Positions 1 to 64,000 of a stretch of DNA of 64,000 nt are shown here, in pieces. Origin of the DNA: Apostichopus japonicus (lineage: Eukaryota; Echinodermata; Holothuroidea; Aspidochirotida; Stichopodidae); the NCBI RefSeq assembly GCF_037975245.1, contig NC_092577.1, positions 23,991,398 through 24,055,397 of the forward strand. Reading direction: 5' to 3'. Every line of letters begins with the position of its first letter. Within the stretch, counting starts at the first letter, position 1. The notes under the pieces are model-generated. The model saw only the letters and a list, made by a program, of their open reading frames with translations. It did not search any database and was not told where the DNA came from. The position numbers and the translations under genes were made by a program.

Positions 1-2240
1 GTAACCTCCTAAGCTCCAGGGTGGTGAGATTCAACAGTTGTAACCGCCTATAATAAGGAACCCTCTGAACAAATGATCGTAGTAGCTCACCTCTGGACCT
101 TTTCAAGTACTTCCTTATCCTTAGCAAAATAAGGGTTCCAGGCCTGCACAGCATACTCCAGATGAGGCCTAACCAACTGCTTATGAAGCCTAACTACGAT
201 GTCCTCTTTCAGAAAACTGAAGTTCCTCTTCATCAGCTTCAAAACAATGTTTGGAAGGTTGCAGAGACGAGTCAATGTAGATACCTAGGTCTCTTTCAAC
301 AGAGACCTCCTGTAACTCCACACCATTTAGATTGTATGTAAACTTTTGGTTACTACTACCAATGTGCATTACCTTACATTTATCAATATTAAAAAGCATT
401 TGCCACCCCTGAGACCAGGAAAAAATATTATCTAAATCCGCTTGAAATTTCTCAGAATCGCTTTTAGAAGAGACCTCAGAATACAATTGTGTCATCAGCA
501 AACTCCTTAGCTGTACACAAAATATCTCCGTCGATGTCATTTATATAGGCAACAAACAACAGGGGACCTAATACAGACCCTTGTGGAACACCACTAGTAA
601 CGTTCTGCCAGGAAGAAGCACAGCCATTAATTACCACGGTGGTGGGGAACGCTGGTGGGGAACAGTGATATCTATATAATCTGAAATCTTGAAATATCGG
701 CTGGTGGGGAACTTTATCAAAGGCCTTCTAGAAATCCAGGAACACAACATCTACAGACCTCTGCCTATCTAGTGAGCTTGTTACATCTTCCATAAACTCA
801 AGGATATTAGTGAGACAAGACCTTTTTTGACAAAAGCCATGCTGAGACTCTCTGATCAAAGACTGACTGCTGAAGTGACAGACCAAAGACTTTTTAAGAA
901 AAGACTCCATGACCTTACAAACTACACTAGTAAGACTAACGGGCTTATAATTACAGGGTTTAGTCTTATGACCCTTCTTGAAAATTGGGGTAATATTAGC
1001 ACATCTCCAGTCCCTGGGAACATAACCTTCATCCATAAATTTAATAAAAATCAACGAGAGTGGAACGCAGAAATAGTGTGCAAAAGTCTTCAACAAATAC
1101 GGATGGATTGCATCCGGTCCAGAAGCTTTAGAAACATTTAGACGGAGCTGCTCCTTTAAGACAACGTCATCCGAGAATAAGAGCGTATCCGGTTTAGGCC
1201 TATCACTGCCCCCTGAAAATCTGGAATACTACTTGTGAAAACCGACACAAAATAGTCGTTCAAAAGATCTGCAAGATCCTGACTATCAGTAACTATCTTA
1301 TCAGCCTGTGGTGCCCTAAGGGAAACAATTGCATCTTTAACTTTCTGCTTTGACCTGACATAAGAAAAGAAGGCCTTTGGGTTATCCTTAATTTTTAGGG
1401 CAATGCTTTTTTCGAAATGCAATTTAACATGAGAGACTAAGCATTCTACCTTCAGCTGATGAATTTTAAACTTGGCCAAAAGAGATTCAGATTTAGTCCT
1501 CCTAAACAACTTCCACGTTCTACGTTTTTGCCTAATTGCACATCTAACTTTCTTATTCATCCAGTGAGGCATACTGCATTACGACGACGATTCTTTCACG
1601 GAACATGATTTTCCATAATGACCTTTAATTTATCAGCAAAACAAATACAAGACTGAGAAGCACTCATATCACTAACCAAATGAATCCAATCTGTACCCTT
1701 TAGTAAAGTTTCAATTGCCTCTGTATCTGATCTCCAAAAATCAGGGACTTTTTCCTTGCTAACAGAACTTACGACCTTGCAAACAACATCAAAAGCTAGT
1801 ATATCATGATCACTAGTTCCTAGTTTTCCTAGACCGGTCAAATCAACAACATTGCTTGAATTAGAACTCAAAACAAGATCCAGGATGTTATCCCCCCTAG
1901 TAGGGAAAGTAACATGTTGATGTAAAAAGCAATCTTGCACAACATCTAGAAAATTACTACCTTTCCTTCTACTAGAACCATCTATCCAATTAATGTCAGG
2001 GAAATTAAAGTCGCCCATTATAACAACATCACCTTTAGCAGACATTCTAATTGAATCAAACAGCACATCATTATCATCGCTGCTGTTAGGAGAGCGGTAA
2101 ACAACACCCACAGTGATAACGTCCCTGGACCTCGTGGAGTTGTTTGTGGACAACTCGCACCAGACAGAATTAACAAAAGACCCTTGCAACTGAGACAAAA
2201 GACCCTTGCGACTGAGAATGCTAGAATAACATTTACACTT
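1..2240 (-). mobile_element. CR1-clade LINE, 5'-truncated and decayed, running off the left edge
   Basis: Read on the minus strand, translated pieces run in normal CR1 order. The C-terminal part of the endonuclease lies at about 2240-1596, with VVIMGDFNFPDINW and the TSDHDILAF motif. The connector follows at 1572-1156 (MNKKVRCAIRQKRRTWKLF), then RT motifs at 1096-728 (PVSLTSVVCKVMESF, QHGFCQKRSCLTNILEF, VFLDF). RT continues at 727-480 with SGVPQGSVLGPLLF and an FADDT catalytic box, and the C-terminal tail is at 540-1 (VSVERDLGIYIDSSL, VRPHLEYAVQAWNP, VEKVQR-type end). The product would be an endonuclease/reverse transcriptase. ORF1 and the first half of the endonuclease are absent. The reading frame changes several times and part of the palm after the first catalytic Asp is deleted near 660-720, so it is dead. 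The 3' end lies outside the window. Clade is assigned from remembered CR1 motifs. Confidence 0.85.
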
Positions 2241-2989
2241 AAAACGGAAAAAGGATAATCGCATTTTTTCCACATTTATTTCAAACTTCTTTCACAGGAA
2301 ATTATCGTGATTTGTTCAATCCTCCAAAAATATCGTCTTCAAAAAAATATAAGCAATATCAGTTACGCGATGGTCCGTATCATAGTGTGGTACAGTACGG
2401 ATGTATCAATGACCATGCTTCTAGTAATTTATACTGCCCGCACATACCTAGCGCTCGTTCGCGGACTACGACTGTCATAGATATAGTACATACTACGGCG
2501 CTGTGTAAAACATGCATTAGCAACTTGATTGCGATTTCGACTCGCAAACTGCGATGCGAACCCGGTTAAAATATGCCCTGGTCAGGAGTTATCCGAGGAG
2601 GATATTCAATGGTGGTCATGACCAATGAAGCTGGTCTTGCTAAACCAGAGAGGATCAGAGGGACCAACATGAGGCGTTTTGATGGCAACCATGAGCCAGG
2701 TAAATTGTTTTTTGTTAAAGAATTTATAGTGAATGTAGTGAAATACCATGCAGTTTGATTACATTGGAGGTTTAAACAACATATTACTAAAGTTGACAGC
2801 AAATGCATCAGGAGAATTTGCAGATGACACTGGTTGCTTCAAGTTGATTTAGGGATCAAATGTTAATTACATGTTTATATCTTCCTAATTGCAAGTTGCC
2901 CTTAGAATTAGTAAAGTGCTATTTGTATGCATTAGATAAGTGTACCTGCCAACTTCAGCAGCAACAATGGGTGGTTGACCTTATGGGTC
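2241..2989. other. Unassigned spacer between CR1 and Tx1 copy A
   Basis: No recognisable protein or repeat. Short open frames (for example 2573-2758) have no family resemblance that I can see. Sequence character changes near 2570-2940, but no terminal repeats or TSD were found. Confidence 0.5.
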
Positions 2990-2991
2990 AT

Positions 2992-5859
2992 ATCTGACCA
3001 TGACACTGTGGTAGCACGTTTTGTTTTGCCTTCCATTTTCCCGATCGGGCGTGGCCTATGGAAGCTTAACTGTCGGATTCTTGGCGAGGCAGAATTCCGC
3101 CAGGGTTTCGAGACCAGGTACAAAGGATGGCAAACATTGAAGCCGGCCTTTGCTTGTACATCCCAGTGGTGGGATAATATCAAGTTGCGCATCAAACGTT
3201 ACGCAATTCAGTATTGCGTGACCCGCGCACGGCGTCGAAGAGAAAAATTCTCGAAGCTGTGCGCGGAGGTGAAGTTTGGCGACCCTTCGGCAGTCATCGC
3301 TTTGCAGACGTATCTCGATGAAAAGTACCACGGTGCCCGCGTCAGGGCCCGTGTCGAAGCGGTGGAAGCCGAGGAGCGCCCTTCACTGAGGTTTTACCAG
3401 TCCGTTGGCTCATCGGCGGGTGACAGACGCGTCCCGTCTGTGCGCGCTACCGATGGGACCGTGGTCAGTGACCCTCACGGCATTGTCCGCGTATATGAAG
3501 AGTATTATTCGAGTTTGTTTACGCGTGGCAATGTCGACTCAAAAACCGTTCCCCACGATGTCAATGATATTTTGGGGGGCGGAATAACCACTGTTGAGCT
3601 TTGGAAGTCGCTTTCGAAGATGAAGAATGGCAAGTCCCCGGATTCGGACGGGCTTCCGAGGGAGTTCTACCGAACCTTCTGGGCAATAATAGGACCCGAC
3701 ATCAGAGCCGTCTTCGAAGACGCCTTCCAAAACGGACTGTTAAACGAAAGTCAACGTCTGGGAATGATTACTTTGCTGCCAAAGTCTGGGGACCCCTTGG
3801 ATCCCCATAACAAGCGTCCGATCACCTTGTTAAATGTGGACTACAAGTTGCTGGCTAAGGCTTTGTGCAACCGCCTTGCACTGGCTATGCCGCATCTTGT
3901 TGGTGATCTCCAGACTTGTGCAGTGAAGGGTCATTGCATCCAGCAGAACTTGTGGTTGATGCGCGACTTGACCGACTTTGTTATTGAGCGTGATCTGCCA
4001 TGTGCATTGGTGTCTCTGGACCAGCAGAAGGCCTTTGACATGGTGGATCGTGGTTTTTTAATGAATACTTTTTAAGAAAAAGTCACCCAGGAAAGAACCT
4101 GGGCACGAAAACCAAACTACCAAACGACTGATCCGCTCTCAGCCCCAGTCCCCTTGCATCGGGACTGTGACTGTGTGATCATCGTCAGGTGTGTATCACC
4201 ATTCCCGAAGGGAACAGATACTACACATGATCTTAGCCAAAAGGCCGAGAAGCGATGAATGTATTGGAGACGTTTCAGTTGCACCCAAATTTTCGTAAAT
4301 GGATTTCTGTTTTGTATGAACAAAGTTTCAGTTCTGTTAACGTAAATGGGTTTTGTTCGGAGGTTTTTTACGTAGAGAGGGGGGTGCGCCAGGGGTGCCC
4401 TCTGTCTCCATTACTTTATGTTTTGTTTAGCGAGTCCCTCTCTCGTCTGTTGGAAAGGGACTCCAAACTTGTTCCATTCGTTGTGCCAGGGGGTGCAAAA
4501 GTGAAATGCGCTCAATATGCAGATGACGTGACATGTATTGTTTCGAGTCTCGGCTCCTTTCGCGCACTCTCGCAGGATCTATCTATTTTTGCTACCGGGG
4601 CGAAGTTGAATCCAGAAAAGACAAAGGGCCTTCGTCTTGGTAGCTGGAGATACAGAGACTTACCATTCGGTGCGTCGTGGTCGGATCAGAATATCATATG
4701 GTATATGGTTCGGCTACGATGCACCTTGTGATGTCACCTGGAACGAGAGGGCTGAGGTATTTCAGAGCAGACTCGAAACCTTTGGCAACCGCTGGCTTTC
4801 GATCTTGGGGAAAGTCACTGTTATTAATCGTTTGGTTTCGCCCATCTTGTGGTACCCGGGCGCGGTGTACCCTATTCCGCGTCGCGTCCTGGTACGGTTG
4901 GAGAGGGCGATTTTTTCATTCATATGGTCTGGTGGTACAGAGCTTGTCAAGAGGGCAATATTGTACCAAAAACTGGAAAAGGGGGGGGGACTAGGGGTGG
5001 TTCATCTGGGAAGTAAATTGACCTTTTTGTTATTTAAGCAGTTGTTTGTAGCGGTAACTGACCCAGGGTTGCCTTGTTCATATTTTGTACGTTTTTGGGC
5101 GGTTTGCACCTGCGTCGATGGGTCCCGGTGCTGTTTAGCAACAGAGAACCGCATAGTAGTACTCCAAACAGGGTGGTGCGTGTCATCTGCTCCGCTCTGA
5201 TTGAGTTGCACCCTGTTGACCTGTCACAGCCGGCCCTCGTTCACAGTTCGTTGAGGGATAAGGCCTTGAATGCAACTTTTGTCCAGGGACGTCATTCTGC
5301 CGAAGTATGGCGTTCGGTGCATTCAAGGCTGAATGGTTGCAGGCTCCGTGATCTTGCATGGAGAGTTGCACACGGTGCCTTGGTGACCAACCTAAAAAGA
5401 TATCATTGGCGATTGGGTGATGGACTGTGCCCTAGGACCGGCTGTGACAGCTTAGAGAGTACTGCTCATGTTTTTTGGCATTGTTACTTTGTATTAAACT
5501 TATGGGAGTGGTTCCAGACCTGGACCGACCGTGTTACGGGAGACCGTTCATGGTCGGTAGGGCAGGGCTTTATTTTATATGGGGTAGACCCTCCAGTTTG
5601 TTCGGTAGCTGTGTTGCACCGCATCATTTTTGTTTGCTCTATTGTAAAAAAACATGTTTGGCGGAATAGATGTAATTTGGTTTTTAGGGGGACATTTGCC
5701 AGTTGGCTGGCAGTCCTGGAGGCGGTGAAGTCGGACATTCGCCTTCAGATTGAAGGCGATTTTGGCCGTTTATCTGGGGCTGCCTTTTTTGGACGCTGGT
5801 GTGCTGGGGAGGGGTTTTTCGTTTCGCTGCGTGCGGGTCGTCCTTCTGTACGTTTTTGA
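2992..5859 (+). pseudogene. ORF2 remnant (endonuclease tail, reverse transcriptase, C-terminal Zn knuckle) of Tx1 copy A
   Basis: The encoded protein would nick target DNA and reverse-transcribe the LINE RNA. Visible parts are the endonuclease end SDHDTVVARFVLPS, then RT motifs KMNGKSP-like (KMKNGKSPDSDGLPREFY), NKRPITLLNVDYKLLAKAL and VSLDQQKAFDMVD. After the SINE come GVRQGCPLSPLLYVLF, the catalytic YADDVT, and the Tx1-type thumb region with VTVINRLVSPILWYPGAVYP. A C-terminal knuckle follows (CPRTGCDSLESTAHVFWHC). The first segment is open from 2992 to 4066, the SINE then interrupts the palm, and further frame changes lie near 4590 and 4700 and again around 4980-5080. ORF2 would end at 5859. 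No product is possible. Confidence 0.88.
4067..4254 (-). mobile_element. U2-snRNA-headed SINE, copy 1, inserted in the RT of Tx1 copy A
   Basis: On the minus strand it begins CGCTTCTCGGCCTTTTGGCT and continues TAAGATCATGTGTAGTATC, which matches about the first 45 nt of spliceosomal U2 snRNA (stem I and branch-point recognition region). After CTGTTC the match stops. A different ~140-nt body follows: a CCC-TTCG-GGAA hairpin, an AGTCCC/GGGGACT hairpin, CCCAGG-TTCTTT-CCTGGG, and a 3' end GACTTTTTCTTAAAAAGT. The U2 Sm site and 3' stems are missing, so this is not a U2 gene. ATGAAT is repeated at 4061-4066 and 4255-4260, and removing the element restores the reading seen in copy B, so it is an insertion. 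Full length, 188 bp. Confidence 0.85.
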
Positions 5860-6010
5860 ATGTTTGAGTGGGGGGGGGTTGGGCGTTTTGTCTCTGCAGG
5901 TCGGCGGGCGTATGTTTTTTTGGCTCGCTAGACCTTAGTTTCGTTTGTCAGAATAGGATGGTTCGGTAGTGCCGTTTGGCCGTGACGTTTTGTATCCCGC
6001 ATGGCGGGTC

Positions 6011-6848
6011 GCGTCACTTTTTTCCCCACGATGGTTGTGGGTAATTACCATAAAGGAGGCGTGTCTCAATCAGTGCACATGTGCAGTAGGCCTACTTCAG
6101 GAAAGTTTGGTATGACCTATGCACTGTACTATTGTTACAAATACATTACTGCTATATAAATACTGTACTGCAATTGTTACAAATACATTACTGCTATATA
6201 AATACTGTACTGCAATTGTTACAAATACCGTACCATGCTTCGTACATCACACAAAAACTTGGATATCGCGTGCATGCACTGTACTAGCCTAGCCTATATG
6301 ACTTATTGTAAGGCTAGTGCGAACCACACGTACGTCGACTGGATATGGGCATCGTATGGATATGGGAAGGAACAAAGACAGGAACAAAGACTGATGATTC
6401 TTTGGTACTTGCTTTAGAACGTAAGGAAAGTCCTTATGCAACAAATAACACCGGTCCTCACTCCTCAGGCTAAAAATAATTCGAAATGCCCCAAAGCTGA
6501 CAAAGGCCAACTTTTATTGTTAAATATGTCAAAGATGTAATTTCAAACCAAAGATAAGGTTCCTGTAAGTCAGTTTATAGAAAACGTTAGAAATTCCATC
6601 ACTGGTAATACTAGCCTTTTGCAGTGAAATGATCTTGTACGGTCTTTTCACATGCGTACGTACACGGCCTAGATGTTTCCAGTGTTATATCAATTCACGT
6701 ACGAACACTATGGTAAATAACCTCTGTTGCCATAGGAGCACAATTAGATTGGCGCTATTTACCTTTCCTTTTTGAGGATATCTGCCAGTATAGCGGCACG
6801 CCTACTTTATGTTAATTACCCACAACCATCCTGGGAAAAAAATCACGC
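6011..6848. mobile_element. Mutator-like MITE inside the 3' UTR of Tx1 copy A
   Basis: Imperfect ~53-bp terminal inverted repeats. The left end reads GCGTCACTTTTTTCCCC, then GATGGTTGTGGGTAATTA; the right end, reverse-complemented, reads GCGTGATTTTTTTCCCA followed by the same block and AAAG.AGGCGTG. It is flanked by a 9-bp duplication, TGGCGGGTC (6002-6010) and TGGTGGGTC (6849-6857). Removing it rejoins the LINE 3' end exactly as in copies B and F. A 9-bp TSD with long TIRs fits Mutator-like (MULE) elements. There is no transposase, so it is non-autonomous. The 838-bp interior includes a 42-bp tandem duplication. One mismatch in the TSD suggests moderate age. Confidence 0.75.
6122..6234. repeat. 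42-bp tandem repeat, about 2.6 units
   Basis: The unit is ATTGTTACAAATACATTACT followed by GCTATATAAATACTGTACTGCA, repeated almost perfectly inside the MITE. Probably a local replication slip. Confidence 0.85.
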
Positions 6849-6940
6849 TGGTGGGTCACGTAAAAAGCACACACTCTATAACATAACAATACTCTAGTGC
6901 TTTAGTAATTACTATTTGACCAAAACTGTTTTATTTTCAG

Positions 6941-7599
6941 AACTGGCTGGCCAGGGAGAGACCGAGGCTACAACTGAAGCCTCGGACATTGGGGAACCGG
7001 ATGATGAGGTGAGAAAAGTTGTCACAGCTTCAAAATGCAACGGCACTCACATGGATGTCGTCCATGTCGAGGAAGAATATCTGCCACATTTACCACAAGA
7101 TGATGATTCTTCGTCAATCTGTAAGTATTTGCAGTTATATGTTGAGATCAGGCGAAGTCCCTTTGCAGTCCCTGTGACCAGCAGGGTTGAATGAGGGTAT
7201 ATAAGCTGAAAGATTACGATAGGATATTACGTTCAATGCAACACCATGTTTACTGACTATTGCAGTCAAAACCTAACTGACTGTAGTCATCAGTGTTTTG
7301 GAATGAAGGTAAGGAATGGAAGCTTTTGCATGTAAGCCCTATATCAGAGGGCATACTTTTTATTCTTAAAACATCTTTAACTGTGTCTTTAAATATATTT
7401 TGATGACAACACAACATGTCTTTCTTCCTGTTGCAGTCAAAGCTGACCGTAAAAAGCCCCAAAAAGTGCCTAGGAAAACCACACAGAGACACAAATGGAC
7501 ACCAGATGAAATTTAAGAGGTGAAGCAGCTGTTTAGTATGACCTTCAGGAAAGACAAACCCCCGGGTGAAAAAGCGGTCAAGAACGCCATGGAAGTTAG
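6941..7599 (+). pseudogene. Gene R: two exons of an unnamed gene with a SANT-like C-terminal block, one in-frame stop
   Basis: Exon a (6941-7120) follows a strong acceptor (TTTTATTTTCAG) and ends in a strong donor (CT|GTAAGT). It encodes an acidic stretch (EATTEASDIGEPDDEVRKVV, EEEYLPHLPQDDDSSS). Exon b (7437-7599) follows CCTGTTGCAG and ends at GTTAG|GTAAGC. The two join in phase to read KADRKKPQKVPRKT and HKWTPDEI, then a TAA, then EVKQLFSMTFRKDKPPGEK. The W-T-x-D/E-E-I-x-x-V pattern resembles the Myb/SANT-like tail of uncharacterised invertebrate and fish proteins; that is memory, not a search. The stop at about 7514-7516 suggests a pseudogene or a sequencing error. Upstream exons were not found; the LINE A insertion ends only 70 bp upstream. 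Confidence 0.55.
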
Positions 7600-7834
7600 G
7601 TAAGCGAAAGGAGGCTCTTTGTGGCAATTGCCACTGAAAGTATTAAAGCTAAAGCTGGCTGAGGTTAAAGAGTTAACTTCACTAGAGGTTAAACAGTTTA
7701 AGAGACACTCTTACATTTTGATTGTATAAATTGGTGGAGGGGGGGGGGGTGTTGTTCAGACAAAATTGCACTCATTTTTGGTTTGATGATAATTGTAACC
7801 TATGCATTCATGATGGCGTATGTTGTATGTATGT

Positions 7835-8365
7835 GTGTGTGTTTGTGACGCCCAGCTTGTAAACATGTTTTTTTGTGGAGGTCAAGGGTCATTTCGGGTC
7901 ACCAAGGGTGAAATTGTGGAAACCTTGTAAACACGATATCTCAAGAAGGGAAGGTCGGACCAACTTTATATATTATGTATAGGTGTACCACATGAGTACA
8001 AGAAGCCTACTGTTTTCGGCGGAGGTGAAAGGTCATTTGGGGGATCACCAGGGGTGAAATTGTTAAAACCTTGTAAACACGATATCTCCAAGGGAATCAT
8101 GGGCAGACCCCATATTTGGTATGTAGGAGTACCACATTGTTTAAAAGAAGCTTTGTTTTTGCTGTAGGGTAAAGGTCATTTGAGGTCAGCAGGTGTCAAA
8201 TACTGAAATCCTTGTAATCACGATATCTTAATACTGGAACCTTGGGCCCATTTCTAACTTAGTGTGTATAAGTACCACAGTTAAAGAAGCGTATTGTGTT
8301 TTGTCAAAGGGTCATTTGGAGTCATCAGAGGTCAAAACATGAAACCCTTGTAAACATGTGCACCC
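7835..8365. repeat. Diverged minisatellite, ~140-bp unit, about four units
   Basis: The block AAACCTTGTAAACACGATAT plus TCTC recurs near 7918, 8066, 8205 and 8343, each time preceded by AGGTCATTTGGGGTCACCAG-like sequence and followed by a GTACCACA block. Units are roughly 75-85% alike by eye. A related TGTGAACCTGATATCTCAAG stretch occurs alone near 15075, so the unit also exists dispersed. Confidence 0.8.
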
Positions 8366-9057
8366 TCACTATACGTTGTCAGATTCATGAAGAAAACTGC
8401 TCATGTTACATCATCGAAACCACAATGCATTTTCGATGTTTTGAAAAACATCACAAATAAACACAAAATAGTGCGAAAGAAATGCACAGACATAATCAAT
8501 TCTGCTGTTGAACACACTTTTGTTTTTTGTATTGACTATTGGTACAATTGTGCATACGAAATTGGTTGGGGCAAGTCACAAAAACGAGCACTCTTCTCAT
8601 TCTTGACAGAACAGTGGTACTTGGTAACATACATATGTGGTATTTTATATTGCTATCATGTACTTGCTGGTATAAGCTCTTAGCATGAATTAAAGTTGAC
8701 TGTAAGTACACTTAAATACATTGAAATATATTTAATTTTTTGGGAGTACTTTACCATTCACGGATCAGGATTATCTGTTAGAGAATATCTGTATGCATCC
8801 AGGGGAAAACAAAGTTCGTTGCCAGTAACCACCCCGCCCCAAACAAACGAATAACAGTTGCACTGTAAATTAGTGCAATGATATTTCAGTCCCTTTTTAT
8901 TGTTCGAATTTATTGAATGAAATTCTTTTACAGCTTTTATGTGCTGTTTTACATAAACTCATAAAGGTTTATTGTATTTTACAGCCATTGATTGGCCATT
9001 GTTTTGATAAGAGTTCAATTGTGTTTGAAAACTTGTTCAGAATTGAGATACTAGCGT
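8366..9057. other. No recognisable content
   Basis: AT-rich spacer. The 98-codon plus-strand frame at 8387-8683 has no family resemblance and no start context. No missing exon of P1 could be recognised here. Confidence 0.5.
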
Positions 9058-9419
9058 GTGCATTTTACGTGCTAAGAAAACGGATACGGACCAAAGGTCA
9101 ACAGAACCAAAAACAATCCGAGTCTGTAAAACAACTGAAACCCATCAATCTCTCACTAACGCAGCGTTTAACGTGACGCGAAAAGGACACGGACCCAAAG
9201 GCCAACAGAAGCAAAACAAATAAAACATTACAAACTGGCCCCAAACTTGCGCCAGCGTCTGCGAAAGGCAGTGTCGGGAAGCCGTGCATGGTCCGCCTCC
9301 ATGCGCAACCTAATGTCACTTTGCACGAGGGGGACAATATCCTCTGCCCTCCAGACGTCCTTATCGAAAACTAGGCGGCATCTGCTGTTCCAGATGTGTC
9401 TCCTGATGACAGCAGTGTG
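9058..9419 (-). mobile_element. Tx1-clade LINE fragment D (3' end), inserted in P1
   Basis: On the minus strand it starts within the ORF2 C-terminus (IRRHIWNSRCRLVFD-type sequence, as in copy C at 33470) and runs through the 3' UTR (GGTCCGTATCCGTTTTCTTA) to GCACGTAAAATGCAC, the family terminus. It interrupts the gene-family copy P1 right after the STVNTLL-coding block. Possible imperfect TSD: ACACACT next to the 5' junction and ACACGCT after the 3' end. An internal gap relative to copy C removes sequence between about 9230 and 9250. It belongs to the C/E/G 3'-end subfamily. Confidence 0.8.
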
Positions 9420-10998
9420 TTAACCGTGGACATTTCCGTCGGACTAGCATCCGATGACAGGTAGGTATCCAATTTTTGTGACACTGGGAATAACACACTA
9501 AGACACTGCTTGGTTAAAACCAGCCCACGAAGGCAAAGGTGGCGCATCTTGTATCTGTGAGTGACAGGGAATTAGAGGGAAAAAATAACATTGGATTAAA
9601 ATGTACTCAATAGGTTGTTGGTGTCTGATTATAACCAAGGGAGGGTTGTGGCCACTGTTAGTGAACGAACCTAAGGGTCAGGTACGTCTGTGGCTCTGCC
9701 AACATTTACTTAAAGCCCTGTGCATAAATATCAAATAAAAGCAATATGAACAAATTATCAGTCAACAGTTGAATGTCAGAAAATAATTATCAACATGATC
9801 ATGTTTGCATTCCATGCACTTTTTCTCTTTCTAAAAACACAAAGTTTTTAACTTTTTGGATGTACGTGCAAATGATATTCTGTGTCCTTTTTGATGCCAT
9901 CAGCACTAAGAAGAAAGATATACATAAGCTTAACAACAATAACAAAGCAATTAAAAAAAAAACCAGGATGGAAAGAAACTTAAAACAAAATAGTAATAAA
10001 TTAATAAAATCAACACATACAACACTAAAATCATACACCCCAAGGACCCATTTAAGTCCATCCCATTTTCGTATGTCCAAATCCAAGGTGGGGGTGGGGT
10101 ATGTGTCAAATGTGTGTCTCATGGGTTACTTTTGTGCCAAAAAAATCCACAAACCCTCAAAACAAATTGGGGAAAAAATCAACAATAACTGTTAAATATC
10201 AGCAAATGTTAATGTGAAAATCATGCATTTGTTACAACCTACAACAACCAAGCAGAACAAGTGAAACATCAACTATGACAACTTCCGTAGGTCACAGTTG
10301 AGTTGAAACACTCCCATCACCTGTTGGTAGTGAGGCACTGCCTTTATAGTTCTTTGCTTAGACTTGGTAATGTCGATGACACTGGTTGATGGTGTGTTCC
10401 AGTCTCTGGTATCCTCTGAAGAATTATCCCATTTGTATTGTGCGTAGTACCTTTACCTGGAAAAAATAGGATATTGTTAAAGTTTTTATTTGTGAATAGA
10501 TGAATTGAGATTTTGTGGTTTTCACTGACAGGATTGAATGGAACTACATGTACAGGTTGTCGATTAATGATACAGATTTTTCTAATATTTTTGGTTTATT
10601 TTAATTCTTCTTTCAACAAGAGTCCAATATAGGCCTTCATGCAACTATGGCGAAAAATTTAGGGCATGCATATATGTCTGCCCTCAAATAAGGACAAACA
10701 ATTATCATGGGTTTGGCATTGGCAGTAGGTTATGCAGGGGTCGGATGTCTGCGTCCCAGGCAGAATTTTCTATCTGCTTTTGACTTGACTGGCTATCTTT
10801 TTTTTGTAGAAAAATTCAACATTTATACAAAAATATCAAGAGTAAAATAGTAAATAAAAAAAGTGCTCACCAGTTAAAGTCTCCTCTCCAAAGTCGTTAT
10901 TGTCCCAGACAATAGTAGTGAACACGCCTTCGTGAAAACCTGCTGGTATGCCACCACCTTGAAGCTATTGAAAAGCCAGTGCTGTATCGTGTTGTAGT
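9420..10998 (-). pseudogene. P1 distal part: three exons of an unnamed zinc-knuckle gene family
   Basis: Minus-strand exons join cleanly. 10998-10871 encodes QHDTALA and then TTIVWDNNDFGEETLTG, ending at CTG|GTGAGC. Next, 10456 to about 10290 follows TTTTTTCCAG, and the split codon gives GKGTTHNTNGIILQRIPETG. Then 9554-9420 follows CACTCACAG and encodes PPLPSWAGFNQAVS, TKIGYLPVI and SPTEMSTVNTLL. I recognise this order (DNNDFGEETLSG, GTTHNTNGI, LPAW..FN, IGY..LI) from large uncharacterised proteins of marine invertebrates. The function is unknown; the DN.DF and later FDQ..Y motifs would suit an RNase-H-like fold, which is speculation. In-frame stops and frame changes occur inside each exon. 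The rest is cut by LINE fragment D. Introns 10870-10457 and about 10289-9555 hold nothing else recognisable. Confidence 0.7.
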
Positions 10999-11865
10999 GC
11001 TTTTTACGTGCAAAGAAAAAAACGGACACGGACCAAAGGTCAACAAAACCAAGAACAATTCCAGTCTGTTTAACAACCACCATAAACCCAACTGAAAACC
11101 CACAAACACAAATCTCTCAGTCACCCACAAATGTATTCAATGTAGCGTTCAACGTGACATGAAATGGACACGGACCCAAAGGCCAACAGAACCAAAACAA
11201 TAACGCTACACAAACCAGCCCCCAAAAGCCAACTCCAAACCACAAACAGAACCCCCCAACCCATATTATGTAACGACCACACAACCCCCCCACACACCTG
11301 AAAAATAACCCACTCCAAAACTTCATCAGAGGTACGCCGTCCCGATGGTAAACAACAGGCCTGCGCATTACCTGCGAAGTTTTCCCAATATGGGTCTTTT
11401 CAGGCCCCTGGCAGTGTTCCCCCTTTTCTTACGAGGGAGCAGAGTTCTTAGCTTCTCGTCACTGATCGAATGGACCTCCCTGTTAGGAACAGGAGGCCCA
11501 CTAGCGACCATCGTGTCCGGTATAACGGAAGCGGCTGCGGGTAGGGTGGAAGGGCCACTCGAGTCAAGGAGATCAGTGGCCTGTTTCGTCTCATCAAACC
11601 AATCGGAGGACTCCTTAGCCACAACTAATAAGGCTGTAGTGCAGTCCTCCATTGGCGAGTCAGATTCTGGGCCACTCAATGTCTCTTGGGCCGGTTGACT
11701 CGGGGCCCAACTAGTATCACCGATAGCGGGCGAAGCTACCGGTAAACCAGTACAAGCGGCATCCTGCGCCGCATGCCACTCCGTTAGTACCATCTCCGCC
11801 GTTTTGTCCTGCTCTGCCTCAGTGGGCAGGCTGGCAGTCTCGGCAAGTTCGATCATTCATTGGTA
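10999..11865 (-). mobile_element. Element E: internally deleted Tx1-type LINE derivative with ORF1 tail fused to 3' end
   Basis: Flanked by an exact 11-bp TSD, CGTGTTGTAGT, at 10988-10998 and 11866-11876; removing the element rejoins P1 in frame (SLVL + QHDTALA). Read on the minus strand, 11856-11368 is an open 162-codon frame rich in Asp/Glu/Ser/Pro, ending KLRTLLPRKKRGNTARGLKR. Its composition resembles the acidic C-terminal half of a Tx1 ORF1. It then fuses at about 11370 to the last ORF2 codons and 3' UTR of the C/D/G subfamily, down to GCACGTAAAAAGCAC. All of the endonuclease and RT is missing. The TSD shows it moved as this short unit, or was deleted just after insertion. It needs a trans-acting LINE. 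Confidence 0.75.
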
Positions 11866-11887
11866 CGTGTTGTAGTACCAATGAATG
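11854..11887. repeat. Perfect 13-bp inverted repeat at the 5' junction of element E
   Basis: CATTCATTGGTAC, an 8-bp loop, then GTACCAATGAATG. The right arm belongs to the P1 exon; the left arm is the first part of element E. The element's 5' end therefore begins with an inverted copy of the neighbouring target, as expected if the growing cDNA or second strand briefly copied the target at the junction. Confidence 0.8.
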
Positions 11888-13316
11888 AGAGATGCTGTGA
11901 CCCAATCCATTGAGAAGTCCTATCAGTTGTGATGATCCAGTCAAATGGCGTACTGCCAATCCAAGGGCAACATGCTTTGAGAAGCTAGGTAGATCAGTTC
12001 TTGACCAACAGACAACAATTTCTTTTGTACGTCCTGCGAGACTTTCACATAGTCTCCCGAACAAAAGACATCGGTGATTCCAGTGCACCAGGCAAGGAAA
12101 TTGAATAACTCAACAGGCACCATCTCTTAACAATGCTTGGACGTAAGATCTTCTGCTCTTGGTGGCCACTTGGTAACACCTTTGGAACTCTATGATGCCA
12201 TGCAACTGCATTGCAGCATGGTTGCTGCATTGCAGCATGGTAAATGTCTCGCAAGTCAGTGTTAGATGTTTGAACTACTGGCTTAACCGGAACTGTTTGC
12301 TCAACTGGAAATGCTTGCTCTACTTGTTAATCTACTTCACTGTCACTAGTGTTCAGACTGGCTTGTTATGTTCAAAACATGGCTGGCTGATCCACTACGA
12401 TGAGCAAGAACAAGTTCACATTCACGAATATGTGGCCGGATAAATTGCAGTTTGTCACCATATGTTTTCAAGAACCTGTTCTTAACTTAAGGGCACTGTT
12501 TCTGTAGTGTGAAGCATCACAGTTCTCTGTGTCACCGACGATTTTCACAAAGAGATTTCTTCATTATTGTTATTCTCAGCACTTCACCCCCATTGATGAT
12601 TGTTCTCTCGACTATTTCCGTGCAAGAAACTCTTAAATGAGGGAGCATACATAATACTCATATCCTCCTCAGATTTCTTTCTGTATTTGTATGACAAACA
12701 GCGAGTGTAGTTTCGATAGCAGGACTTGTGATACCGAAGCTCTATGCAAATCTTTACCATGATTTTTCTGTTCTGCAGCTTGAATCAAAGATCTCCTCTG
12801 TCTCACATGTTGTGAGTGCCTCAACTTCTCTTTTTCTAGTGATTTTATTGTACACCCGTCCATTACCATCTTTACATATTAAACACAATGGGGGCAAAAC
12901 ATGCACACTTCTGCGATGTACACAGGAAGTGTCAGCAGATCCCGTCTCTGATCTTAATCGTCGCTTCACTGATGGCTGAGAGTATTCATCTGTAAAAATT
13001 ATACTAGTAGTACTAACTTCCTAAGCTTCATGGTTATGTACTGACCTTGGCCTCCCGTTTTCGATTCTTTTTTTCAGCTTGAGCAATGCGACATTTGTCG
13101 GTAAATCTTTGATAACACTTACGATGAAAACCGCCGCCTTCTTTACAGTCTTGCCTGAAATGCGATGCTATGAAGCACTCTATTCCATCAAATGTTTTCC
13201 ATTTATCAACACAGTCCAGCAGCTTTGCCCAGGATGCGTCAGAAAACGGTCGAATTCGTTCATTTTCGATGAACGTGACAAACACACGGAACATGTACTT
13301 TGTTTACGTCCGCCAT
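11866..13316 (-). pseudogene. P1 proximal part: N-terminal half of the unnamed zinc-knuckle gene family
   Basis: A likely start is the ATG at 13316 (ATGGCGGACG). Exon 1 runs to 13046 (donor AAG|GTCAGT) and encodes RPFSDASWAKLLDCVDKW and FHRKCYQRFTDKCRI. Exon 2 begins near 12975 (acceptor CTCTCAG) and encodes VLPPLCLICKDGNGRVYNK, then, after frame changes, CIELRYHKSCYRNYTR. Further pieces are KIVGDTENCDASHYRNSALK (about 12540), YGDKLQFIRPHIRECELVLA, LFNFLAWCTGITDVF with KLLSVGQELIYLAS (12110-11990), and LAVRHLTGSSQLIGLLNGLG (about 11970). These alternate C-x2-C and H-x3-C knuckles (two modules) followed by a conserved helical region. Family recognition is from memory and the function is unknown. 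At least four frame changes, plus element E inside the last exon, make it a pseudogene. Confidence 0.7.
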
Positions 13317-15120
13317 TTTGTATAAAATATATCGCATGGAACGAGCGTTGTGATTGCACAATATTTCAGATTGTTGGTATTCGAAATATGAATGCCTAAC
13401 ATAAAATAAAAGTGCATAAGCTCACCAGTGAAAATGAGTAACTCCTGTTAGAAATGTGGCAATCCAAGAAAAATAAATCATCTGGGGCCCGGAGGCATGA
13501 TGTCCATATAATTGTCCGAAGAAACGCGTCCAAACAATACACTTTAAATTTACTCCTCCTTGGATAACACAAGCGATGAAAGTTTTTACAGGTGAGAAAT
13601 AATATCCAAAATTAAATATGTGAGAAAACCTAATAGTAGTTGTTGTAGTTGATGTATAGTGTAGATGAGTAGTAGTATAGTTCCTAGAGTCTTAGCAGAA
13701 GATACTTGTTCCTTGGTGGAAGCCTTCTACTAAGAACTGCACATGGTATAGATCTACCGGATTATGCAATGTGCTAGAATTTAAACTGTCTCTTGATTGG
13801 CCAGTTGTTGCCATGGTACAAAAACAACTACTGTACTAGGGTACAGTAGTTATGGTATTTCAACAAGAGTGAGCTTGGCTGGTCTAAATTCTATACAGTG
13901 ACAATGTTGAAAAGGCTGACCAGTGGTGAACTTACTCTACCTATTCGGCATAGCGTGACCCAGGCTTTTTGATCTCTAGAATTTGAAAATTATCGGTGCT
14001 TTTTCAACGATATTTCGGCAAAAGACAGGTAAAAACTTGTGAACTTTACGATTTTGTGAAACATGGAATATTACAATGTTATTAGTGATTTACGAAAGTA
14101 GTGCCTAAGACCTATATGAACATGTTGACAAGATAATCCGGCACGGCCCACGGTCTAAAAGTATACAGAAAATGTTTATTACTAAATAAAATGGTATTGT
14201 TTTTGCTCTTGATTGAAATATTCAGAAATCTCAAGTCTTGCCGAGTCACCATCTGTTTCAATGTCATTGCCACCATCGTTTTATTTCACATAGTGATTTG
14301 TCGGCCAGTGACACAATTATACTACCTGATTCATCTCCTTTGTACAGTGTAACTATTGAATTTGTGTATACAGTCATAGTATGAACGGACTAACATAAAA
14401 ACAAAGGCATCATTTTATGCCTGATCGTTCCACCTTTGGTAACCTTTATTCTCTTCTTCATTGCTCTTTCTTCATATCTCCCTCTCATAGGGCTATGTCA
14501 TATTGCCTGTAAAAAGGTAGCATTTCATAAGGTTTTATATGTAAATTATTACCTCACCCTAAAGCTTCTCGTTTGGGTGGATTTTCAGGAATGATGAGAT
14601 GCTACAGCTAGCCAATACAAGCTTTGACATGTGATACCTTGGTTAGTGAGAGTGTAGTAGCACTTTAACTGGCTTAACAAGTCCAAATAATCTCCTTTCG
14701 ATGCTGTCTCATTTCTCCTTTCAATGCAATCTCCTTTCAATGCAACATTGTGTTACACAGGCTTTCAAGTGACTCCTATTTTCTCCAACTTTTTTAACCT
14801 TCCGCTTGTTCATAATCTTCAAATTCTTGTTCAGACTTTTTTACATGACGTCACTCAACTGAACTTCTGATTGAATAAATGAATACAGTGAATATAATTG
14901 CATTATTTTACTTGACTTAATGAAGTTCATAAAATAAAATTAACAAAGTTAATTAGTTCTTACATTCCCTGCAGGCCTGGTGAAACATTATGTTCTGTGT
15001 TGATTCCCTGCTGAAGGCAAGATTTATGTGCGGTGATGATAGCATGTGTGTCTGTGTGTGACACCTTGGCTTGTGAACCTGATATCTCAAGAAGTCAGAG
15101 TTACTTGAACTTCACACTTG
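13317..15120. other. Intergenic stretch, nothing assigned
   Basis: No long open frame or known element. Minor repeats only, such as TCTCCTTTC(A/G)ATGC three times near 14690-14745. Around 15050-15110 is a single copy of the CTGATATCTCAAGAAG block of the 7835 minisatellite. Confidence 0.5.
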
Positions 15121-15296
15121 TTATTTAGATATCCCCTTAATTATATGTATTTTTTTTTCCTGGGGTTTAAAAGTCTTATCAGGTATATACTTAACAGTCT
15201 AAGCGAAAGTTGATGGAGACTCAACCTTGTAGAGGCACATCAATCAATGTAGAGGCACATCAATCAATGCTGCAATGCCCTTGTATTTCTGATCAG
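15121..15296. repeat. Left member of a near-identical direct repeat pair (176 bp)
   Basis: Identical to 17471-17644 except for two extra T in one T-run. The unit itself holds a 22-bp tandem duplication (TGTAGAGGCACATCAATCAA plus TG). Such identity means a recent event. Confidence 0.95.
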
Positions 15297-16099
15297 GAAA
15301 ACAAGCCTTCGAAGAGTCTTGGCAAACTGCCAAGACAATATACCCGCGCTGTATATTTGTTATGAGAGGAGGGGGGCCAAGCAGTCACCTGGATTGACAC
15401 GTGTAAGCTCAACGTTTGCTGCAACGAGCTGTCGACTACGTGAGCGATCCCATGGAATAAACCTCTCTCTCTATTTTTTGGGTGAATTTCCAAGACAAAC
15501 GCGTTAGTAAGTTGGAAAAGGGGTAGGATACAACCCCAACAAAGGTACAAGCGCTAACGCGCTCCGAGCATACAGTATGCGCTTCGTGAATAATGTTCGA
15601 TGTTCCGACATTTTAAGCACAGTTGCATTTCGTAGCACCTGATAGCCTAGTCGTGGCTATGCGCTAGGTGGTTTCAATAGGAAGTTGGATACTTCTACTG
15701 TACTACACTACGAAATTGACACGTCTCGACATGGAGAGATTTGAGGAGTAACGGGTACGTTATCATAACATTTATTACGTGTTTATTACGTTAAATGTGG
15801 TGTGGTAAAAACGTCGACATAACGTTTCTATGAGATATTAATGTTATATTAATGTTATATTAATGTCTTAACGTAAATCGTTTTGAAATATGAGTCTGAA
15901 AACGTTTTCGGTGACATACCTCTTACACCACTAATAACGTTACCATAACAAAACACTAGGCCTACATGCTTAGTAACGCTTTAGTGTTTGCTGAGTAACT
16001 CCCCGGGCTCCGTTAAGCAGCCAGGGTTTTATGAGGTGGATTTTCTACAAACCCACCCTCTCACCATCTTCACAGCCCCTGTTGGGAGTTTGTTTCTGA
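15297..16099. other. Left half of the segment between the direct repeats, no gene found
   Basis: Contains a perfect short inverted repeat GTCTTGG-caaactg-CCAAGAC (15316-15336) and an AT-rich stretch with TTAATGTTATA repeats near 15835-15865. No coding region was recognised. Confidence 0.5.
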
Positions 16100-16345
16100 T
16101 GAGTAGGTCTATCGCTCAGTTAGCTCAGGGTTAAAGCCTTTCAGTCATAAGGTCCCCGGTTCAGGCCACCCCAAGAGTAATGTATGTTGTCCAGCTACAG
16201 AGTTGTTGAATTTTCATAATCATGGACGTTAAATTTGTATGTAAGAGACTGACTTCAGTCAGCTTGCAGCTTGGTTAAGCCAGTGAGGCTTCTTCTCAAG
16301 TTCCTACTTGCAGGTTCATCCTAAATACGTTCTTAAATACATACA
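16100..16345 (+). mobile_element. tRNA-derived SINE candidate
   Basis: A tRNA-like head at about 16108-16180 has an A-box-like TAGCTCAGGGTT and a B-box-like GGTTCAGGCC preceded by AAGGTCCCC. It is followed by a non-tRNA body ending in a CAGTGAGGCTTCTTCTCAAG region. The head is too degenerate to fold as a working tRNA. No clear TSD. Confidence 0.5.
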
Positions 16346-16559
16346 TTTAATTGTAGGAGTCACATAAACAGTAGCATTGTAGCTTTGTTTAAGATTCTGA
16401 TGAAGCAAACTATCCATTCAGTACTCAGTCTCATTTTTTGTAGCAGGGTAGCATTGTTTAAGATTCTGTACTCACTCAGCAGAGTGAGATTCTGTACCTT
16501 CAGTACTCATTTTTGGAGTCATCAACGGTACTGTGGTACTGAATCAGTACTGTGAGTGC

Positions 16560-17460
16560 GGCTGTCCTGCAAGCGCTCACAAGGTCACCAAACAGGCCGC
16601 TGTCCTTGACTTCTTTAGCAGCAGATACACAGGGTTGGGCTCTCTGGAGCCCTCCGGCGCCCAGGTACGGGGCTTTTGACTACCATCCTCTCAGACAACA
16701 CGACGGTGGTAACATACTGTAGCTACGTCAACAGACATGGTGGCACCAGGTCAGAGAGATATTGCCGTCTGGCAAGGGAGACCCTCACCACAGCTACAGA
16801 ATCTGGCATGGCCCTACAAGTCTCTCAGATAGCCAGAAAGGAGAATGTGATGGCCGATGCTCTGCCCAGGGGACAGCTCCACCCTGACGAGTGGACCCTT
16901 TCGCAACGAACATGAAGTAGGTTTTTCCACATGTTCAGCAGACCTCTGATAGACCTGATTGCGACACAGGGCAACAATGGGCTGCTCATCTTTGTTCAGG
17001 CGGCCCACCCGCAGGCCTTCCACATAACGCCAGGTCCCTGTCGCGAAACGGACCGGAAGCTTACATCTTCCCCCTCTTGGCATGGTCAGCCATCATAGTG
17101 GCCCCGCTGACCCCGGTTCGGGGAAAAGTTATCCAGCTCCTAGCGGACGAGCCAGCGATCCTGCCGGACAAACCACAGTCGGTTGTCCCATAGACGGGGC
17201 GCTGGCTCACCCGGACAGCAAGGGCCTACAATTAGGTGCCTGGAAATTGTCTGGTGTTTCCTTAGACAGAAAGGACTTTGGCCGCCAGAGTGAGAACAAC
17301 CTTGGTACTTACGTTTTCTGCCTACGGAGATTCAGAGTATGCCGAACGAAACAGACTCTGCCTACCATGGCCTTTCTAACCTTGATCGCTGACTCCTTAC
17401 CCACACTGTTCCAAGAAGGGAGGCAGGGTGTAGACGATCAAAGACTTTCGTTCGTTCGTT
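16560..17460 (+). mobile_element. DIRS-type retroelement fossil (RNase H region and downstream)
   Basis: Translated stretches recall the DIRS1-group RNase H and the region after it: SDNTTVVTY, HGGTRS, ARKENVMADALPRG, then a PLIDLIAT-type motif. Only this part of the element is present. It is broken, with a handful of breaks, and is an old partial copy. It lies between the 174/176-bp direct repeats at 15121 and 17471. Confidence 0.65.
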
Positions 17461-17470
17461 CGTTCGTTGG

Positions 17471-17644
17471 TTATTTAGATATCCCCTTAATTATATGTAT
17501 TTTTTTCCTGGGGTTTAAAAGTCTTATCAGGTATATACTTAACAGTCTAAGCGAAAGTTGATGGAGACTCAACCTTGTAGAGGCACATCAATCAATGTAG
17601 AGGCACATCAATCAATGCTGCAATGCCCTTGTATTTCTGATCAG
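17471..17644. repeat. Right member of the near-identical direct repeat pair (174 bp)
   Basis: Matches 15121-15296. It follows directly on a (CGTT)n run (17449-17470) and is followed by CTGAGTTTGG, unlike the left copy, so the repeat boundary at GATCAG is sharp. Confidence 0.95.
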
Positions 17645-18226
17645 CTGAGTTTGGAATGTTGTATCCACAATGTTCCTTATAGTGACAAATAATCACTACG
17701 TCAATTAACTTTGTGGCTGAATTACAGATAAGGACGAGAGCCCAAGATGTTTAGGAACAGTCTAAGATTGAAAGAACCACCTTTCCCCAGCGAAAAAAAA
17801 GGGGCAGCGAAAGCAATTTGCACACCAAATGATAAAAAAAAACACCTCTCTTTTTCGCTTTACGTGTAGTAGCGTTGTCACCAGATCATTTTCTATAGAA
17901 GTGGGTAATGGAGTTGATTCATTTGCTTGTTTCATCGAAAACGCATATTACAACCAACCTAGCATGAGACTGCAGTGAAAAAATAATATCCGCAGTGATC
18001 TGTATGCACCAGGTACTAGTGGACGTAAGAGAAAGGGTTTAGGACTTGGAAGAATCATATGGCTACACAAATTGGCATCTCCCTCGTGGTAAAACCAAGG
18101 AAAATCAAGAAGAAAAGCGTAAAATTTCGAAAACTGACTTTTCCAAACCAAGTCAAAATGCTAACAAGGTTGGCAACCTGATGAAAGTGCAGAAGCTCAG
18201 AACTTATATGTTTTATACTGTTTCAG
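17645..18226. other. Spacer before gene S; possible earlier exon not proven
   Basis: A Lys-rich open stretch at 18046-18226 leads into the gene S acceptor, but it reads as low-complexity and is probably intronic. Nothing else was recognised. Confidence 0.4.
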
Positions 18227-18891
18227 GAAGATGCTGACTTTTGTACTTTCCAAAATGATCTACCGTCACCATGTGTGGTATATGCTGGTGAGTATGATGA
18301 CTTACAAGATCTACTGCATATCATTTCAGTCATATCCATTAGCACATACAATGCAATAAAATTTTTGTTTCTGTTATTCCATTTTATCTCTATCCTAATT
18401 ACTATGATTGGTATCACATATCAATGCAGTAGATCATCAGGTTTTCACTTTTTTTGTGGTGAAGTGCGTTACGGTGGACCACTAGGATTCATCCACAGTG
18501 CAAGAGTTTCACTTGCAGGCTACTCTTGCATAATTTCTGAAAGAAATTGCTTTAAAAAAGTATACTGTAAGATATTAATAAGAAATGCTTTTGTTTTTAT
18601 GTAACAGGTGGCAATCCATTTCTTAGCAAGAGAATGGCAATAACAGTTGATCGGGAGCCTCTGCTGTATCCTATATCCATTATTGCTGCGTTGATGGTGT
18701 TGTTCATGAGCTATTATGTGTTCAACATGTGCTATCCCACAGAGGTTCAAGCAACCATGGAATACATACAGAGGTACAGTTTCAACCTAGTTTCTTCACA
18801 GACTAACAAAGGAGGTGCATTCAAACTACAGTTCCTCCATCTTTTTGAGATCCTCCAAGTAGAACTGCAAAGTCATCTTCAGTTTCTTTAG
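18227..18891 (+). pseudogene. Gene S: last two exons of an unnamed gene (partial)
   Basis: Exon a 18227-18287 (acceptor TACTGTTTCAG, donor GCTG|GTGAGT) encodes EDADFCTFQNDLPSPCVVYA. Exon b starts at 18608 (acceptor TTATGTAACAG), and the split codon joins in phase to give GGNPFLSKRMAITVDREPLL. It continues YPISIIAALMVLFMSYYVFN and YPTEVQATMEYIQRY, ending at TAG 18889-18891. The pattern (..D..PL..P.S...AL..LF.SYYV.N..YP.E..ATLE.IQR) is one I associate with C-termini of uncharacterised invertebrate proteins that often pair with SANT-like zinc-finger genes. No stops lie in these two exons. An alternative donor (CAGAG|GTACAG) at about 18773 could end exon b earlier. The 5' exons are not visible, so whether it is alive is unknown. 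Confidence 0.5.
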
Positions 18892-18894
18892 TAA

Positions 18895-19103
18895 TAGCTT
18901 TATGTCGCTTCTCGGCCTTTTGGCTAAGATCATGTGTAGTATCTGTTCTTTTAGGGAATGGTGATACAAACCTGACGATGATCACACAGTCACAGTCCCG
19001 ATGCAGGGGAATGGGCTGAGAGCGGATCAGTCGTTTGGTAGTTTGGTTTTCGTGCCCAGGTTCTTTCCTGGGTGACTTTTTCTTAAAAAGTAGCTTTATG
19101 TCG
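18895..19103. repeat. 13-bp target-site duplication around SINE copy 2
   Basis: TAGCTTTATGTCG at 18895-18907 and 19091-19103, identical. Confidence 0.92.
18905..19090 (+). mobile_element. U2-snRNA-headed SINE, copy 2 (full length)
   Basis: Starts CGCTTCTCGGCCTTTTGGCT and keeps the U2 branch-point region (GTGTAGTATCTGTTC). It shares with the other copies the change CAAG to CATG at U2 position ~30, then the same non-U2 body and 3' end CTTTTTCTTAAAAAG. TAGCTTTATGTCG occurs at 18895-18907 and again at 19091-19103: an exact 11-13-bp TSD (CG overlaps the element start). TSD length and 3' end indicate LINE-driven retroposition. A TGGCTAAGATC stretch resembles a Pol III A box and GGTTCTTTCC a weak B box; promoter use is unproven. 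It sits three bases after the gene S stop codon. Confidence 0.88.
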
Positions 19104-19850
19104 TTGTCAATGCCAACAAATGTTGTGCAACATTCACTGTTTTCATTAAACTACTGGTGCACCTGTCTCGACATGCAAATTACAACAGTTTATAAATAAT
19201 AAAATCGGATACAAATAAAAACGTTACTCTGTTTTTAATATCATATGTAAAAAGTTCAGATGTGTTGGCCAAAAGTATTAAGCTACTTGAGTTAACTGCA
19301 CTGATTGTTTATTATTTAACGCCGTATACTTTGTTTGTTTAATGATACATCCATTTCGAAAGTGCTGACTGTGAACTATTCTGCTAAAAATCTTAACCTT
19401 AATCTTAACCTTACTTCATAAACAATAAGGTAATCTTCTTGCTTCAGAAGTCTTTTCTTAAATGAAAAAATATGATTCTGTTCAGAAGAAGCTGATAGTA
19501 GCTTTTCCAGTACAAGTTGGATATAATTATATCAAAACATCCCAAATTTTAGCACTCAAGTACATTTTGTGATTGTTCTATATATTGAAAAGGGTTATTT
19601 GGACTGCCAAAAATATCCCAGTGTGCCTGAGCATTTCAATGGAAGTTTCATCACTTTCACATTGAGCATAATTGTAACAATTTTTTTATATTGAATTGGA
19701 AGTTGTTCTGATAGCAGTAAAGCTTGTTTCCAAGAGTGCACTCATTCGAAACAAAGTATTTTTACTTTAAGTAATGTAAGCATATAACTACTATTTGAGT
19801 TTCATACTGTTAATAGCTTTTTCTTTCATGTTCAGTTTCAAGGCAACTTA
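19104..19850. other. AT-rich spacer, nothing assigned
   Basis: No gene or element recognised. A short CTTAACCTTAATCTTAACCT run lies near 19390-19415. Confidence 0.5.
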
Positions 19851-19899
19851 AGTGGTTTCCAGGTTCATGTTATGTTTCGAAATGAAATGGGGGTGTAGG

Positions 19900-20655
19900 C
19901 GGTTTTACACTATGTTAATAGTAGGAAAGACTAGGGTAGGTTCTTATGACCAACTACACCGGTTTCTGCTCTCAACTTTTATAGGAGGAGCTTCATCAGT
20001 AGTAAGCCTTGAATATTTTATATTCGGCATGAGCGTCTCGTTCTCAAAATGCATCTATTTTCTGTGCACGAGTTTTCATGGACTCATAGTGCATCTATAA
20101 GAACATCTAAACGAGCTTCGTGTGAACCTTGAGAGTCACTGATTCTTCGTTAGTACGAAACCTTGAGTTAAGAAGTAAATCTTTGAGATTTTGGGCCCTT
20201 TTGTAGGCAGGAATCGGTTCTTTTGGAAACAGTTTGGATAATTCCGCGTGTTGCGAAATTAAGTGCCAATGTTTCAAAAGTGTTTTTTTCAAATGATATG
20301 GGGTGTATAGGTAAGCTTCAACACCAGTGGTGGTTCCTTTTCTTTAGGTTTGGTAGTGAGGTAATGCCTACGGTTTTCAAATGTTATTCCTTTAGTGGCT
20401 GTGGCAACTGCCTCTTTCTTATAGTTACGAAGTACCAGTTTCTCTGTGAACGCGTTCTTTTTCTGTAAGAAATCAGTCTCGTTGTTACAGAGACGTGCGT
20501 ATCGTAATATTTCCCCTTTAATGAAGCCTTTAAAAGTGGCAAGTAGGTGTGCAGTTTCTGTCGAGGTATTGGAAGGTTTCCGTGGGTTTGCTGTGGACTT
20601 TAGTGTCTAACAACCCATTGGTTTCGAACCATGTACCTTTGAAGATTTTCAAATC
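19900..20655 (-). mobile_element. Penelope-like element, downstream part (RT C-terminus and linker)
   Basis: Minus-strand translation gives YVDLKIFKGTWFETNG directly after the transposon junction, then KPTETFQYLDRNCTPTCHF and HWHLISQHAELSKLFP with KRAQNLKDLLLNSRF. These are the hallmark PLE blocks between RT and the GIY-YIG endonuclease. The first block continues the RT reading at 23486 once the hAT element (20664-23477) is removed. The endonuclease itself is not recognisable in 19900-20100. At least two frame changes, so dead. Confidence 0.8.
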
Positions 20656-20734
20656 TACGTATGCAGTGGCGTAGGTAGCATTTTTTGTGTGGGGGGCCAT
20701 GGGGACTGTTCTTTCTTGTGCGGGGCCGGAGGTT

Positions 20735-20777
20735 ACTATCTAAGCGGAGCGCCACCTTGGTTGGCGCGGAGCGTACA
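20735..20777. repeat. hAT subterminal hairpin motif, copy 1
   Basis: ACTATCTAAGCGGAGCGCCA, then CC..GGTTGGCGCGGAGCGTACA; AGCGCCACC can pair with GGTTGGCGC. Three more copies lie at 57625, 58331 and 59057, each in hAT-like context. Confidence 0.8.
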
Positions 20778-21221
20778 GAGAAAATTTGAGATTTCACCAC
20801 CCCCCAGATCGCAGGAGATGGCACCTGTGAGGCAACATAGCAACCAAAAAGATGTGCAACTTTGGTGACAGAAATGCAAAAAAAAGTTCTCTTTCATGCT
20901 GACTGACCTTGCCAACTCAGCCAGACTTTTAACTTGACGGAAGTTGGCATCATTTGTCGTTTCAAGGTATCAAGGCCTTTCTCCTAACTCAAACCCCTGT
21001 GGGCTACCGGTAGGTTTGCAGGGTATGCCCACATGTGGACTTAAATAGCAATAGAGGAAGGGGATGAAAGACTAACACGCATGGTCCACATTGGTGGCTC
21101 GGTGCTAATTAGGCCATTTATTGGTTTTTTTTGAGGCACCTGTCATCAGAATGTGTGTTTTTCTGCCAATCGATGACCGATAACATGTATTGGTATGTAA
21201 ATTTGTACTTCATATATCTAG

Positions 21222-21445
21222 CAACACTCTAAAAACAAATGAGTGGATTTCATTCCATTGGAGTGATCACTCGGCGCACTTCAAATTAAGAGGGAAATTT
21301 AACTCTATTGGGGTTAACCCTCACTCCTAATATGAGTGAATATAACTCTATTAGGAGTTTAGATTTACTCCAATGGAGTGGAAATTCACTCTTATACCGG
21401 AATGTGCTCAGTGATCACTCCCATGGAGTGAAATTCACCTATGTT
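21222..21445. repeat. Foldback/MITE-like palindromic element
   Basis: GTGGATTTCATTCCATTGGA plus GTGATCACT (21243-21271) is mirrored at 21411-21439 (reverse complement GTGAATTTCACTCCATGGGA plus GTGATCACT). The interior repeats ACTCCAATGGAGT- and TAACTCTATTAGGAGT-like palindromes, and the left edge is ACACTCTAAAAA. The whole ~220 bp could fold on itself. No coding capacity. Confidence 0.7.
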
Positions 21446-22548
21446 TCTATAGGAAAAAGAAAGTTGGGGGGCATATGCTACAGATAACGCCTGGCTGCAG
21501 GTGATTATGATCCCGACACCTCAGCCCTGCCGGACTGTTCTTAATGTCTGGAGCTTGTGCAGTTGTGCCCATCCGAACTCTCTGATTACTCGGACTACCT
21601 CCTACCTAGCAAGCGGATTCAATTATTCCTGCCTACAGAAGGAACCAACATGCTGTACATGGAGTTTGAATCTGAAAAACAAGAAGGGTCATAATTCTCC
21701 AATATGGATATTGTAGTATTGTTAATAGACTGATCAAACATTGAACTTGAGCTCATAACCATTGTATGTTAATCTAACAATTTTCAACCGTCAGATTTGA
21801 TTAGCAGTGCCAAAACTATTTCCCAATGTGGGGCGCTGTTTTTTTCCAAACCCATTGGCCATGCGGAGCATCACGCACATATTGACAACAATTCATACCA
21901 AGTCTTTGCTATAACCAGCCGGAGACTTAAACCCCACACCTATGGCTGCTACTAAAAAATTTCAATTCTGCTTTTCTACTAATAAACAAATAGAACAATG
22001 CTATAGTAGTTAGTAATTCCTCATAATCATACACAAAACAATATCCATGCACTTGCAACCTCAAATTTATTATGTTTACATATAAACATATTTTCACAGT
22101 AGCACTGATGAGCTTATCAAATAAATCAGTAACTGATGAGCCAATCAAATAAAACATCATGAAACACTAGCAATGTACTTGCAACCTTAATTCAGTTACA
22201 TATTATCAGTATATAATCAAGATATTTCCAACAATACGCTTATTTCTGCCAAAAATGGCATTGTCTACACTCTAATTATACACAAAACAATAAGTTCAAG
22301 ATACTGTTGTTTTTGTCACAGATAAGGTGCAGGTTTTAGACCGCAAAAACGACCTACTTGTTTCTGCTTCTTCTCAAATTCTCTGCTCCCTCTATTCTGT
22401 TATTAGTTTTGCTATTACATGAATCTTCACTTGCGAAAACAAAAGATAAACTTTTTCCACTGAACCTTCATGCTTTGCCTAACAAACTATAGTCAATCAT
22501 TCCCAGACAGCCACACAAATGATAACCGGTAAACTGATGATCTTGCCA

Positions 22549-22712
22549 TCTTGTGGGGGGGGGGGGGGTGGGCGTTTTGTCTCTGCAGGTCGGCGGGCGT
22601 ATGTTTTTTTGGCTCGCTAGACCTGAGTTTCGTTTGTCAGAATGGGATGGTTCGGTAGTGCCCTTTGGCCGTGACGTTTTGTATCCCGCATGGCGGGTCA
22701 CGTAAAAAGCAC
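22549..22712 (+). mobile_element. Tx1-clade LINE stub F (A/B subfamily 3' end)
   Basis: A G-run, then GGGCGTTTTGTCTCTGCAGG to GGGTCACGTAAAAAGCAC, matching the last ~160 bp of copy B. Exact 11-bp TSD TGATCTTGCCA at 22538-22548 and 22713-22723. A severely 5'-truncated insertion inside the hAT element, so younger than it. Confidence 0.9.
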
Positions 22713-23485
22713 TGATCTTGCCAAATATCAGGCAACAACATTCCTCATTGTTAATGTTAAGGACAATTTTGTGACTGAAATTAGCACACCACCACTGAGC
22801 ATGTTACACATTCATGCAAAGTATCACATGTTTACATGCTAAGTATCAAGATACACAGTATGCTACGTTCGTATATCCGACGCACTCGATACTTACGATA
22901 CGGTCCTGGAGAAACAATTTCCATTTTTTAAGGCGATACAGTAGTGAGAACAGGCACAGCCGCAAGTTTGCAGGAATTTCAGAATTCCCAATATTTTATA
23001 TCTCTACCAGTAGTGAAAATCATGTTTCGACAGTTTCGTGGCCATAAAAAAGTTGTTTTGTGGAATATTCAATGACATATATTCATTTGACTCGAGGCAA
23101 TATATGAATACCTGATACCTCGGCTCAGTACAAACCGAGCCAATCTTTTGATAGATTGTTGCGCAAGGTGGAAGCACTCAACATATTTTCAGCAGATATC
23201 GATATCGCGCAGCACAACAAGGTTTGTGGTGTATGGTCGCATCGACCATTGCCATGCCATGCTGTGTGACCATTCTCATGATTACTATAGATATTTTCTT
23301 ATTCTGCCAGATGCAGAAGAGAAAATCGTGTAACTATCTCCCAAATTATTGAACAAAAAATATTACTGAATCGCACTGATTTTTAATTTTGTTTACCCCA
23401 TTCCCAGTGGGGGGGGGCCAGCCGATTTCATGAGGGGCCTCGGCCCCAAGGTCCCCCCCCCCGTAGGTACGCCACTGTAGGTATG

Positions 23486-23860
23486 TTACCTCGGTGTGTG
23501 ATATTTCTACCGTAAACTTTAAGAAGCGGTGTATTTCATTCAACCTTTTTACTAGGTGTTCAAGTTCCTGATGTGTACCGTCGTAGAGCAATAGAATGTC
23601 ATCTCTATAGCGGAGCAATTTTAAGATTTTATTATCTGTCGGTAAAATCGAGAGGGGGTTATAGCGCTCACGAGGGTTAAATCTCTGCAAAAATAAACTA
23701 AGTCCGAGATCTGTGCAGTGCGTTATAGTATCATTAAAAAATTCCCATTGACTTTGTGTTAGCTCCGTGAGGCGTTGCAAATGTTCAAGGCCCCCAGTCC
23801 CAAGCCCCCCAAGGGTGGTACTCAAACTTCATGAACGTCTAGCTGGTACATACGAAATTT
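23486..23860 (-). mobile_element. Penelope-like element, reverse transcriptase part
   Basis: Minus-strand reading includes LSILPTDNKILKLLRYRDDI with the YxDD-type RDDILLLY box, then LKRLNEIHRFLKFTVEIS-like sequence and HTEVTYL, the conserved PLE RT order. Upstream RT fingers are not clear. It continues across the hAT insertion at 20655. Frame is open for the last ~120 codons before the junction. Confidence 0.78.
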
Positions 23861-24085
23861 GGGTCAGGACTTAAGTTTGGGTCAAATCCTTCTTTTCCAT
23901 GGCGCACGGGGCCCGAAACACATGCCAAATATGCTAATTCTGTTTTGGACTAAAAAAATGAAACAGCTCCCATTGACTTTGTGTTAGCTCCGTGAGGCTT
24001 TGCAAATGTTCAAGGCCCCCAGTCCCAAGCCCCCCACGGTATGGTACTCATACTTCATGAAAACCTAGCTGGTACATACGAAATC
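23747..24085. repeat. ~115-bp direct duplication inside the Penelope copy
   Basis: CCCATTGACTTTGTGTTAGC to CTAGCTGGTACATACGAAAT appears at 23747-23862 and again at about 23968-24085, ~95% alike by eye, separated by ~105 bp of other sequence. Confidence 0.85.
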
Positions 24086-24535
24086 CCTATTTTCCACGGC
24101 GGATAACCTTATTCTATTACAACATTCTTAACAACTCCTGAACCTTACGCCAACTATGTTAACTTGATTATTTCTGTATCGTACGGAAGCGTAGAAAGGA
24201 CATTGCATTGACTTGCACACTATATCACTACGTCAAACTTTTTAAAACTGCGTTTTGCACACTTCGTACAACTTGTCAATACTAAGAGGCTGGATGACAA
24301 AATATACAAGGGAAAAATACAAGCACAGAGTACACACAGTACAAATATAATTTTCCAATTTCAGATTTCATGACACATGTATCTGCCTAAGTTCTACCCT
24401 AGTTTCTTCACAGAAAGTAATGATGTTACTATACAGTCATGGAAAGCAATCGGATAGTGATCGCATTGAATACGCCTTTCAAACTATTTCGTAATTACGA
24501 ACAGCAGAACAGTGTTAATAAAGTGATATCAATTG

Positions 24536-25460
24536 GAAATATGTTTGGTACAATGTGTAAAAGTTAAGAACTGACGTTTCGATCCTAGCAGGATCTTCTT
24601 CAGAGGCTCAAGGACAAAATAAGTGACAAATACAAGCACAGAGTACAGGCAGGTTAATGAATATAGTGAATAGGGAGAACACAAGAGTAAGGTGAAAGAG
24701 GATTAGTAGACAAAGGTAGTGAGAGAACTAAGAAATTTACAGGGGGAGAGGAGAGATACAGCAAATAAACTGCGGAGGGACAAAGGGCGCATTCAAAGAA
24801 GGGGATTGGAATAAACTGAAGAAGGACAAAGACAGGGCTTCTTTAGGGTCGCCATTGTTGGAATCTATTGCTATCCAGAGTCAAATTATGGAGCTGTGAT
24901 TTCAAAGAATCGTAACCTTTACTTACACCCAGTGAAGCACTGGAATAACACAGAGTCACTTCTAGGCGTTCCCATGTACTCTGGTTTGCTGAAAGCATGC
25001 ATAGGTAGAGCTAAAATGAAAACAGCAGATAAGATCTCTTGTAGAGTTTGCGGCATCCAGTATGTTGGTGAAACCAGAACCACCCTCAAGAAGATATTCT
25101 ATGGTCACAGATCAACAGTGGATTTTGCTTCCCCCCCCCCTCCTTTCCTTCTCCCCCTGGTTACCTCCATTCTCTTGGCTCTCTTCCACCTTTTTTCTCC
25201 ACACCTCCATGTCTTTGTCCTTCTGCAGTTTATTCCGTACCCTCTTCCCTAATACTTCCTTTGTCCCTCCACAATTTGTCTCCTGTACCTCTCCTCTTTC
25301 TGTGTAAATTTCTTCGTTCTATCCTTCCTTTGTCTAAAAATCCTCTTTCACCTAATTCTTTTGTGTTCTCCCTATTCTCATTAACCTGTATGTCCTTCAG
25401 CCACTGGAAGATCCTGTTAGGATCGAAACGTCAGGCCCTTAACTTTTACACATTGTACTT
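24536..25460 (+). mobile_element. Short Penelope derivative with ~300-bp inverted terminal repeats
   Basis: The left arm (24536-24841) reads ACAATGTGTAAAAGTTAAGA, then GACGTTTCGATCCTAGCAGGATCTT and a purine-rich GGGAGAACACAAGAGTAAGG tract. The right arm (about 25160-25460) is its reverse complement: pyrimidine-rich, ending GATCCTGTTAGGATCGAAAC and TTAACTTTTACACATTGT. Arms are ~80% alike. Only ~300 bp lie between, coding the GIY-YIG endonuclease end of a PLE. The arms match the inverted arrangement of PLE 'pseudo-LTRs' known for the group. RT is absent, so non-autonomous. Confidence 0.7.
25029..25124 (+). pseudogene. GIY-YIG endonuclease fragment of the Penelope derivative
   Basis: KISCRVCGIQYVGETRTTLK and KIFYGHRSTVD show the PLE version of GIY-YIG (CGIQYVGET) and the following conserved H. 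The open frame 24896-25124 also holds an upstream linker. Truncated at a C-run (25131); no functional enzyme. Confidence 0.75.
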
Positions 25461-25465
25461 AACAC

Positions 25466-25655
25466 ATGCGCGTATCCAGGGGGGGGGGGCGTTGGGGACG
25501 AAACGTGATATACGCACAGAGCGGAAGGCCCGGGTTCGAATCCCTGTGGAGGCTGGAAGTTTTTTCACTGTTCTTGATTTTAAAACTCATTACGATTTTC
25601 ATTTATATATATTCATTTGCCTTTGTCGTTTACCTCCATTGCATTAACATAAAGT
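25466..25655 (+). mobile_element. Chimeric junction: hAT-like end fused to a truncated tRNA-SINE
   Basis: GCGTATCCAGG, a G-run and GCGTTGGGG (25470-25497) match the right end of the element at 57583-59640 in inverted sense. At about 25508 the sequence turns into the SINE body: ACAGAGCGGAAGGCCCGGGTTCGAATCCCTG, with the B box intact but no A box. It then follows the 25855 copy through GGCTGGAAGTTTTTTCAC to CCATTGCATTAA. Confidence 0.65.
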
Positions 25656-25854
25656 GTGTTCAAAGTATATCTATTTCAAGATCCGGCTTTAGGAATCACA
25701 AATGATTTCGAGTTGGTTAGCATCATTTTTGATCTCTAGAGTAAGGCAAAATATGTCATCAAAAACAGAAGCAGTATTGTTCGATACAGGTGACAAACGC
25801 CTACAGTGGAATTACGACCTTCCTTACCGGTTTCGAACTTCTGGACAAACAATC

Positions 25855-26022
25855 AGCGTCCATAGCCTAGTGGTTAGGGTGTCCGCGTACAGAGCGGAAG
25901 GCCCGTGGTTCGAATCCCTGTGGAGGCTGGAAGTTTTTTTCACCGTTCTTGATTTTAAAACTCATTACGATTTTCATTTATATATATTCATTTGCCTTTG
26001 TCGTTTACCTCCATTGCATTAA
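25855..26022 (+). mobile_element. tRNA-derived SINE, full head
   Basis: The A box TAGCCTAGTGGTTAGGG and B box GGTTCGAATCC sit in a tRNA-sized head (25858-25925), followed by GTGGAGGCTGGAAGTTTTTT and an AT-rich body ending at TTGCATTAATATATA. The 3' part is ~98% identical to the truncated copy at 25508-25655. An internal Pol III promoter is expected from the boxes. Confidence 0.82.
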
Positions 26023-26163
26023 TATATATATATAAATATAAATATGTAAATATAAATATATATATATATTTATATATATATATATTTATATATATATACC
26101 GTATATATATATATATACCGTATATATATACCGTATATATATATGTGTGTGTTCAGACTAGTT

Positions 26164-26200
<37 letters not shown>
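26022..26200. repeat. TA-rich microsatellite
   Basis: (TA)n interrupted by ATAAATAT and ATACCGTATATA; probably grown from the SINE tail. Confidence 0.95.
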
Positions 26201-27104
26201 ACAATACTATATTAGAATATCATGACGCGTGTGTGTGTATGATCGCCTTAAACAATTGTAAAATTGTGCTATGAAACCAACTGTGGCTGATCTTGAACTC
26301 GAACGAGTCGTCGGGGAACATGACACATTTCGGTATTAGACCAAATCTATGTGCGAACTGAACTAGACTTATGTCCTTCGATGCAACACTGCCATTCAGT
26401 TCGCGGTTGTATAACCTAATTGTTACCCCACCCTAGTACCGTCAGTCATACAATGAATCTAAAAATAAATTCCGCATGTGATTTGAGAATTGAGCACATT
26501 TCCTGTGAATATCATGTAGTGGACCCAAAGGCGTATCATTGCCGGGGCGGACGCACGCATCTCTTCCTGAGATTGTTCACATCTACATAACAACGCGCGC
26601 CCCACCCCTACGCCCAGCACTTCTTATCGCTTCCGGATGAGTTACGAAACTTAATTAAAGACCGTCGCCCCAGGGACGTAGCTAAGGTCTGATAATTGGG
26701 GGGAGGTGTATTACCTGAAATTCCAACTGGATGGGTTTTGGAACCAGAAAATTCCGACTGCTGCCTTGTTCCCCCCCCCCCCCCTTTGATACTCATCAAC
26801 ATTTCCATGAACGCGCGAGTAGCGCGCGGATTTTTTCCCCGATACCACTTTACAAATTTAAACTTATTAATCACTCTGGTTAAGCAAGTAAGCAACTGAG
26901 TATAGTTATCTGCTTGAAGGCTACATAGACTACTGACTACAAAAGCTACGTTAATGTAACAGAGGGGAATTGTTTTCAACAAATTATATTCGACGACATA
27001 GTCAATGACCAAAAAATACAGTGCTTTTTACTAGCACGCTTAATATTATTTTCCTTTGGGGTGGGGGGGGTGTGGGTGGGGCTGTTAACCACTCGCGTGA
27101 AAAA
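26201..27104. other. Unassigned; one possible hAT-like end
   Basis: 26671-26700 reads CAGGGACGTAGCTAAGG followed by a G-run, a sequence type seen at hAT-like ends, and ACGCGCGAGTAGCGCGCGG lies at 26811-26830. No matching second end or TSD was found. No genes. Confidence 0.35.
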
Positions 27105-27350
27105 GTGTTCAATTGTTCACTTCATTTCAACTGAGCATTTGGAATGAAGTGAAGAATTAAACATTTTGCCCAAAAATGTCCAATTGACGAGATACGATAA
27201 GTTGTCAATTCAACATTTTGCAGAAAATGTTTCAATTGCTCAGTTGGAATGAAGTTAACAATTAAACATTTTCCCAAAAATGTCCAATTGGTGAGGTATC
27301 ATAAAGTTGTCAATTAAACATTTTGCAGAAAGTTGTTCAATTGCTCAGTA
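27105..27350. repeat. ~110-bp tandem repeat, about 2.3 units
   Basis: Alternating TCAATTGCTCAGTTGGAATG, CAATTAAACATTTTGC, AAAAATGTCCAATTG and GATAAAGTTGTCAATT blocks repeat from 27107 to 27345. AATTGTTCAATTG-type palindromic cores recur throughout. Confidence 0.8.
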
Positions 27351-27769
27351 GGCTGGTTAATATACTGCAACGTTAGGTACCGTGTTCGAAGCAGCGATTT
27401 GTCGTAACGTAGCGAGCTAAGAAATGTGTTATTAAGTAATTATTTGTGTATCAAGTAATTTGGGTCAGAATTTATGTAGTGACCAAAGTGTTAATTAAGA
27501 AAAATAGGAACGATATGTTGACCCGTTATTGTGTTATAGGCCACTGAGAGTCACGTAGCCACTGAACGTAAGTGGGTATATAGTTAAACAAGTTCATGAT
27601 GATACATGTTGGTTGTCAATTTGAAAACGATCGTTAGCCATGATTTGGTAGTTATTTGTCTGTTAGATTTTGGGAAAGACTGTTAATTTACGATCTAGCG
27701 AACTTGGAATACTTTAATCAAATTCCTTATATTATATACCACGTGAACGGACGTCTCTCTGGTGATTGA

Positions 27770-28260
27770 TTTACTCGCCAAATACCTTCTCAATAGTTAG
27801 CCAGCCATATACTCATAAATATATTTTTTCTCATCGCGTACCTACTCATGAGAAGTCTACTCGCTGGTCCCCTGCTCGTTAGTTATCTACTCGCGAGACA
27901 TCTACTCGTGAGAGAACTACTCAATTATATTTTATCATCGTTTACCTACTCATGAGAAATGTACTCGCTGGTCCTCTACTCAAATTAGTGAGAGAACTAC
28001 TCAAATTATATTTTTTCACTTATGAGAAATCTACTCCTGAGACGTTTGCTCAGTTGTATTCTCAATGTTTAGCTGCGTACTGGAGACCTGCTCATAGGAT
28101 ACTTTCTCAAGAGCAACTGTGGTATATGAACTGGGGAGAACACTGCTTATTGTTATCTAGTATACTCTACTTACTCGCGAGTAGCTGTGCTGGTGAGAAA
28201 CTTTCTCAGATACCAGTGAATGTATTTACTCAGGTATACGTTATTATTACATGCTCATCA
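27770..28260. repeat. Degenerate 15-bp minisatellite with palindromic CTC-NN-GAG cores
   Basis: Units such as TACTCATGAGAAGTC, TACTCGCGAGACATC, TACTCGTGAGAGAAC, TACTCATGAGAAATG and TACTCCTGAGACGTT are spaced by 15 bp or multiples of it between 27844 and 28045. They decay outward into TGCTCA- and TTCTCAA-type words to ~28260. Cores are CTCATGAG, CTCGCGAG, CTCGTGAG and CTCCTGAG. No protein role is evident. Confidence 0.7.
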
Positions 28261-28489
28261 TAGGTCATTGCTAGTTTCCAGGCTCAGTGTTACTCTTGAG
28301 CAGTTACTCAAGGTTGAAACCGTTTTACACACTGAGACACTGTAAATCCGTCTTGCTGTTCTTCGACTCACCAGTTAAGAATAATCATCTGTAGAAATTT
28401 GAGAAATAAAGTGATTTTCAAGAAACAACACAGAAAGTTCTCTTCATCATTTTGGTTGACTGTGCTTGTATACAGTGGACCGAGGGTCA

Positions 28490-30125
28490 ACGTTACAATA
28501 TCATCGACCCGAACGTTTCGTCTGTCGGCGTTCCATTTCTTGCGAGGAACCAGCAGTGGAAATACGTCACGATTCCAACATTTCCAGAACGCATTAACGA
28601 TTCTTCGTACAAATTCCACTGTATGCTTCGGGTTCTTGGTTTCTCTGAAAGGACCTTGTGGAACTGTGGTTCACGCTCGTCCCAATAACATATCGTTAGG
28701 ACAAAGATATGATCCGTCGTCAGGGTCATTAGGCAATCTTCCAATTGGACGCTGATTAAACAAATTGGCAACTTACAACTTTTGACAAGCGGTTCAACGC
28801 AACCGTTCTGATGGGGTGCTAATGACGTAGCGAATTTCCATTCCACTCCTTTGTCAGCACAAAATTCTTGAAGTTGTGTCTCATCATATTCTTTGATCAT
28901 TTCTTGCAGTTCTTTCTGTGCTCCAACAAACTGTTTTCCATTGTCGCTTGTAATAACTTTCGGGCATCCTCGATATGCCAAGAATCTTCTGAGAACTTGG
29001 ATGAACTCCATTGTTGAAGCGTCGGTTGCAAGATCTAGGTGTACTGTTCTTGTGTTCAGGCAAGTGAATATTACTCCATAATGCTTGCTAGTTTTGTTGC
29101 GACCAACTTTCACGCTGAATGGTCCAAAATAGTCAGAAGCTGTATAGTAGAAGGGGGGAATCTCGGGCATCAAGCGATATTTTGGCAAATCAGCCATAAA
29201 CTGTGACTCAGTTTTATGCACAGCATAATTTTTGCATAGCATCTTCTTACATAGCACGCACCTATGCTTCACTGTTTTCGCAAGCTTCTGCACTCCTATT
29301 ATCCAATATTTTCTTCCTACTTTGGCAGCGGTAGTTGCCACGCCATCATGACCAATTTCATGAGTTTGCCTTGTACTTAGCATTGATATTGGATGTTGTA
29401 TGGGATGACGGCAATCGTAAGAAAGCAGTCTCTTCTCAACTCGCCCACCAACATGGATGATTCCTTTCTCTTCAAATGGACTGAGTGTTTTGCATTCTCC
29501 CCTTTTAATCTGGTCATGTATGGATTTCAGAGCTTCTTGAATCCAATACATTTCTGCCCTTTCTAACTCTTGAAGGGTTGAGTGTTCCAGTCTCAGGTCA
29601 GCTAGTATAATCATCCTTGTGGCATCTAAGTTTTAGGTGGCTGAGAAATCTTTGTACATAAGCGGTTACCCTCATCAATTTTCTCCAGCTTGAAAACCTT
29701 TTGCAATTAATGAAATCTGACTTTGTCACCGTGGCAATCTGAAAAATTGTCCGTTTTTCATCAACTCCTGTATCAATTTGAACTTCTTGGTGTGGCCATT
29801 CTGTCTGTGGTTGGCATAAGAATGGAGGTCCTGTTATCCATCTATCAGATAACTTCTCTACAGGAACACCTCCAGAGATATCATCTGCCGGATTTATGTC
29901 TCCCGGCACATGCTTCCATTGCGTGTAGGATCTGATCTCTCCGATTCGAGCAGAAAAAAAAGGTTTGAAAGTCCTTGCCTCGCTGTGAATCCATCCTAGG
30001 ACTATCATACTGTCGGTCATGTAGACAGTTTCACTGATCTCTAAGGTGGTTTCTTCCTTGAAAGTTGAACTGCCATAACTGCTGCTTGCAGCTCAAGTGT
30101 TGGAACAGAGAGTTTCTTTAACGGA
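28490..30125 (-). mobile_element. BEL/Pao LTR retrotransposon fossil (RNase H and integrase part of pol)
   Basis: Minus-strand pieces recall BEL/Pao pol: the RNase H end (PTLELQAA, WKHVPGDINPADDISGG), the integrase zinc-binding region (CVLCKK) and the core with SDYFGPF, NTRTVHLDLATD and TSDNGKQFVG. gag, RT and LTRs were not found. It is a partial, broken copy with only a few breaks visible, of moderate age. Confidence 0.85.
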
Positions 30126-31405
30126 GCCAAAGGCCAAATTTGACCCTAACCCCAAAATCTCTCATATAGTATTTTTCTCTGCTGAATATTTCTCTTTGGG
30201 GTGTATATAATCAGATCTAGGGTGGTGTGGACCTGTAACCCTTGTTAAATATTCAAAATGGCGTCCAAGATGGCCGCCATAAAATACCAAAAAACATTAT
30301 TTCAGTTTAAATTTCATTTAAGGTTTTTTGCCACAGATCAATAATTTTGGGGTCTAGTCATATGTTTTTGGGTACATGTACCGTTGCTGTGGCAACTATC
30401 TATATTTATACCATTTAGTCAGTAAAAGCCAGAAACAATGTCAAAACAGCCTTTATTTACAGAAAATGTTGGAAAATCATTTATTGTTTCTTAGGAATAT
30501 GCTAATGATCCTAAGGTATAATGGAATAAGGTTTGACGAGTAAAAATTTCTTGTTACCATGATAACCACTAACCATTTAAAAAGACAATGATGATGTTTA
30601 AATGTTTAAGATAAGATTACACAAGCCCTTTATATTTGATCGCAGTCAAACATTTTCTAACTCTTAATTCAGATTTGTTGAAAAATACCCCTCCTTTAGT
30701 TGTGTATAGATCATCCCCCTTTATTTTGTACCATCCTAGCTGCATCACTTACCTCCACAAAAAATGATATAACCCAAAATGTAATACATTCTCCACTCAT
30801 ACAGTTTCATTGTAACAGTAGTGACCTATTCAGCTCTCTGTGCATTGTCAAGTTTTCTGTTCTGCAGACATTGATTGAAGCGCAATTCTATCTGTACTCC
30901 AGGTAGGCAGTTCTAAAAATAATTTTACCATTTTAAATTACATTCATCAAATCACAAAGATTGTTTAGTGTTTGATTATAATCTGTTTCAAGGCAGCGGA
31001 CATCTCAGTATTTGATAGTGTGATTTAAAAAAAAAATGGCAAACCGGTGGTTAGGCAGATTTCCCTTTGACTTAGTGTGGTGTTAGGCTACCATGTGGTC
31101 GAAGATAACAGCAATAACGAAAGCATTCCATGGATATCTTATAACTGCGTCACAATTTCAGCTAATAAACATATGGTTAGGCTTAGCTAGATTTCTCATT
31201 GACATAGTGTGGTGTTAGGCTTCCATGTGGAAGAAGTTATTATTCGTTTATTTCATAGAAGGAAAGGCTGACAAGGAATTTGACGAAAACTGTTGATCTC
31301 TTTTCAAGCGTAATCACCCTGGCACACTAATTGGCCCCACGAAACTGTAATTTCAACAGAATTGCAAGTGTAACATTAATACTGCTGTTGTTTGTTTTAA
31401 TGTAG
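30126..31405. other. Spacer before P2
   Basis: AT-rich. A diverged ~120-bp direct repeat (TTAGTGTGGTGTTAGGCTAC at 31069 and ATAGTGTGGTGTTAGGCTTC at 31196) is the only structure. No gene recognised; earlier exons of P2 could be here but I cannot see them. Confidence 0.45.
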
Positions 31406-33204
31406 AGCTAAACCATGGAGCAGGGCTGCGTCTTTTAAGTTCAAGTATGGCACTGAGTGTAACGAGAATGCAACGCTCGCAGAGGCTATTGGTCTGGCAC
31501 GAATAGAAACGATTATCAATGCGAGCAAAGTTTATGGGGACACTTTGCATGTAGATCTTGAAACACAGCTTGCTGAAAACGAGTGCTTGAAGATTTATTA
31601 GCACAGAAACTGCGTGTCTCGGTATACATCAAAAACCAACCTTGCCAAGTATAAGAACAATGTGAGTGCCCCGCCAGCCAAAAGACTTGACTTCATTCAA
31701 GCTCCATTGCCTGTACTGTGGCCAAGCCTGTAAAATAAACAAGAATCCAAGGAATCCTCAAAGATGGAGATCAGCCTACCTGTGTCGTTCAACTCATAGT
31801 GTACACTGTGATAAGCCCTACAAAGAATATCTCCTTGAAAAATGTCACTCTCGTAACGACCACTGGGCAAATGAAGTCCAAAGTCGCATTGAAGGCGCTG
31901 TCAGTGCACTTGCATGCAGTTGATGCTCGCTACCACAAGGACTGCATGAGCTTATTTGTGAGCAACCGGTGCCGTTTAGATGATGAAAAAGGCACAACCG
32001 AACAGCCAGAGACAGACAAAGCCCTGCAGTTTGTGATAGAAACCCTACAGGTCGACATAAGTCGAATTTGGAACTCAGTTGAACTCTTCAAGGAATACCA
32101 GGATAGTCACGGGGTGTGCACTCACACGCGTCCGTCTCATAAAAAAGGAGTTGCGAAAGTACTTTGGTAATGACTTTGTTGTCATTTCAACTCCTGGTTA
32201 TGCCATCTTAATTGCATTCCCATTCCACAAGAATGCTGCCCTGATGCTCAAGATGATTAAGGACGATGAAGAGAATGATGACATTGAGAGTAACGTTAGC
32301 GTTTTGGCCAAGCATGTAGTGAAGGGGTGCAAGTCTTCATCCTGTGACAAGTCAAAGTACCAAGTGCACATCAATAAGGATGTTGCTGCTGAGTACGCGT
32401 CTAGTACAGTGATGAGGTTACTGGCTGCTCTGTCCTCAGTTGGATACTACCTTACCAGCGCTGTTCATTGCCAATATTATCACAGACGTCATAACAAACA
32501 TCTGCATCTGCTGATACTGTCAGACAGGGAATATCTGATTCTGAGGAGGGTCTTATCCCAGTTGTGGCTGACAAGTTCTCCAAATGGAAAGCTCTCCACG
32601 CACTCGTTGGCAATGATCATCATGCAAACGACCCATGAAGATGACACCCCAACAAGTGAAACCATTCCACGTCTAAAGAAGTGTGAAATGGCTAAGCCAA
32701 TTGCAGATGGACAGGAAAGTGATGTGAAAATTTCACATGTCAAAAAAAAAGAACACCAATGGCAGAGCTCCAAACATCCTCACTCTCATCAGATATTCTA
32801 AATCATCAGGATGTGTCACGGAAGAGAGCTGCGGAAAATGACTTTGCCTTTGGTACCCAAGACAAAAATTGTTTACCTACCGCTCATTGATAAGCCTCCT
32901 GCTGATTCAGCAACAATGATGACAGCAATGGTCAAGGTAAAGCAGATATCAGAGACTGCTGGACAGAGATACACAATTCTCACGCTTGACCAACAACTAT
33001 ACCGCATCGCATTGAATGTTCTGTGGGAGAATCAAGGAAGGTTTTTTCACTTCTATCTGAGACTAGGTGGTATGCACTTATTGATGAGTTACTGTGGCTG
33101 CATTGGTACGCTGATGGCTGACGCCGGGATAGCAGAAATACTAAGTGCTGCTTTCGGAGGTGTACTGAAAATGCTCATTGGCAAGAAGTTCCCACAAAAA
33201 AAAC
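31406..33204 (+). pseudogene. P2: second copy of the unnamed zinc-knuckle gene family
   Basis: The acceptor TTTGTTTTAATGTAG precedes 31406. Successive pieces in shifting frames are CNENATLAEAIGLARIETII, then HRNCVSRYTSKTNLAKY, LHCLYCGQACKINKNPRNPQ, AVDARYHKDCMSLFVSNRCR, LTRVRLIKKELRKYFGNDF and VISTPGYAILIAFPFHKNAA. Next are GKLSTHSLAMI, ETIPRLKKCEMAKPI, TKIVYLPLIDKPPADSATMM, LTLDQQLYRIALNVLWEN, LGGMHLLMSYCGCIGTLM and MLIGKKFPQ. I recognise this exact order from repetitive uncharacterised proteins of echinoderm, hemichordate and cnidarian genomes. It has C-x2-C / H-x3-C modules then a conserved catalytic-looking region (DQQLY, GGMH). Unlike P1 it reads without introns. About five frame changes. 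It ends at the junction with LINE C; the ~100 C-terminal codons are missing. Confidence 0.75.
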
Positions 33205-34822
33205 AACCTATATTATGTAACGACCACACAGCCCCCACACCTACCAAGTAACTCACTCTAAATTTCATCCGGGGAACGCCGTCCCGATAGTAGACGACAG
33301 GCTTGCGCCAGCGTCTACGAAAGGCAGTGTCGGAAAGCCGTGCATGGTCCGCCTCCATGCGCAACCTGATGTCACTCTGCACGAGGGGGACAACATCCTC
33401 TGCCCTCCAGACGTCCCCATCGAAAACTAGGCGGCATCTGCTGTTCCAGATGTGTCTCCTGATGACAGCGGCAAACAACAGCAGATCCCTAACCCAGATT
33501 GGGCACACAGGGGGCAACAAACCATACAAACAAAATCACTACTAATGGCCCACTGTGTGCAACCAATAACACCAATAACGAAGGCGTGAAACCAATCCCA
33601 CACCAACCGGACAAAGGGACACTCCAGCAAAAGGTGTTGCATAGTCTCGATGGCTTTACAGCCCACACGGGGACAAATCCCATCACCTAATCGCCACCTG
33701 ACTAGGCGAAAATGGTTAGTGAAGAGGACCCCATGTGCAATCCTCCACGCCAAGTCCCTGAGACGGCTATCTAGTGACTTGCAACACACAGACCGCCACA
33801 CATCTGGAGAGATGGCGGTCCGGCAAGCCGACGGGCACACAGCCGCGAGCATTGAACGAAACAATGGTGGGTATAACACAGAGGGGGCCACGTTCAGCAG
33901 AACATGTGGCCCACCCTCTTCTTTGTTTCTACGAAGAGAGTCACCAATCTGAGTATAGACCCCACAAGGGCGTGTCGCCCTTGGCCGGTTATTGGAAAAG
34001 GATCCGGGCCAGTGGTGTCGAAAAAGAAACCCACCCCAGTACCTAAAAAAAAAAAAGCAAAGGGAAACGAAGGATTTTCAAAAGCAACAAAAACACCTTT
34101 CAAGAGGAAAAAGCGCAGTTTAGATGGTAGGTGGACCAAACCAAGCCCACCGCTCAAGGGGGGGGGGGTCTTATACAGAACGTCCTTTTGACAAGGTTTG
34201 GTTTGCGCTTTCCCCAAATGAAATCAAAAATGATCCTCTCCAGTCGCACCAAGGCATGATCCGGTGCGGCGATCACCGTACCAGGATACCAAAGGAGAGG
34301 AACAATAAACCTATTTATAACTGTAACCTTCCCAGGGAGGGAGAGCCACCTGTGACTGAATGTGTCGAGCCTTACCTCCACCTGATCAGCCTTCTCGGCC
34401 CAAGTGGTGGCCTCCGGGGCACCATAACCTAGCCAGATGCCATTTACCTTCATCATGACATCTGACCAAGTAGCATCGAACGGGAGGGATTGGCCGCGCC
34501 AACCTCCCAATCGCAGCCCTTTGGTCTTGGACTTGTTCAGTCTGGCACCAGTAGCCTCTTGGAAGGTGGTCAAAACCTTCCATAAAGGCTTGAAGGAGGC
34601 GAGGTCCGACACAATACAAGTGACGTCATCGGCATACTGCACGCATTTAACTCTAGCCCCACCCGGTACGTTGAAGGGTCGAAATCCCAAGCATCTGTGC
34701 AGCGAGGTACTGAGCGTTTCGCTGAAGAGAACATACAACAACGGGGAGAGGGGACAACCCTGACGGACACCCCTTCGAACCGGGAAGGGACCAGAAGGTA
34801 ATCCGTTAACAGTGACAATCAT
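33205..34822 (-). mobile_element. Tx1-clade LINE copy C (RT second half to C-terminus), truncated at both ends
   Basis: Minus strand from 34822: VNGLPSGPFPVRRGVRQGCP, catalytic YADDVT, WHRWLSLPGKVTVINRF-like thumb, LVRLERIIFDFIWG, then DLAWRIAHGVLFTNHF, the knuckle CPRVGCKAIETMQHLLLECP, and IRRHIWNSRCRLVFDGDVW. It stops in the early 3' UTR (TACATAATATAGGTTG) about 270 bp short of the family terminus. Protein identity to A/B looks ~50-60%, so it is a different subfamily, shared with D, E and G. Two frame changes (near 34160 and 33500). No TSD, and the 3' loss implies later deletion at the P2 junction. Confidence 0.85.
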
Positions 34823-35084
34823 ATATGCTTGCTCTGGGAATTCCAGAGAAAAAGAATTTTGTATGAAGACGCTGAAAAATTGTTAAGAGAAGAGAGAGTC
34901 CCACTTACTGTTACAATATTGTTACTGTTATGTATTGAGATAAAACAAAATTGATCACTTGGTATTGAATGTAAATACATGTAAAATAACCACAAACAGG
35001 TTAGCTTTAAGTATAACTGTACTTCTCGTTTCCAAGAAAACACGACAGAGCGCTCCCTTGGGAAGCCGATACAACGAAACACGC
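34823..35084. other. Short spacer
   Basis: No gene recognised between LINE C and the array at 35085. Confidence 0.5.
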
Positions 35085-35365
35085 ATTATTACGAAGATAT
35101 ATTGGATTTAGTACGTGTATATAGTCATGCTTATCTGATTGGCTGAAATAATCCGCCTATATATTGGAATTAATCGACGTATATATGCGAATTAATACGA
35201 GTAAACATTGGATTTAAAACGCGTCTATACTCAAATGAATATGTGTATATATTCGAATTCATACGCGGATATATTTAAGCCCTGTGATTAGCTAGTAATA
35301 TATACGCGTATATATAGGACTTAATACGCGTACAAATTGTGATTAATACGCGGATATATTTTGCG
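35085..35365. repeat. Degenerate array of TACGCGTATATA / GAATTAATAC words
   Basis: Words such as TTAATCGACGTATATATGCG, AATTAATACGAG, GATTTAAAACGCGTCTATA, TTCATACGCGGATATATTTA, TATACGCGTATATA, TTAATACGCGTAC and TTAATACGCGGATATATTTT recur every ~22-50 bp. CpG-containing MluI-like cores (ACGCG) in an AT-rich background are unusual. Confidence 0.6.
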
Positions 35366-38300
35366 CTGTTTGTCCCACATGCCTTGGTAGAGATGATCGT
35401 TTGATAAACGAGAGTATCTGATCTGGATCTAGTATAATAGCACAAGTCCAAGAACAGATGTAAGAGCTGAGGTAAGTGCTAATTTGCAAATGAAATCTTT
35501 ATAGCAACAAAAATGCTTATATACTTCTCTATTGCATACTGTACATGCTGCATATTTGTAGAGTTTATTTCATGCTTTTCCACTTACAAACACCCTCCCC
35601 CCCCCAAAAAAAATATATATATAACAAAACATAAATAACAGTTTTGGCATGTCCCCTGCATGGTCCAGTGTGCAGATTTTGACTTTTTACTCACATATGT
35701 TGCTCTCACTCTGTATGATTGTGGAAAATAGGGACTGTGCCCCAGGGCTAGGAAAGTTATTGATGGTCAGGCTATTTAATTGAAGTTAATTAGTTTTGTC
35801 CTTTTCACAAGTTGTACTGAAGTTTGGTAGAAAAGTACCATTTTGACAAAATATCAAATGTCAACTACAAATTCACTTACTGACATTGGACAAGCCGTCT
35901 CCCTCCATACATCACCTCACAGATGTGCAAAAATTCATAACAGGGCTACACAGTCTGCATAAATTACAAACCTCAGAAGCAAATCAATCACAACAATATG
36001 GTTGAGCAGTGGTCATGCTCTGAGGATTTAACCTTTCAATGCATGCCCTTGAATACAGTTTGACATTAATGGCTCATAATATTGTGGTGTGCAGCCGAGT
36101 AAATGAGAATCTACTTGTGCTGATTTTGTCATTGTGCTCCACTTAGATGGGAACAAAATGTGTGAAGGAAACCTTACAAATTTTAACAAATTTCCACTGT
36201 CAGAATGTAAAGAGGATGATCCTCACAACTTGGACTTTCAGCCAACTCTTCTCTCATCTCCACACAAAAGCAAGGTAAATGAATCCCTACCTAATACACT
36301 TAGAGCGAACGTAAGCATAGATAATGAAATGAAAATGTTGGGAAATTGATTTATGTCAAGTTGCCTGGATAATCAAGAAATGCAGACAAATGATACACAT
36401 CATTTGAAAATTGATGTGAATAAGACTAGACAGTGAACTATGTCTCAGAAGCAACAACCAAAATTGCATTCCTACCTCTCAACACAAAACAAAACTTGCA
36501 ACGGATGACATCAATGATGTAATATAACAGATTTCACTTGTGTGCTTTAGTAGTAAATATGATATGCCCACCAATCATTTCCCAAAATGGTGAGGAAACC
36601 AAACATTGTTTGGCCAAAAATTTCTTATGGAATTTGTTAAACATGTACAGTATGCACCACAGCTATCCATATAAATAGTTGCAAATCCTTCCGAAATAAC
36701 ACCAAAATCATCGGTATTTAAGATTTGTCAAGGTTCTTGGATCCAACTTTCAAATGTTTCAATTTCAAATCACTTCAGCATAAAGTAATAAATCGATATT
36801 AGTTGTTAACATTTTTCTAATCTTAAAGAGAAACGATGTTTGTAGTGTATGAAATACTCATGCATTGCAACTAATTGAGAAACAACTCTTGTGTGATAGA
36901 GAAAAAGGTATTGTGTCAATCTATAAGAACAGAGCTGCTGTTCCACTCTTGTTCATGTAGCCAAATGAATTTTACTTTGGAGATAGCCTCACTGACAAAT
37001 TACATTTCATTCCCCTATGCTTAGCTAAAACAGTTCTAAGGACAAGTACATCAAGCACTACATAAATGCTTATTGATCAATTGGTATATATGTATTTTCT
37101 CAACCTTCATAATTTTGGTTCTGTATTATTAAGGAAGGAGTGATCTGCTTCCCAAACCTACAAAAGGTTTTTCCTTTCATTACATACATTGAACATATAA
37201 CTATGTCACGTTATTTGTTATCATTGTATGTTACGAAGACACAATGAAATGAAAGAAATGAAAACACTCCACACCCCTTTAAAGTGAAACTCTCTTGTAT
37301 GGTCCAGACTTGAATTTTTATTTCCTAAAAACTTCCCAAAAATATGATAATTTATATATGGAGAGGAGAAAAATCCAGTCATTGAACTATTACTTTGCAT
37401 TTTTACAATTTTGAGAAATGAAAGTGAATGCATGAGAAATAAAGTACAAAAATGTCTTTAAACCCATTCCCCATGTCATGCATTAGTATCATAAAAGAAT
37501 TCTTAGTTACAATCAGGGATGTGCCCAGAAACGTCAGGGTGCAAGACAACTGTTCAATTCAGTATGCTGCATATCCAAGGGAGGAAGTGTCCCCTACCTA
37601 CCCTTAAGGAAAAAAAGCCTGAAAGACTGCTTGGATTTGAAATGGTCTCATCTTTAGTTACCTTTTTAGCAAAGAAATTTGAAGATTTATTTGCTCAGTG
37701 CTGGGCAGAAATAGGAAAAACAAATCCTTGTGTCAGGCAGCACCCTGATTATTGAATATTTCATCAGAGGGCTGAACATTTCAGCCTGCCCAGGCCACCT
37801 CAAAAATATTGCAACAACACAATGTCCCAACAATTGCTTTCTGGTGTAAAGATACTCTGTTCAACTTAAAACTCATTACCTTAATGTTGAAACAATTACT
37901 GTTGTAACGGTTCATTCACAATTTCTATACGTAAAATATATTCATTGATATTTAAACCTGTTCGTATTCATAATTTGTGAGCTCGGCAGCAATCTCGTGC
38001 TGTCTTGCATGGCAAATATTCCCACATGCGGAATTCTTCACATTACAGTACCGCACAATGGTTAGTTTAAATTGTTTTGTGTACGAGGCCGAGACGTCTC
38101 TCACTCGGCATTATTCGAGAGAGGGTGCACAGCCTTGTACAGATAGGCCGACCATGCATGTTGTTAAGACACAATTTATCTTTGCCACACCTTATCAGAG
38201 TGCTTAACTGAGCCGCAATTTGTAAAGAGTCCAAAGAGGTAGCCTACTTTATGTTATGTAAGTTTACCCCGGACCTAAAGGCTTCTTCTTGTCCAATTGT

Positions 38301-38582
38301 AATATGTATATCCACCAATTACAGAGATAGTAAATATTCTTTTCGTGAGAACTTAGTGACAGTTTAGATGGAACTAGATATCACTCAATGGACTAGGCTT
38401 ACTACTATAGATGATATATTCACTTCTTATTGTATATGTATTCGATCGAATGTGCACTTTGTAGTTGTTTGTATAATTATTATTTCTATTTGTAGTTTTC
38501 ACGAAGGTAAACAAAGAAAACCAGAAGACTCGGTCCTAATTTTTGACGGCTACAGTTATAACTGTCTTTTATCTATTTCCAG
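35366..38582. other. Long AT-rich stretch, no confident gene
   Basis: One exon-like block at 36149-36276 has acceptor CTCCACTTAG and donor AGCAAG|GTAAAT around HLDGNKMCEGNLTNFNKF-type sequence; it matches nothing I know. The 78-codon frame at 37519-37755 is likewise unassigned. No mobile element recognised. Confidence 0.4.
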
Positions 38583-39060
38583 ATCATGCAAGCAAATACA
38601 GAGGTAACCATGACAGCAAAGGAGAACTTTGGAGAACTTAAAACTGCCAAGACAGGCACCAAATACAGCATCATACTCATCGCAGACGAGACCGGATCAT
38701 TGGATCTCAAACTATGGAATAATGATGCTGAAACCAAATGTGGTCTGACAAAAGGAGATACAACCCTGGCACAAAACATTAAGATCTCAGTTTATCATAA
38801 TACACAGCAATAACAAAAGTGCATAAAGTGTGCAATGCACCATTAAGGCAATTCCTGCCCTACTTGCAACAAGAAACTCAGATCTCATGATGACAAGTGC
38901 TTTGGCAAGTGTGACTCCTGTAACAGTTATTACAATAAGCCAATGCTTTGTTCTACTTGTCGCTTGGCATTACAATCAGAACATGATGAATCCCTCCTTG
39001 CATTTGGCCTACAGGCCCTTCAAATCTGTGCTGTCACTAACGTCACATAAGTGAAAGCCA
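38583..39060 (+). pseudogene. Gene T: OB-fold plus zinc-ribbon exon of an unnamed gene (partial)
   Basis: After the acceptor TATCTATTTCCAG the frame reads QANTEVTMTAKENFGELKTA, then KYSIILIADETGSLDLKLWN and TLAQNIKISVYHN, an OB-fold pattern like RPA-related single-strand DNA binders (..I.L.DETGSL.L.LW.). In another frame just downstream are CPTCNKKLRSHDDKCFGKC and DSCNSYYNKPMLCSTCRLAL, a Cys-rich ribbon with four C-x2-C pairs. The frame change (about 38812-38860) could be an intron or a lesion. I suspect a repetitive uncharacterised gene family rather than true RPA. Function unknown; a nucleic-acid-binding role is inference. Confidence 0.45.
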
Positions 39061-39703
39061 ACACGGAAGAAGTAATGCAAACAATTTCCTCAACCAGATA
39101 TAGGTTGTAGTCTAGGAGCCTGTCCCATATGATTTTAGCCCAGAAGGTTTGACCCCTTAAAGTTACTCAGACCATCTAGGTCATTCCGAAAAAAAAATTC
39201 AGCTCAACTCCAGTGGTCGGGTTCGGACCCAAGACCCCCCCCCCCGGACGGGTTAATTTCAGCCCATCTAGCCCAAACTTTGTCAGAAGGAAGTAGTATG
39301 GCTGTACATTACAAAAAAGGCGTCTGGTTCTGAAATTTAACTGGAACTAATTAATGTAGAGCCATAGTGGGCTATGCCACATGTATTCAATGAGTTGAGA
39401 GTATTGCTTCTACATCTCGGTGTCAAACGGTCTTGCGGAATACAGATGGAGTTGTCAATCTCCATGAAATCGATAACAGATACTCGTCTGACGTAACAGG
39501 GGAGGATACCAACGACGAATCCGTAGATACGGAAGATGATGCAGGTGATCGTTAAAACTTCTGAAATTCACACCCTTGTTTTGCAGGTGACTCTTCAATG
39601 GCAATATTGTGCAGGTAGCAGTTCCAGAAAATACTCACCTATAAGGCAATAGGCTTAGCCTAACATCTATTGTTTAATTTTACAATTATTTCGTTATTAT
39701 TCC
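39061..39703. other. Possible upstream exon of Q and one inverted dispersed-repeat copy
   Basis: 39415-39544 is exon-like (VLRNTDGVVNLHEIDNRYSS, acidic end, donor GCAG|GTGATC). 39190-39330 holds the reverse complement of the ~130-bp repeat found at 48131. Confidence 0.4.
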
Positions 39704-42610
39704 AGGTCTGCTTAAACTGCAAAAGTGGGATAGCCCTCTATGGCTCCCATGTTGTAATTTCGAAGAACTGAAGCTTACTGAGCACACATTCATGGCTTGG
39801 TATGTCAACAGAGCTGAACCTGACAGGTCAGTCATCGGTATTTTAACCAGGGTTGATCTGCCAGTTCATTACTCTGCATTTCTCCAGGGCGGTGGGGAGG
39901 AGGGGGTGCATGGGGTAAACAGTTTGTTAATGTAAATAGTTCCACAACTTCCAGTGTGGGTTGCCCTGTGTGAATACAGCACATGGAAAGGGTTCGATTC
40001 TTGTGAGAGCACTAATTCCAAAGTATAATAACATGTGCAAATCCTCGAAGAAATTCATTCTATCTTTTCAGATCCAGACTGGGAAGACTGGTCGCTTGCC
40101 TCGAGGACGAAAAATATCACGAAATGTTGCAAACTGAAAAACAAAACCGACAGCGTAAACGTGCAACAGGTGAAGAGTATGTTGGGGTTAGCAACAAGGT
40201 TGTGCCTGCTAAGTCAGTACCAGCTGATGGATGTGGATGTGCAAAGCTGTGCTCCGCCAAGATCAGCCAAGAGAGAAGGCAGGAAATATTTAAATCTTAT
40301 CATAGCATGGACTTTGATAGTCAGAGGGCATTTATTGGAGGGGGAGTTAAGCAGAAACCCGTTGTCAGAAAATACACAAGAGATGAACAAACAGTACAAG
40401 GGTATTTTTTTTTGGGGGGGGGGTTAGATGCGGAAAAGAACAATTGGCTAGTCTGCAATAAGTTTTTCATGAGTACGTTAAAAATTTCAAACGGCTTCAA
40501 TGATAGAGTAGTGAAACAAGTCAAGGAAACCGGTACTACACAGCCTGATAAGAGAGGGAAACACGTCCCAGGCACTAAAACTAATGAGGAAGACTCGACC
40601 TATTTGAAAAACTTCATCAAGAGTATTCCTGTTTACCAGTCCCATTACTCCAGGAAAGACAACCCCGACCGGATGTATTTTGCCCCTGGACTGAATGCCC
40701 GAATACTGTATGACTTAAGATCTGGAACTATAGGCATATTCTTAACTATCACTTCAATATCGCTTTCCACAGTCCCCTTATGCTGCAAAAGGCAAATCAC
40801 TGGCCAGTCAGAATAATCAGCAAGAAATGTAATGAACTGAAAACAATTAAAGATCTTCATTTAAGGAAAGCCCAGGCTGCCCGTGATGACTCTGATCATA
40901 ACAAACATGCTACCAAGGATCATCCGAACTTGACCTTTTTCACATTTGACTTGATGAAGACACTGCCAACGCCTGTAGCGCCTAATAATAATAATAATAA
41001 GTAAGGTTTATAATGCGCTAATTATAAAAAAAATAGTTGTCAAAAGCGTCATACAAATAAATATGAATAGAAAGAAAAGCCAAAATAATAATGCAACAAT
41101 GAAGTATACTTACAAATGAAATTGAAAAATGTTTAGCATAGAGGTTTTTAGTTTAGATTTGAAAAGTGATTTATTAGGTATACATTTTAAATGGTTTGGG
41201 AGGGAATTCCACAATTTGGGACCAGAAACTGAAAAAGCACGGTTGGCATAAGTAAAGTCCTAGGTACAAGGAGAGTAATTAATTTTGACTGACGGCTGGA
41301 ACGCTTTGGAACGTATTGCTTTACTAATACGTTCCGGGATAAACGATTATAAATACAATTGTGGATTAAAATAAGGACTTTGAAATGTATACGCGTTTCA
41401 ATGGGAAGCCAGTGTAATGCTTTAAGAAGAGGGGTAACATGTGTAAACTTTGGCAGCGCAGTTTTGATTTTTTTGCAAACGAATTACCAGATTTTTTGGA
41501 AGGCCAATGAAAATTGAATTACAGAAATGAAGGCGGGATGTAACAAAAGCACGGATTAATTGCTGACTCATTTCTTGGGAGAGATATGGTCTGACTAATT
41601 TAATATTCCTTAAGTGTATACAGCAAGATTTAATGACATTAGAAATGTGTTGTTCAAGAGAGAATTTTGAATCGAGTGTTTCTCCTAAGTTGCGAGCCTG
41701 ATGACATGGATTTACAATCACTCCGCAGAGATTGAAAGTTATGTTTGTTAAGGGTTTCCGTCTAGATGTTGAGGACATCAATAAAACGTCAGTTTTAGAA
41801 TGATTAAGTTTCATCCAATTGTTGATTTCAGCAAAGGTGCTTTGAATGGAATTGACTTTAGTTTGGATATCAGTTGGGCCTACTGGAATAGTTTACTACA
41901 AGAAACAGCTATGGACATTCAACTTTGGCATCCATGATGCAAGAAAGAATATGAAACGAATCGATTGGTTCCACAGGCCCAAGAGAAATTGCTTCCTGCG
42001 TTCTCAAGCATATGACAAGTCAACCAATGACCCCCAACCTTGTTGTGTATAGCAACAGCTGTGGATGACAAATCGAAACATCCGTCTAGCGTCTTTATGG
42101 TTACATGTAGTTTGTAACCCTGCAATTCCAGTTACCACAATTGACCACCCCCTACATCATGGTTCCTGACGAGTGGACTACCCTGATCCAAAATACCAAA
42201 CAGAGAAACAACTTTATCGTGACGTCTCTTACATCTCAGGATATTATTGACACCACGCCATTTGAAGATGCAATCACCAATCGGAAGCATGACGCACAAA
42301 AGGAGAAAGTGAACTGGTTGAAGATTCAGTGGATGAGGTTCCAGACCACAGACCCATCTTTTTTTTTTTCAAGTACTCAAACCAACAGTTGGGTGATTTT
42401 CGATGCATCGATCTGAAGAAAAGGGTAGCTCGTGGTCGTCCATCCAATCCTGAGACACTTTGGGAGATAGCACCCTCCATCCTATATCCTGATGGGAGAG
42501 CCATCCAGGAGGCGAAGTACAAAGACCTACAAGACCTACTCTCCCTCATCCCCCTGTACATCACAGACCCTGAGACATGCATCAGCAGCAGTGGGCGGTC
42601 ATGCTGTTGA
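39704..42610 (+). pseudogene. Gene Q: unnamed multi-exon gene family, broken by an L2-type LINE
   Basis: Exon 39704-39829 (KLTEHTFMAWYVNRAEPD, donor GACAG|GTCAGT) joins in phase to 40072 (acceptor TCTTTTCAG): LEDEKYHEMLQTEKQNRQRK. It continues PADGCGCAKLCSAKISQERR, NNWLVCNKFFMSTLKIS, PDKRGKHVPGTK, SIPVYQSHYSRKDNPDRMYF, LHLRKAQAARDD and FFTFDLMKTLPTPV. After the LINE come GIVYYKKQLWTFNFGIHDAR, IRLASLWLHVV, WLKIQWMRFQTTDP, FKYSNQQLGDF and VARGRPSNPETLWE, with a stop at 42608. I recognise this order (CKKMFL.TL, PDKRGKH, SHY.R, FTFDL.K.LP.P, SDNCGGQN, WLKI.W) from uncharacterised metazoan proteins with a transposase-like layout. Here the SDNCGGQN block is reduced to SNSCG and frames shift, so it is dead. 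Confidence 0.65.
40983..41866 (-). mobile_element. L2/CR1-group LINE 3' fragment inserted in gene Q
   Basis: Minus-strand reading gives NNWMKLNHSKTDVLLMSS, then GVIVNPCHQARNLGETLDSK, HLRNIKLVRPYLSQ and GLPKNLVIRLQKNQNCAAKV. The terminal YANRAFSVSGPKLWNSLPNH block follows, ending in a (TTA)n tail at 40983-41003. It carries the end of RT and the C-terminal domain only. Short-repeat tails and the ARNLG..LDS motif fit L2-like elements. It has one internal gap and frame change near 41360. It lies between the FTFDLMKTLPTPV and YYKKQLW exons of Q; no clear TSD. Confidence 0.75.
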
Positions 42611-42699
42611 AGGTTAGAGGAATGAAGGGGAAAAACTGGATGTCTCCCGCCTTTCACCCACGCTGTTAAACCCCATAGTACAGATGTGTGCCTAACCCC

Positions 42700-42990
42700 C
42701 TCCCCCCATTTTGCACTCCACACTACCCACCTCCCATGTCGCTACTGCACACTGCCCATTCCCAATGTTGCTACTCCACACTGGCCATCCCCCCAACATC
42801 GCTACCCCACCCCCCTCATTGTTACTCCACACTGCCCACCCCTACATTGCTACTACACACTGCGCACCCCCCCCACATTGCTGCCCCCTCCCCCATTCCT
42901 ACTCCACACTGCCCCCATTGCTTCATCACACTGCCCCATGCCCCCAAATCGCTACTTCACACACCATGACCCCCCACACTGCTACTCCAA
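42700..42990. repeat. C-rich minisatellite, ~30-bp unit
   Basis: CACTGCCCA..CC.CATTGCTACTCCA recurs about nine times. Open frames here are products of the repeat, not genes. Confidence 0.85.
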
Positions 42991-43249
42991 ACTTCATACA
43001 AACAATACAAGTTATGACTGTTGTGACTATTCAATATATACTGTTTGTGCCATAGCGGGCTATCCCACTAATTGCATTAATTACCACTATTCATCAAGTA
43101 TTTGTTATTGTTATATATGTTAGAAAACTGTTGTTATGTAATAACCTGAAAATAAAGAGTATGCATCTGAAATCAAAACTGCTCATTTTTCAAGTAACAA
43201 AAACTTTGGACCCCGTTTTCTCAAAACTATGTTCATGTGGCTTAGCCCA

Positions 43250-43990
43250 CTATGGTTTTGAGCCCCTCAATTATTACAAAAATCACATGAAAATTTAATT
43301 TTTCACCAAGATAATTAATGACATATTGTATTTGGCTTATCTTTGGAAATCATTCATTTCTAAAATTAAAAAAATCTATCCGTGTACTATCACTAATTTC
43401 AACAAATCAGATAAGAATTAATAGTTACTAAGCTATTGCACATTGACTTTACATGTTTTCAGACGATTGATTGTAAACAAGCGCAGTATTACTTATTTGA
43501 AAATGTACATAATAACTTAACATTCATTGATAGCAATTTCCAATCTGTGTACTACTAATTTATGCAAATCAGATAAGAATTAATCATGATAAGCTGTTGC
43601 ACATTCAATGAACTTGTTTATGGATGATTGCTTAACAATCAATTTCCAATGGACGTACTATCAATTATTACAAAAATCACATGATAAGTAATAATTGACA
43701 TAACATATTTGGCTTATATGTTTTGAAATCATTGATTTATAACACTTTTCATCTTTGTACTGTTAATAAATTACACAAATGACATGATAATTCATAATTG
43801 ACATAACATATTTGGCTTATATGTTTAGATATCGTTCATTATAACAATTTCCATTGTACGTGCTATAGCCAATCTTTACAAAGTTTCCAATGTTTGTACT
43901 ATGAATGTTACACATCACATTACAACTAATAGTTAACATTAAACATTCAATATACACGTTTTGAAAACAATGGGTGTACCATTACTAATT
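43250..43990. repeat. AT-rich degenerate tandem repeat, ~120-bp unit
   Basis: TTACAAAAATCACATGATAA, TAATTGACATAACATATTTG plus GCTTATATGTTT and CAATTTCCA...GTACTAT blocks recur in the same order at about 43270, 43550, 43670, 43780 and 43900. The best-kept pair is 43680-43730 versus 43785-43830. Confidence 0.75.
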
Positions 43991-44564
43991 GAAAGAAAAT
44001 CACATGACAATTAAGATTTTTACAACTGCACATTACACAGTTGATTCATTTGCTTTTGATATCACTGTGTGATTGCTTTAAAAACCAAATTACATGCTGG
44101 ACATGACAATAAAGAAAGTTGGATATTAAGCATATATTCTCATTTTTTGGTATTCACATGTACTCTAACAGATGACAGATTTGAAATTTAATACAGAAAC
44201 TTTCAGAAATATGGATACAACATACAGTCACAGGGGATGTTTTTGGTTACAAAATTGTATGTCTGGGCTTCTGATCACTTCAGCTCCCATACATGTACCT
44301 GTGCTTGTAGCTCATGCTTGTTATTCCAGATCCTGATAATTGAAATATACACTATATACAGAAAGTACGAGAATCTTGCTAATTCCAAATCAAGAATAAA
44401 AACCTTCATGAAATACATTAAAAGTGTTCCAATTCCACAACTTTCTTATACAAGTGTACAACATCATAGTGCACAATTTTCATTGCTGTCCTGCTAACCA
44501 CCGTCCACAAGGGCAGCCCCAGATAAACGGCGAAAATCGCCTTGAACATGAAGGCGAATGTCAG

Positions 44565-44675
44565 AAAGCAAACATGTGCCCATTATTTTCACATGGGCCA
44601 CTTTTGTATTTGTGTAACATATACCGTAAAAGCATGAAATACATACATGTACAACCAGGAACAAATGTTAAATTT
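44565..44675 (+). repeat. Dispersed repeat, forward copy
   Basis: GAAAGCAAACATGTGCCCAT to CCAGGAACAAATGTTA matches the reverse complement of 47292-47398 at ~92% by eye. Element type unknown. Confidence 0.85.
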
Positions 44676-44737
44676 GAAAAGTTTTTACACTTGTACAGCA
44701 GATTCCTTTGTAGAAAACAGAAAATAACAACATGCTT

Positions 44738-45310
44738 TCAACAGGACCAGCCCCAGTTCATGTTGGTAGAATAAGTTTGCTTGTTCAACATGGTTGTTTG
44801 GACTGGCACAAGGGCTTGGTACTGATTTTTGACATCAGTTAGTAGGAGCACCTCTATGTTTGTTATGATTGTTTCTTCGATGAAGCAGGTCAGGGCATCG
44901 AAGGCTTTTGTGTGTCCATTTTTTTTATTGCCAGTTGCTTCATTGTGGCTGATCCTTTCAGTCAAGTGCCTGTTTCTCTTGTTTCATTTCAGCCATAGCA
45001 AGAGGTGTTGCTCTTGCTTCTGATTGATACTTTGATCGGCAAAAGGCATGGTATTTCACTTCTTTTGATATGAAATCAATGCGGCTTATACGTGCAAGTA
45101 ACTTGTTATCACTTTTCCAACGTGCATACTTCTTCACTTCCTTCAAAGTTACTTGTTTCGACATTCATCAACCTTTGTTCCTTCTTTACTGTCTTCCGAG
45201 CATGGCCACAGAAAAGTCAAACTTCAAGAAATAATCCTGTTCCTTCTTTGGTGGATCTGATTTCTGAGCGGGTGACAGTCTCAGATTTTTCACTAGATTT
45301 GTTCTCAGGA
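44738..45310 (-). pseudogene. P3: third, shorter copy of the unnamed zinc-knuckle gene family
   Basis: Minus-strand pieces are CLFCGHARKTVKKEQRLMNV, then KYARWKSDNKLLARISRIDF, ISKEVKYHAFCRSKYQSEA and ERISHNEATGNKKNGHTKAF, followed by DALTCFIEETIITNIEVLLL and TDVKNQYQALV. The C-x2-C ... KYH-x3-C module and the following helical block have the same layout as in P1 (RYHKSC) and P2 (RYHKDC). At least three frame changes lie within 570 bp. Only the N-terminal third is present; nothing recognisable continues below 44738, where the repeat at 44565 begins shortly after. Confidence 0.6.
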
Positions 45311-47291
45311 TTAGTATCAGTAACATTTTCCACCATATCTCGATGTACTTTTGACAGCAGTGAATTTTCGATAGCTATGAAATCCATGTACTGTATCTAT
45401 CTCTTCGGGCAGTGAAACCTCTGCATACGTATTGCTTCCGTGTTGCTAGAATCACTTTGCACTTTTGCATAGTGTCATTTGTGAAGAGAATGATGTTACC
45501 TTGATCTGCGTCATTTTTCCCATGCAAAGAACAGACATAACCTGAAGGGAAACAAAAAAGGGGAATTCTGTAAATATGTTTTATTTTTTAAATCTAGTGA
45601 TTTCATGATCTTACAAAAGAATGACAGTGTCTTTCTCTGCCATGTCTTACATGTATTACAAATAGAGGGTCTCATTATAACTATTCAGAGCGGGGGGGGG
45701 TAGGGAGGCTTTAGCCCCCACTTGTTTTGCAAAGCGACCATATGTTTACACTCACCTTTAACACATAACAAAATTCATATATGTTACGCCCCCCCCCCCC
45801 CCTCACTTGAAAATATACTCCGCCAGTGAGGTCTGATGAAGGCTGAAACATGGTACATCAAAATATGCAGTATAATGGACCAGGCCTACCATGTATATAA
45901 ACTTAGGCAATAATCTATATATACCTGTAAGTTTCTCGATTTTTCTGTTAGGCAGCCATCTTGTGACCTGGTGTGTAAACTTTATGTATCTGAAATAGAA
46001 GCGCACAATAAGTAAAGCACTGTACAGACCGGGGCACAAACATTTAAATAACGAACTGGAATAATACGGGGTGGGAAAATACTGCCTTTTCACCCATGAT
46101 GTAAATCAAATTAACCTTGGAGATTTTGTAAATATTCCTTGATTTTACAAAATGAGTACTCAATTATTGTTTGCAATAGTACAATGTGAGCTTCTAGAAA
46201 TCTAACCCATAGGATACATATATATATTTAAGGAAACGCCAAAAATGAAATGAAAACAATTGCACAGGGAAAGTGTACATTCGTAACACAAAAACAGCTG
46301 AAGCAGGGGGGGGGGGCAGCTTCAATAATATAATTGAGTGATCAAGCGTCCCCCAAATCACTTCTCTGATTAACCAATGATATCTATAACTGGCATATCT
46401 ATAACTGTTTGAAAAGGCTCCAGAAATTAGAAGAATGTTGTTCGTAACCATATCTAATATGCAAAAGAGTCCCCAATATTTTGTTGGTTCCACCACTGCT
46501 GTAACAGCATAAATTATGGGATCAAGCAGATAACTGGGTTGCAGGCCATTAATTAAAGCAGGTCTTATGATTGACATGAATAAAACAATCTTCTGCCAAA
46601 AAAAAATACTATCAAAGTTTAAAATGAATTTTGAGACGGAATTATGAGTATTATAGAAAACGAAAGTGCTTGGAAACTAATACAATCTCTTTTATTACTC
46701 CGAATATTTTTTGGATATGCCCTTCCATTTAACTGCTTAAATCTGAATTAATCAAATATACACCTTCACTCCACAAGAACAGAACCGTAAGAGAATGTGG
46801 GAATAGAGAAATTTGGTGAAAGTGGAGGACCAACTATGGTCACATAACAGGATGTGGGCAAGGTTGTAATACAGGCATAAGACAAAGAGGGTCTTTGTCT
46901 TGTCTTATAAATTAAAACATTTCCAGCAAAGGCAGGAGAAACACCTTCCACAAGATTGTCATCTATATCAGTTTTTTTTTATTACGCCAGGGATGCCTAC
47001 CCATATTTGATACTTAGGTGCTATAGTAAAAAAATGAAAATGTTTTCAACTTACCAAAAACAGGAGCATCACGTTTCAGTCACTTAAATGCCTAGCAACT
47101 TTGGACCGCTTGTCACCCAAAAAGATGAAGCAATTAACAAAGGCAAGGCATAACTACATAGAATATCTCCTCTCATAAATATGATCATTAATTATTTTTG
47201 GTAATAATTATTGTTTATCTTTTTATCATCTCAGTTGATGGGTAAAAGACACTGAGTAGGGGCTCTTTGTAGGGGTCTCACGACCCATTAA
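45311..47291. other. Unassigned region with several C- or G-runs
   Basis: No gene. 45685-45830 (G-run ... C-run ... CTCCGCCAGTG) may be a small hAT-like relic, since CACTGGCGGAG resembles the 58268 end, but no TSD is visible. The minus-strand frame at 46194-46577 matches nothing. Confidence 0.4.
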
Positions 47292-47398
47292 CATTTGTTC
47301 CTGGTTCCACATGTATGTATTTCTGATTTTACGGTATATGTTACACAAATACAAAAGTGGCCTATGTGAGAATAATGGGCACATGTTTGCTTTCAGAC
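47292..47398 (-). repeat. Dispersed repeat, reverse copy
   Basis: Inverted partner of 44565-44675. Confidence 0.85.
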
Positions 47399-47464
47399 CA
47401 TTTGGTATTTTCCATGTTTTATAATATAATGTCTTGAATACTTTAAACAAAATTCTCGTCTATG

Positions 47465-48415
47465 ATCAGATTGCGTCAATTGAATTGGCTGGGTGGGGGC
47501 ACCTTGTGGGGGTTGTGACAACCCCTTCCCGACTGGGAATTTTGTCAGTTTTACACTTTTTGTAATGTACATCTGTAGTGACCGCACTGCAAGCGAGCAT
47601 ATATAGTATTCCCTCTCGCAAAGTGGAACAGCCTAGGTATTTTGTTTACAAACATTCTGTCGCCCAACTTTCTTGCTTATCTCCACTCCCATTTATAGTA
47701 AACTTGAACAAAGAGGACCAGTTTCCAACGAGAGAAAGTTTTGGGGTCATAAGTTCAAGTGTAGAGCGACATATTTTTATCAGTCACTTCGTTCATGGAA
47801 GTAGATACCATTGCCTACACTACAGCGATAGCTGGCTAAAAAGGCCGATACTTCATATATTTTTCGTATATTCTTCGGGAATCCACCGGACATTTTATGT
47901 GTGGGATGTAGCAATGCAACCCACCAATTACTAGCGGATTCAGTGATACATTTATTCATTTATAAGGATTTTCATATATACGGATCTATCCTGGAACTGA
48001 CAGTTCAAGTTCCCTGGACCGACGCAAGGAGGGTTAGACTAGACAGAACTATTATTAGAGGTTAGTAGTATTTATTATTATTATTTACAAGACCTCTAAA
48101 CATCCACACTACTTCCTTTTGACAAAGTGGCTAGATGGGGTGAAATCAACCCGCCTTTTGGGGGGCGGGTAGGGTAAACTTTGTGGGGGTCTGACAACAC
48201 CTTCCCGACCAACAATTTTGTCAGTTTTTCTATTTTTGTATCATACTGCCATATTGGGCTAGATGGGGTGAAGTCAACCCGACTGGGGGTGACTTAGTGG
48301 GGAGTCTGACAACCCCTTCCCGACCAAGAATTTTGTCAGTTTTGCCCTTTTGTTTAATGTACAGCCATACTACTTCCTTCTGACAAAGTTTGGTCCATGG
48401 GCTAGATGGGGGGGG
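47465..48415. repeat. ~130-bp repeat family: one isolated copy and a short tandem array
   Basis: TCTGACAACCCCTTCCCGAC with AATTTTGTCAGTTTT occurs near 47515, 48190 and 48312, and GGCTAGATGGGGTGAA near 48130, 48257 and 48398. Another copy lies inverted at 39190-39330. Units end TACTACTTCCTTCTGACAAA. The interval 47590-48090 between has no assigned content. Confidence 0.75.
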
Positions 48416-48645
48416 GGGACAAGATTAAGTCTTGTCGAAGGTGTCATTTTTGCATTGAGAAAAGATCCAGCCGTTTAAGCCTCTCCTCATCGCTTTTGTT
48501 CCTCAAGCCTTTCATAAGTTTTGTCATACGTCGTTGCACTCCTATTAAATTTATATCTGCCTCCATACTTATTAGTATTGACTAAAATCCCTAGATCCTT
48601 TTCTTCATTTTTGGTTGCTAATTCCATTCCATCCTCTATTCTGAA
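48415..48645 (-). mobile_element. CR1-clade LINE scrap (C-terminus, internally deleted)
   Basis: FRIEDGMELATKNEEKDLGI plus LVNTN joins directly to RTTYDKTYERL-like sequence and ERLKRLDLFSMQK, i.e. the EKDLGVLVD block fused to the terminal ERLKRL.LPSLEKRRLRGDL block of CR1. About 60 codons between the two blocks are missing. Confidence 0.65.
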
Positions 48646-48649
48646 GACA

Positions 48650-49697
48650 CTTCTTGAAAGCAAAGAATTAAGGTCATTGATACAATCAGCAGTGAAGGAG
48701 GCCATCCAAGTGTCACTGGATGAACTTTCCCACATTATGGAGATGCATGAAGGCAAAATTCCTGAACTGGAGTGTCAGCTTGAAGGAAATTCCAAAGAAC
48801 TTACCGCATGGACCAGTGAACATGGTCATTTTAAGTCTGATATGGAACAAGTCAAATGTGAGCTGAATGTCTTGGAACAGTATTCCCGACGCAATTGTCT
48901 ACGTATATTTGGCTTTCCAGATGAAAACACAAATCTCCTTATCAAGATTCTGGCCTGTGACAAACTGGCAGTGGAACTAAAGGAAAGCGACTTTGACAGA
49001 AGTCACCGAATTGGAAAACTCAATAAGAAAGGTTGCCGTGCTATAATTATGAAATTTACCAATTACATAGTCAAGTCACAGGTATTACGATCAAGGAGAA
49101 AACTAAAATCCACAGAAATACTTATATAGGAAGACCTCACTCCAAGAAACAGCACGACTGAAGAAGGTTTCGGATCACCCTCGTGTATCCTCCGCATGGT
49201 CCATTGATGGTCGAATCTTTGGCTTAGTGAAAACTTCAGATGGGGCTGAAGCAAAGCGAAGGATCACAGGCCTGTCCGATCTAGCAAACTTATTACAACG
49301 TTACCACTGAAGTTATTGTATTTTCATGAGGACATCATCATGGATCCCAATGAATTCTCTAATGCCGACTGGTAATGTCGAATTCAACCGCAATAATATC
49401 AACGATCTCAATAGTATTTTTCTACACAAGTTAGTAAGTAACTGCATTACGAATGATGATAATCAAATGTTTTATGATAATGCAAACTGTTCTTATATTG
49501 ATGCAAGTCATTTATATAGTAAGGAACTTTCATGAGGGTGTAATTTTTCCATAGTACATATTAATTCACGTAGCCTCTGGAAAAACCATCATGCTGGATA
49601 TAATTTGTTATATGACAATCCCAAAGGTGCTTTTTCTGTTGCAGCAATTTCTGAAATATGGCTGCATAATAATAGTCCCTTAAGTATGGTTAGTATT
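48650..49697 (+). mobile_element. LINE fragment with ORF1 (coiled coil plus RRM-like) and start of endonuclease
   Basis: ORF1 has a coiled-coil stretch (ELECQLEGNSKELTAWTSEH, heptad-like) followed by LEQYSRRNCLRIFGFPDENT and SDFDRSHRIGKLNKKGCRAI, then EDLTPRNSTT and AWSIDGRIFGLVKT. This is the RNA-binding ORF1p type shared by several LINE clades (transposase_22-like RRM). A downstream frame reads CNFSIVHINSRSLWKNHHAG and FSVAAISEIWLHNNS, the first endonuclease block of a CR1/L2-group ORF2. It is lost at about 49697. One frame change after TEILI (49129) and one stop before CNFSIVH. Clade not resolved. Confidence 0.7.
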
Positions 49698-49751
49698 CCC
49701 AAATAAGAAAAGATAAAAAAACGGGATGTTTACATTTCTTTGAGCAGGAAC

Positions 49752-49860
49752 CAAAATGCAGTTTTCAGTTGAGTTTTTGGTGGTTGTTAAACAGACTGGG
49801 ATTGTTTTTGGTTTTGTTGACCTTTGGTCCGTGTCCGTTTTCTTTGCACGTAAAAAGCAC
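49752..49860 (+). mobile_element. Tx1-clade LINE stub G (C/D/E subfamily 3' end)
   Basis: TTTTCAGTTGAGTTTTTGGT to GTTGACCTTTGGTCCGTGTC and CTTTGCACGTAAAAAGCAC: the last ~110 bp of the subfamily, ~94% like element E. Inserted next to, or into, the LINE fragment at 48650. TSD not obvious. Confidence 0.85.
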
Positions 49861-51870
49861 AAGTTCACCTCGGGATCTTACTATATATATATATGAGAAA
49901 TTTTAAACTTGCATACATGCCTGTTGCCAGGTCTTATTCTGTTCCAATGAGAAAAACAAACACCATACAGCTGAATGGAAATTAGATGAAAACCCTACTG
50001 TCACCCCAGTTTGGAAATGGTGAAATTTTTCATGTGTTTCACGTGTTTAAAGCAATACTTTTTTGTATGGGTGGATGTGATGAGGGTAATTTTGTTTTTG
50101 GTAGGTATTATTCCATTATGTCATATTTTGTTTCATTTCACCATACCCAATCCCACTGGGAATATGCTCACATTATTGAATGCAAAGTACCAATTATAAG
50201 TGATTTGTTTTTTTTTTTACATTGGCTGCATCATAAATTTTAACACAATTGACAAATGGGGTTATGCCATGATACAGCATGAACCTATCTATCCCATATA
50301 TTAATTGTTATGCGATTGCACAAAGATGACAATGGGTTTCATTTGATGAAAGTTGGTGACAATTATCCATGACGTTGCCAAAAAGTTGTCCAACAAAGTC
50401 ATCTTATGTCTAGTTATTTTCAATTGTTTAAAGGTAAGACAGTATCAAATAACGTGGTAAAAACAGGGCCTGCATAACTGCTATTGTACTATCATTGTTA
50501 TTGTTAAAGTACTGAAATGTTGTGGGCTCCTTAAATCTTCAAAGAGCCATCAACTTGCAAGTGGAATTCTGTATATTAATCAATCAATTTCCATAAAGAT
50601 ATTGTATTTTGACATGTTTTGAGCTGGGCAATAAAACAATAAACTGGATTGAAATATTGAAATTTGCAATTTATTTCGAGATTTTTCTTGTTTATGTTTC
50701 TGAAAGTATATCATATGTATATATATATCACAAGCTAGAACAACATTTAGCTGCAACTATTATTATAATGTATTGGAGCTATTCATGTACAGATCCCGCC
50801 TAAAACTCCCTATTATTTACCTACAGCCTAACAAACCTTGGAAAACAAACACAAGTTTAAATATAAAGAAGTACATAGAAATGCAAACACCCTATTGTTT
50901 GTAAGTAGTCCTGTACCTTGTCTGTCACAGAGGGATTGGACAACCCAGCCAGTTATTAATTGTTGGCAGCCTTCAGCGTTTACCAGTAGCTCAGTAGCAG
51001 CTCAACACTGCACTGCCAATTGTTGCTCAATTAATGAACGGGTGGGCCAATCATTAGCACATCCATGATTTAACTCGGAAAGTCTTGGGGTGGACAATAC
51101 CAGATGGGCACAAATACTTTTCTTGATGCTGTCCCTTTCATGGTTAGAAGAAGAATACAATCCTATATTAAATCCTATATATAAGATTGTATACAATCCT
51201 ACAATATATGATCCTATAACATATTTAGTTTGGATATAATCCTAAATTTCTCAATGTAAGGGGGTACAAGCAACCCCCCCCCCCCATCACTATAGTGATT
51301 TAAATGAGGAAGCTACCAAAAGCTGGGCCGTTAATGAGCCATCATACCCTTCATCAGTAAACTACTGGTGGTAGTTCTTCAACCCTTCATGTATTTGCTA
51401 ATCCCACAGCTATGCAACTGAATACAACATTTATTAGTATACAATTGTTTATATTGAGTCCTGCACCCTTACCCAGGATGTTCAGTGGCGTTGCCCTGCA
51501 GGGTGTTTACTAGAGGTGTGCTGAAGCACCCCCCCCCTTCACATGTACCCATCACCCCATAATTTATCCTCATGTAAAAGACCCCAAACGGACCACTTAA
51601 AACAAAAAACAGCATAGATAATTGGTAATTTTATGCATAGAATGGTAAAATAATATATACAGGGTAAAAGTAAATGTTAATATAAATGTTAAAATGTAAT
51701 TATTTCTTTTTATTCTAGATGTTATTCGTTAGCATTTACAAGATGCCCCACATAGACCATAACTGTCAATAGTAGAAAATTGGAGTATGACCTCCGAGAA
51801 ACTTGCAATAACTTTTTTGTGTAGAACATTTTAAATGACAGTTTTTGGTAATGGTTTGGTTATAGTGGAA
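49861..51870. other. AT-rich spacer upstream of Tx1 copy B
   Basis: No gene recognised. Local features: repeated ATACAATCCTATAT words around 51170-51235 including the palindrome GATTGTATACAATC, and a CAGTGGCGTTGCC word at 51489 followed by a C-run, which may be a hAT-like end without a partner. Confidence 0.45.
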
Positions 51871-52117
51871 ATCTTTTAAATTAACAGTTGGCAGTTGGCA
51901 GTTGGAGTTGGCTTTCGTGGAGTGCGGACGTGTTTTCGCTCTCGCTCTTCATCTGTTGCAGCTGTTATTGTACTGTGCTGTGCTATACTTCCCGCCAGAC
52001 GGGTGTGATAGCTTGTGTTCGTGTGTTTTCCTCAGTTCGTATATCGTTTGTTGTTTCACTATCCTGTCTTTTCTTTGTTTTGTGTTACTACCCTGTGGCC
52101 TAGCCACCTTCGGTATC

Positions 52118-53236
52118 ATGGCATCGCGCCGTGATTCTCGGATAGTTAAGTTGTCGTTCACCGGTGAACAAGCTGTTCCACCGGTGCAAGTTTTTAGTAT
52201 TTTGAAGAGCAAGGGTGTTGTTGTGCCTGGAGAGGTTGATGCTTTGCAAGCTCTCCAGGGTCGTAATACGTACGATTTACGTTTTACCAGTGACGTGGCC
52301 CGTCAGAAAGGTTTTACCAGTGACGTGGCCCGTCAGAAAGGTGTCACGTTGCTGAGTAACGTCGAGGGGATGACAGTTACTCCATACGAGCGATCCGTAT
52401 GGGTAACTATCATCCACGTAGGACTAGAGGTGCGGCAGGAACTTGTCGTAACGGTTTTGGGTCGGTTCGGGGCTGTCAAGGCTGCCAAAATGTGCTCCTA
52501 TGCACAAGCCCCTGGGGTGTTGAACGGGCACCGACAGGTTCGGATCGACCTGAAACAGGACATTCCCTCCTTCCTGTTTATAGCAGGGCATAAAGCCCAC
52601 GTGCGGTATCCCGGTCAGCCCCGTACCTGCTTCAGGTGTGGGGAGACCGGGCACGAAGCCAAGGGCTGCCCAAACAAGAAATGTGGGCGCTGCCTTCGTC
52701 TTGGGCATGATAGCACCGCTTGCCCAAACGAGGTTGTGTGCTCACTATGTGGGAAGGAGGGACATGTCTTTCGAGCTTGTCCCTCCTCTTATGTCTCTAG
52801 GACTAAGAGTGGGGGTAAGTCAAGTTCCGACGCACCTACTACTTCACGAGAGGGGGAATCTGGTGGGATTTTACCCTCCCCTGCACCTGGTTCACCCTCC
52901 CCCGTCGTTGCAGACCCCAACCCCGTGCCCGCACCGAGAAAGTCTCCACCAGCTTCCCCCATCAACTCGTCCAGTTCCGTCCCCAATCCGCCGCCGGTAT
53001 CGCCAGATCCGGAGGCTTTGTCTGACGGAGAATCGGTGGTCATCGATTCTCCGGAGGTTCTGTCTGACAGCGACTCCGGTGAATCGGTGATCAGCGAGCC
53101 GAAACGTGCCACTGGGACGAGCTGGTACGACGAAATGGGGGAACCCTCTCTTAAAAGGTCGGCTTCAAGTGACGACTCGGACGACGATATGTCGTCAAGG
53201 GCGCGCTTGAAGCTTACGGAATCGTCGTCTTCGTAG
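52118..53236 (+). CDS. ORF1 protein of Tx1 copy B (nucleic-acid-binding, three CCHC knuckles)
   Basis: 372 codons, uninterrupted. The start is taken at the ATG of MASRRDSRIVKLSFTGEQAV; the frame is open further up to about 51902, but without an earlier ATG in a convincing place. Residues ~50-150 look like an RRM-type fold (VWVTIIHVGLEVRQELVVTV, GHRQVRIDLKQDIPSFLFIA). Three consecutive knuckles follow at about residues 170-225: CFRCGETGHEAKGC, CGRCLRLGHDSTAC and CSLCGKEGHVFRAC. The C-terminal third is Pro/Ser-rich, then acidic (SDSDSGE, SSDDSDDD). The protein would coat the LINE RNA. A 30-bp exact tandem duplication (52281-52310, 52311-52340) doubles FTSDVARQKG without shifting the frame. It may be expressible if the element's promoter is intact. 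Confidence 0.88.
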   Translation: MASRRDSRIVKLSFTGEQAVPPVQVFSILKSKGVVVPGEVDALQALQGRNTYDLRFTSDVARQKGFTSDVARQKGVTLLSNVEGMTVTPYERSVWVTIIHVGLEVRQELVVTVLGRFGAVKAAKMCSYAQAPGVLNGHRQVRIDLKQDIPSFLFIAGHKAHVRYPGQPRTCFRCGETGHEAKGCPNKKCGRCLRLGHDSTACPNEVVCSLCGKEGHVFRACPSSYVSRTKSGGKSSSDAPTTSREGESGGILPSPAPGSPSPVVADPNPVPAPRKSPPASPINSSSSVPNPPPVSPDPEALSDGESVVIDSPEVLSDSDSGESVISEPKRATGTSWYDEMGEPSLKRSASSDDSDDDMSSRARLKLTESSSS

Positions 53237-53256
53237 TTTTGCCCCACTGCCCTCTC

Positions 53257-56200
53257 ATGGCCCATACACTTTCAGTTGCCACTTTCAACGTGAATGGCAT
53301 GAGGGATCATCGCAAGCGCAGTGGCATTTTCCAATATTGTAAATCAATGGAGGTCGACTGCGTTTGCCTGCAAGAAACACATATTTTGGAAGAAGATGTC
53401 CCTCTATGGGCTTATGAGTGGGGTGGTGAGCTGCATGCTTCGTTTGGTTCGTCTTCATCCTGTGGCACTGTCATCCTTCTGTCAGCTCGTCAGGCGGGTT
53501 GTGCCACTAGGGTGGAGACGGATCACGAGGGCCGATTGGTTTGCATTCTATTCAAGTATCCACAGGGTTACATCGCCATTTGCAATGTGTATGCTCCCAA
53601 TCGGCCTTCTGCTAGACGAGATTTTTTTAACACGCTGCCTTCCTTTGTTCCTGGTAGTGCGCCGTGTGTCATGGTCGGAGACTTTAACTGTGTCCCAGAC
53701 TCGGGTCTTGACAGACTCGGAACTTCTGTGTCTGCAAGTCCCGACGCTGGGATCACAGAATTGGACAGATTCACTTCGGCACACCTTTTAGCCGATGTCT
53801 GGAGGCATATGCACCCGTGTAGTACGGGGTATACGTGGGTGAGGCCTAACGGAGAAGATGCCTCCAGGATAGATCGAGTGTATGCGCCCGTAAGTTTTAC
53901 ATTTTCGGGTTGCGAGACGCTCAGCTGTCCGCTCTCTGACCATGACACTGTAGTAGCACGTTTTGTTTTGCCTTCCATTTTCCCCATCGGGCGGGGCCTA
54001 TGGAAGCTTAACTGTCGGATTCTTGGCGAGGCAGAGTTCCGCCAGGGTTTCGAGACCAGGTACAAAGGATGGCAAACATTGAAGCCGGCCTTTGCTTCTA
54101 CATCCCAATGGTGGGATGAGGTCAAGTTGCGCATCAAACGCTACGCAATTCAGTATTGCGTGACCCGCGCACGGCGTCGAAGAGAAATTCTCGAAGCTGT
54201 GCGCGGAGGTGAAGTTTGGCGACCCTTCGGCAGTCATCGCTTTGCAGACTTATCTCGATGAAAAGTACCACGGTGCCCGCGTCAGGGCCCGTGTCGAAGC
54301 GGTGGAAGCCGAGGAGCGCCCTTGACTGAGGTTTTACCAGTCCGTTAGCTCATCGGCAGGTGACAGACGCGTCCCGTCTGTACGCGCTACTGATGGGACC
54401 GTGGTTAGTGACCCTCACGGCATTGTCCGCGTATATAAAGAGTACTATTCGAGTTTGTTTACGCGTGGCAATGTCGACTTGTCGGCACAGGCTGATTTAT
54501 TGAGGGGAATCTCAAAAACCGTTCCCCACGATGTCAATGATATTTTGGGGGGCGAAATAACCACTGTTGAGCTTTGGAAGGCGCTTTCGAAGATGAAGAA
54601 TGGCAAGTCCCCGGGTTCGGACGGGCTTCCGAGGGAGTTCTACCGAACCTTCTGGGCAATAATAGGACCCGACATCAGAGCCGTCTTCGAGGACGCCTTC
54701 CAAAACGGACTGTTAAACCAAAGTCAACGTCTGGGCATGATTACTTTGCTGCCCAAGTCTGGGGACCCCTTGGATCCCCGTAACAAGCGTCCGATCACCT
54801 TGTTAAATGTGGACTACAAGTTGCTGGCTAAGGCTTTGTGCACTGGCTATGCCGCATCTTGTGGGTGATCTCCAGACTTGTGCAGTGAAGGGTCATTGCA
54901 TCCAGCAGAACTTGTGGTTGATGCGCGACTTGACCGACTTTGTTATTGAGCGTGATCTGCCATGTGCATTGGTGTCTCTGGACCAGCAGAAGGCCTTTGA
55001 CATGGTGGATCGCGGCTTTTTAATGAATGTATTGGAGACGTTTCAGTTGCACCCAAATTTTCGTAATTGGATTTCTGTTTTGTATGAAGAAAGTTTCAGT
55101 TCCGTTATCGTAAATGGGTTTTGTTCGGAGGTTTTTAACGTAGAGAGGGGGGTGCGCCAGGGGTGCCCTCTGTCTCCATTACTTTATGTTTTGTTTAGCG
55201 AGTCCCTCTCTCGTCTTTTGGAAAGGGACTCCAGACTTGTTCCATTCGTTGTGCCAGGGGGTGCCAAAGTGAAATGCGCTCAATATGCAGATGACGTGAC
55301 ATGTGTTGTTTCGAGTCTGGGCTCCTTTCGCGCACTCTCGCAGGATTTATCTATTTTTGAGAGAGCTACCGGGGCGAAGTTGAATCCAGAAAAGACAAAG
55401 GGCCTTCGTCTTGGTAGCTGGAGATACAGAGACTTACCATTCGGTGCGTCGTGGTCGGATCAGAATATCAAAATTAATGGTATATGGTTCGGCTACGATG
55501 CACCTGGTGATGTAACCTGGAGCGAGAGGGCTGAGGTATTTGAGAGCAGGCTCGAAACCTTTGGCACCCGCTGGCTTTCGATCCTAGGGAAAGTCACCGT
55601 AGTTAATCGTTTTGTTTCGCCCATCTTGTGGTACCCGGGCGCGGTGTATCCGATTCCGCGTCGCGTCCTGGTGCGGTTGGAGAGAGCGATATTTTCATTT
55701 ATTTGGTCGGGTGGTACAGAGCTTGTCAAAAGGGCGGTAATGTACCAAAAACTGGAGAAGGGTGGGTTAGGGGTGGTTCATCTGGGAAGTAAGTTAACTT
55801 GTTTGTTATTTAAGCAGTTGTTTGTAGCGGTAACTGACCCAGGGTTGCCTTGTTCATATTTTGTACGTTTTGGGGGCGGTTTGCACCTGCGTCGATGGGT
55901 CCCGGCGCTGTTTAGCAACAGAGAACCGCATAGTAGTACTCCAAACAGGGTGGTGCGTGTCATTTGCTCCGCTCTGATTGAGTTGCCCCCTGTTGACCTG
56001 TCACAGCCGGCCCTCGTTCACAGTTCGTTGCGGGATGGGGCCTTGAATGCAATTTTTGTACAGGGACGTCATCCTGTCGGTGCATTCAAGGCTGAATGGT
56101 TGCAGGCTCCGTGACCTTGCATGGAGAATTGCACACGGTGCCTTGGTGACCAATCTGAAAAGGTATCATTGGCGATTGGGTGATGGACTGTGCCCGAGGA

Positions 56201-56664
56201 CCGGCTGTGACAGCTTAGAGAGTACTGCCCATGTTTTTTGGCATTGCCCCTTTGTTTTGAACTTGTGGGAGTGGTTTCAGTCCTGGACCGACCGTTTAAC
56301 GGGAGACCGTTCCTGGTCGGTAGGACAGGGTTTTGTTTTGTATGGATTAGATCCTCCAGTTTGTTCCGTTGCTGTGTTGCAGCGTATTATTTATGTTTGT
56401 TCTGTTGTAAAAAAACTTATTTGGAGGAATAGATGTGATGTTGTTTTTAGGGGGAAATTTGCCAGTTGGCAGGCAGTCCTGGAGGCGGTGAAGTCTGACA
56501 TTCGCCTTCAGGTCGAAGGCGATTTTCGCCGTTTATCTAGGGCTGCCTTTTTTGGACGGTGGTGTGCTGGGGAAGGGTGTTGTTTCGCTGCGTGCTGGTC
56601 GTCCTTTTGTAGTTTTTTAATATTTCAGTGGGGGGTTGGGCGTTTTGTCTCTGCAGGTCGGTGA
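53257..56664 (+). pseudogene. ORF2 of Tx1 copy B (endonuclease, RT, Zn knuckle), disrupted
   Basis: Starts MAHTLSVATFNVNGMRDHRK, a complete AP-type endonuclease with CLQETHI, VMVGDFNCVPD, SRIDRVYAP and the terminal SDHDTVV. RT follows (KMKNGKSPGSDGLPREFY, ITLLNVDYKLLAK, VSLDQQKAFDMVD, GVRQGCPLSPLLYVLF, YADDVT), then the Tx1 thumb (VTVVNRFVSPILWYPGAVYP) and CPRTGCDSLESTAHVFWHC. Against copy A the lesions are a 2-nt indel near 54187 that shifts frame, a TGA at 54323-54325, an 11-nt loss at about 54842, a 14-nt loss near 56077 and a 2-nt difference near 56570 at the very C-terminus. Between them the frames are long and open. Confidence 0.9.
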
Positions 56665-56798
56665 GCGTATGTACTTTTTTTGGCTCGCTTGACCTGAGGT
56701 TCGTTTGTAAGAATGGGATGGTTTGGTAGTGCCGTTTGGCCGTGACGTTTTGTATCCCGTATGACGGGTCACGTAAAAAGCACATCTTTTAAATTAAC

Positions 56799-57582
56799 CT
56801 TATTTGCTGTTTGAGGTGGGTCTGCATCACCTCATGATGAAAATGCATATATTGGTAAATATCTCCACTTAAATACAATAGTGAAGAAACCATGAAGAAT
56901 ATCAAAGAATGATAAATGCTCCCTCCTTATCAAGGAATTACTGAATTTGCGTGATTTTTTGTATAATTTCTAGCTATGGCACTTTAGGCTCCAGGAATGC
57001 AAAAACCCTACTATGTGCAGATTGCATTCCCTGGGACTTGGTTAGCTAACCAAAATTTAATGTAATTCCCACATTTTTAAGTAGATAAGGGCAGTACACC
57101 ATCCTCTTTTTGGGTGAAATTAAGCTGTCTAGTTTTTTTTTTGGGCTAGTTACTTGCATGTACAAATATTGAAAGACTTTGTTAAATAGATGGCAGTAAT
57201 GAATCCCCACACTGACCAATCACAAACTCTGCACCTGGTATAGAAGCAATAGTGCCAGGCCCCACATAGACCAGTTGCAAGAGGTGGAGAGATATGTCAA
57301 TTAATATATAACTACAATACTTTACTTAAATTTTAGTTATTTATATGAGTGATATCGTTGGGAATCGTCTCGGCTTAAGATTGACAATGTGTGTTGTCTG
57401 CTATGCACTTTAAAAACCTCAGGGTGTTAAATGATATTTATTCACCTTCCCGAGTTTTGGGATGCTTGTGAAGCCAGTGTCTGGGATTTGGTTTGACGTA
57501 AACCAGGGCACGCTCACCAAAAGGCTACCTAAATCTATCAGCTATTCTAGTACAATCTTAATAGGCTGATCGTGATCATGAA
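56799..57582. other. Spacer, nothing assigned
   Basis: AT-rich, no open frame or repeat recognised. Confidence 0.5.
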
Positions 57583-58267
57583 CAGGCGCGTATCCAGGAT
57601 TTTCAAACCCGGGGGGCGCGAATTACTATCTAAGCGGAGCGCCACCATCGGTTGGCGCGCAGCGTACAAGAAAATTTATTGTTTTGATACCCCCCAGATC
57701 ACCGGAAACGGCACTTCTCGGGCTTGAAATGACCAACCAGATGTACACTTTTTGCATGAGAACCAAGTATTTCCTAATAGTTTTTTTCCCATCCATAACC
57801 TTTTTGAAGATTGTCAACCCGGCACACATCATGTTCGACCTGATCGCATCTCCTGTGGGTTTTTGCTTTTGTAGGTGATTCTACGTCGCGGCCCACAATA
57901 CCCGTCAGCCCCACTTTTCAAGGTTTTAAGCCACGTATTTGTTTAGAATTGGAAAATTCACATTTCTCGTGAATAAACTCACTTGAAAACATACCCATAA
58001 TGTTGTACAAAATTTCATCTATGGACAACCAATATAGAAAAACTTCCTTCAACCCCTAACAGACCGGTCAAAATTGCACGAGTAGAGGGAAGTGTGATGC
58101 AGAATGTTGGTCAGAAATTTTCTCAAATTCAGACAGTTAATTTATTGGTGTAGAAATATTAAAACCTCTTATAACGGCTATTATCAAACTTGGTTGAAGG
58201 AAATGAAAAAATAGCAGATATTTCCGAAAACCGAACACTACACACATAGGCGTAGGAGCCGCGGCGG

Positions 58268-58651
58268 CAGTGGCGGAGCTAGGGGTATTGGTCAGGAGGG
58301 GCGAGAATGGTCTGTAGGAGCGCTTTCGACACTATCTAAGCGGAGCGCCACCACTGGTTGGCGCGTAGCGTACAGAAATTTTTTCAGTAAAGATACTCCC
58401 TAGATCGCCTGAAATGACCCTTTCCGGGCCTGGCTAATTTGCAGATAAACCAAGAATAAGGTGTCATCGCCAAATTACACCAACAAAATGTGACAAATGT
58501 CAATAAGTAGATGAGAGCGCAATAAAAAAGTCAATAATCTAGAATAAGTAAAAAGTGGTAAAGAGCTGAAAAAGGCGCCAGCAGTCCCGGATTTGAGTCC
58601 GTCAGGGGGGGGGGCATCCGCCCCCCTGACCGTATGGACGCTCGGCCACTG
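58268..58651. mobile_element. 384-bp hAT-type MITE
   Basis: Ends CAGTGGCGGAGCTAGG and, reverse-complemented, CAGTGGCCGAGCGTCC. 8-bp TSD CGCGGCGG (58260-58267) / CGCGGTGG (58652-58659), one mismatch. Internal hairpin motif at 58331-58374 and G-run/C-run palindrome near 58605-58626. Non-coding. Confidence 0.75.
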
Positions 58652-59454
58652 CGCGGTGGGGTTGCAGCCCCTAATTCGCCATTACTAATGTAAAAGAGAG
58701 TTTTGACATAATTGGACCTCCATGTTTTTATACATCTACATGAGACATGTCGTTATTTACATTAGCATCCCGCGGTATACTGCGCAATTTGAACGGACCG
58801 TACGGTACATGATGGCATGCGATGTAATAACCGATGCTTGCTTATATGATATTGACATTAAGACGTTGAACGCGCGCGAAGCGCGCGAAAGAATTTGGTT
58901 ATTTTTTCAGGCAAGTCGGACAGTTTTGAGGCTTTTCATCCTGGAACGCCATTTTCATGCTCACTGATATGATGTGATATCTGCTGTTTGCGTTACAAAT
59001 TCGAACACGCGCGTAGCGAGGAATTTGCCAAGGGAGGGGCGAAGCCTGTTGGCAAATTATCTAAGCGTAGCGCCACCATAGGTTGGCGCGAAGCGTACAA
59101 GCAAATTTTGGCCGAAAATGTCTTTTGAAATTACTTAGCGATATCATTTAAAAAAATGCTGAATGGGGGGGGGGGGCGGGCGGTCGCCCCCATCCCAAAA
59201 TGCGTCATGTTCCCCGACGACACGGTCGAGTTCGAGACCAGCCACAGTTGGTTTCATAGCACAATTCTACACACGCGTTATGATAGACCATATATAGTAT
59301 ATATATAGATCATTAGTGAGAGAGGAAAATGGAAACGTCAAAAAATGGAGTTGTCGGTGTAAGGGGTAGGGTGAGTCACACTTTTACGAAATCATTGATC
59401 CGTCACTGGCTACCCTTCAGCGCTGTAATGATGTCACTGTTTATCTTTCTCTTC

Positions 59455-59600
59455 CCGGTGTCTTCGCGTTTTTCTTTTACTCCCTCCTTTTCTCCTTTTT
59501 CTCTCTTTCTTTTTCTTTTCCCTTCTTTCCTCTCCTCTTTTTTTCCCCTCTTTTTTTCCTTTTTTCTTCTCTTTTTTTCTCTCCTCTTTTTCTTACCCGG
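59455..59600. repeat. Polypyrimidine tract (TTTTC/CTTTT-rich)
   Basis: Almost pure C/T for ~145 bp on the plus strand; the Lys/Glu/Arg-rich minus-strand frame over it is a by-product. Confidence 0.95.
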
Positions 59601-59640
59601 GGGGCGCGCGCCCCCAACGCCCCCCCTGGATACGCACCTG

Positions 59641-62600
59641 ATGAATCTATAACCACACCCTCACCCCTCCAGCCCCCCCCTTTAAAATTCAAATTAACCC
59701 TTTTGCAACTTTGGCCGAAGTCCCAAAATTTAAGACGATTGCAAGACAAGCTGCATTGGATTGTAATAACAACAGTAAAATTACTACATCCAAAAGGCAG
59801 CACCAGGCGTGACTTATTGAAGGGATTGACGTTAATTCAAAGCAATATCAACATTCTCATTTTATATACACATGTGTTCTTGCTTGTATTTCCTTCTACA
59901 CAATTTGTTTATTCATGGCAATCTCCGGACCACTTCATTCTCAAGAACAGAAGGACCGGTATTGAGGGAACATATCTGTTATTGACTTTGGCGTATTAGC
60001 CTGGGAACTTCACTTTAATCGTACAAAGAAGTGAGGTGCGGTTTTAATTTCATGGTGTTCGTTCAAATTGTTGTTTAGGTGGTAAACGTGCACAATTAAC
60101 AACGCTTTGTCACCTAATTAGTTACGTGTGCTTACTTACTGAAGAGAGGTTGGAAATGTTGCCCTGAAAAACAAAGGGTAGTCTGTATTTTGCTATCGGA
60201 AAGGGTGCATATAAAAACAAAGAGGTGAATTCATAACATTTGCTGTATCATTTACATAGGATTCTTGGCTTGAATCTTTATTACTTTTGATAGACTCAGC
60301 CGCACAATGTACTTACAATACCGGTAACTATGTAAACTACTGTTTATTGAGCAAGATATGAAGGAGTAACTTCGGAGGGATATTACTCCAAGTGTGCAAC
60401 TGTTATACTATGACGGTGGCATCATTTATAACTGTATTCATTTTAATTGGGCCAACATGCCGATTTTTAAACGCCACGATTATTCCGAACAGTTAGTTTT
60501 GAAGACATACAGGAAGGTAAGTGCAACGATCTGTTGTTAAAGCAATACTTAAAAGAATACCATTATAAGAAACAAAAACTTTTTCACGAGTTCGTCCAGT
60601 TCTATTCCAATAGACTGTCCTGATTAATAACGAATGAGTCAAGAAATTAACATAAGTTTGTTAAAAGCGTTGCATGTGTCAAGACAATTCATAGTGTTTT
60701 TAAAAAGAGTCCCCGAACCCGCCAAGCCTATAATTACGACAGTTCCCCCTGGCTTTGTAGAAGTCTTCGGCAGGTAAAAGCTATCATTCAATCCCTTTTC
60801 TGACACATCGACCATGCACAGCACCTTCAATTTTCCGTCTCACTGTACGAAGCGTCTGAGTTTTAGCTACAGGGCAACGAACTTTAACCCAAATTTTATC
60901 CTTCAGCCTGAAAGGCCATAAAATTTACAAAATTACTCCAATCGCCCCCTTTTCCACCAAATATTCTTCTACCATTGTACTTTAATTAAAATAAAACCTC
61001 ACATTATTTGATAACACCGCGCAAAAGTGCTACAAACGTGGATTTTTCGCAATTAAAATAATAGATTTATCAAAAACGTTCATTTCATTTTTCCAAAATA
61101 AATTTTGTTGCCAATGGCGAAATTATCGCCGTAGGAATATTTGTTTACAGAAGGGAGCTTAAGCCACCCGAGAAGAAGAGATGGTACCTCAATTGGTTGT
61201 TCGGTTTCACCACGGCATTTTCATCCATTTCCGTTTTTTCTTTTCCTTGATATCCGACCCTCTGTGAGGGCTATCGTTGTAACTTTACGTTTTGGACGCT
61301 TTCCGCTGGCTAAGAGTGTTTTTAAGCTTGTCCGGTTTGTCAACTACTGTATAGAAGATATATTCGTTGTTCAAAGTAAATGTACATTGTTAGCGGCATT
61401 GATGTACTGCAGCGATGATTTGCATGGTTATAGTCGTCTTGGTCAGTTGCTTCCCGCTTTCTGAAAATGCAAATTTTATCAGTGCAACAACGTTCATTTG
61501 AAAATGCATGCTTTAATACTACAGTCATTCATTATTTTCTTACCTCCGGCAATGGAACAGACTTGTCTGGTGGATCGCGTGAAATTGGAGTAATTTTCGA
61601 GTTGCTATTCTTGCCGAATTGATCATGTAATACACAGGCTAACGTTCTACAAAAATAACATTGCAAGGTGAGCTCACGGGTAGTGGCAAAAGTGCTCGGG
61701 GTCTCACTAAAGGGAGGATGTTCAAATGTGAAATTTTCATGCAGGTCCTCATAATGGGTAGTCACACAAATGACTTTTCCGAGTTTTAGCTAAAACCCTT
61801 AATTTCAAATATATTAAGAACATCTGACTTTCTGTAAACCATACATTGACTGTATATAAGCTCATGCGCGCCTTGTAAGAAAAAAGAAAAACTAATCACA
61901 AGCCCCATTCTGAGATTTTCGCTCAGCCTAGGCTAGCGTATATCTAGTATAGAAATACGAACGAGATCTTGAAAAAAAAAAACACACTCGGTCGATCTCC
62001 AGAATGTTGTGGTGGGGGAGGGGTCAGGATGTATGTAGGTGGTAAGCACCGGCTGAGGTCCCTGAGAGGTATACCAGGACACTAAAAACGGAATGTCAGA
62101 TGGTTTTTCTGTTATAGGTATGTTTACAACGTTCAAAGACGAATGAGATTTTTGGAAGAGACGAAGAGGTGTTTTCGGGGACTTTGTAAAAGATTATTTT
62201 AATATGGTGTTGGGGCATTTCCCAAGGGAACATGATACTATCTTAGCGGGCCGTCACCCTTACTTGCCAAAGGCGCTGTAAATTCAATGTAAACAATTCT
62301 CTATTTTGAGATGTAATGTTTTTTTAAATTTACACTTCTAATAAAGAGGGTTACTTGGAAGATTTAATTTACTTGTAGGTAAGAATTGTGTTTATTCAAT
62401 AACCAAATACAAAAGCAGGCTAGACCGTTTTGATGGTAGCCGACGACTCTATGCCTATCGTGGTGAAACACCATGGATAATTTATACGTATATCAAAGAA
62501 ACGTTTATTTTTGAATGTAAAGAAAAATTTCCCTTACATAAAGCTAACAATAGTCAAAGACGGTTTTCCTAAAATATTTTTCATATTCTATACCTGATAA

Positions 62601-62644
62601 TATTGAGGTATAAGAAGGGCATTAAAATCAGCTCATGTCAAATC
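59641..62644. other. Long stretch without recognised content
   Basis: Frames such as 61141-61464 (107 codons) and 59703-59999 lack family resemblance, splice context or codon bias that would make me call them. No repeats above 20 bp noticed. Confidence 0.5.
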
Positions 62645-62915
62645 GAATCAATTTGAAAAAGTAAGTGGGCTTGACGGTTCGATCCCATCAGGAATTGATG
62701 ACAAAGTGCTAGTCGATGATGACTATGATGACGATGATGGCAAAGTGCTAGTCGAGTCACAGAGAAGAAAGTTGAACACTAAGGACGTAAACGAATTAGT
62801 GAACAAAGGGAAGAAGAAAGAATTCGGGGGGGGGGGGGGAGAGGGTAAACTGTTGAAGGGCCAAAGAGAGAGTGTAACAAATAGACCGTGGAAGGACAGA
62901 TACGAAATATAGATC
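62645..62915. mobile_element. Probable Penelope-type terminal fragment
   Basis: GCTTGACGGTTCGATCCCATCAGGA resembles the GACGTTTCGATCCTAGCAGGATC end motif at 24572, and the following purine-rich AGAGAAGAAAGTTGAACA...GGGAGAGGGTAAACTG...GGAAGGACAGATAC tract resembles the same arm. A 17-bp word, GCAAAGTGCTAGTCGA-like, is repeated at 62703 and 62741. Similarity is weak. Confidence 0.4.
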
Positions 62916-62925
62916 TGATCATCGG

Positions 62926-63034
62926 GACTTGCATCGGTACTGTGACTGTGTGATCATCGTCATGTGTGCATCACCATTCCCCTCGAAAGGGAACAGATAC
63001 TACACATGATCTTAGCCAAAAGGCCGAGAAGCGA
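62926..63034 (-). mobile_element. U2-snRNA-headed SINE, copy 3 (3' part missing)
   Basis: Minus strand: TCGCTTCTCGGCCTTTTGGC, the CATG diagnostic change, GTGTAGTATCTGTTC, a longer CCCTTTCGAGGGG hairpin and GATGATCACACAGTCACAGT, stopping at CCGATGCAAG about 75-80 nt before the family 3' end. Loss of the 3' end is opposite to the usual LINE-type 5' truncation. No TSD seen. Confidence 0.8.
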
Positions 63035-64000
63035 ACAGGTCAATAAGGTACAGAAGTTAATGAAACATTTGTGGTAGTCTGTAACGTTAATTCAATCGTG
63101 TAATTTTTACGACATGTGAAAACGATTTCAAGATTAATGCCATTTGAAGTCAAAGAGAAACAACACAACAGGGACAAAACAGAAGAAAGGGATATCTAGG
63201 AAAACAGATTAGCGAAAACCGAATTGCACTTTGTAGCATAGGAAATTGATATGATTCGTTTGAAGTAATTGTCTCTTTCGATGGTCTGGTAAAATTTCAA
63301 TTATAAAATGTTAGGCTCAGTGTTGTTTCTACTGCAACCGAAAATCATGACATAATCATGGAGATAATCATGACATCGCTCACCTTACAGATACACTGCT
63401 AAACAGTTGATAATACGGCGGACCCACGTAAACGTGAGTCTATTATTATAAGACTTTTATAAAAGAAAAGATTATAGTTTCTACTTCATTTATAAAACTG
63501 TTTGGCTGGTTGAGGAGACTAAAATGCCATACATTTAACAATATTCCTATACTGTACCTATCGGAGTAAAGTCTCTTTGTGGACCAGATAGGTAACGAAA
63601 TTTGCATTAGCATATTAATTTACATTTTCTACCATCAACACACATTAGATAGAGTATTGCTGTTTTCTCCGCAGAAAATACTTAATCGACGTCACGCATA
63701 TAGGCCAAAGCGTGTAAATTACATGGTGGCTGCCAGGGGACTCTGCCAGGGGACCCAAAAAAATGCATGGTCAAAAGGTATGTGGGGTATGTATAGGGGT
63801 AATGTCACAGTTCAGAATATAACTAAAAGCGATGTTAATACTGCAAGAATTGTATGTCATTTGACCTACAAAAATTCGTTGTGTCAGTATATGAATTAAA
63901 GATTGTTGGCATGTGTCCAATGAATGGTTTATGACCGAAAATGTTTTGGGTCGAGCCAATCAATGACTAGCAAACTTATGTGAATCATGTGATTGATGTT
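63035..64000. other. Right edge, nothing assigned
   Basis: AT-rich; no gene or repeat recognised. Confidence 0.5.

What the first reader, a model, noticed from the sequence alone, without database searches (positions are those of the whole stretch)
18895..19103. SINE family whose head is the 5' 45 nt of U2 snRNA and whose body is unrelated
Three copies (4067-4254, 18905-19090, 62926-63034) begin with U2 stem I plus the branch-point recognition sequence, share the same CAAG-to-CATG change, and switch at the same base to a common non-U2 body with stable hairpins and a CTTTTTCTTAAAAAG end. Two have TSDs (13 bp and 6 bp). This is a propagating family, not scattered U2 pseudogenes. SINEs with snRNA-derived heads have been described (SINEU, in crocodilians); I know of no established U2-headed family in invertebrates, but cannot search. 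U2 is normally Pol II-transcribed from an external promoter, so how this family is transcribed is open; TGGCTAAGATC and GGTTCTTTCC could act as A- and B-like boxes.
Basis: partly seen in the sequence, partly recalled or inferred. Interest (0 to 1): 0.85.

Follow-up and report, generated by a model that had tools for sequence, protein, structure and literature searches.

The report
U2 snRNA-headed SINE-like element
Three scattered copies of one short jumping element begin with the front end of a splicing RNA (U2) fused to unrelated sequence, and duplicated target sites at two of them show that they were pasted into place; elements of this general kind are known, but I could not match this body to anything.

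Summary
Three copies share U2 snRNA nt 1/2-45, one head change (A30 to T) and a non-U2 body. Copy 2 has a 13-bp target-site duplication (TSD), copy 1 a 6-bp one. Copy 1 interrupts an L1-group LINE copy, and an uninterrupted paralogue in the window differs there by exactly the 188-nt element plus the TSD. Copy 3 lacks its 3' part and any recognisable TSD. Best reading: a snRNA-headed SINE (SINEU kind), moved by LINE target-primed reverse transcription.

Not supported: the proposed A/B boxes, at chance in an ungapped scan. Inconclusive: tail homology to the window's L1-group LINEs; ends share AAAAAG, but alignments are mostly not significant, and the fullest LINE copy has a broken ORF2. New lead: a predicted hairpin pairing U2's branch-recognition bases with the body, strong in 2 of 3 copies.

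Genome-wide copy number, host species and catalogue novelty could not be tested: no genome is held. SINEU is already a Repbase class.

The parts
18905..19090 (+). c2: full-length U2-headed element (head 18905-18948 = U2 nt 2-45; body and tail 18949-19090)
18895..18907 (+). c2 5' TSD TAGCTTTATGTCG; its last TCG overlaps the U2 5' end
19091..19103 (+). c2 3' TSD TAGCTTTATGTCG
4067..4254 (-). c1: full-length element inserted in a LINE reverse-transcriptase ORF
4061..4066 (+). c1 TSD ATGAAT (3' side of the element)
4255..4260 (+). c1 TSD ATGAAT (5' side of the element); its AT overlaps the U2 5' end
62928..63034 (-). c3: head plus first part of the body; 3' part missing, no TSD found
2993..6014 (+). 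L1-group LINE copy B, host of c1 (93.1% and 91.2% identical to LINE copy A on the two sides of the insertion)
51886..56783 (+). L1-group LINE copy A (CCHC ORF1, endonuclease, RT) between two copies of the 15-bp TSD ATCTTTTAAATTAAC; holds the empty site for c1 at about 55020-55045. Its ORF2 is split over several frames, so this copy is probably not active
22549..22712 (+). 5'-truncated LINE copy C with the 11-bp TSD TGATCTTGCCA; shows the LINE 3' terminus GTAAAAAGCAC

Best explanation
This is a SINE-like element with a snRNA-derived head. Its RNA starts at the U2 5' end, runs through U2 nt 45, and switches to a non-U2 body and a hairpin tail ending in AAAAAGT. A LINE enzyme reverse-transcribes it at a nicked target (TPRT), leaving TSDs. 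The likeliest machinery is the L1-group LINE family (Tx1-like by its layout, recalled) that has several copies in the same window. Shown: three copies with one junction and one diagnostic base, two TSDs, an empty site, and LINE copies of that family with their own TSDs. Inferred: the partner LINE (about 0.5); that the RNA comes from one or a few source loci behind a U2-type Pol II promoter rather than from an internal Pol III promoter (about 0.4); and that the predicted hairpin keeps the U2 branch-recognition bases out of splicing (a guess). The stated confidence is for the core: a retroposed, snRNA-headed family.
For: U2 heads at 3 of 3 copies with the same A30T. Common body without U2 similarity. 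No flank similarity: in 6 of 6 flank comparisons at least 25 of 300 shuffles score as well. TSDs of 13 and 6 bp, and an exact empty site in a 91-93% identical LINE paralogue. LINE RT: top solved match 8c8j ('RNA-directed DNA polymerase', 6.3e-24), next four LINE-1 ORF2 (1.4e-23 to 2.3e-23), the other five of 10 hits at 2.1e-9 or weaker; endonuclease domain Exo_endo_phos; LINE TSDs of 15 and 11 bp. AAAAAG lies 1 nt from the 3' end in c1 and c2 and 3 nt from it in LINE ends A, C, F, G; post hoc chance of such a placement about 0.3%. Pol III boxes at chance in an ungapped scan; T4+ runs: 3 in c1, 4 in c2, 1 in the shortened c3, with TTTTT in the tail of c1 and c2, against a mean of 1.4 per 188 nt of window.
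Against: Only three copies seen; no genome held. c3 has no TSD and lacks the 3' part, which is unusual for TPRT. Local alignment of body/tail to LINE 3' ends is mostly within the shuffle range: LINE A 15/500 for both copies, but not at the terminus; F 176/500 and 156/500; G 81/500 and 113/500; C 385/500 and 169/500 (c1 and c2). LINE end E shows AAAATG and end B neither form. LINE copy A, the fullest, has ORF2 split over ORFs in different frames (53173-54261, 54326-54868, 54807-56114, 56047-56664), so an active partner is not seen. The junction hairpin is not significant in c2 (219/1000). A passage of PMC7245038 says SINE heads serve primarily as internal Pol III promoters. No transcription data; the source-locus idea rests only on the missing internal promoter.
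Confidence: 0.78

Rival explanations
1. Chimeric U2 retropseudogenes: independent template jumps or RNA ligations joined U2 to other RNAs, as with U6/LINE-1 chimeras in mammals.
For: LINE-1 is reported to make snRNA chimeras by ligation or template switching (passages of PMC13174262); the head stops inside U2.
Against: 3 of 3 copies share the same body, the same junction at nt 45 and the same A30T. Independent events would not give this.
Confidence: 0.05
2. A classical Pol III SINE using TGGCTAAGATC as A box and GGTTCTTTCC as B box.
For: A-box-like match with 2 mismatches at nt 18-29 of the head; SINE heads serve primarily as Pol III promoters (passage of PMC7245038).
Against: Of 1500 random 190-nt window pieces 77% have an equal or better A box, 90% an equal or better B box, 69% both; the tRNA-like control in the window has 1 and 0 mismatches. 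The scan was ungapped, used recalled consensus boxes and set no order or spacing. T4+ runs: 3 in c1, 4 in c2, 1 in c3.
Confidence: 0.12
3. The founder arose when a U2-gene-targeting LINE (Keno- or Utopia-like) or its non-autonomous relative inserted in a U2 gene, so that the U2 promoter drove a U2 nt 1-45/insert transcript that then retroposed.
For: In Phytophthora the U2 sequence downstream of Utopia starts at nt 39, and Keno, an APE-type LINE, shares that 3' flank (section 6 of PMC4640811). A 7-nt duplication (39-45) would leave a 5' flank ending at nt 45, where the head ends. Keno's place in the L1/Tx1 group is recalled.
Against: The same section gives no TSD for arthropod Utopia and 20 bp for reptile Utopia, neither of which ends at nt 45; the TSD length of Keno was not found. 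No U2 gene with an insertion is in the window; the body shows no convincing match to the LINEs here.
Confidence: 0.15
4. Body and tail belong to an older SINE that gained a U2 head by template jumping during reverse transcription (recurrent head addition is recalled for SINEU-1).
For: Architecture as described for snRNA-headed SINEs; c1 folds well below shuffles (z -4.15).
Against: No headless or otherwise-headed copy of the body in the window (nhmmer); none found by exact patterns or blastn in collections that should hold little animal DNA.
Confidence: 0.35

Closest known systems
SINEU (U1/U2 snRNA-headed SINEs; Kojima 2015, GBE, doi 10.1093/gbe/evv100; original not held; seen in passages of PMC8010984, PMC8143547 and PMC4455052)
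   Same: Head from U2 snRNA, unrelated body, TSDs. A Tx1-clade LINE partner is recalled for the crocodilian families; an L1-group LINE is the candidate here.
   Different: Crocodilian scope and insertion preference for a Mariner element are recalled. Here c1 lies in a LINE. Body and tail could not be compared because no SINEU sequence is held.
U2 snRNA retropseudogenes and snRNA/LINE chimeras
   Same: U2 5' end copied into new sites, presumably by a LINE enzyme.
   Different: A common non-U2 body, shared junction and shared A30T in 3 of 3 copies.
Keno (APE-type LINE) and Utopia (RLE-type LINE), which insert in U2 genes
   Same: U2 resumes at nt 39 after the insertion, close to the head end at nt 45.
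   Different: Those are LINEs that insert into U2 genes; here the U2 part travels with a short element to unrelated sites.

Membership tests
SINEU | 5' head derived from U1 or U2 snRNA | tested here: met
SINEU | Retroposed, repeated short element: several copies, TSDs, clean empty site | tested here: met
   3 copies; TSDs at 2 of 3 and an exact empty-site paralogue for c1; 64 kb only
SINEU | Mobilised by a Tx1-clade LINE (recalled) | tested here: inconclusive
   L1-group LINE copies with TSDs present, ORF2 of the fullest broken; tail match not significant; no tree built
SINEU | Body/tail sequence of a described SINEU family | not testable with these tools
   No Repbase or Dfam; paper not held
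SINEU | Insertion preference for Mariner-N4 (recalled) | not tested
   c1 lies in a LINE; c2 and c3 flanks were not classified
SINE in the strict sense (Pol III unit); not filed here | Recognisable A and B boxes, better than chance | tested here: not met
   Ungapped scan: 69% of 1500 random pieces do as well
SINE in the strict sense (Pol III unit); not filed here | Transcription by Pol III | not testable with these tools
   No expression data
SINE in the strict sense (Pol III unit); not filed here | 3' tail shared with a partner LINE | tested here: inconclusive
   Terminal AAAAAG shared; alignments mostly not significant
U2 retropseudogene | U2 sequence only, without a shared foreign body | tested here: not met
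   c1 body vs U2 46-end within the shuffle range (295/300); body shared by the copies

The most novel reading that the evidence does not exclude
A retroposon family that borrows the spliceosomal U2 gene for expression: founded at the U2 nt 38/39 target site used by U2-targeting LINEs, transcribed by Pol II from U2-type source loci, with the U2 branch-recognition bases locked in a hairpin with the body so that the RNA does not act as a U2 decoy. The A30T change extends that hairpin in c3 (-20.0 to -24.4 kcal/mol) but makes no difference in c1 or c2, which would then have lost the matching base.
Probability: 0.12. Interest if true: 0.75.

Novelty: new member of a known kind. Interest (0 to 1): 0.5.

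Why it matters
U2 genes use an external Pol II promoter (established knowledge), so a U2-headed retroposon raises the question of how copies without their own promoter propagate. The window holds the element, a candidate partner LINE family and an empty site together, so source locus, polymerase and partner become directly testable once the host genome is searched. If the host lies outside the lineages already reported for SINEU, snRNA heads were captured more than once or such elements moved between lineages.

Tried and rejected
Genome copy count: no genome held. Body 26-mer, exact: 0 hits in viral contigs and in genome contigs. Two further exact body/tail patterns: 0 hits in viral contigs. 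blastn of c2 against phages and of c1 against plasmids: no match. These collections should hold little animal DNA, so the misses say little. Exact U2 head pattern with A or T at nt 30: 3 hits in genome contigs, 0 in viral contigs; 3 of 3 are Rfam U2 (one whole, two cut by the sequence ends) with A30, presumably eukaryotic DNA in bacterial bins. LINE RT in viral contigs: 2 stretches matched a pattern, neither encodes a relative. SINE/LINE tail homology by local alignment: mostly not significant. Body as a plain inverted copy of the head: not significant; own head against the first 60 nt of body gives c1 178/1000, c2 637/1000, c3 98/1000, and the lowest of the 12 comparisons is 67/1000. The position-specific hairpin energy is low in 2 of 3 (c1 1/1000, c3 0/1000, c2 219/1000), but the segment was chosen after seeing the folds. 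A fold-back origin is only a lead.

Literature (listings unless stated): eight searches. 'SINEU' as a whole word is in 15 papers, four of them on transposable elements by title. Of these I read passages of PMC8010984 (lepidopteran SINEs; its one SINEU mention is background), PMC4455052 and PMC8143547; PMC5753468 was not opened. Of 8 papers with the phrase 'snRNA gene-derived heads' four were not opened (PMC5753468, PMC7922186, PMC7397244, PMC4977797). Phrases for snRNA-derived SINEs gave 0 papers. PMC4640811: section 6 and passages. Passages only: PMC13174262, PMC7245038, PMC9148063 (no snRNA-SINE passage under its 'SINEU' hits, which are SINEUP), PMC3706591. This covers the held open-access library only and does not show that no such family is in print.

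Full report
Observation. The three stretches were read and scored with Rfam. U2 passes its gathering score at 3 of 3, and the confident part is the first 44-46 nt. Pairwise alignment to a recalled human U2 gives one mismatch in each copy, A30 to T, and ends at nt 45 (c1, c3) or 47 (c2, where TT may be chance). The rest of U2 is absent from the c1 body (295 of 300 shuffles align as well). c1 and c2 are 96.3% identical over 188 columns; c3 matches c1 at 92.5% over 107 and c2 at 89.5% over 105. nhmmer finds no fourth copy in 64 kb; the next hit has E = 0.4.

Insertion evidence. c2 has a 13-bp TSD (0 of 5000 random site pairs reach 13) and c1 a 6-bp TSD (1.7% of random pairs reach 6, so weak alone). 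c1 lies in the RT reading frame of a LINE whose sister copy in the same window is uninterrupted. The two are 93.1% and 91.2% identical left and right of the site, and the only large difference in the stretch aligned there is a 194-nt insert: the 188-nt element plus ATGAAT. That settles c1 as an insertion. The U2 5' end overlaps the TSD by 2-3 nt in both, as microhomology at the 5' junction of TPRT would give (inference). c3 has no TSD and stops after GATGCAAG; a later deletion or an atypical event would explain it. Flanks of the copies show no similarity beyond shuffles (6 of 6 comparisons; the lowest is 25 of 300).

Family. Same junction, same head mutation and same body in 3 of 3 copies argue for one propagating source. 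Three U2 sequences found in bacterial bins keep A30, so A30T looks like a family mark rather than a common U2 variant, on that small sample. Three copies in 64 kb give a 95% Poisson range of 0.6-8.8 per window. This window was picked because it holds them, so no genome number follows.

Machinery. LINE copy A lies between two copies of a 15-bp TSD and has a CCHC ORF1 and an Exo_endo_phos endonuclease domain. Its RT matches 8c8j ('RNA-directed DNA polymerase') and LINE-1 ORF2 entries at 6.3e-24 to 2.3e-23, and R2-type and other RTs at 2.1e-9 or weaker (10 sequences matched). Its ORF2 is split over several frames, so this copy is probably dead; no intact partner was seen. The Tx1 clade is my recall from the layout; no tree was built. 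LINE 3' ends A, C, F and G finish in AAAAAGCAC, and c1 and c2 in AAAAAGT. E carries AAAATG and B differs. The chance of AAAAAG in a four-position slot is 0.3% in this window, but the motif was chosen after looking. Local alignments do not separate from shuffles except LINE A (15 of 500), and that match is not at the terminus. Partnership with these LINEs is plausible, not shown.

Expression. The suggested A and B boxes are no better than random pieces of the window: 69% of 1500 have both as good, while a tRNA-like sequence in the window scores 1 and 0 mismatches. The scan was ungapped and used recalled consensus boxes, so a degenerate promoter is not excluded. c1 has three T4+ runs, c2 four and the shortened c3 one, with T5 in the tail of c1 and c2, against a mean of 1.4 per 188 nt. 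Pol III would be expected to stop early (established knowledge). U2 genes use an upstream Pol II promoter (established knowledge), which daughters at new sites would not carry. I therefore favour one or few source loci behind a U2-type promoter; this is inference, and it goes against the general statement that SINE heads serve primarily as Pol III promoters (passage of PMC7245038).

Structure. c1 folds well below shuffles (z -4.15), c3 moderately (-2.35), c2 little (-1.75). Folding U2 nt 24-45 with the first 27 (c1, c2) or 31 (c3) nt of body gives one hairpin in which nt 27-40 (A35 bulged), including branch-recognition bases, pair with the body. With the body shuffled, 1/1000 (c1), 0/1000 (c3) and 219/1000 (c2) fold as well; the segment was chosen after seeing the folds. 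c2 keeps two pairs as T-G where c1 and c3 have C-G, but breaks one at nt 33; c1 and c2 are mismatched opposite T30, c3 is paired. Setting nt 30 back to A costs 4.4 kcal/mol in c3 and nothing in c1 or c2. Three sequences cannot establish covariation. Masking of the branch-recognition bases is a guess at function.

Comparison. SINEU is a Repbase class; [quoted passage not shown] The founding paper is not held; its crocodilian scope, Tx1 partner and Mariner preference are recalled. U2 resumes at nt 39 after Utopia in Phytophthora, and Keno has the same 3' flank (section 6 of PMC4640811). A founding insertion in a U2 gene is thus possible, since a 7-nt duplication would end at nt 45; but the TSDs given there for Utopia are none (arthropods) or 20 bp (reptiles). 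It is a numerical coincidence until a U2 locus with the body is found.

Verdict. A real snRNA-headed retroposon, best filed as a new member of a known kind (SINEU by its head), with a useful local context (empty site, candidate partner LINE family) and an open question of transcription.

Noticed in passing
25855-25929 (+): tRNA-like sequence with clean A and B boxes (1 and 0 mismatches); 25886-26026, which includes part of it, recurs at 25513-25651 (96%), perhaps a tRNA-headed SINE.
   Followed up: partly
33089-34882 (-), 9058-9413 (-), 10997-11366 (-), 49761-49860 (+): Second L1-group LINE family (RVT_1; zf-RVT just below cut-off). Two copies end in GCACGTAAAAAGCAC; the 9-kb copy reads GCACGTAAAATGCAC and the 33-kb copy does not show the end.
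   Followed up: partly
728-2291 (-): LINE of another type, in pieces: Exo_endo_phos_2 above its cut-off, RVT_1 just below.
   Followed up: no
28493-30092 (-): ORFs of which 28493-29629 has an integrase core (rve, above cut-off) and a weaker Integrase_H2C2 match (below cut-off); probably a BEL/Pao LTR element (recalled from the look of the sequence).
   Followed up: no
52281-52342: Perfect 30-bp tandem duplication inside ORF1 of LINE copy A.
   Followed up: no
15120-15296 and 17470-17644: Near-identical repeat (98.9% over 177 columns), each with a 20-nt tandem repeat inside.
   Followed up: no
62911-62931 (-): At the c3 break the body words AGTCCCGATG and ATCAG reappear in a different order (by eye), suggesting slippage or rearrangement at the 3' end of c3.
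   Followed up: no
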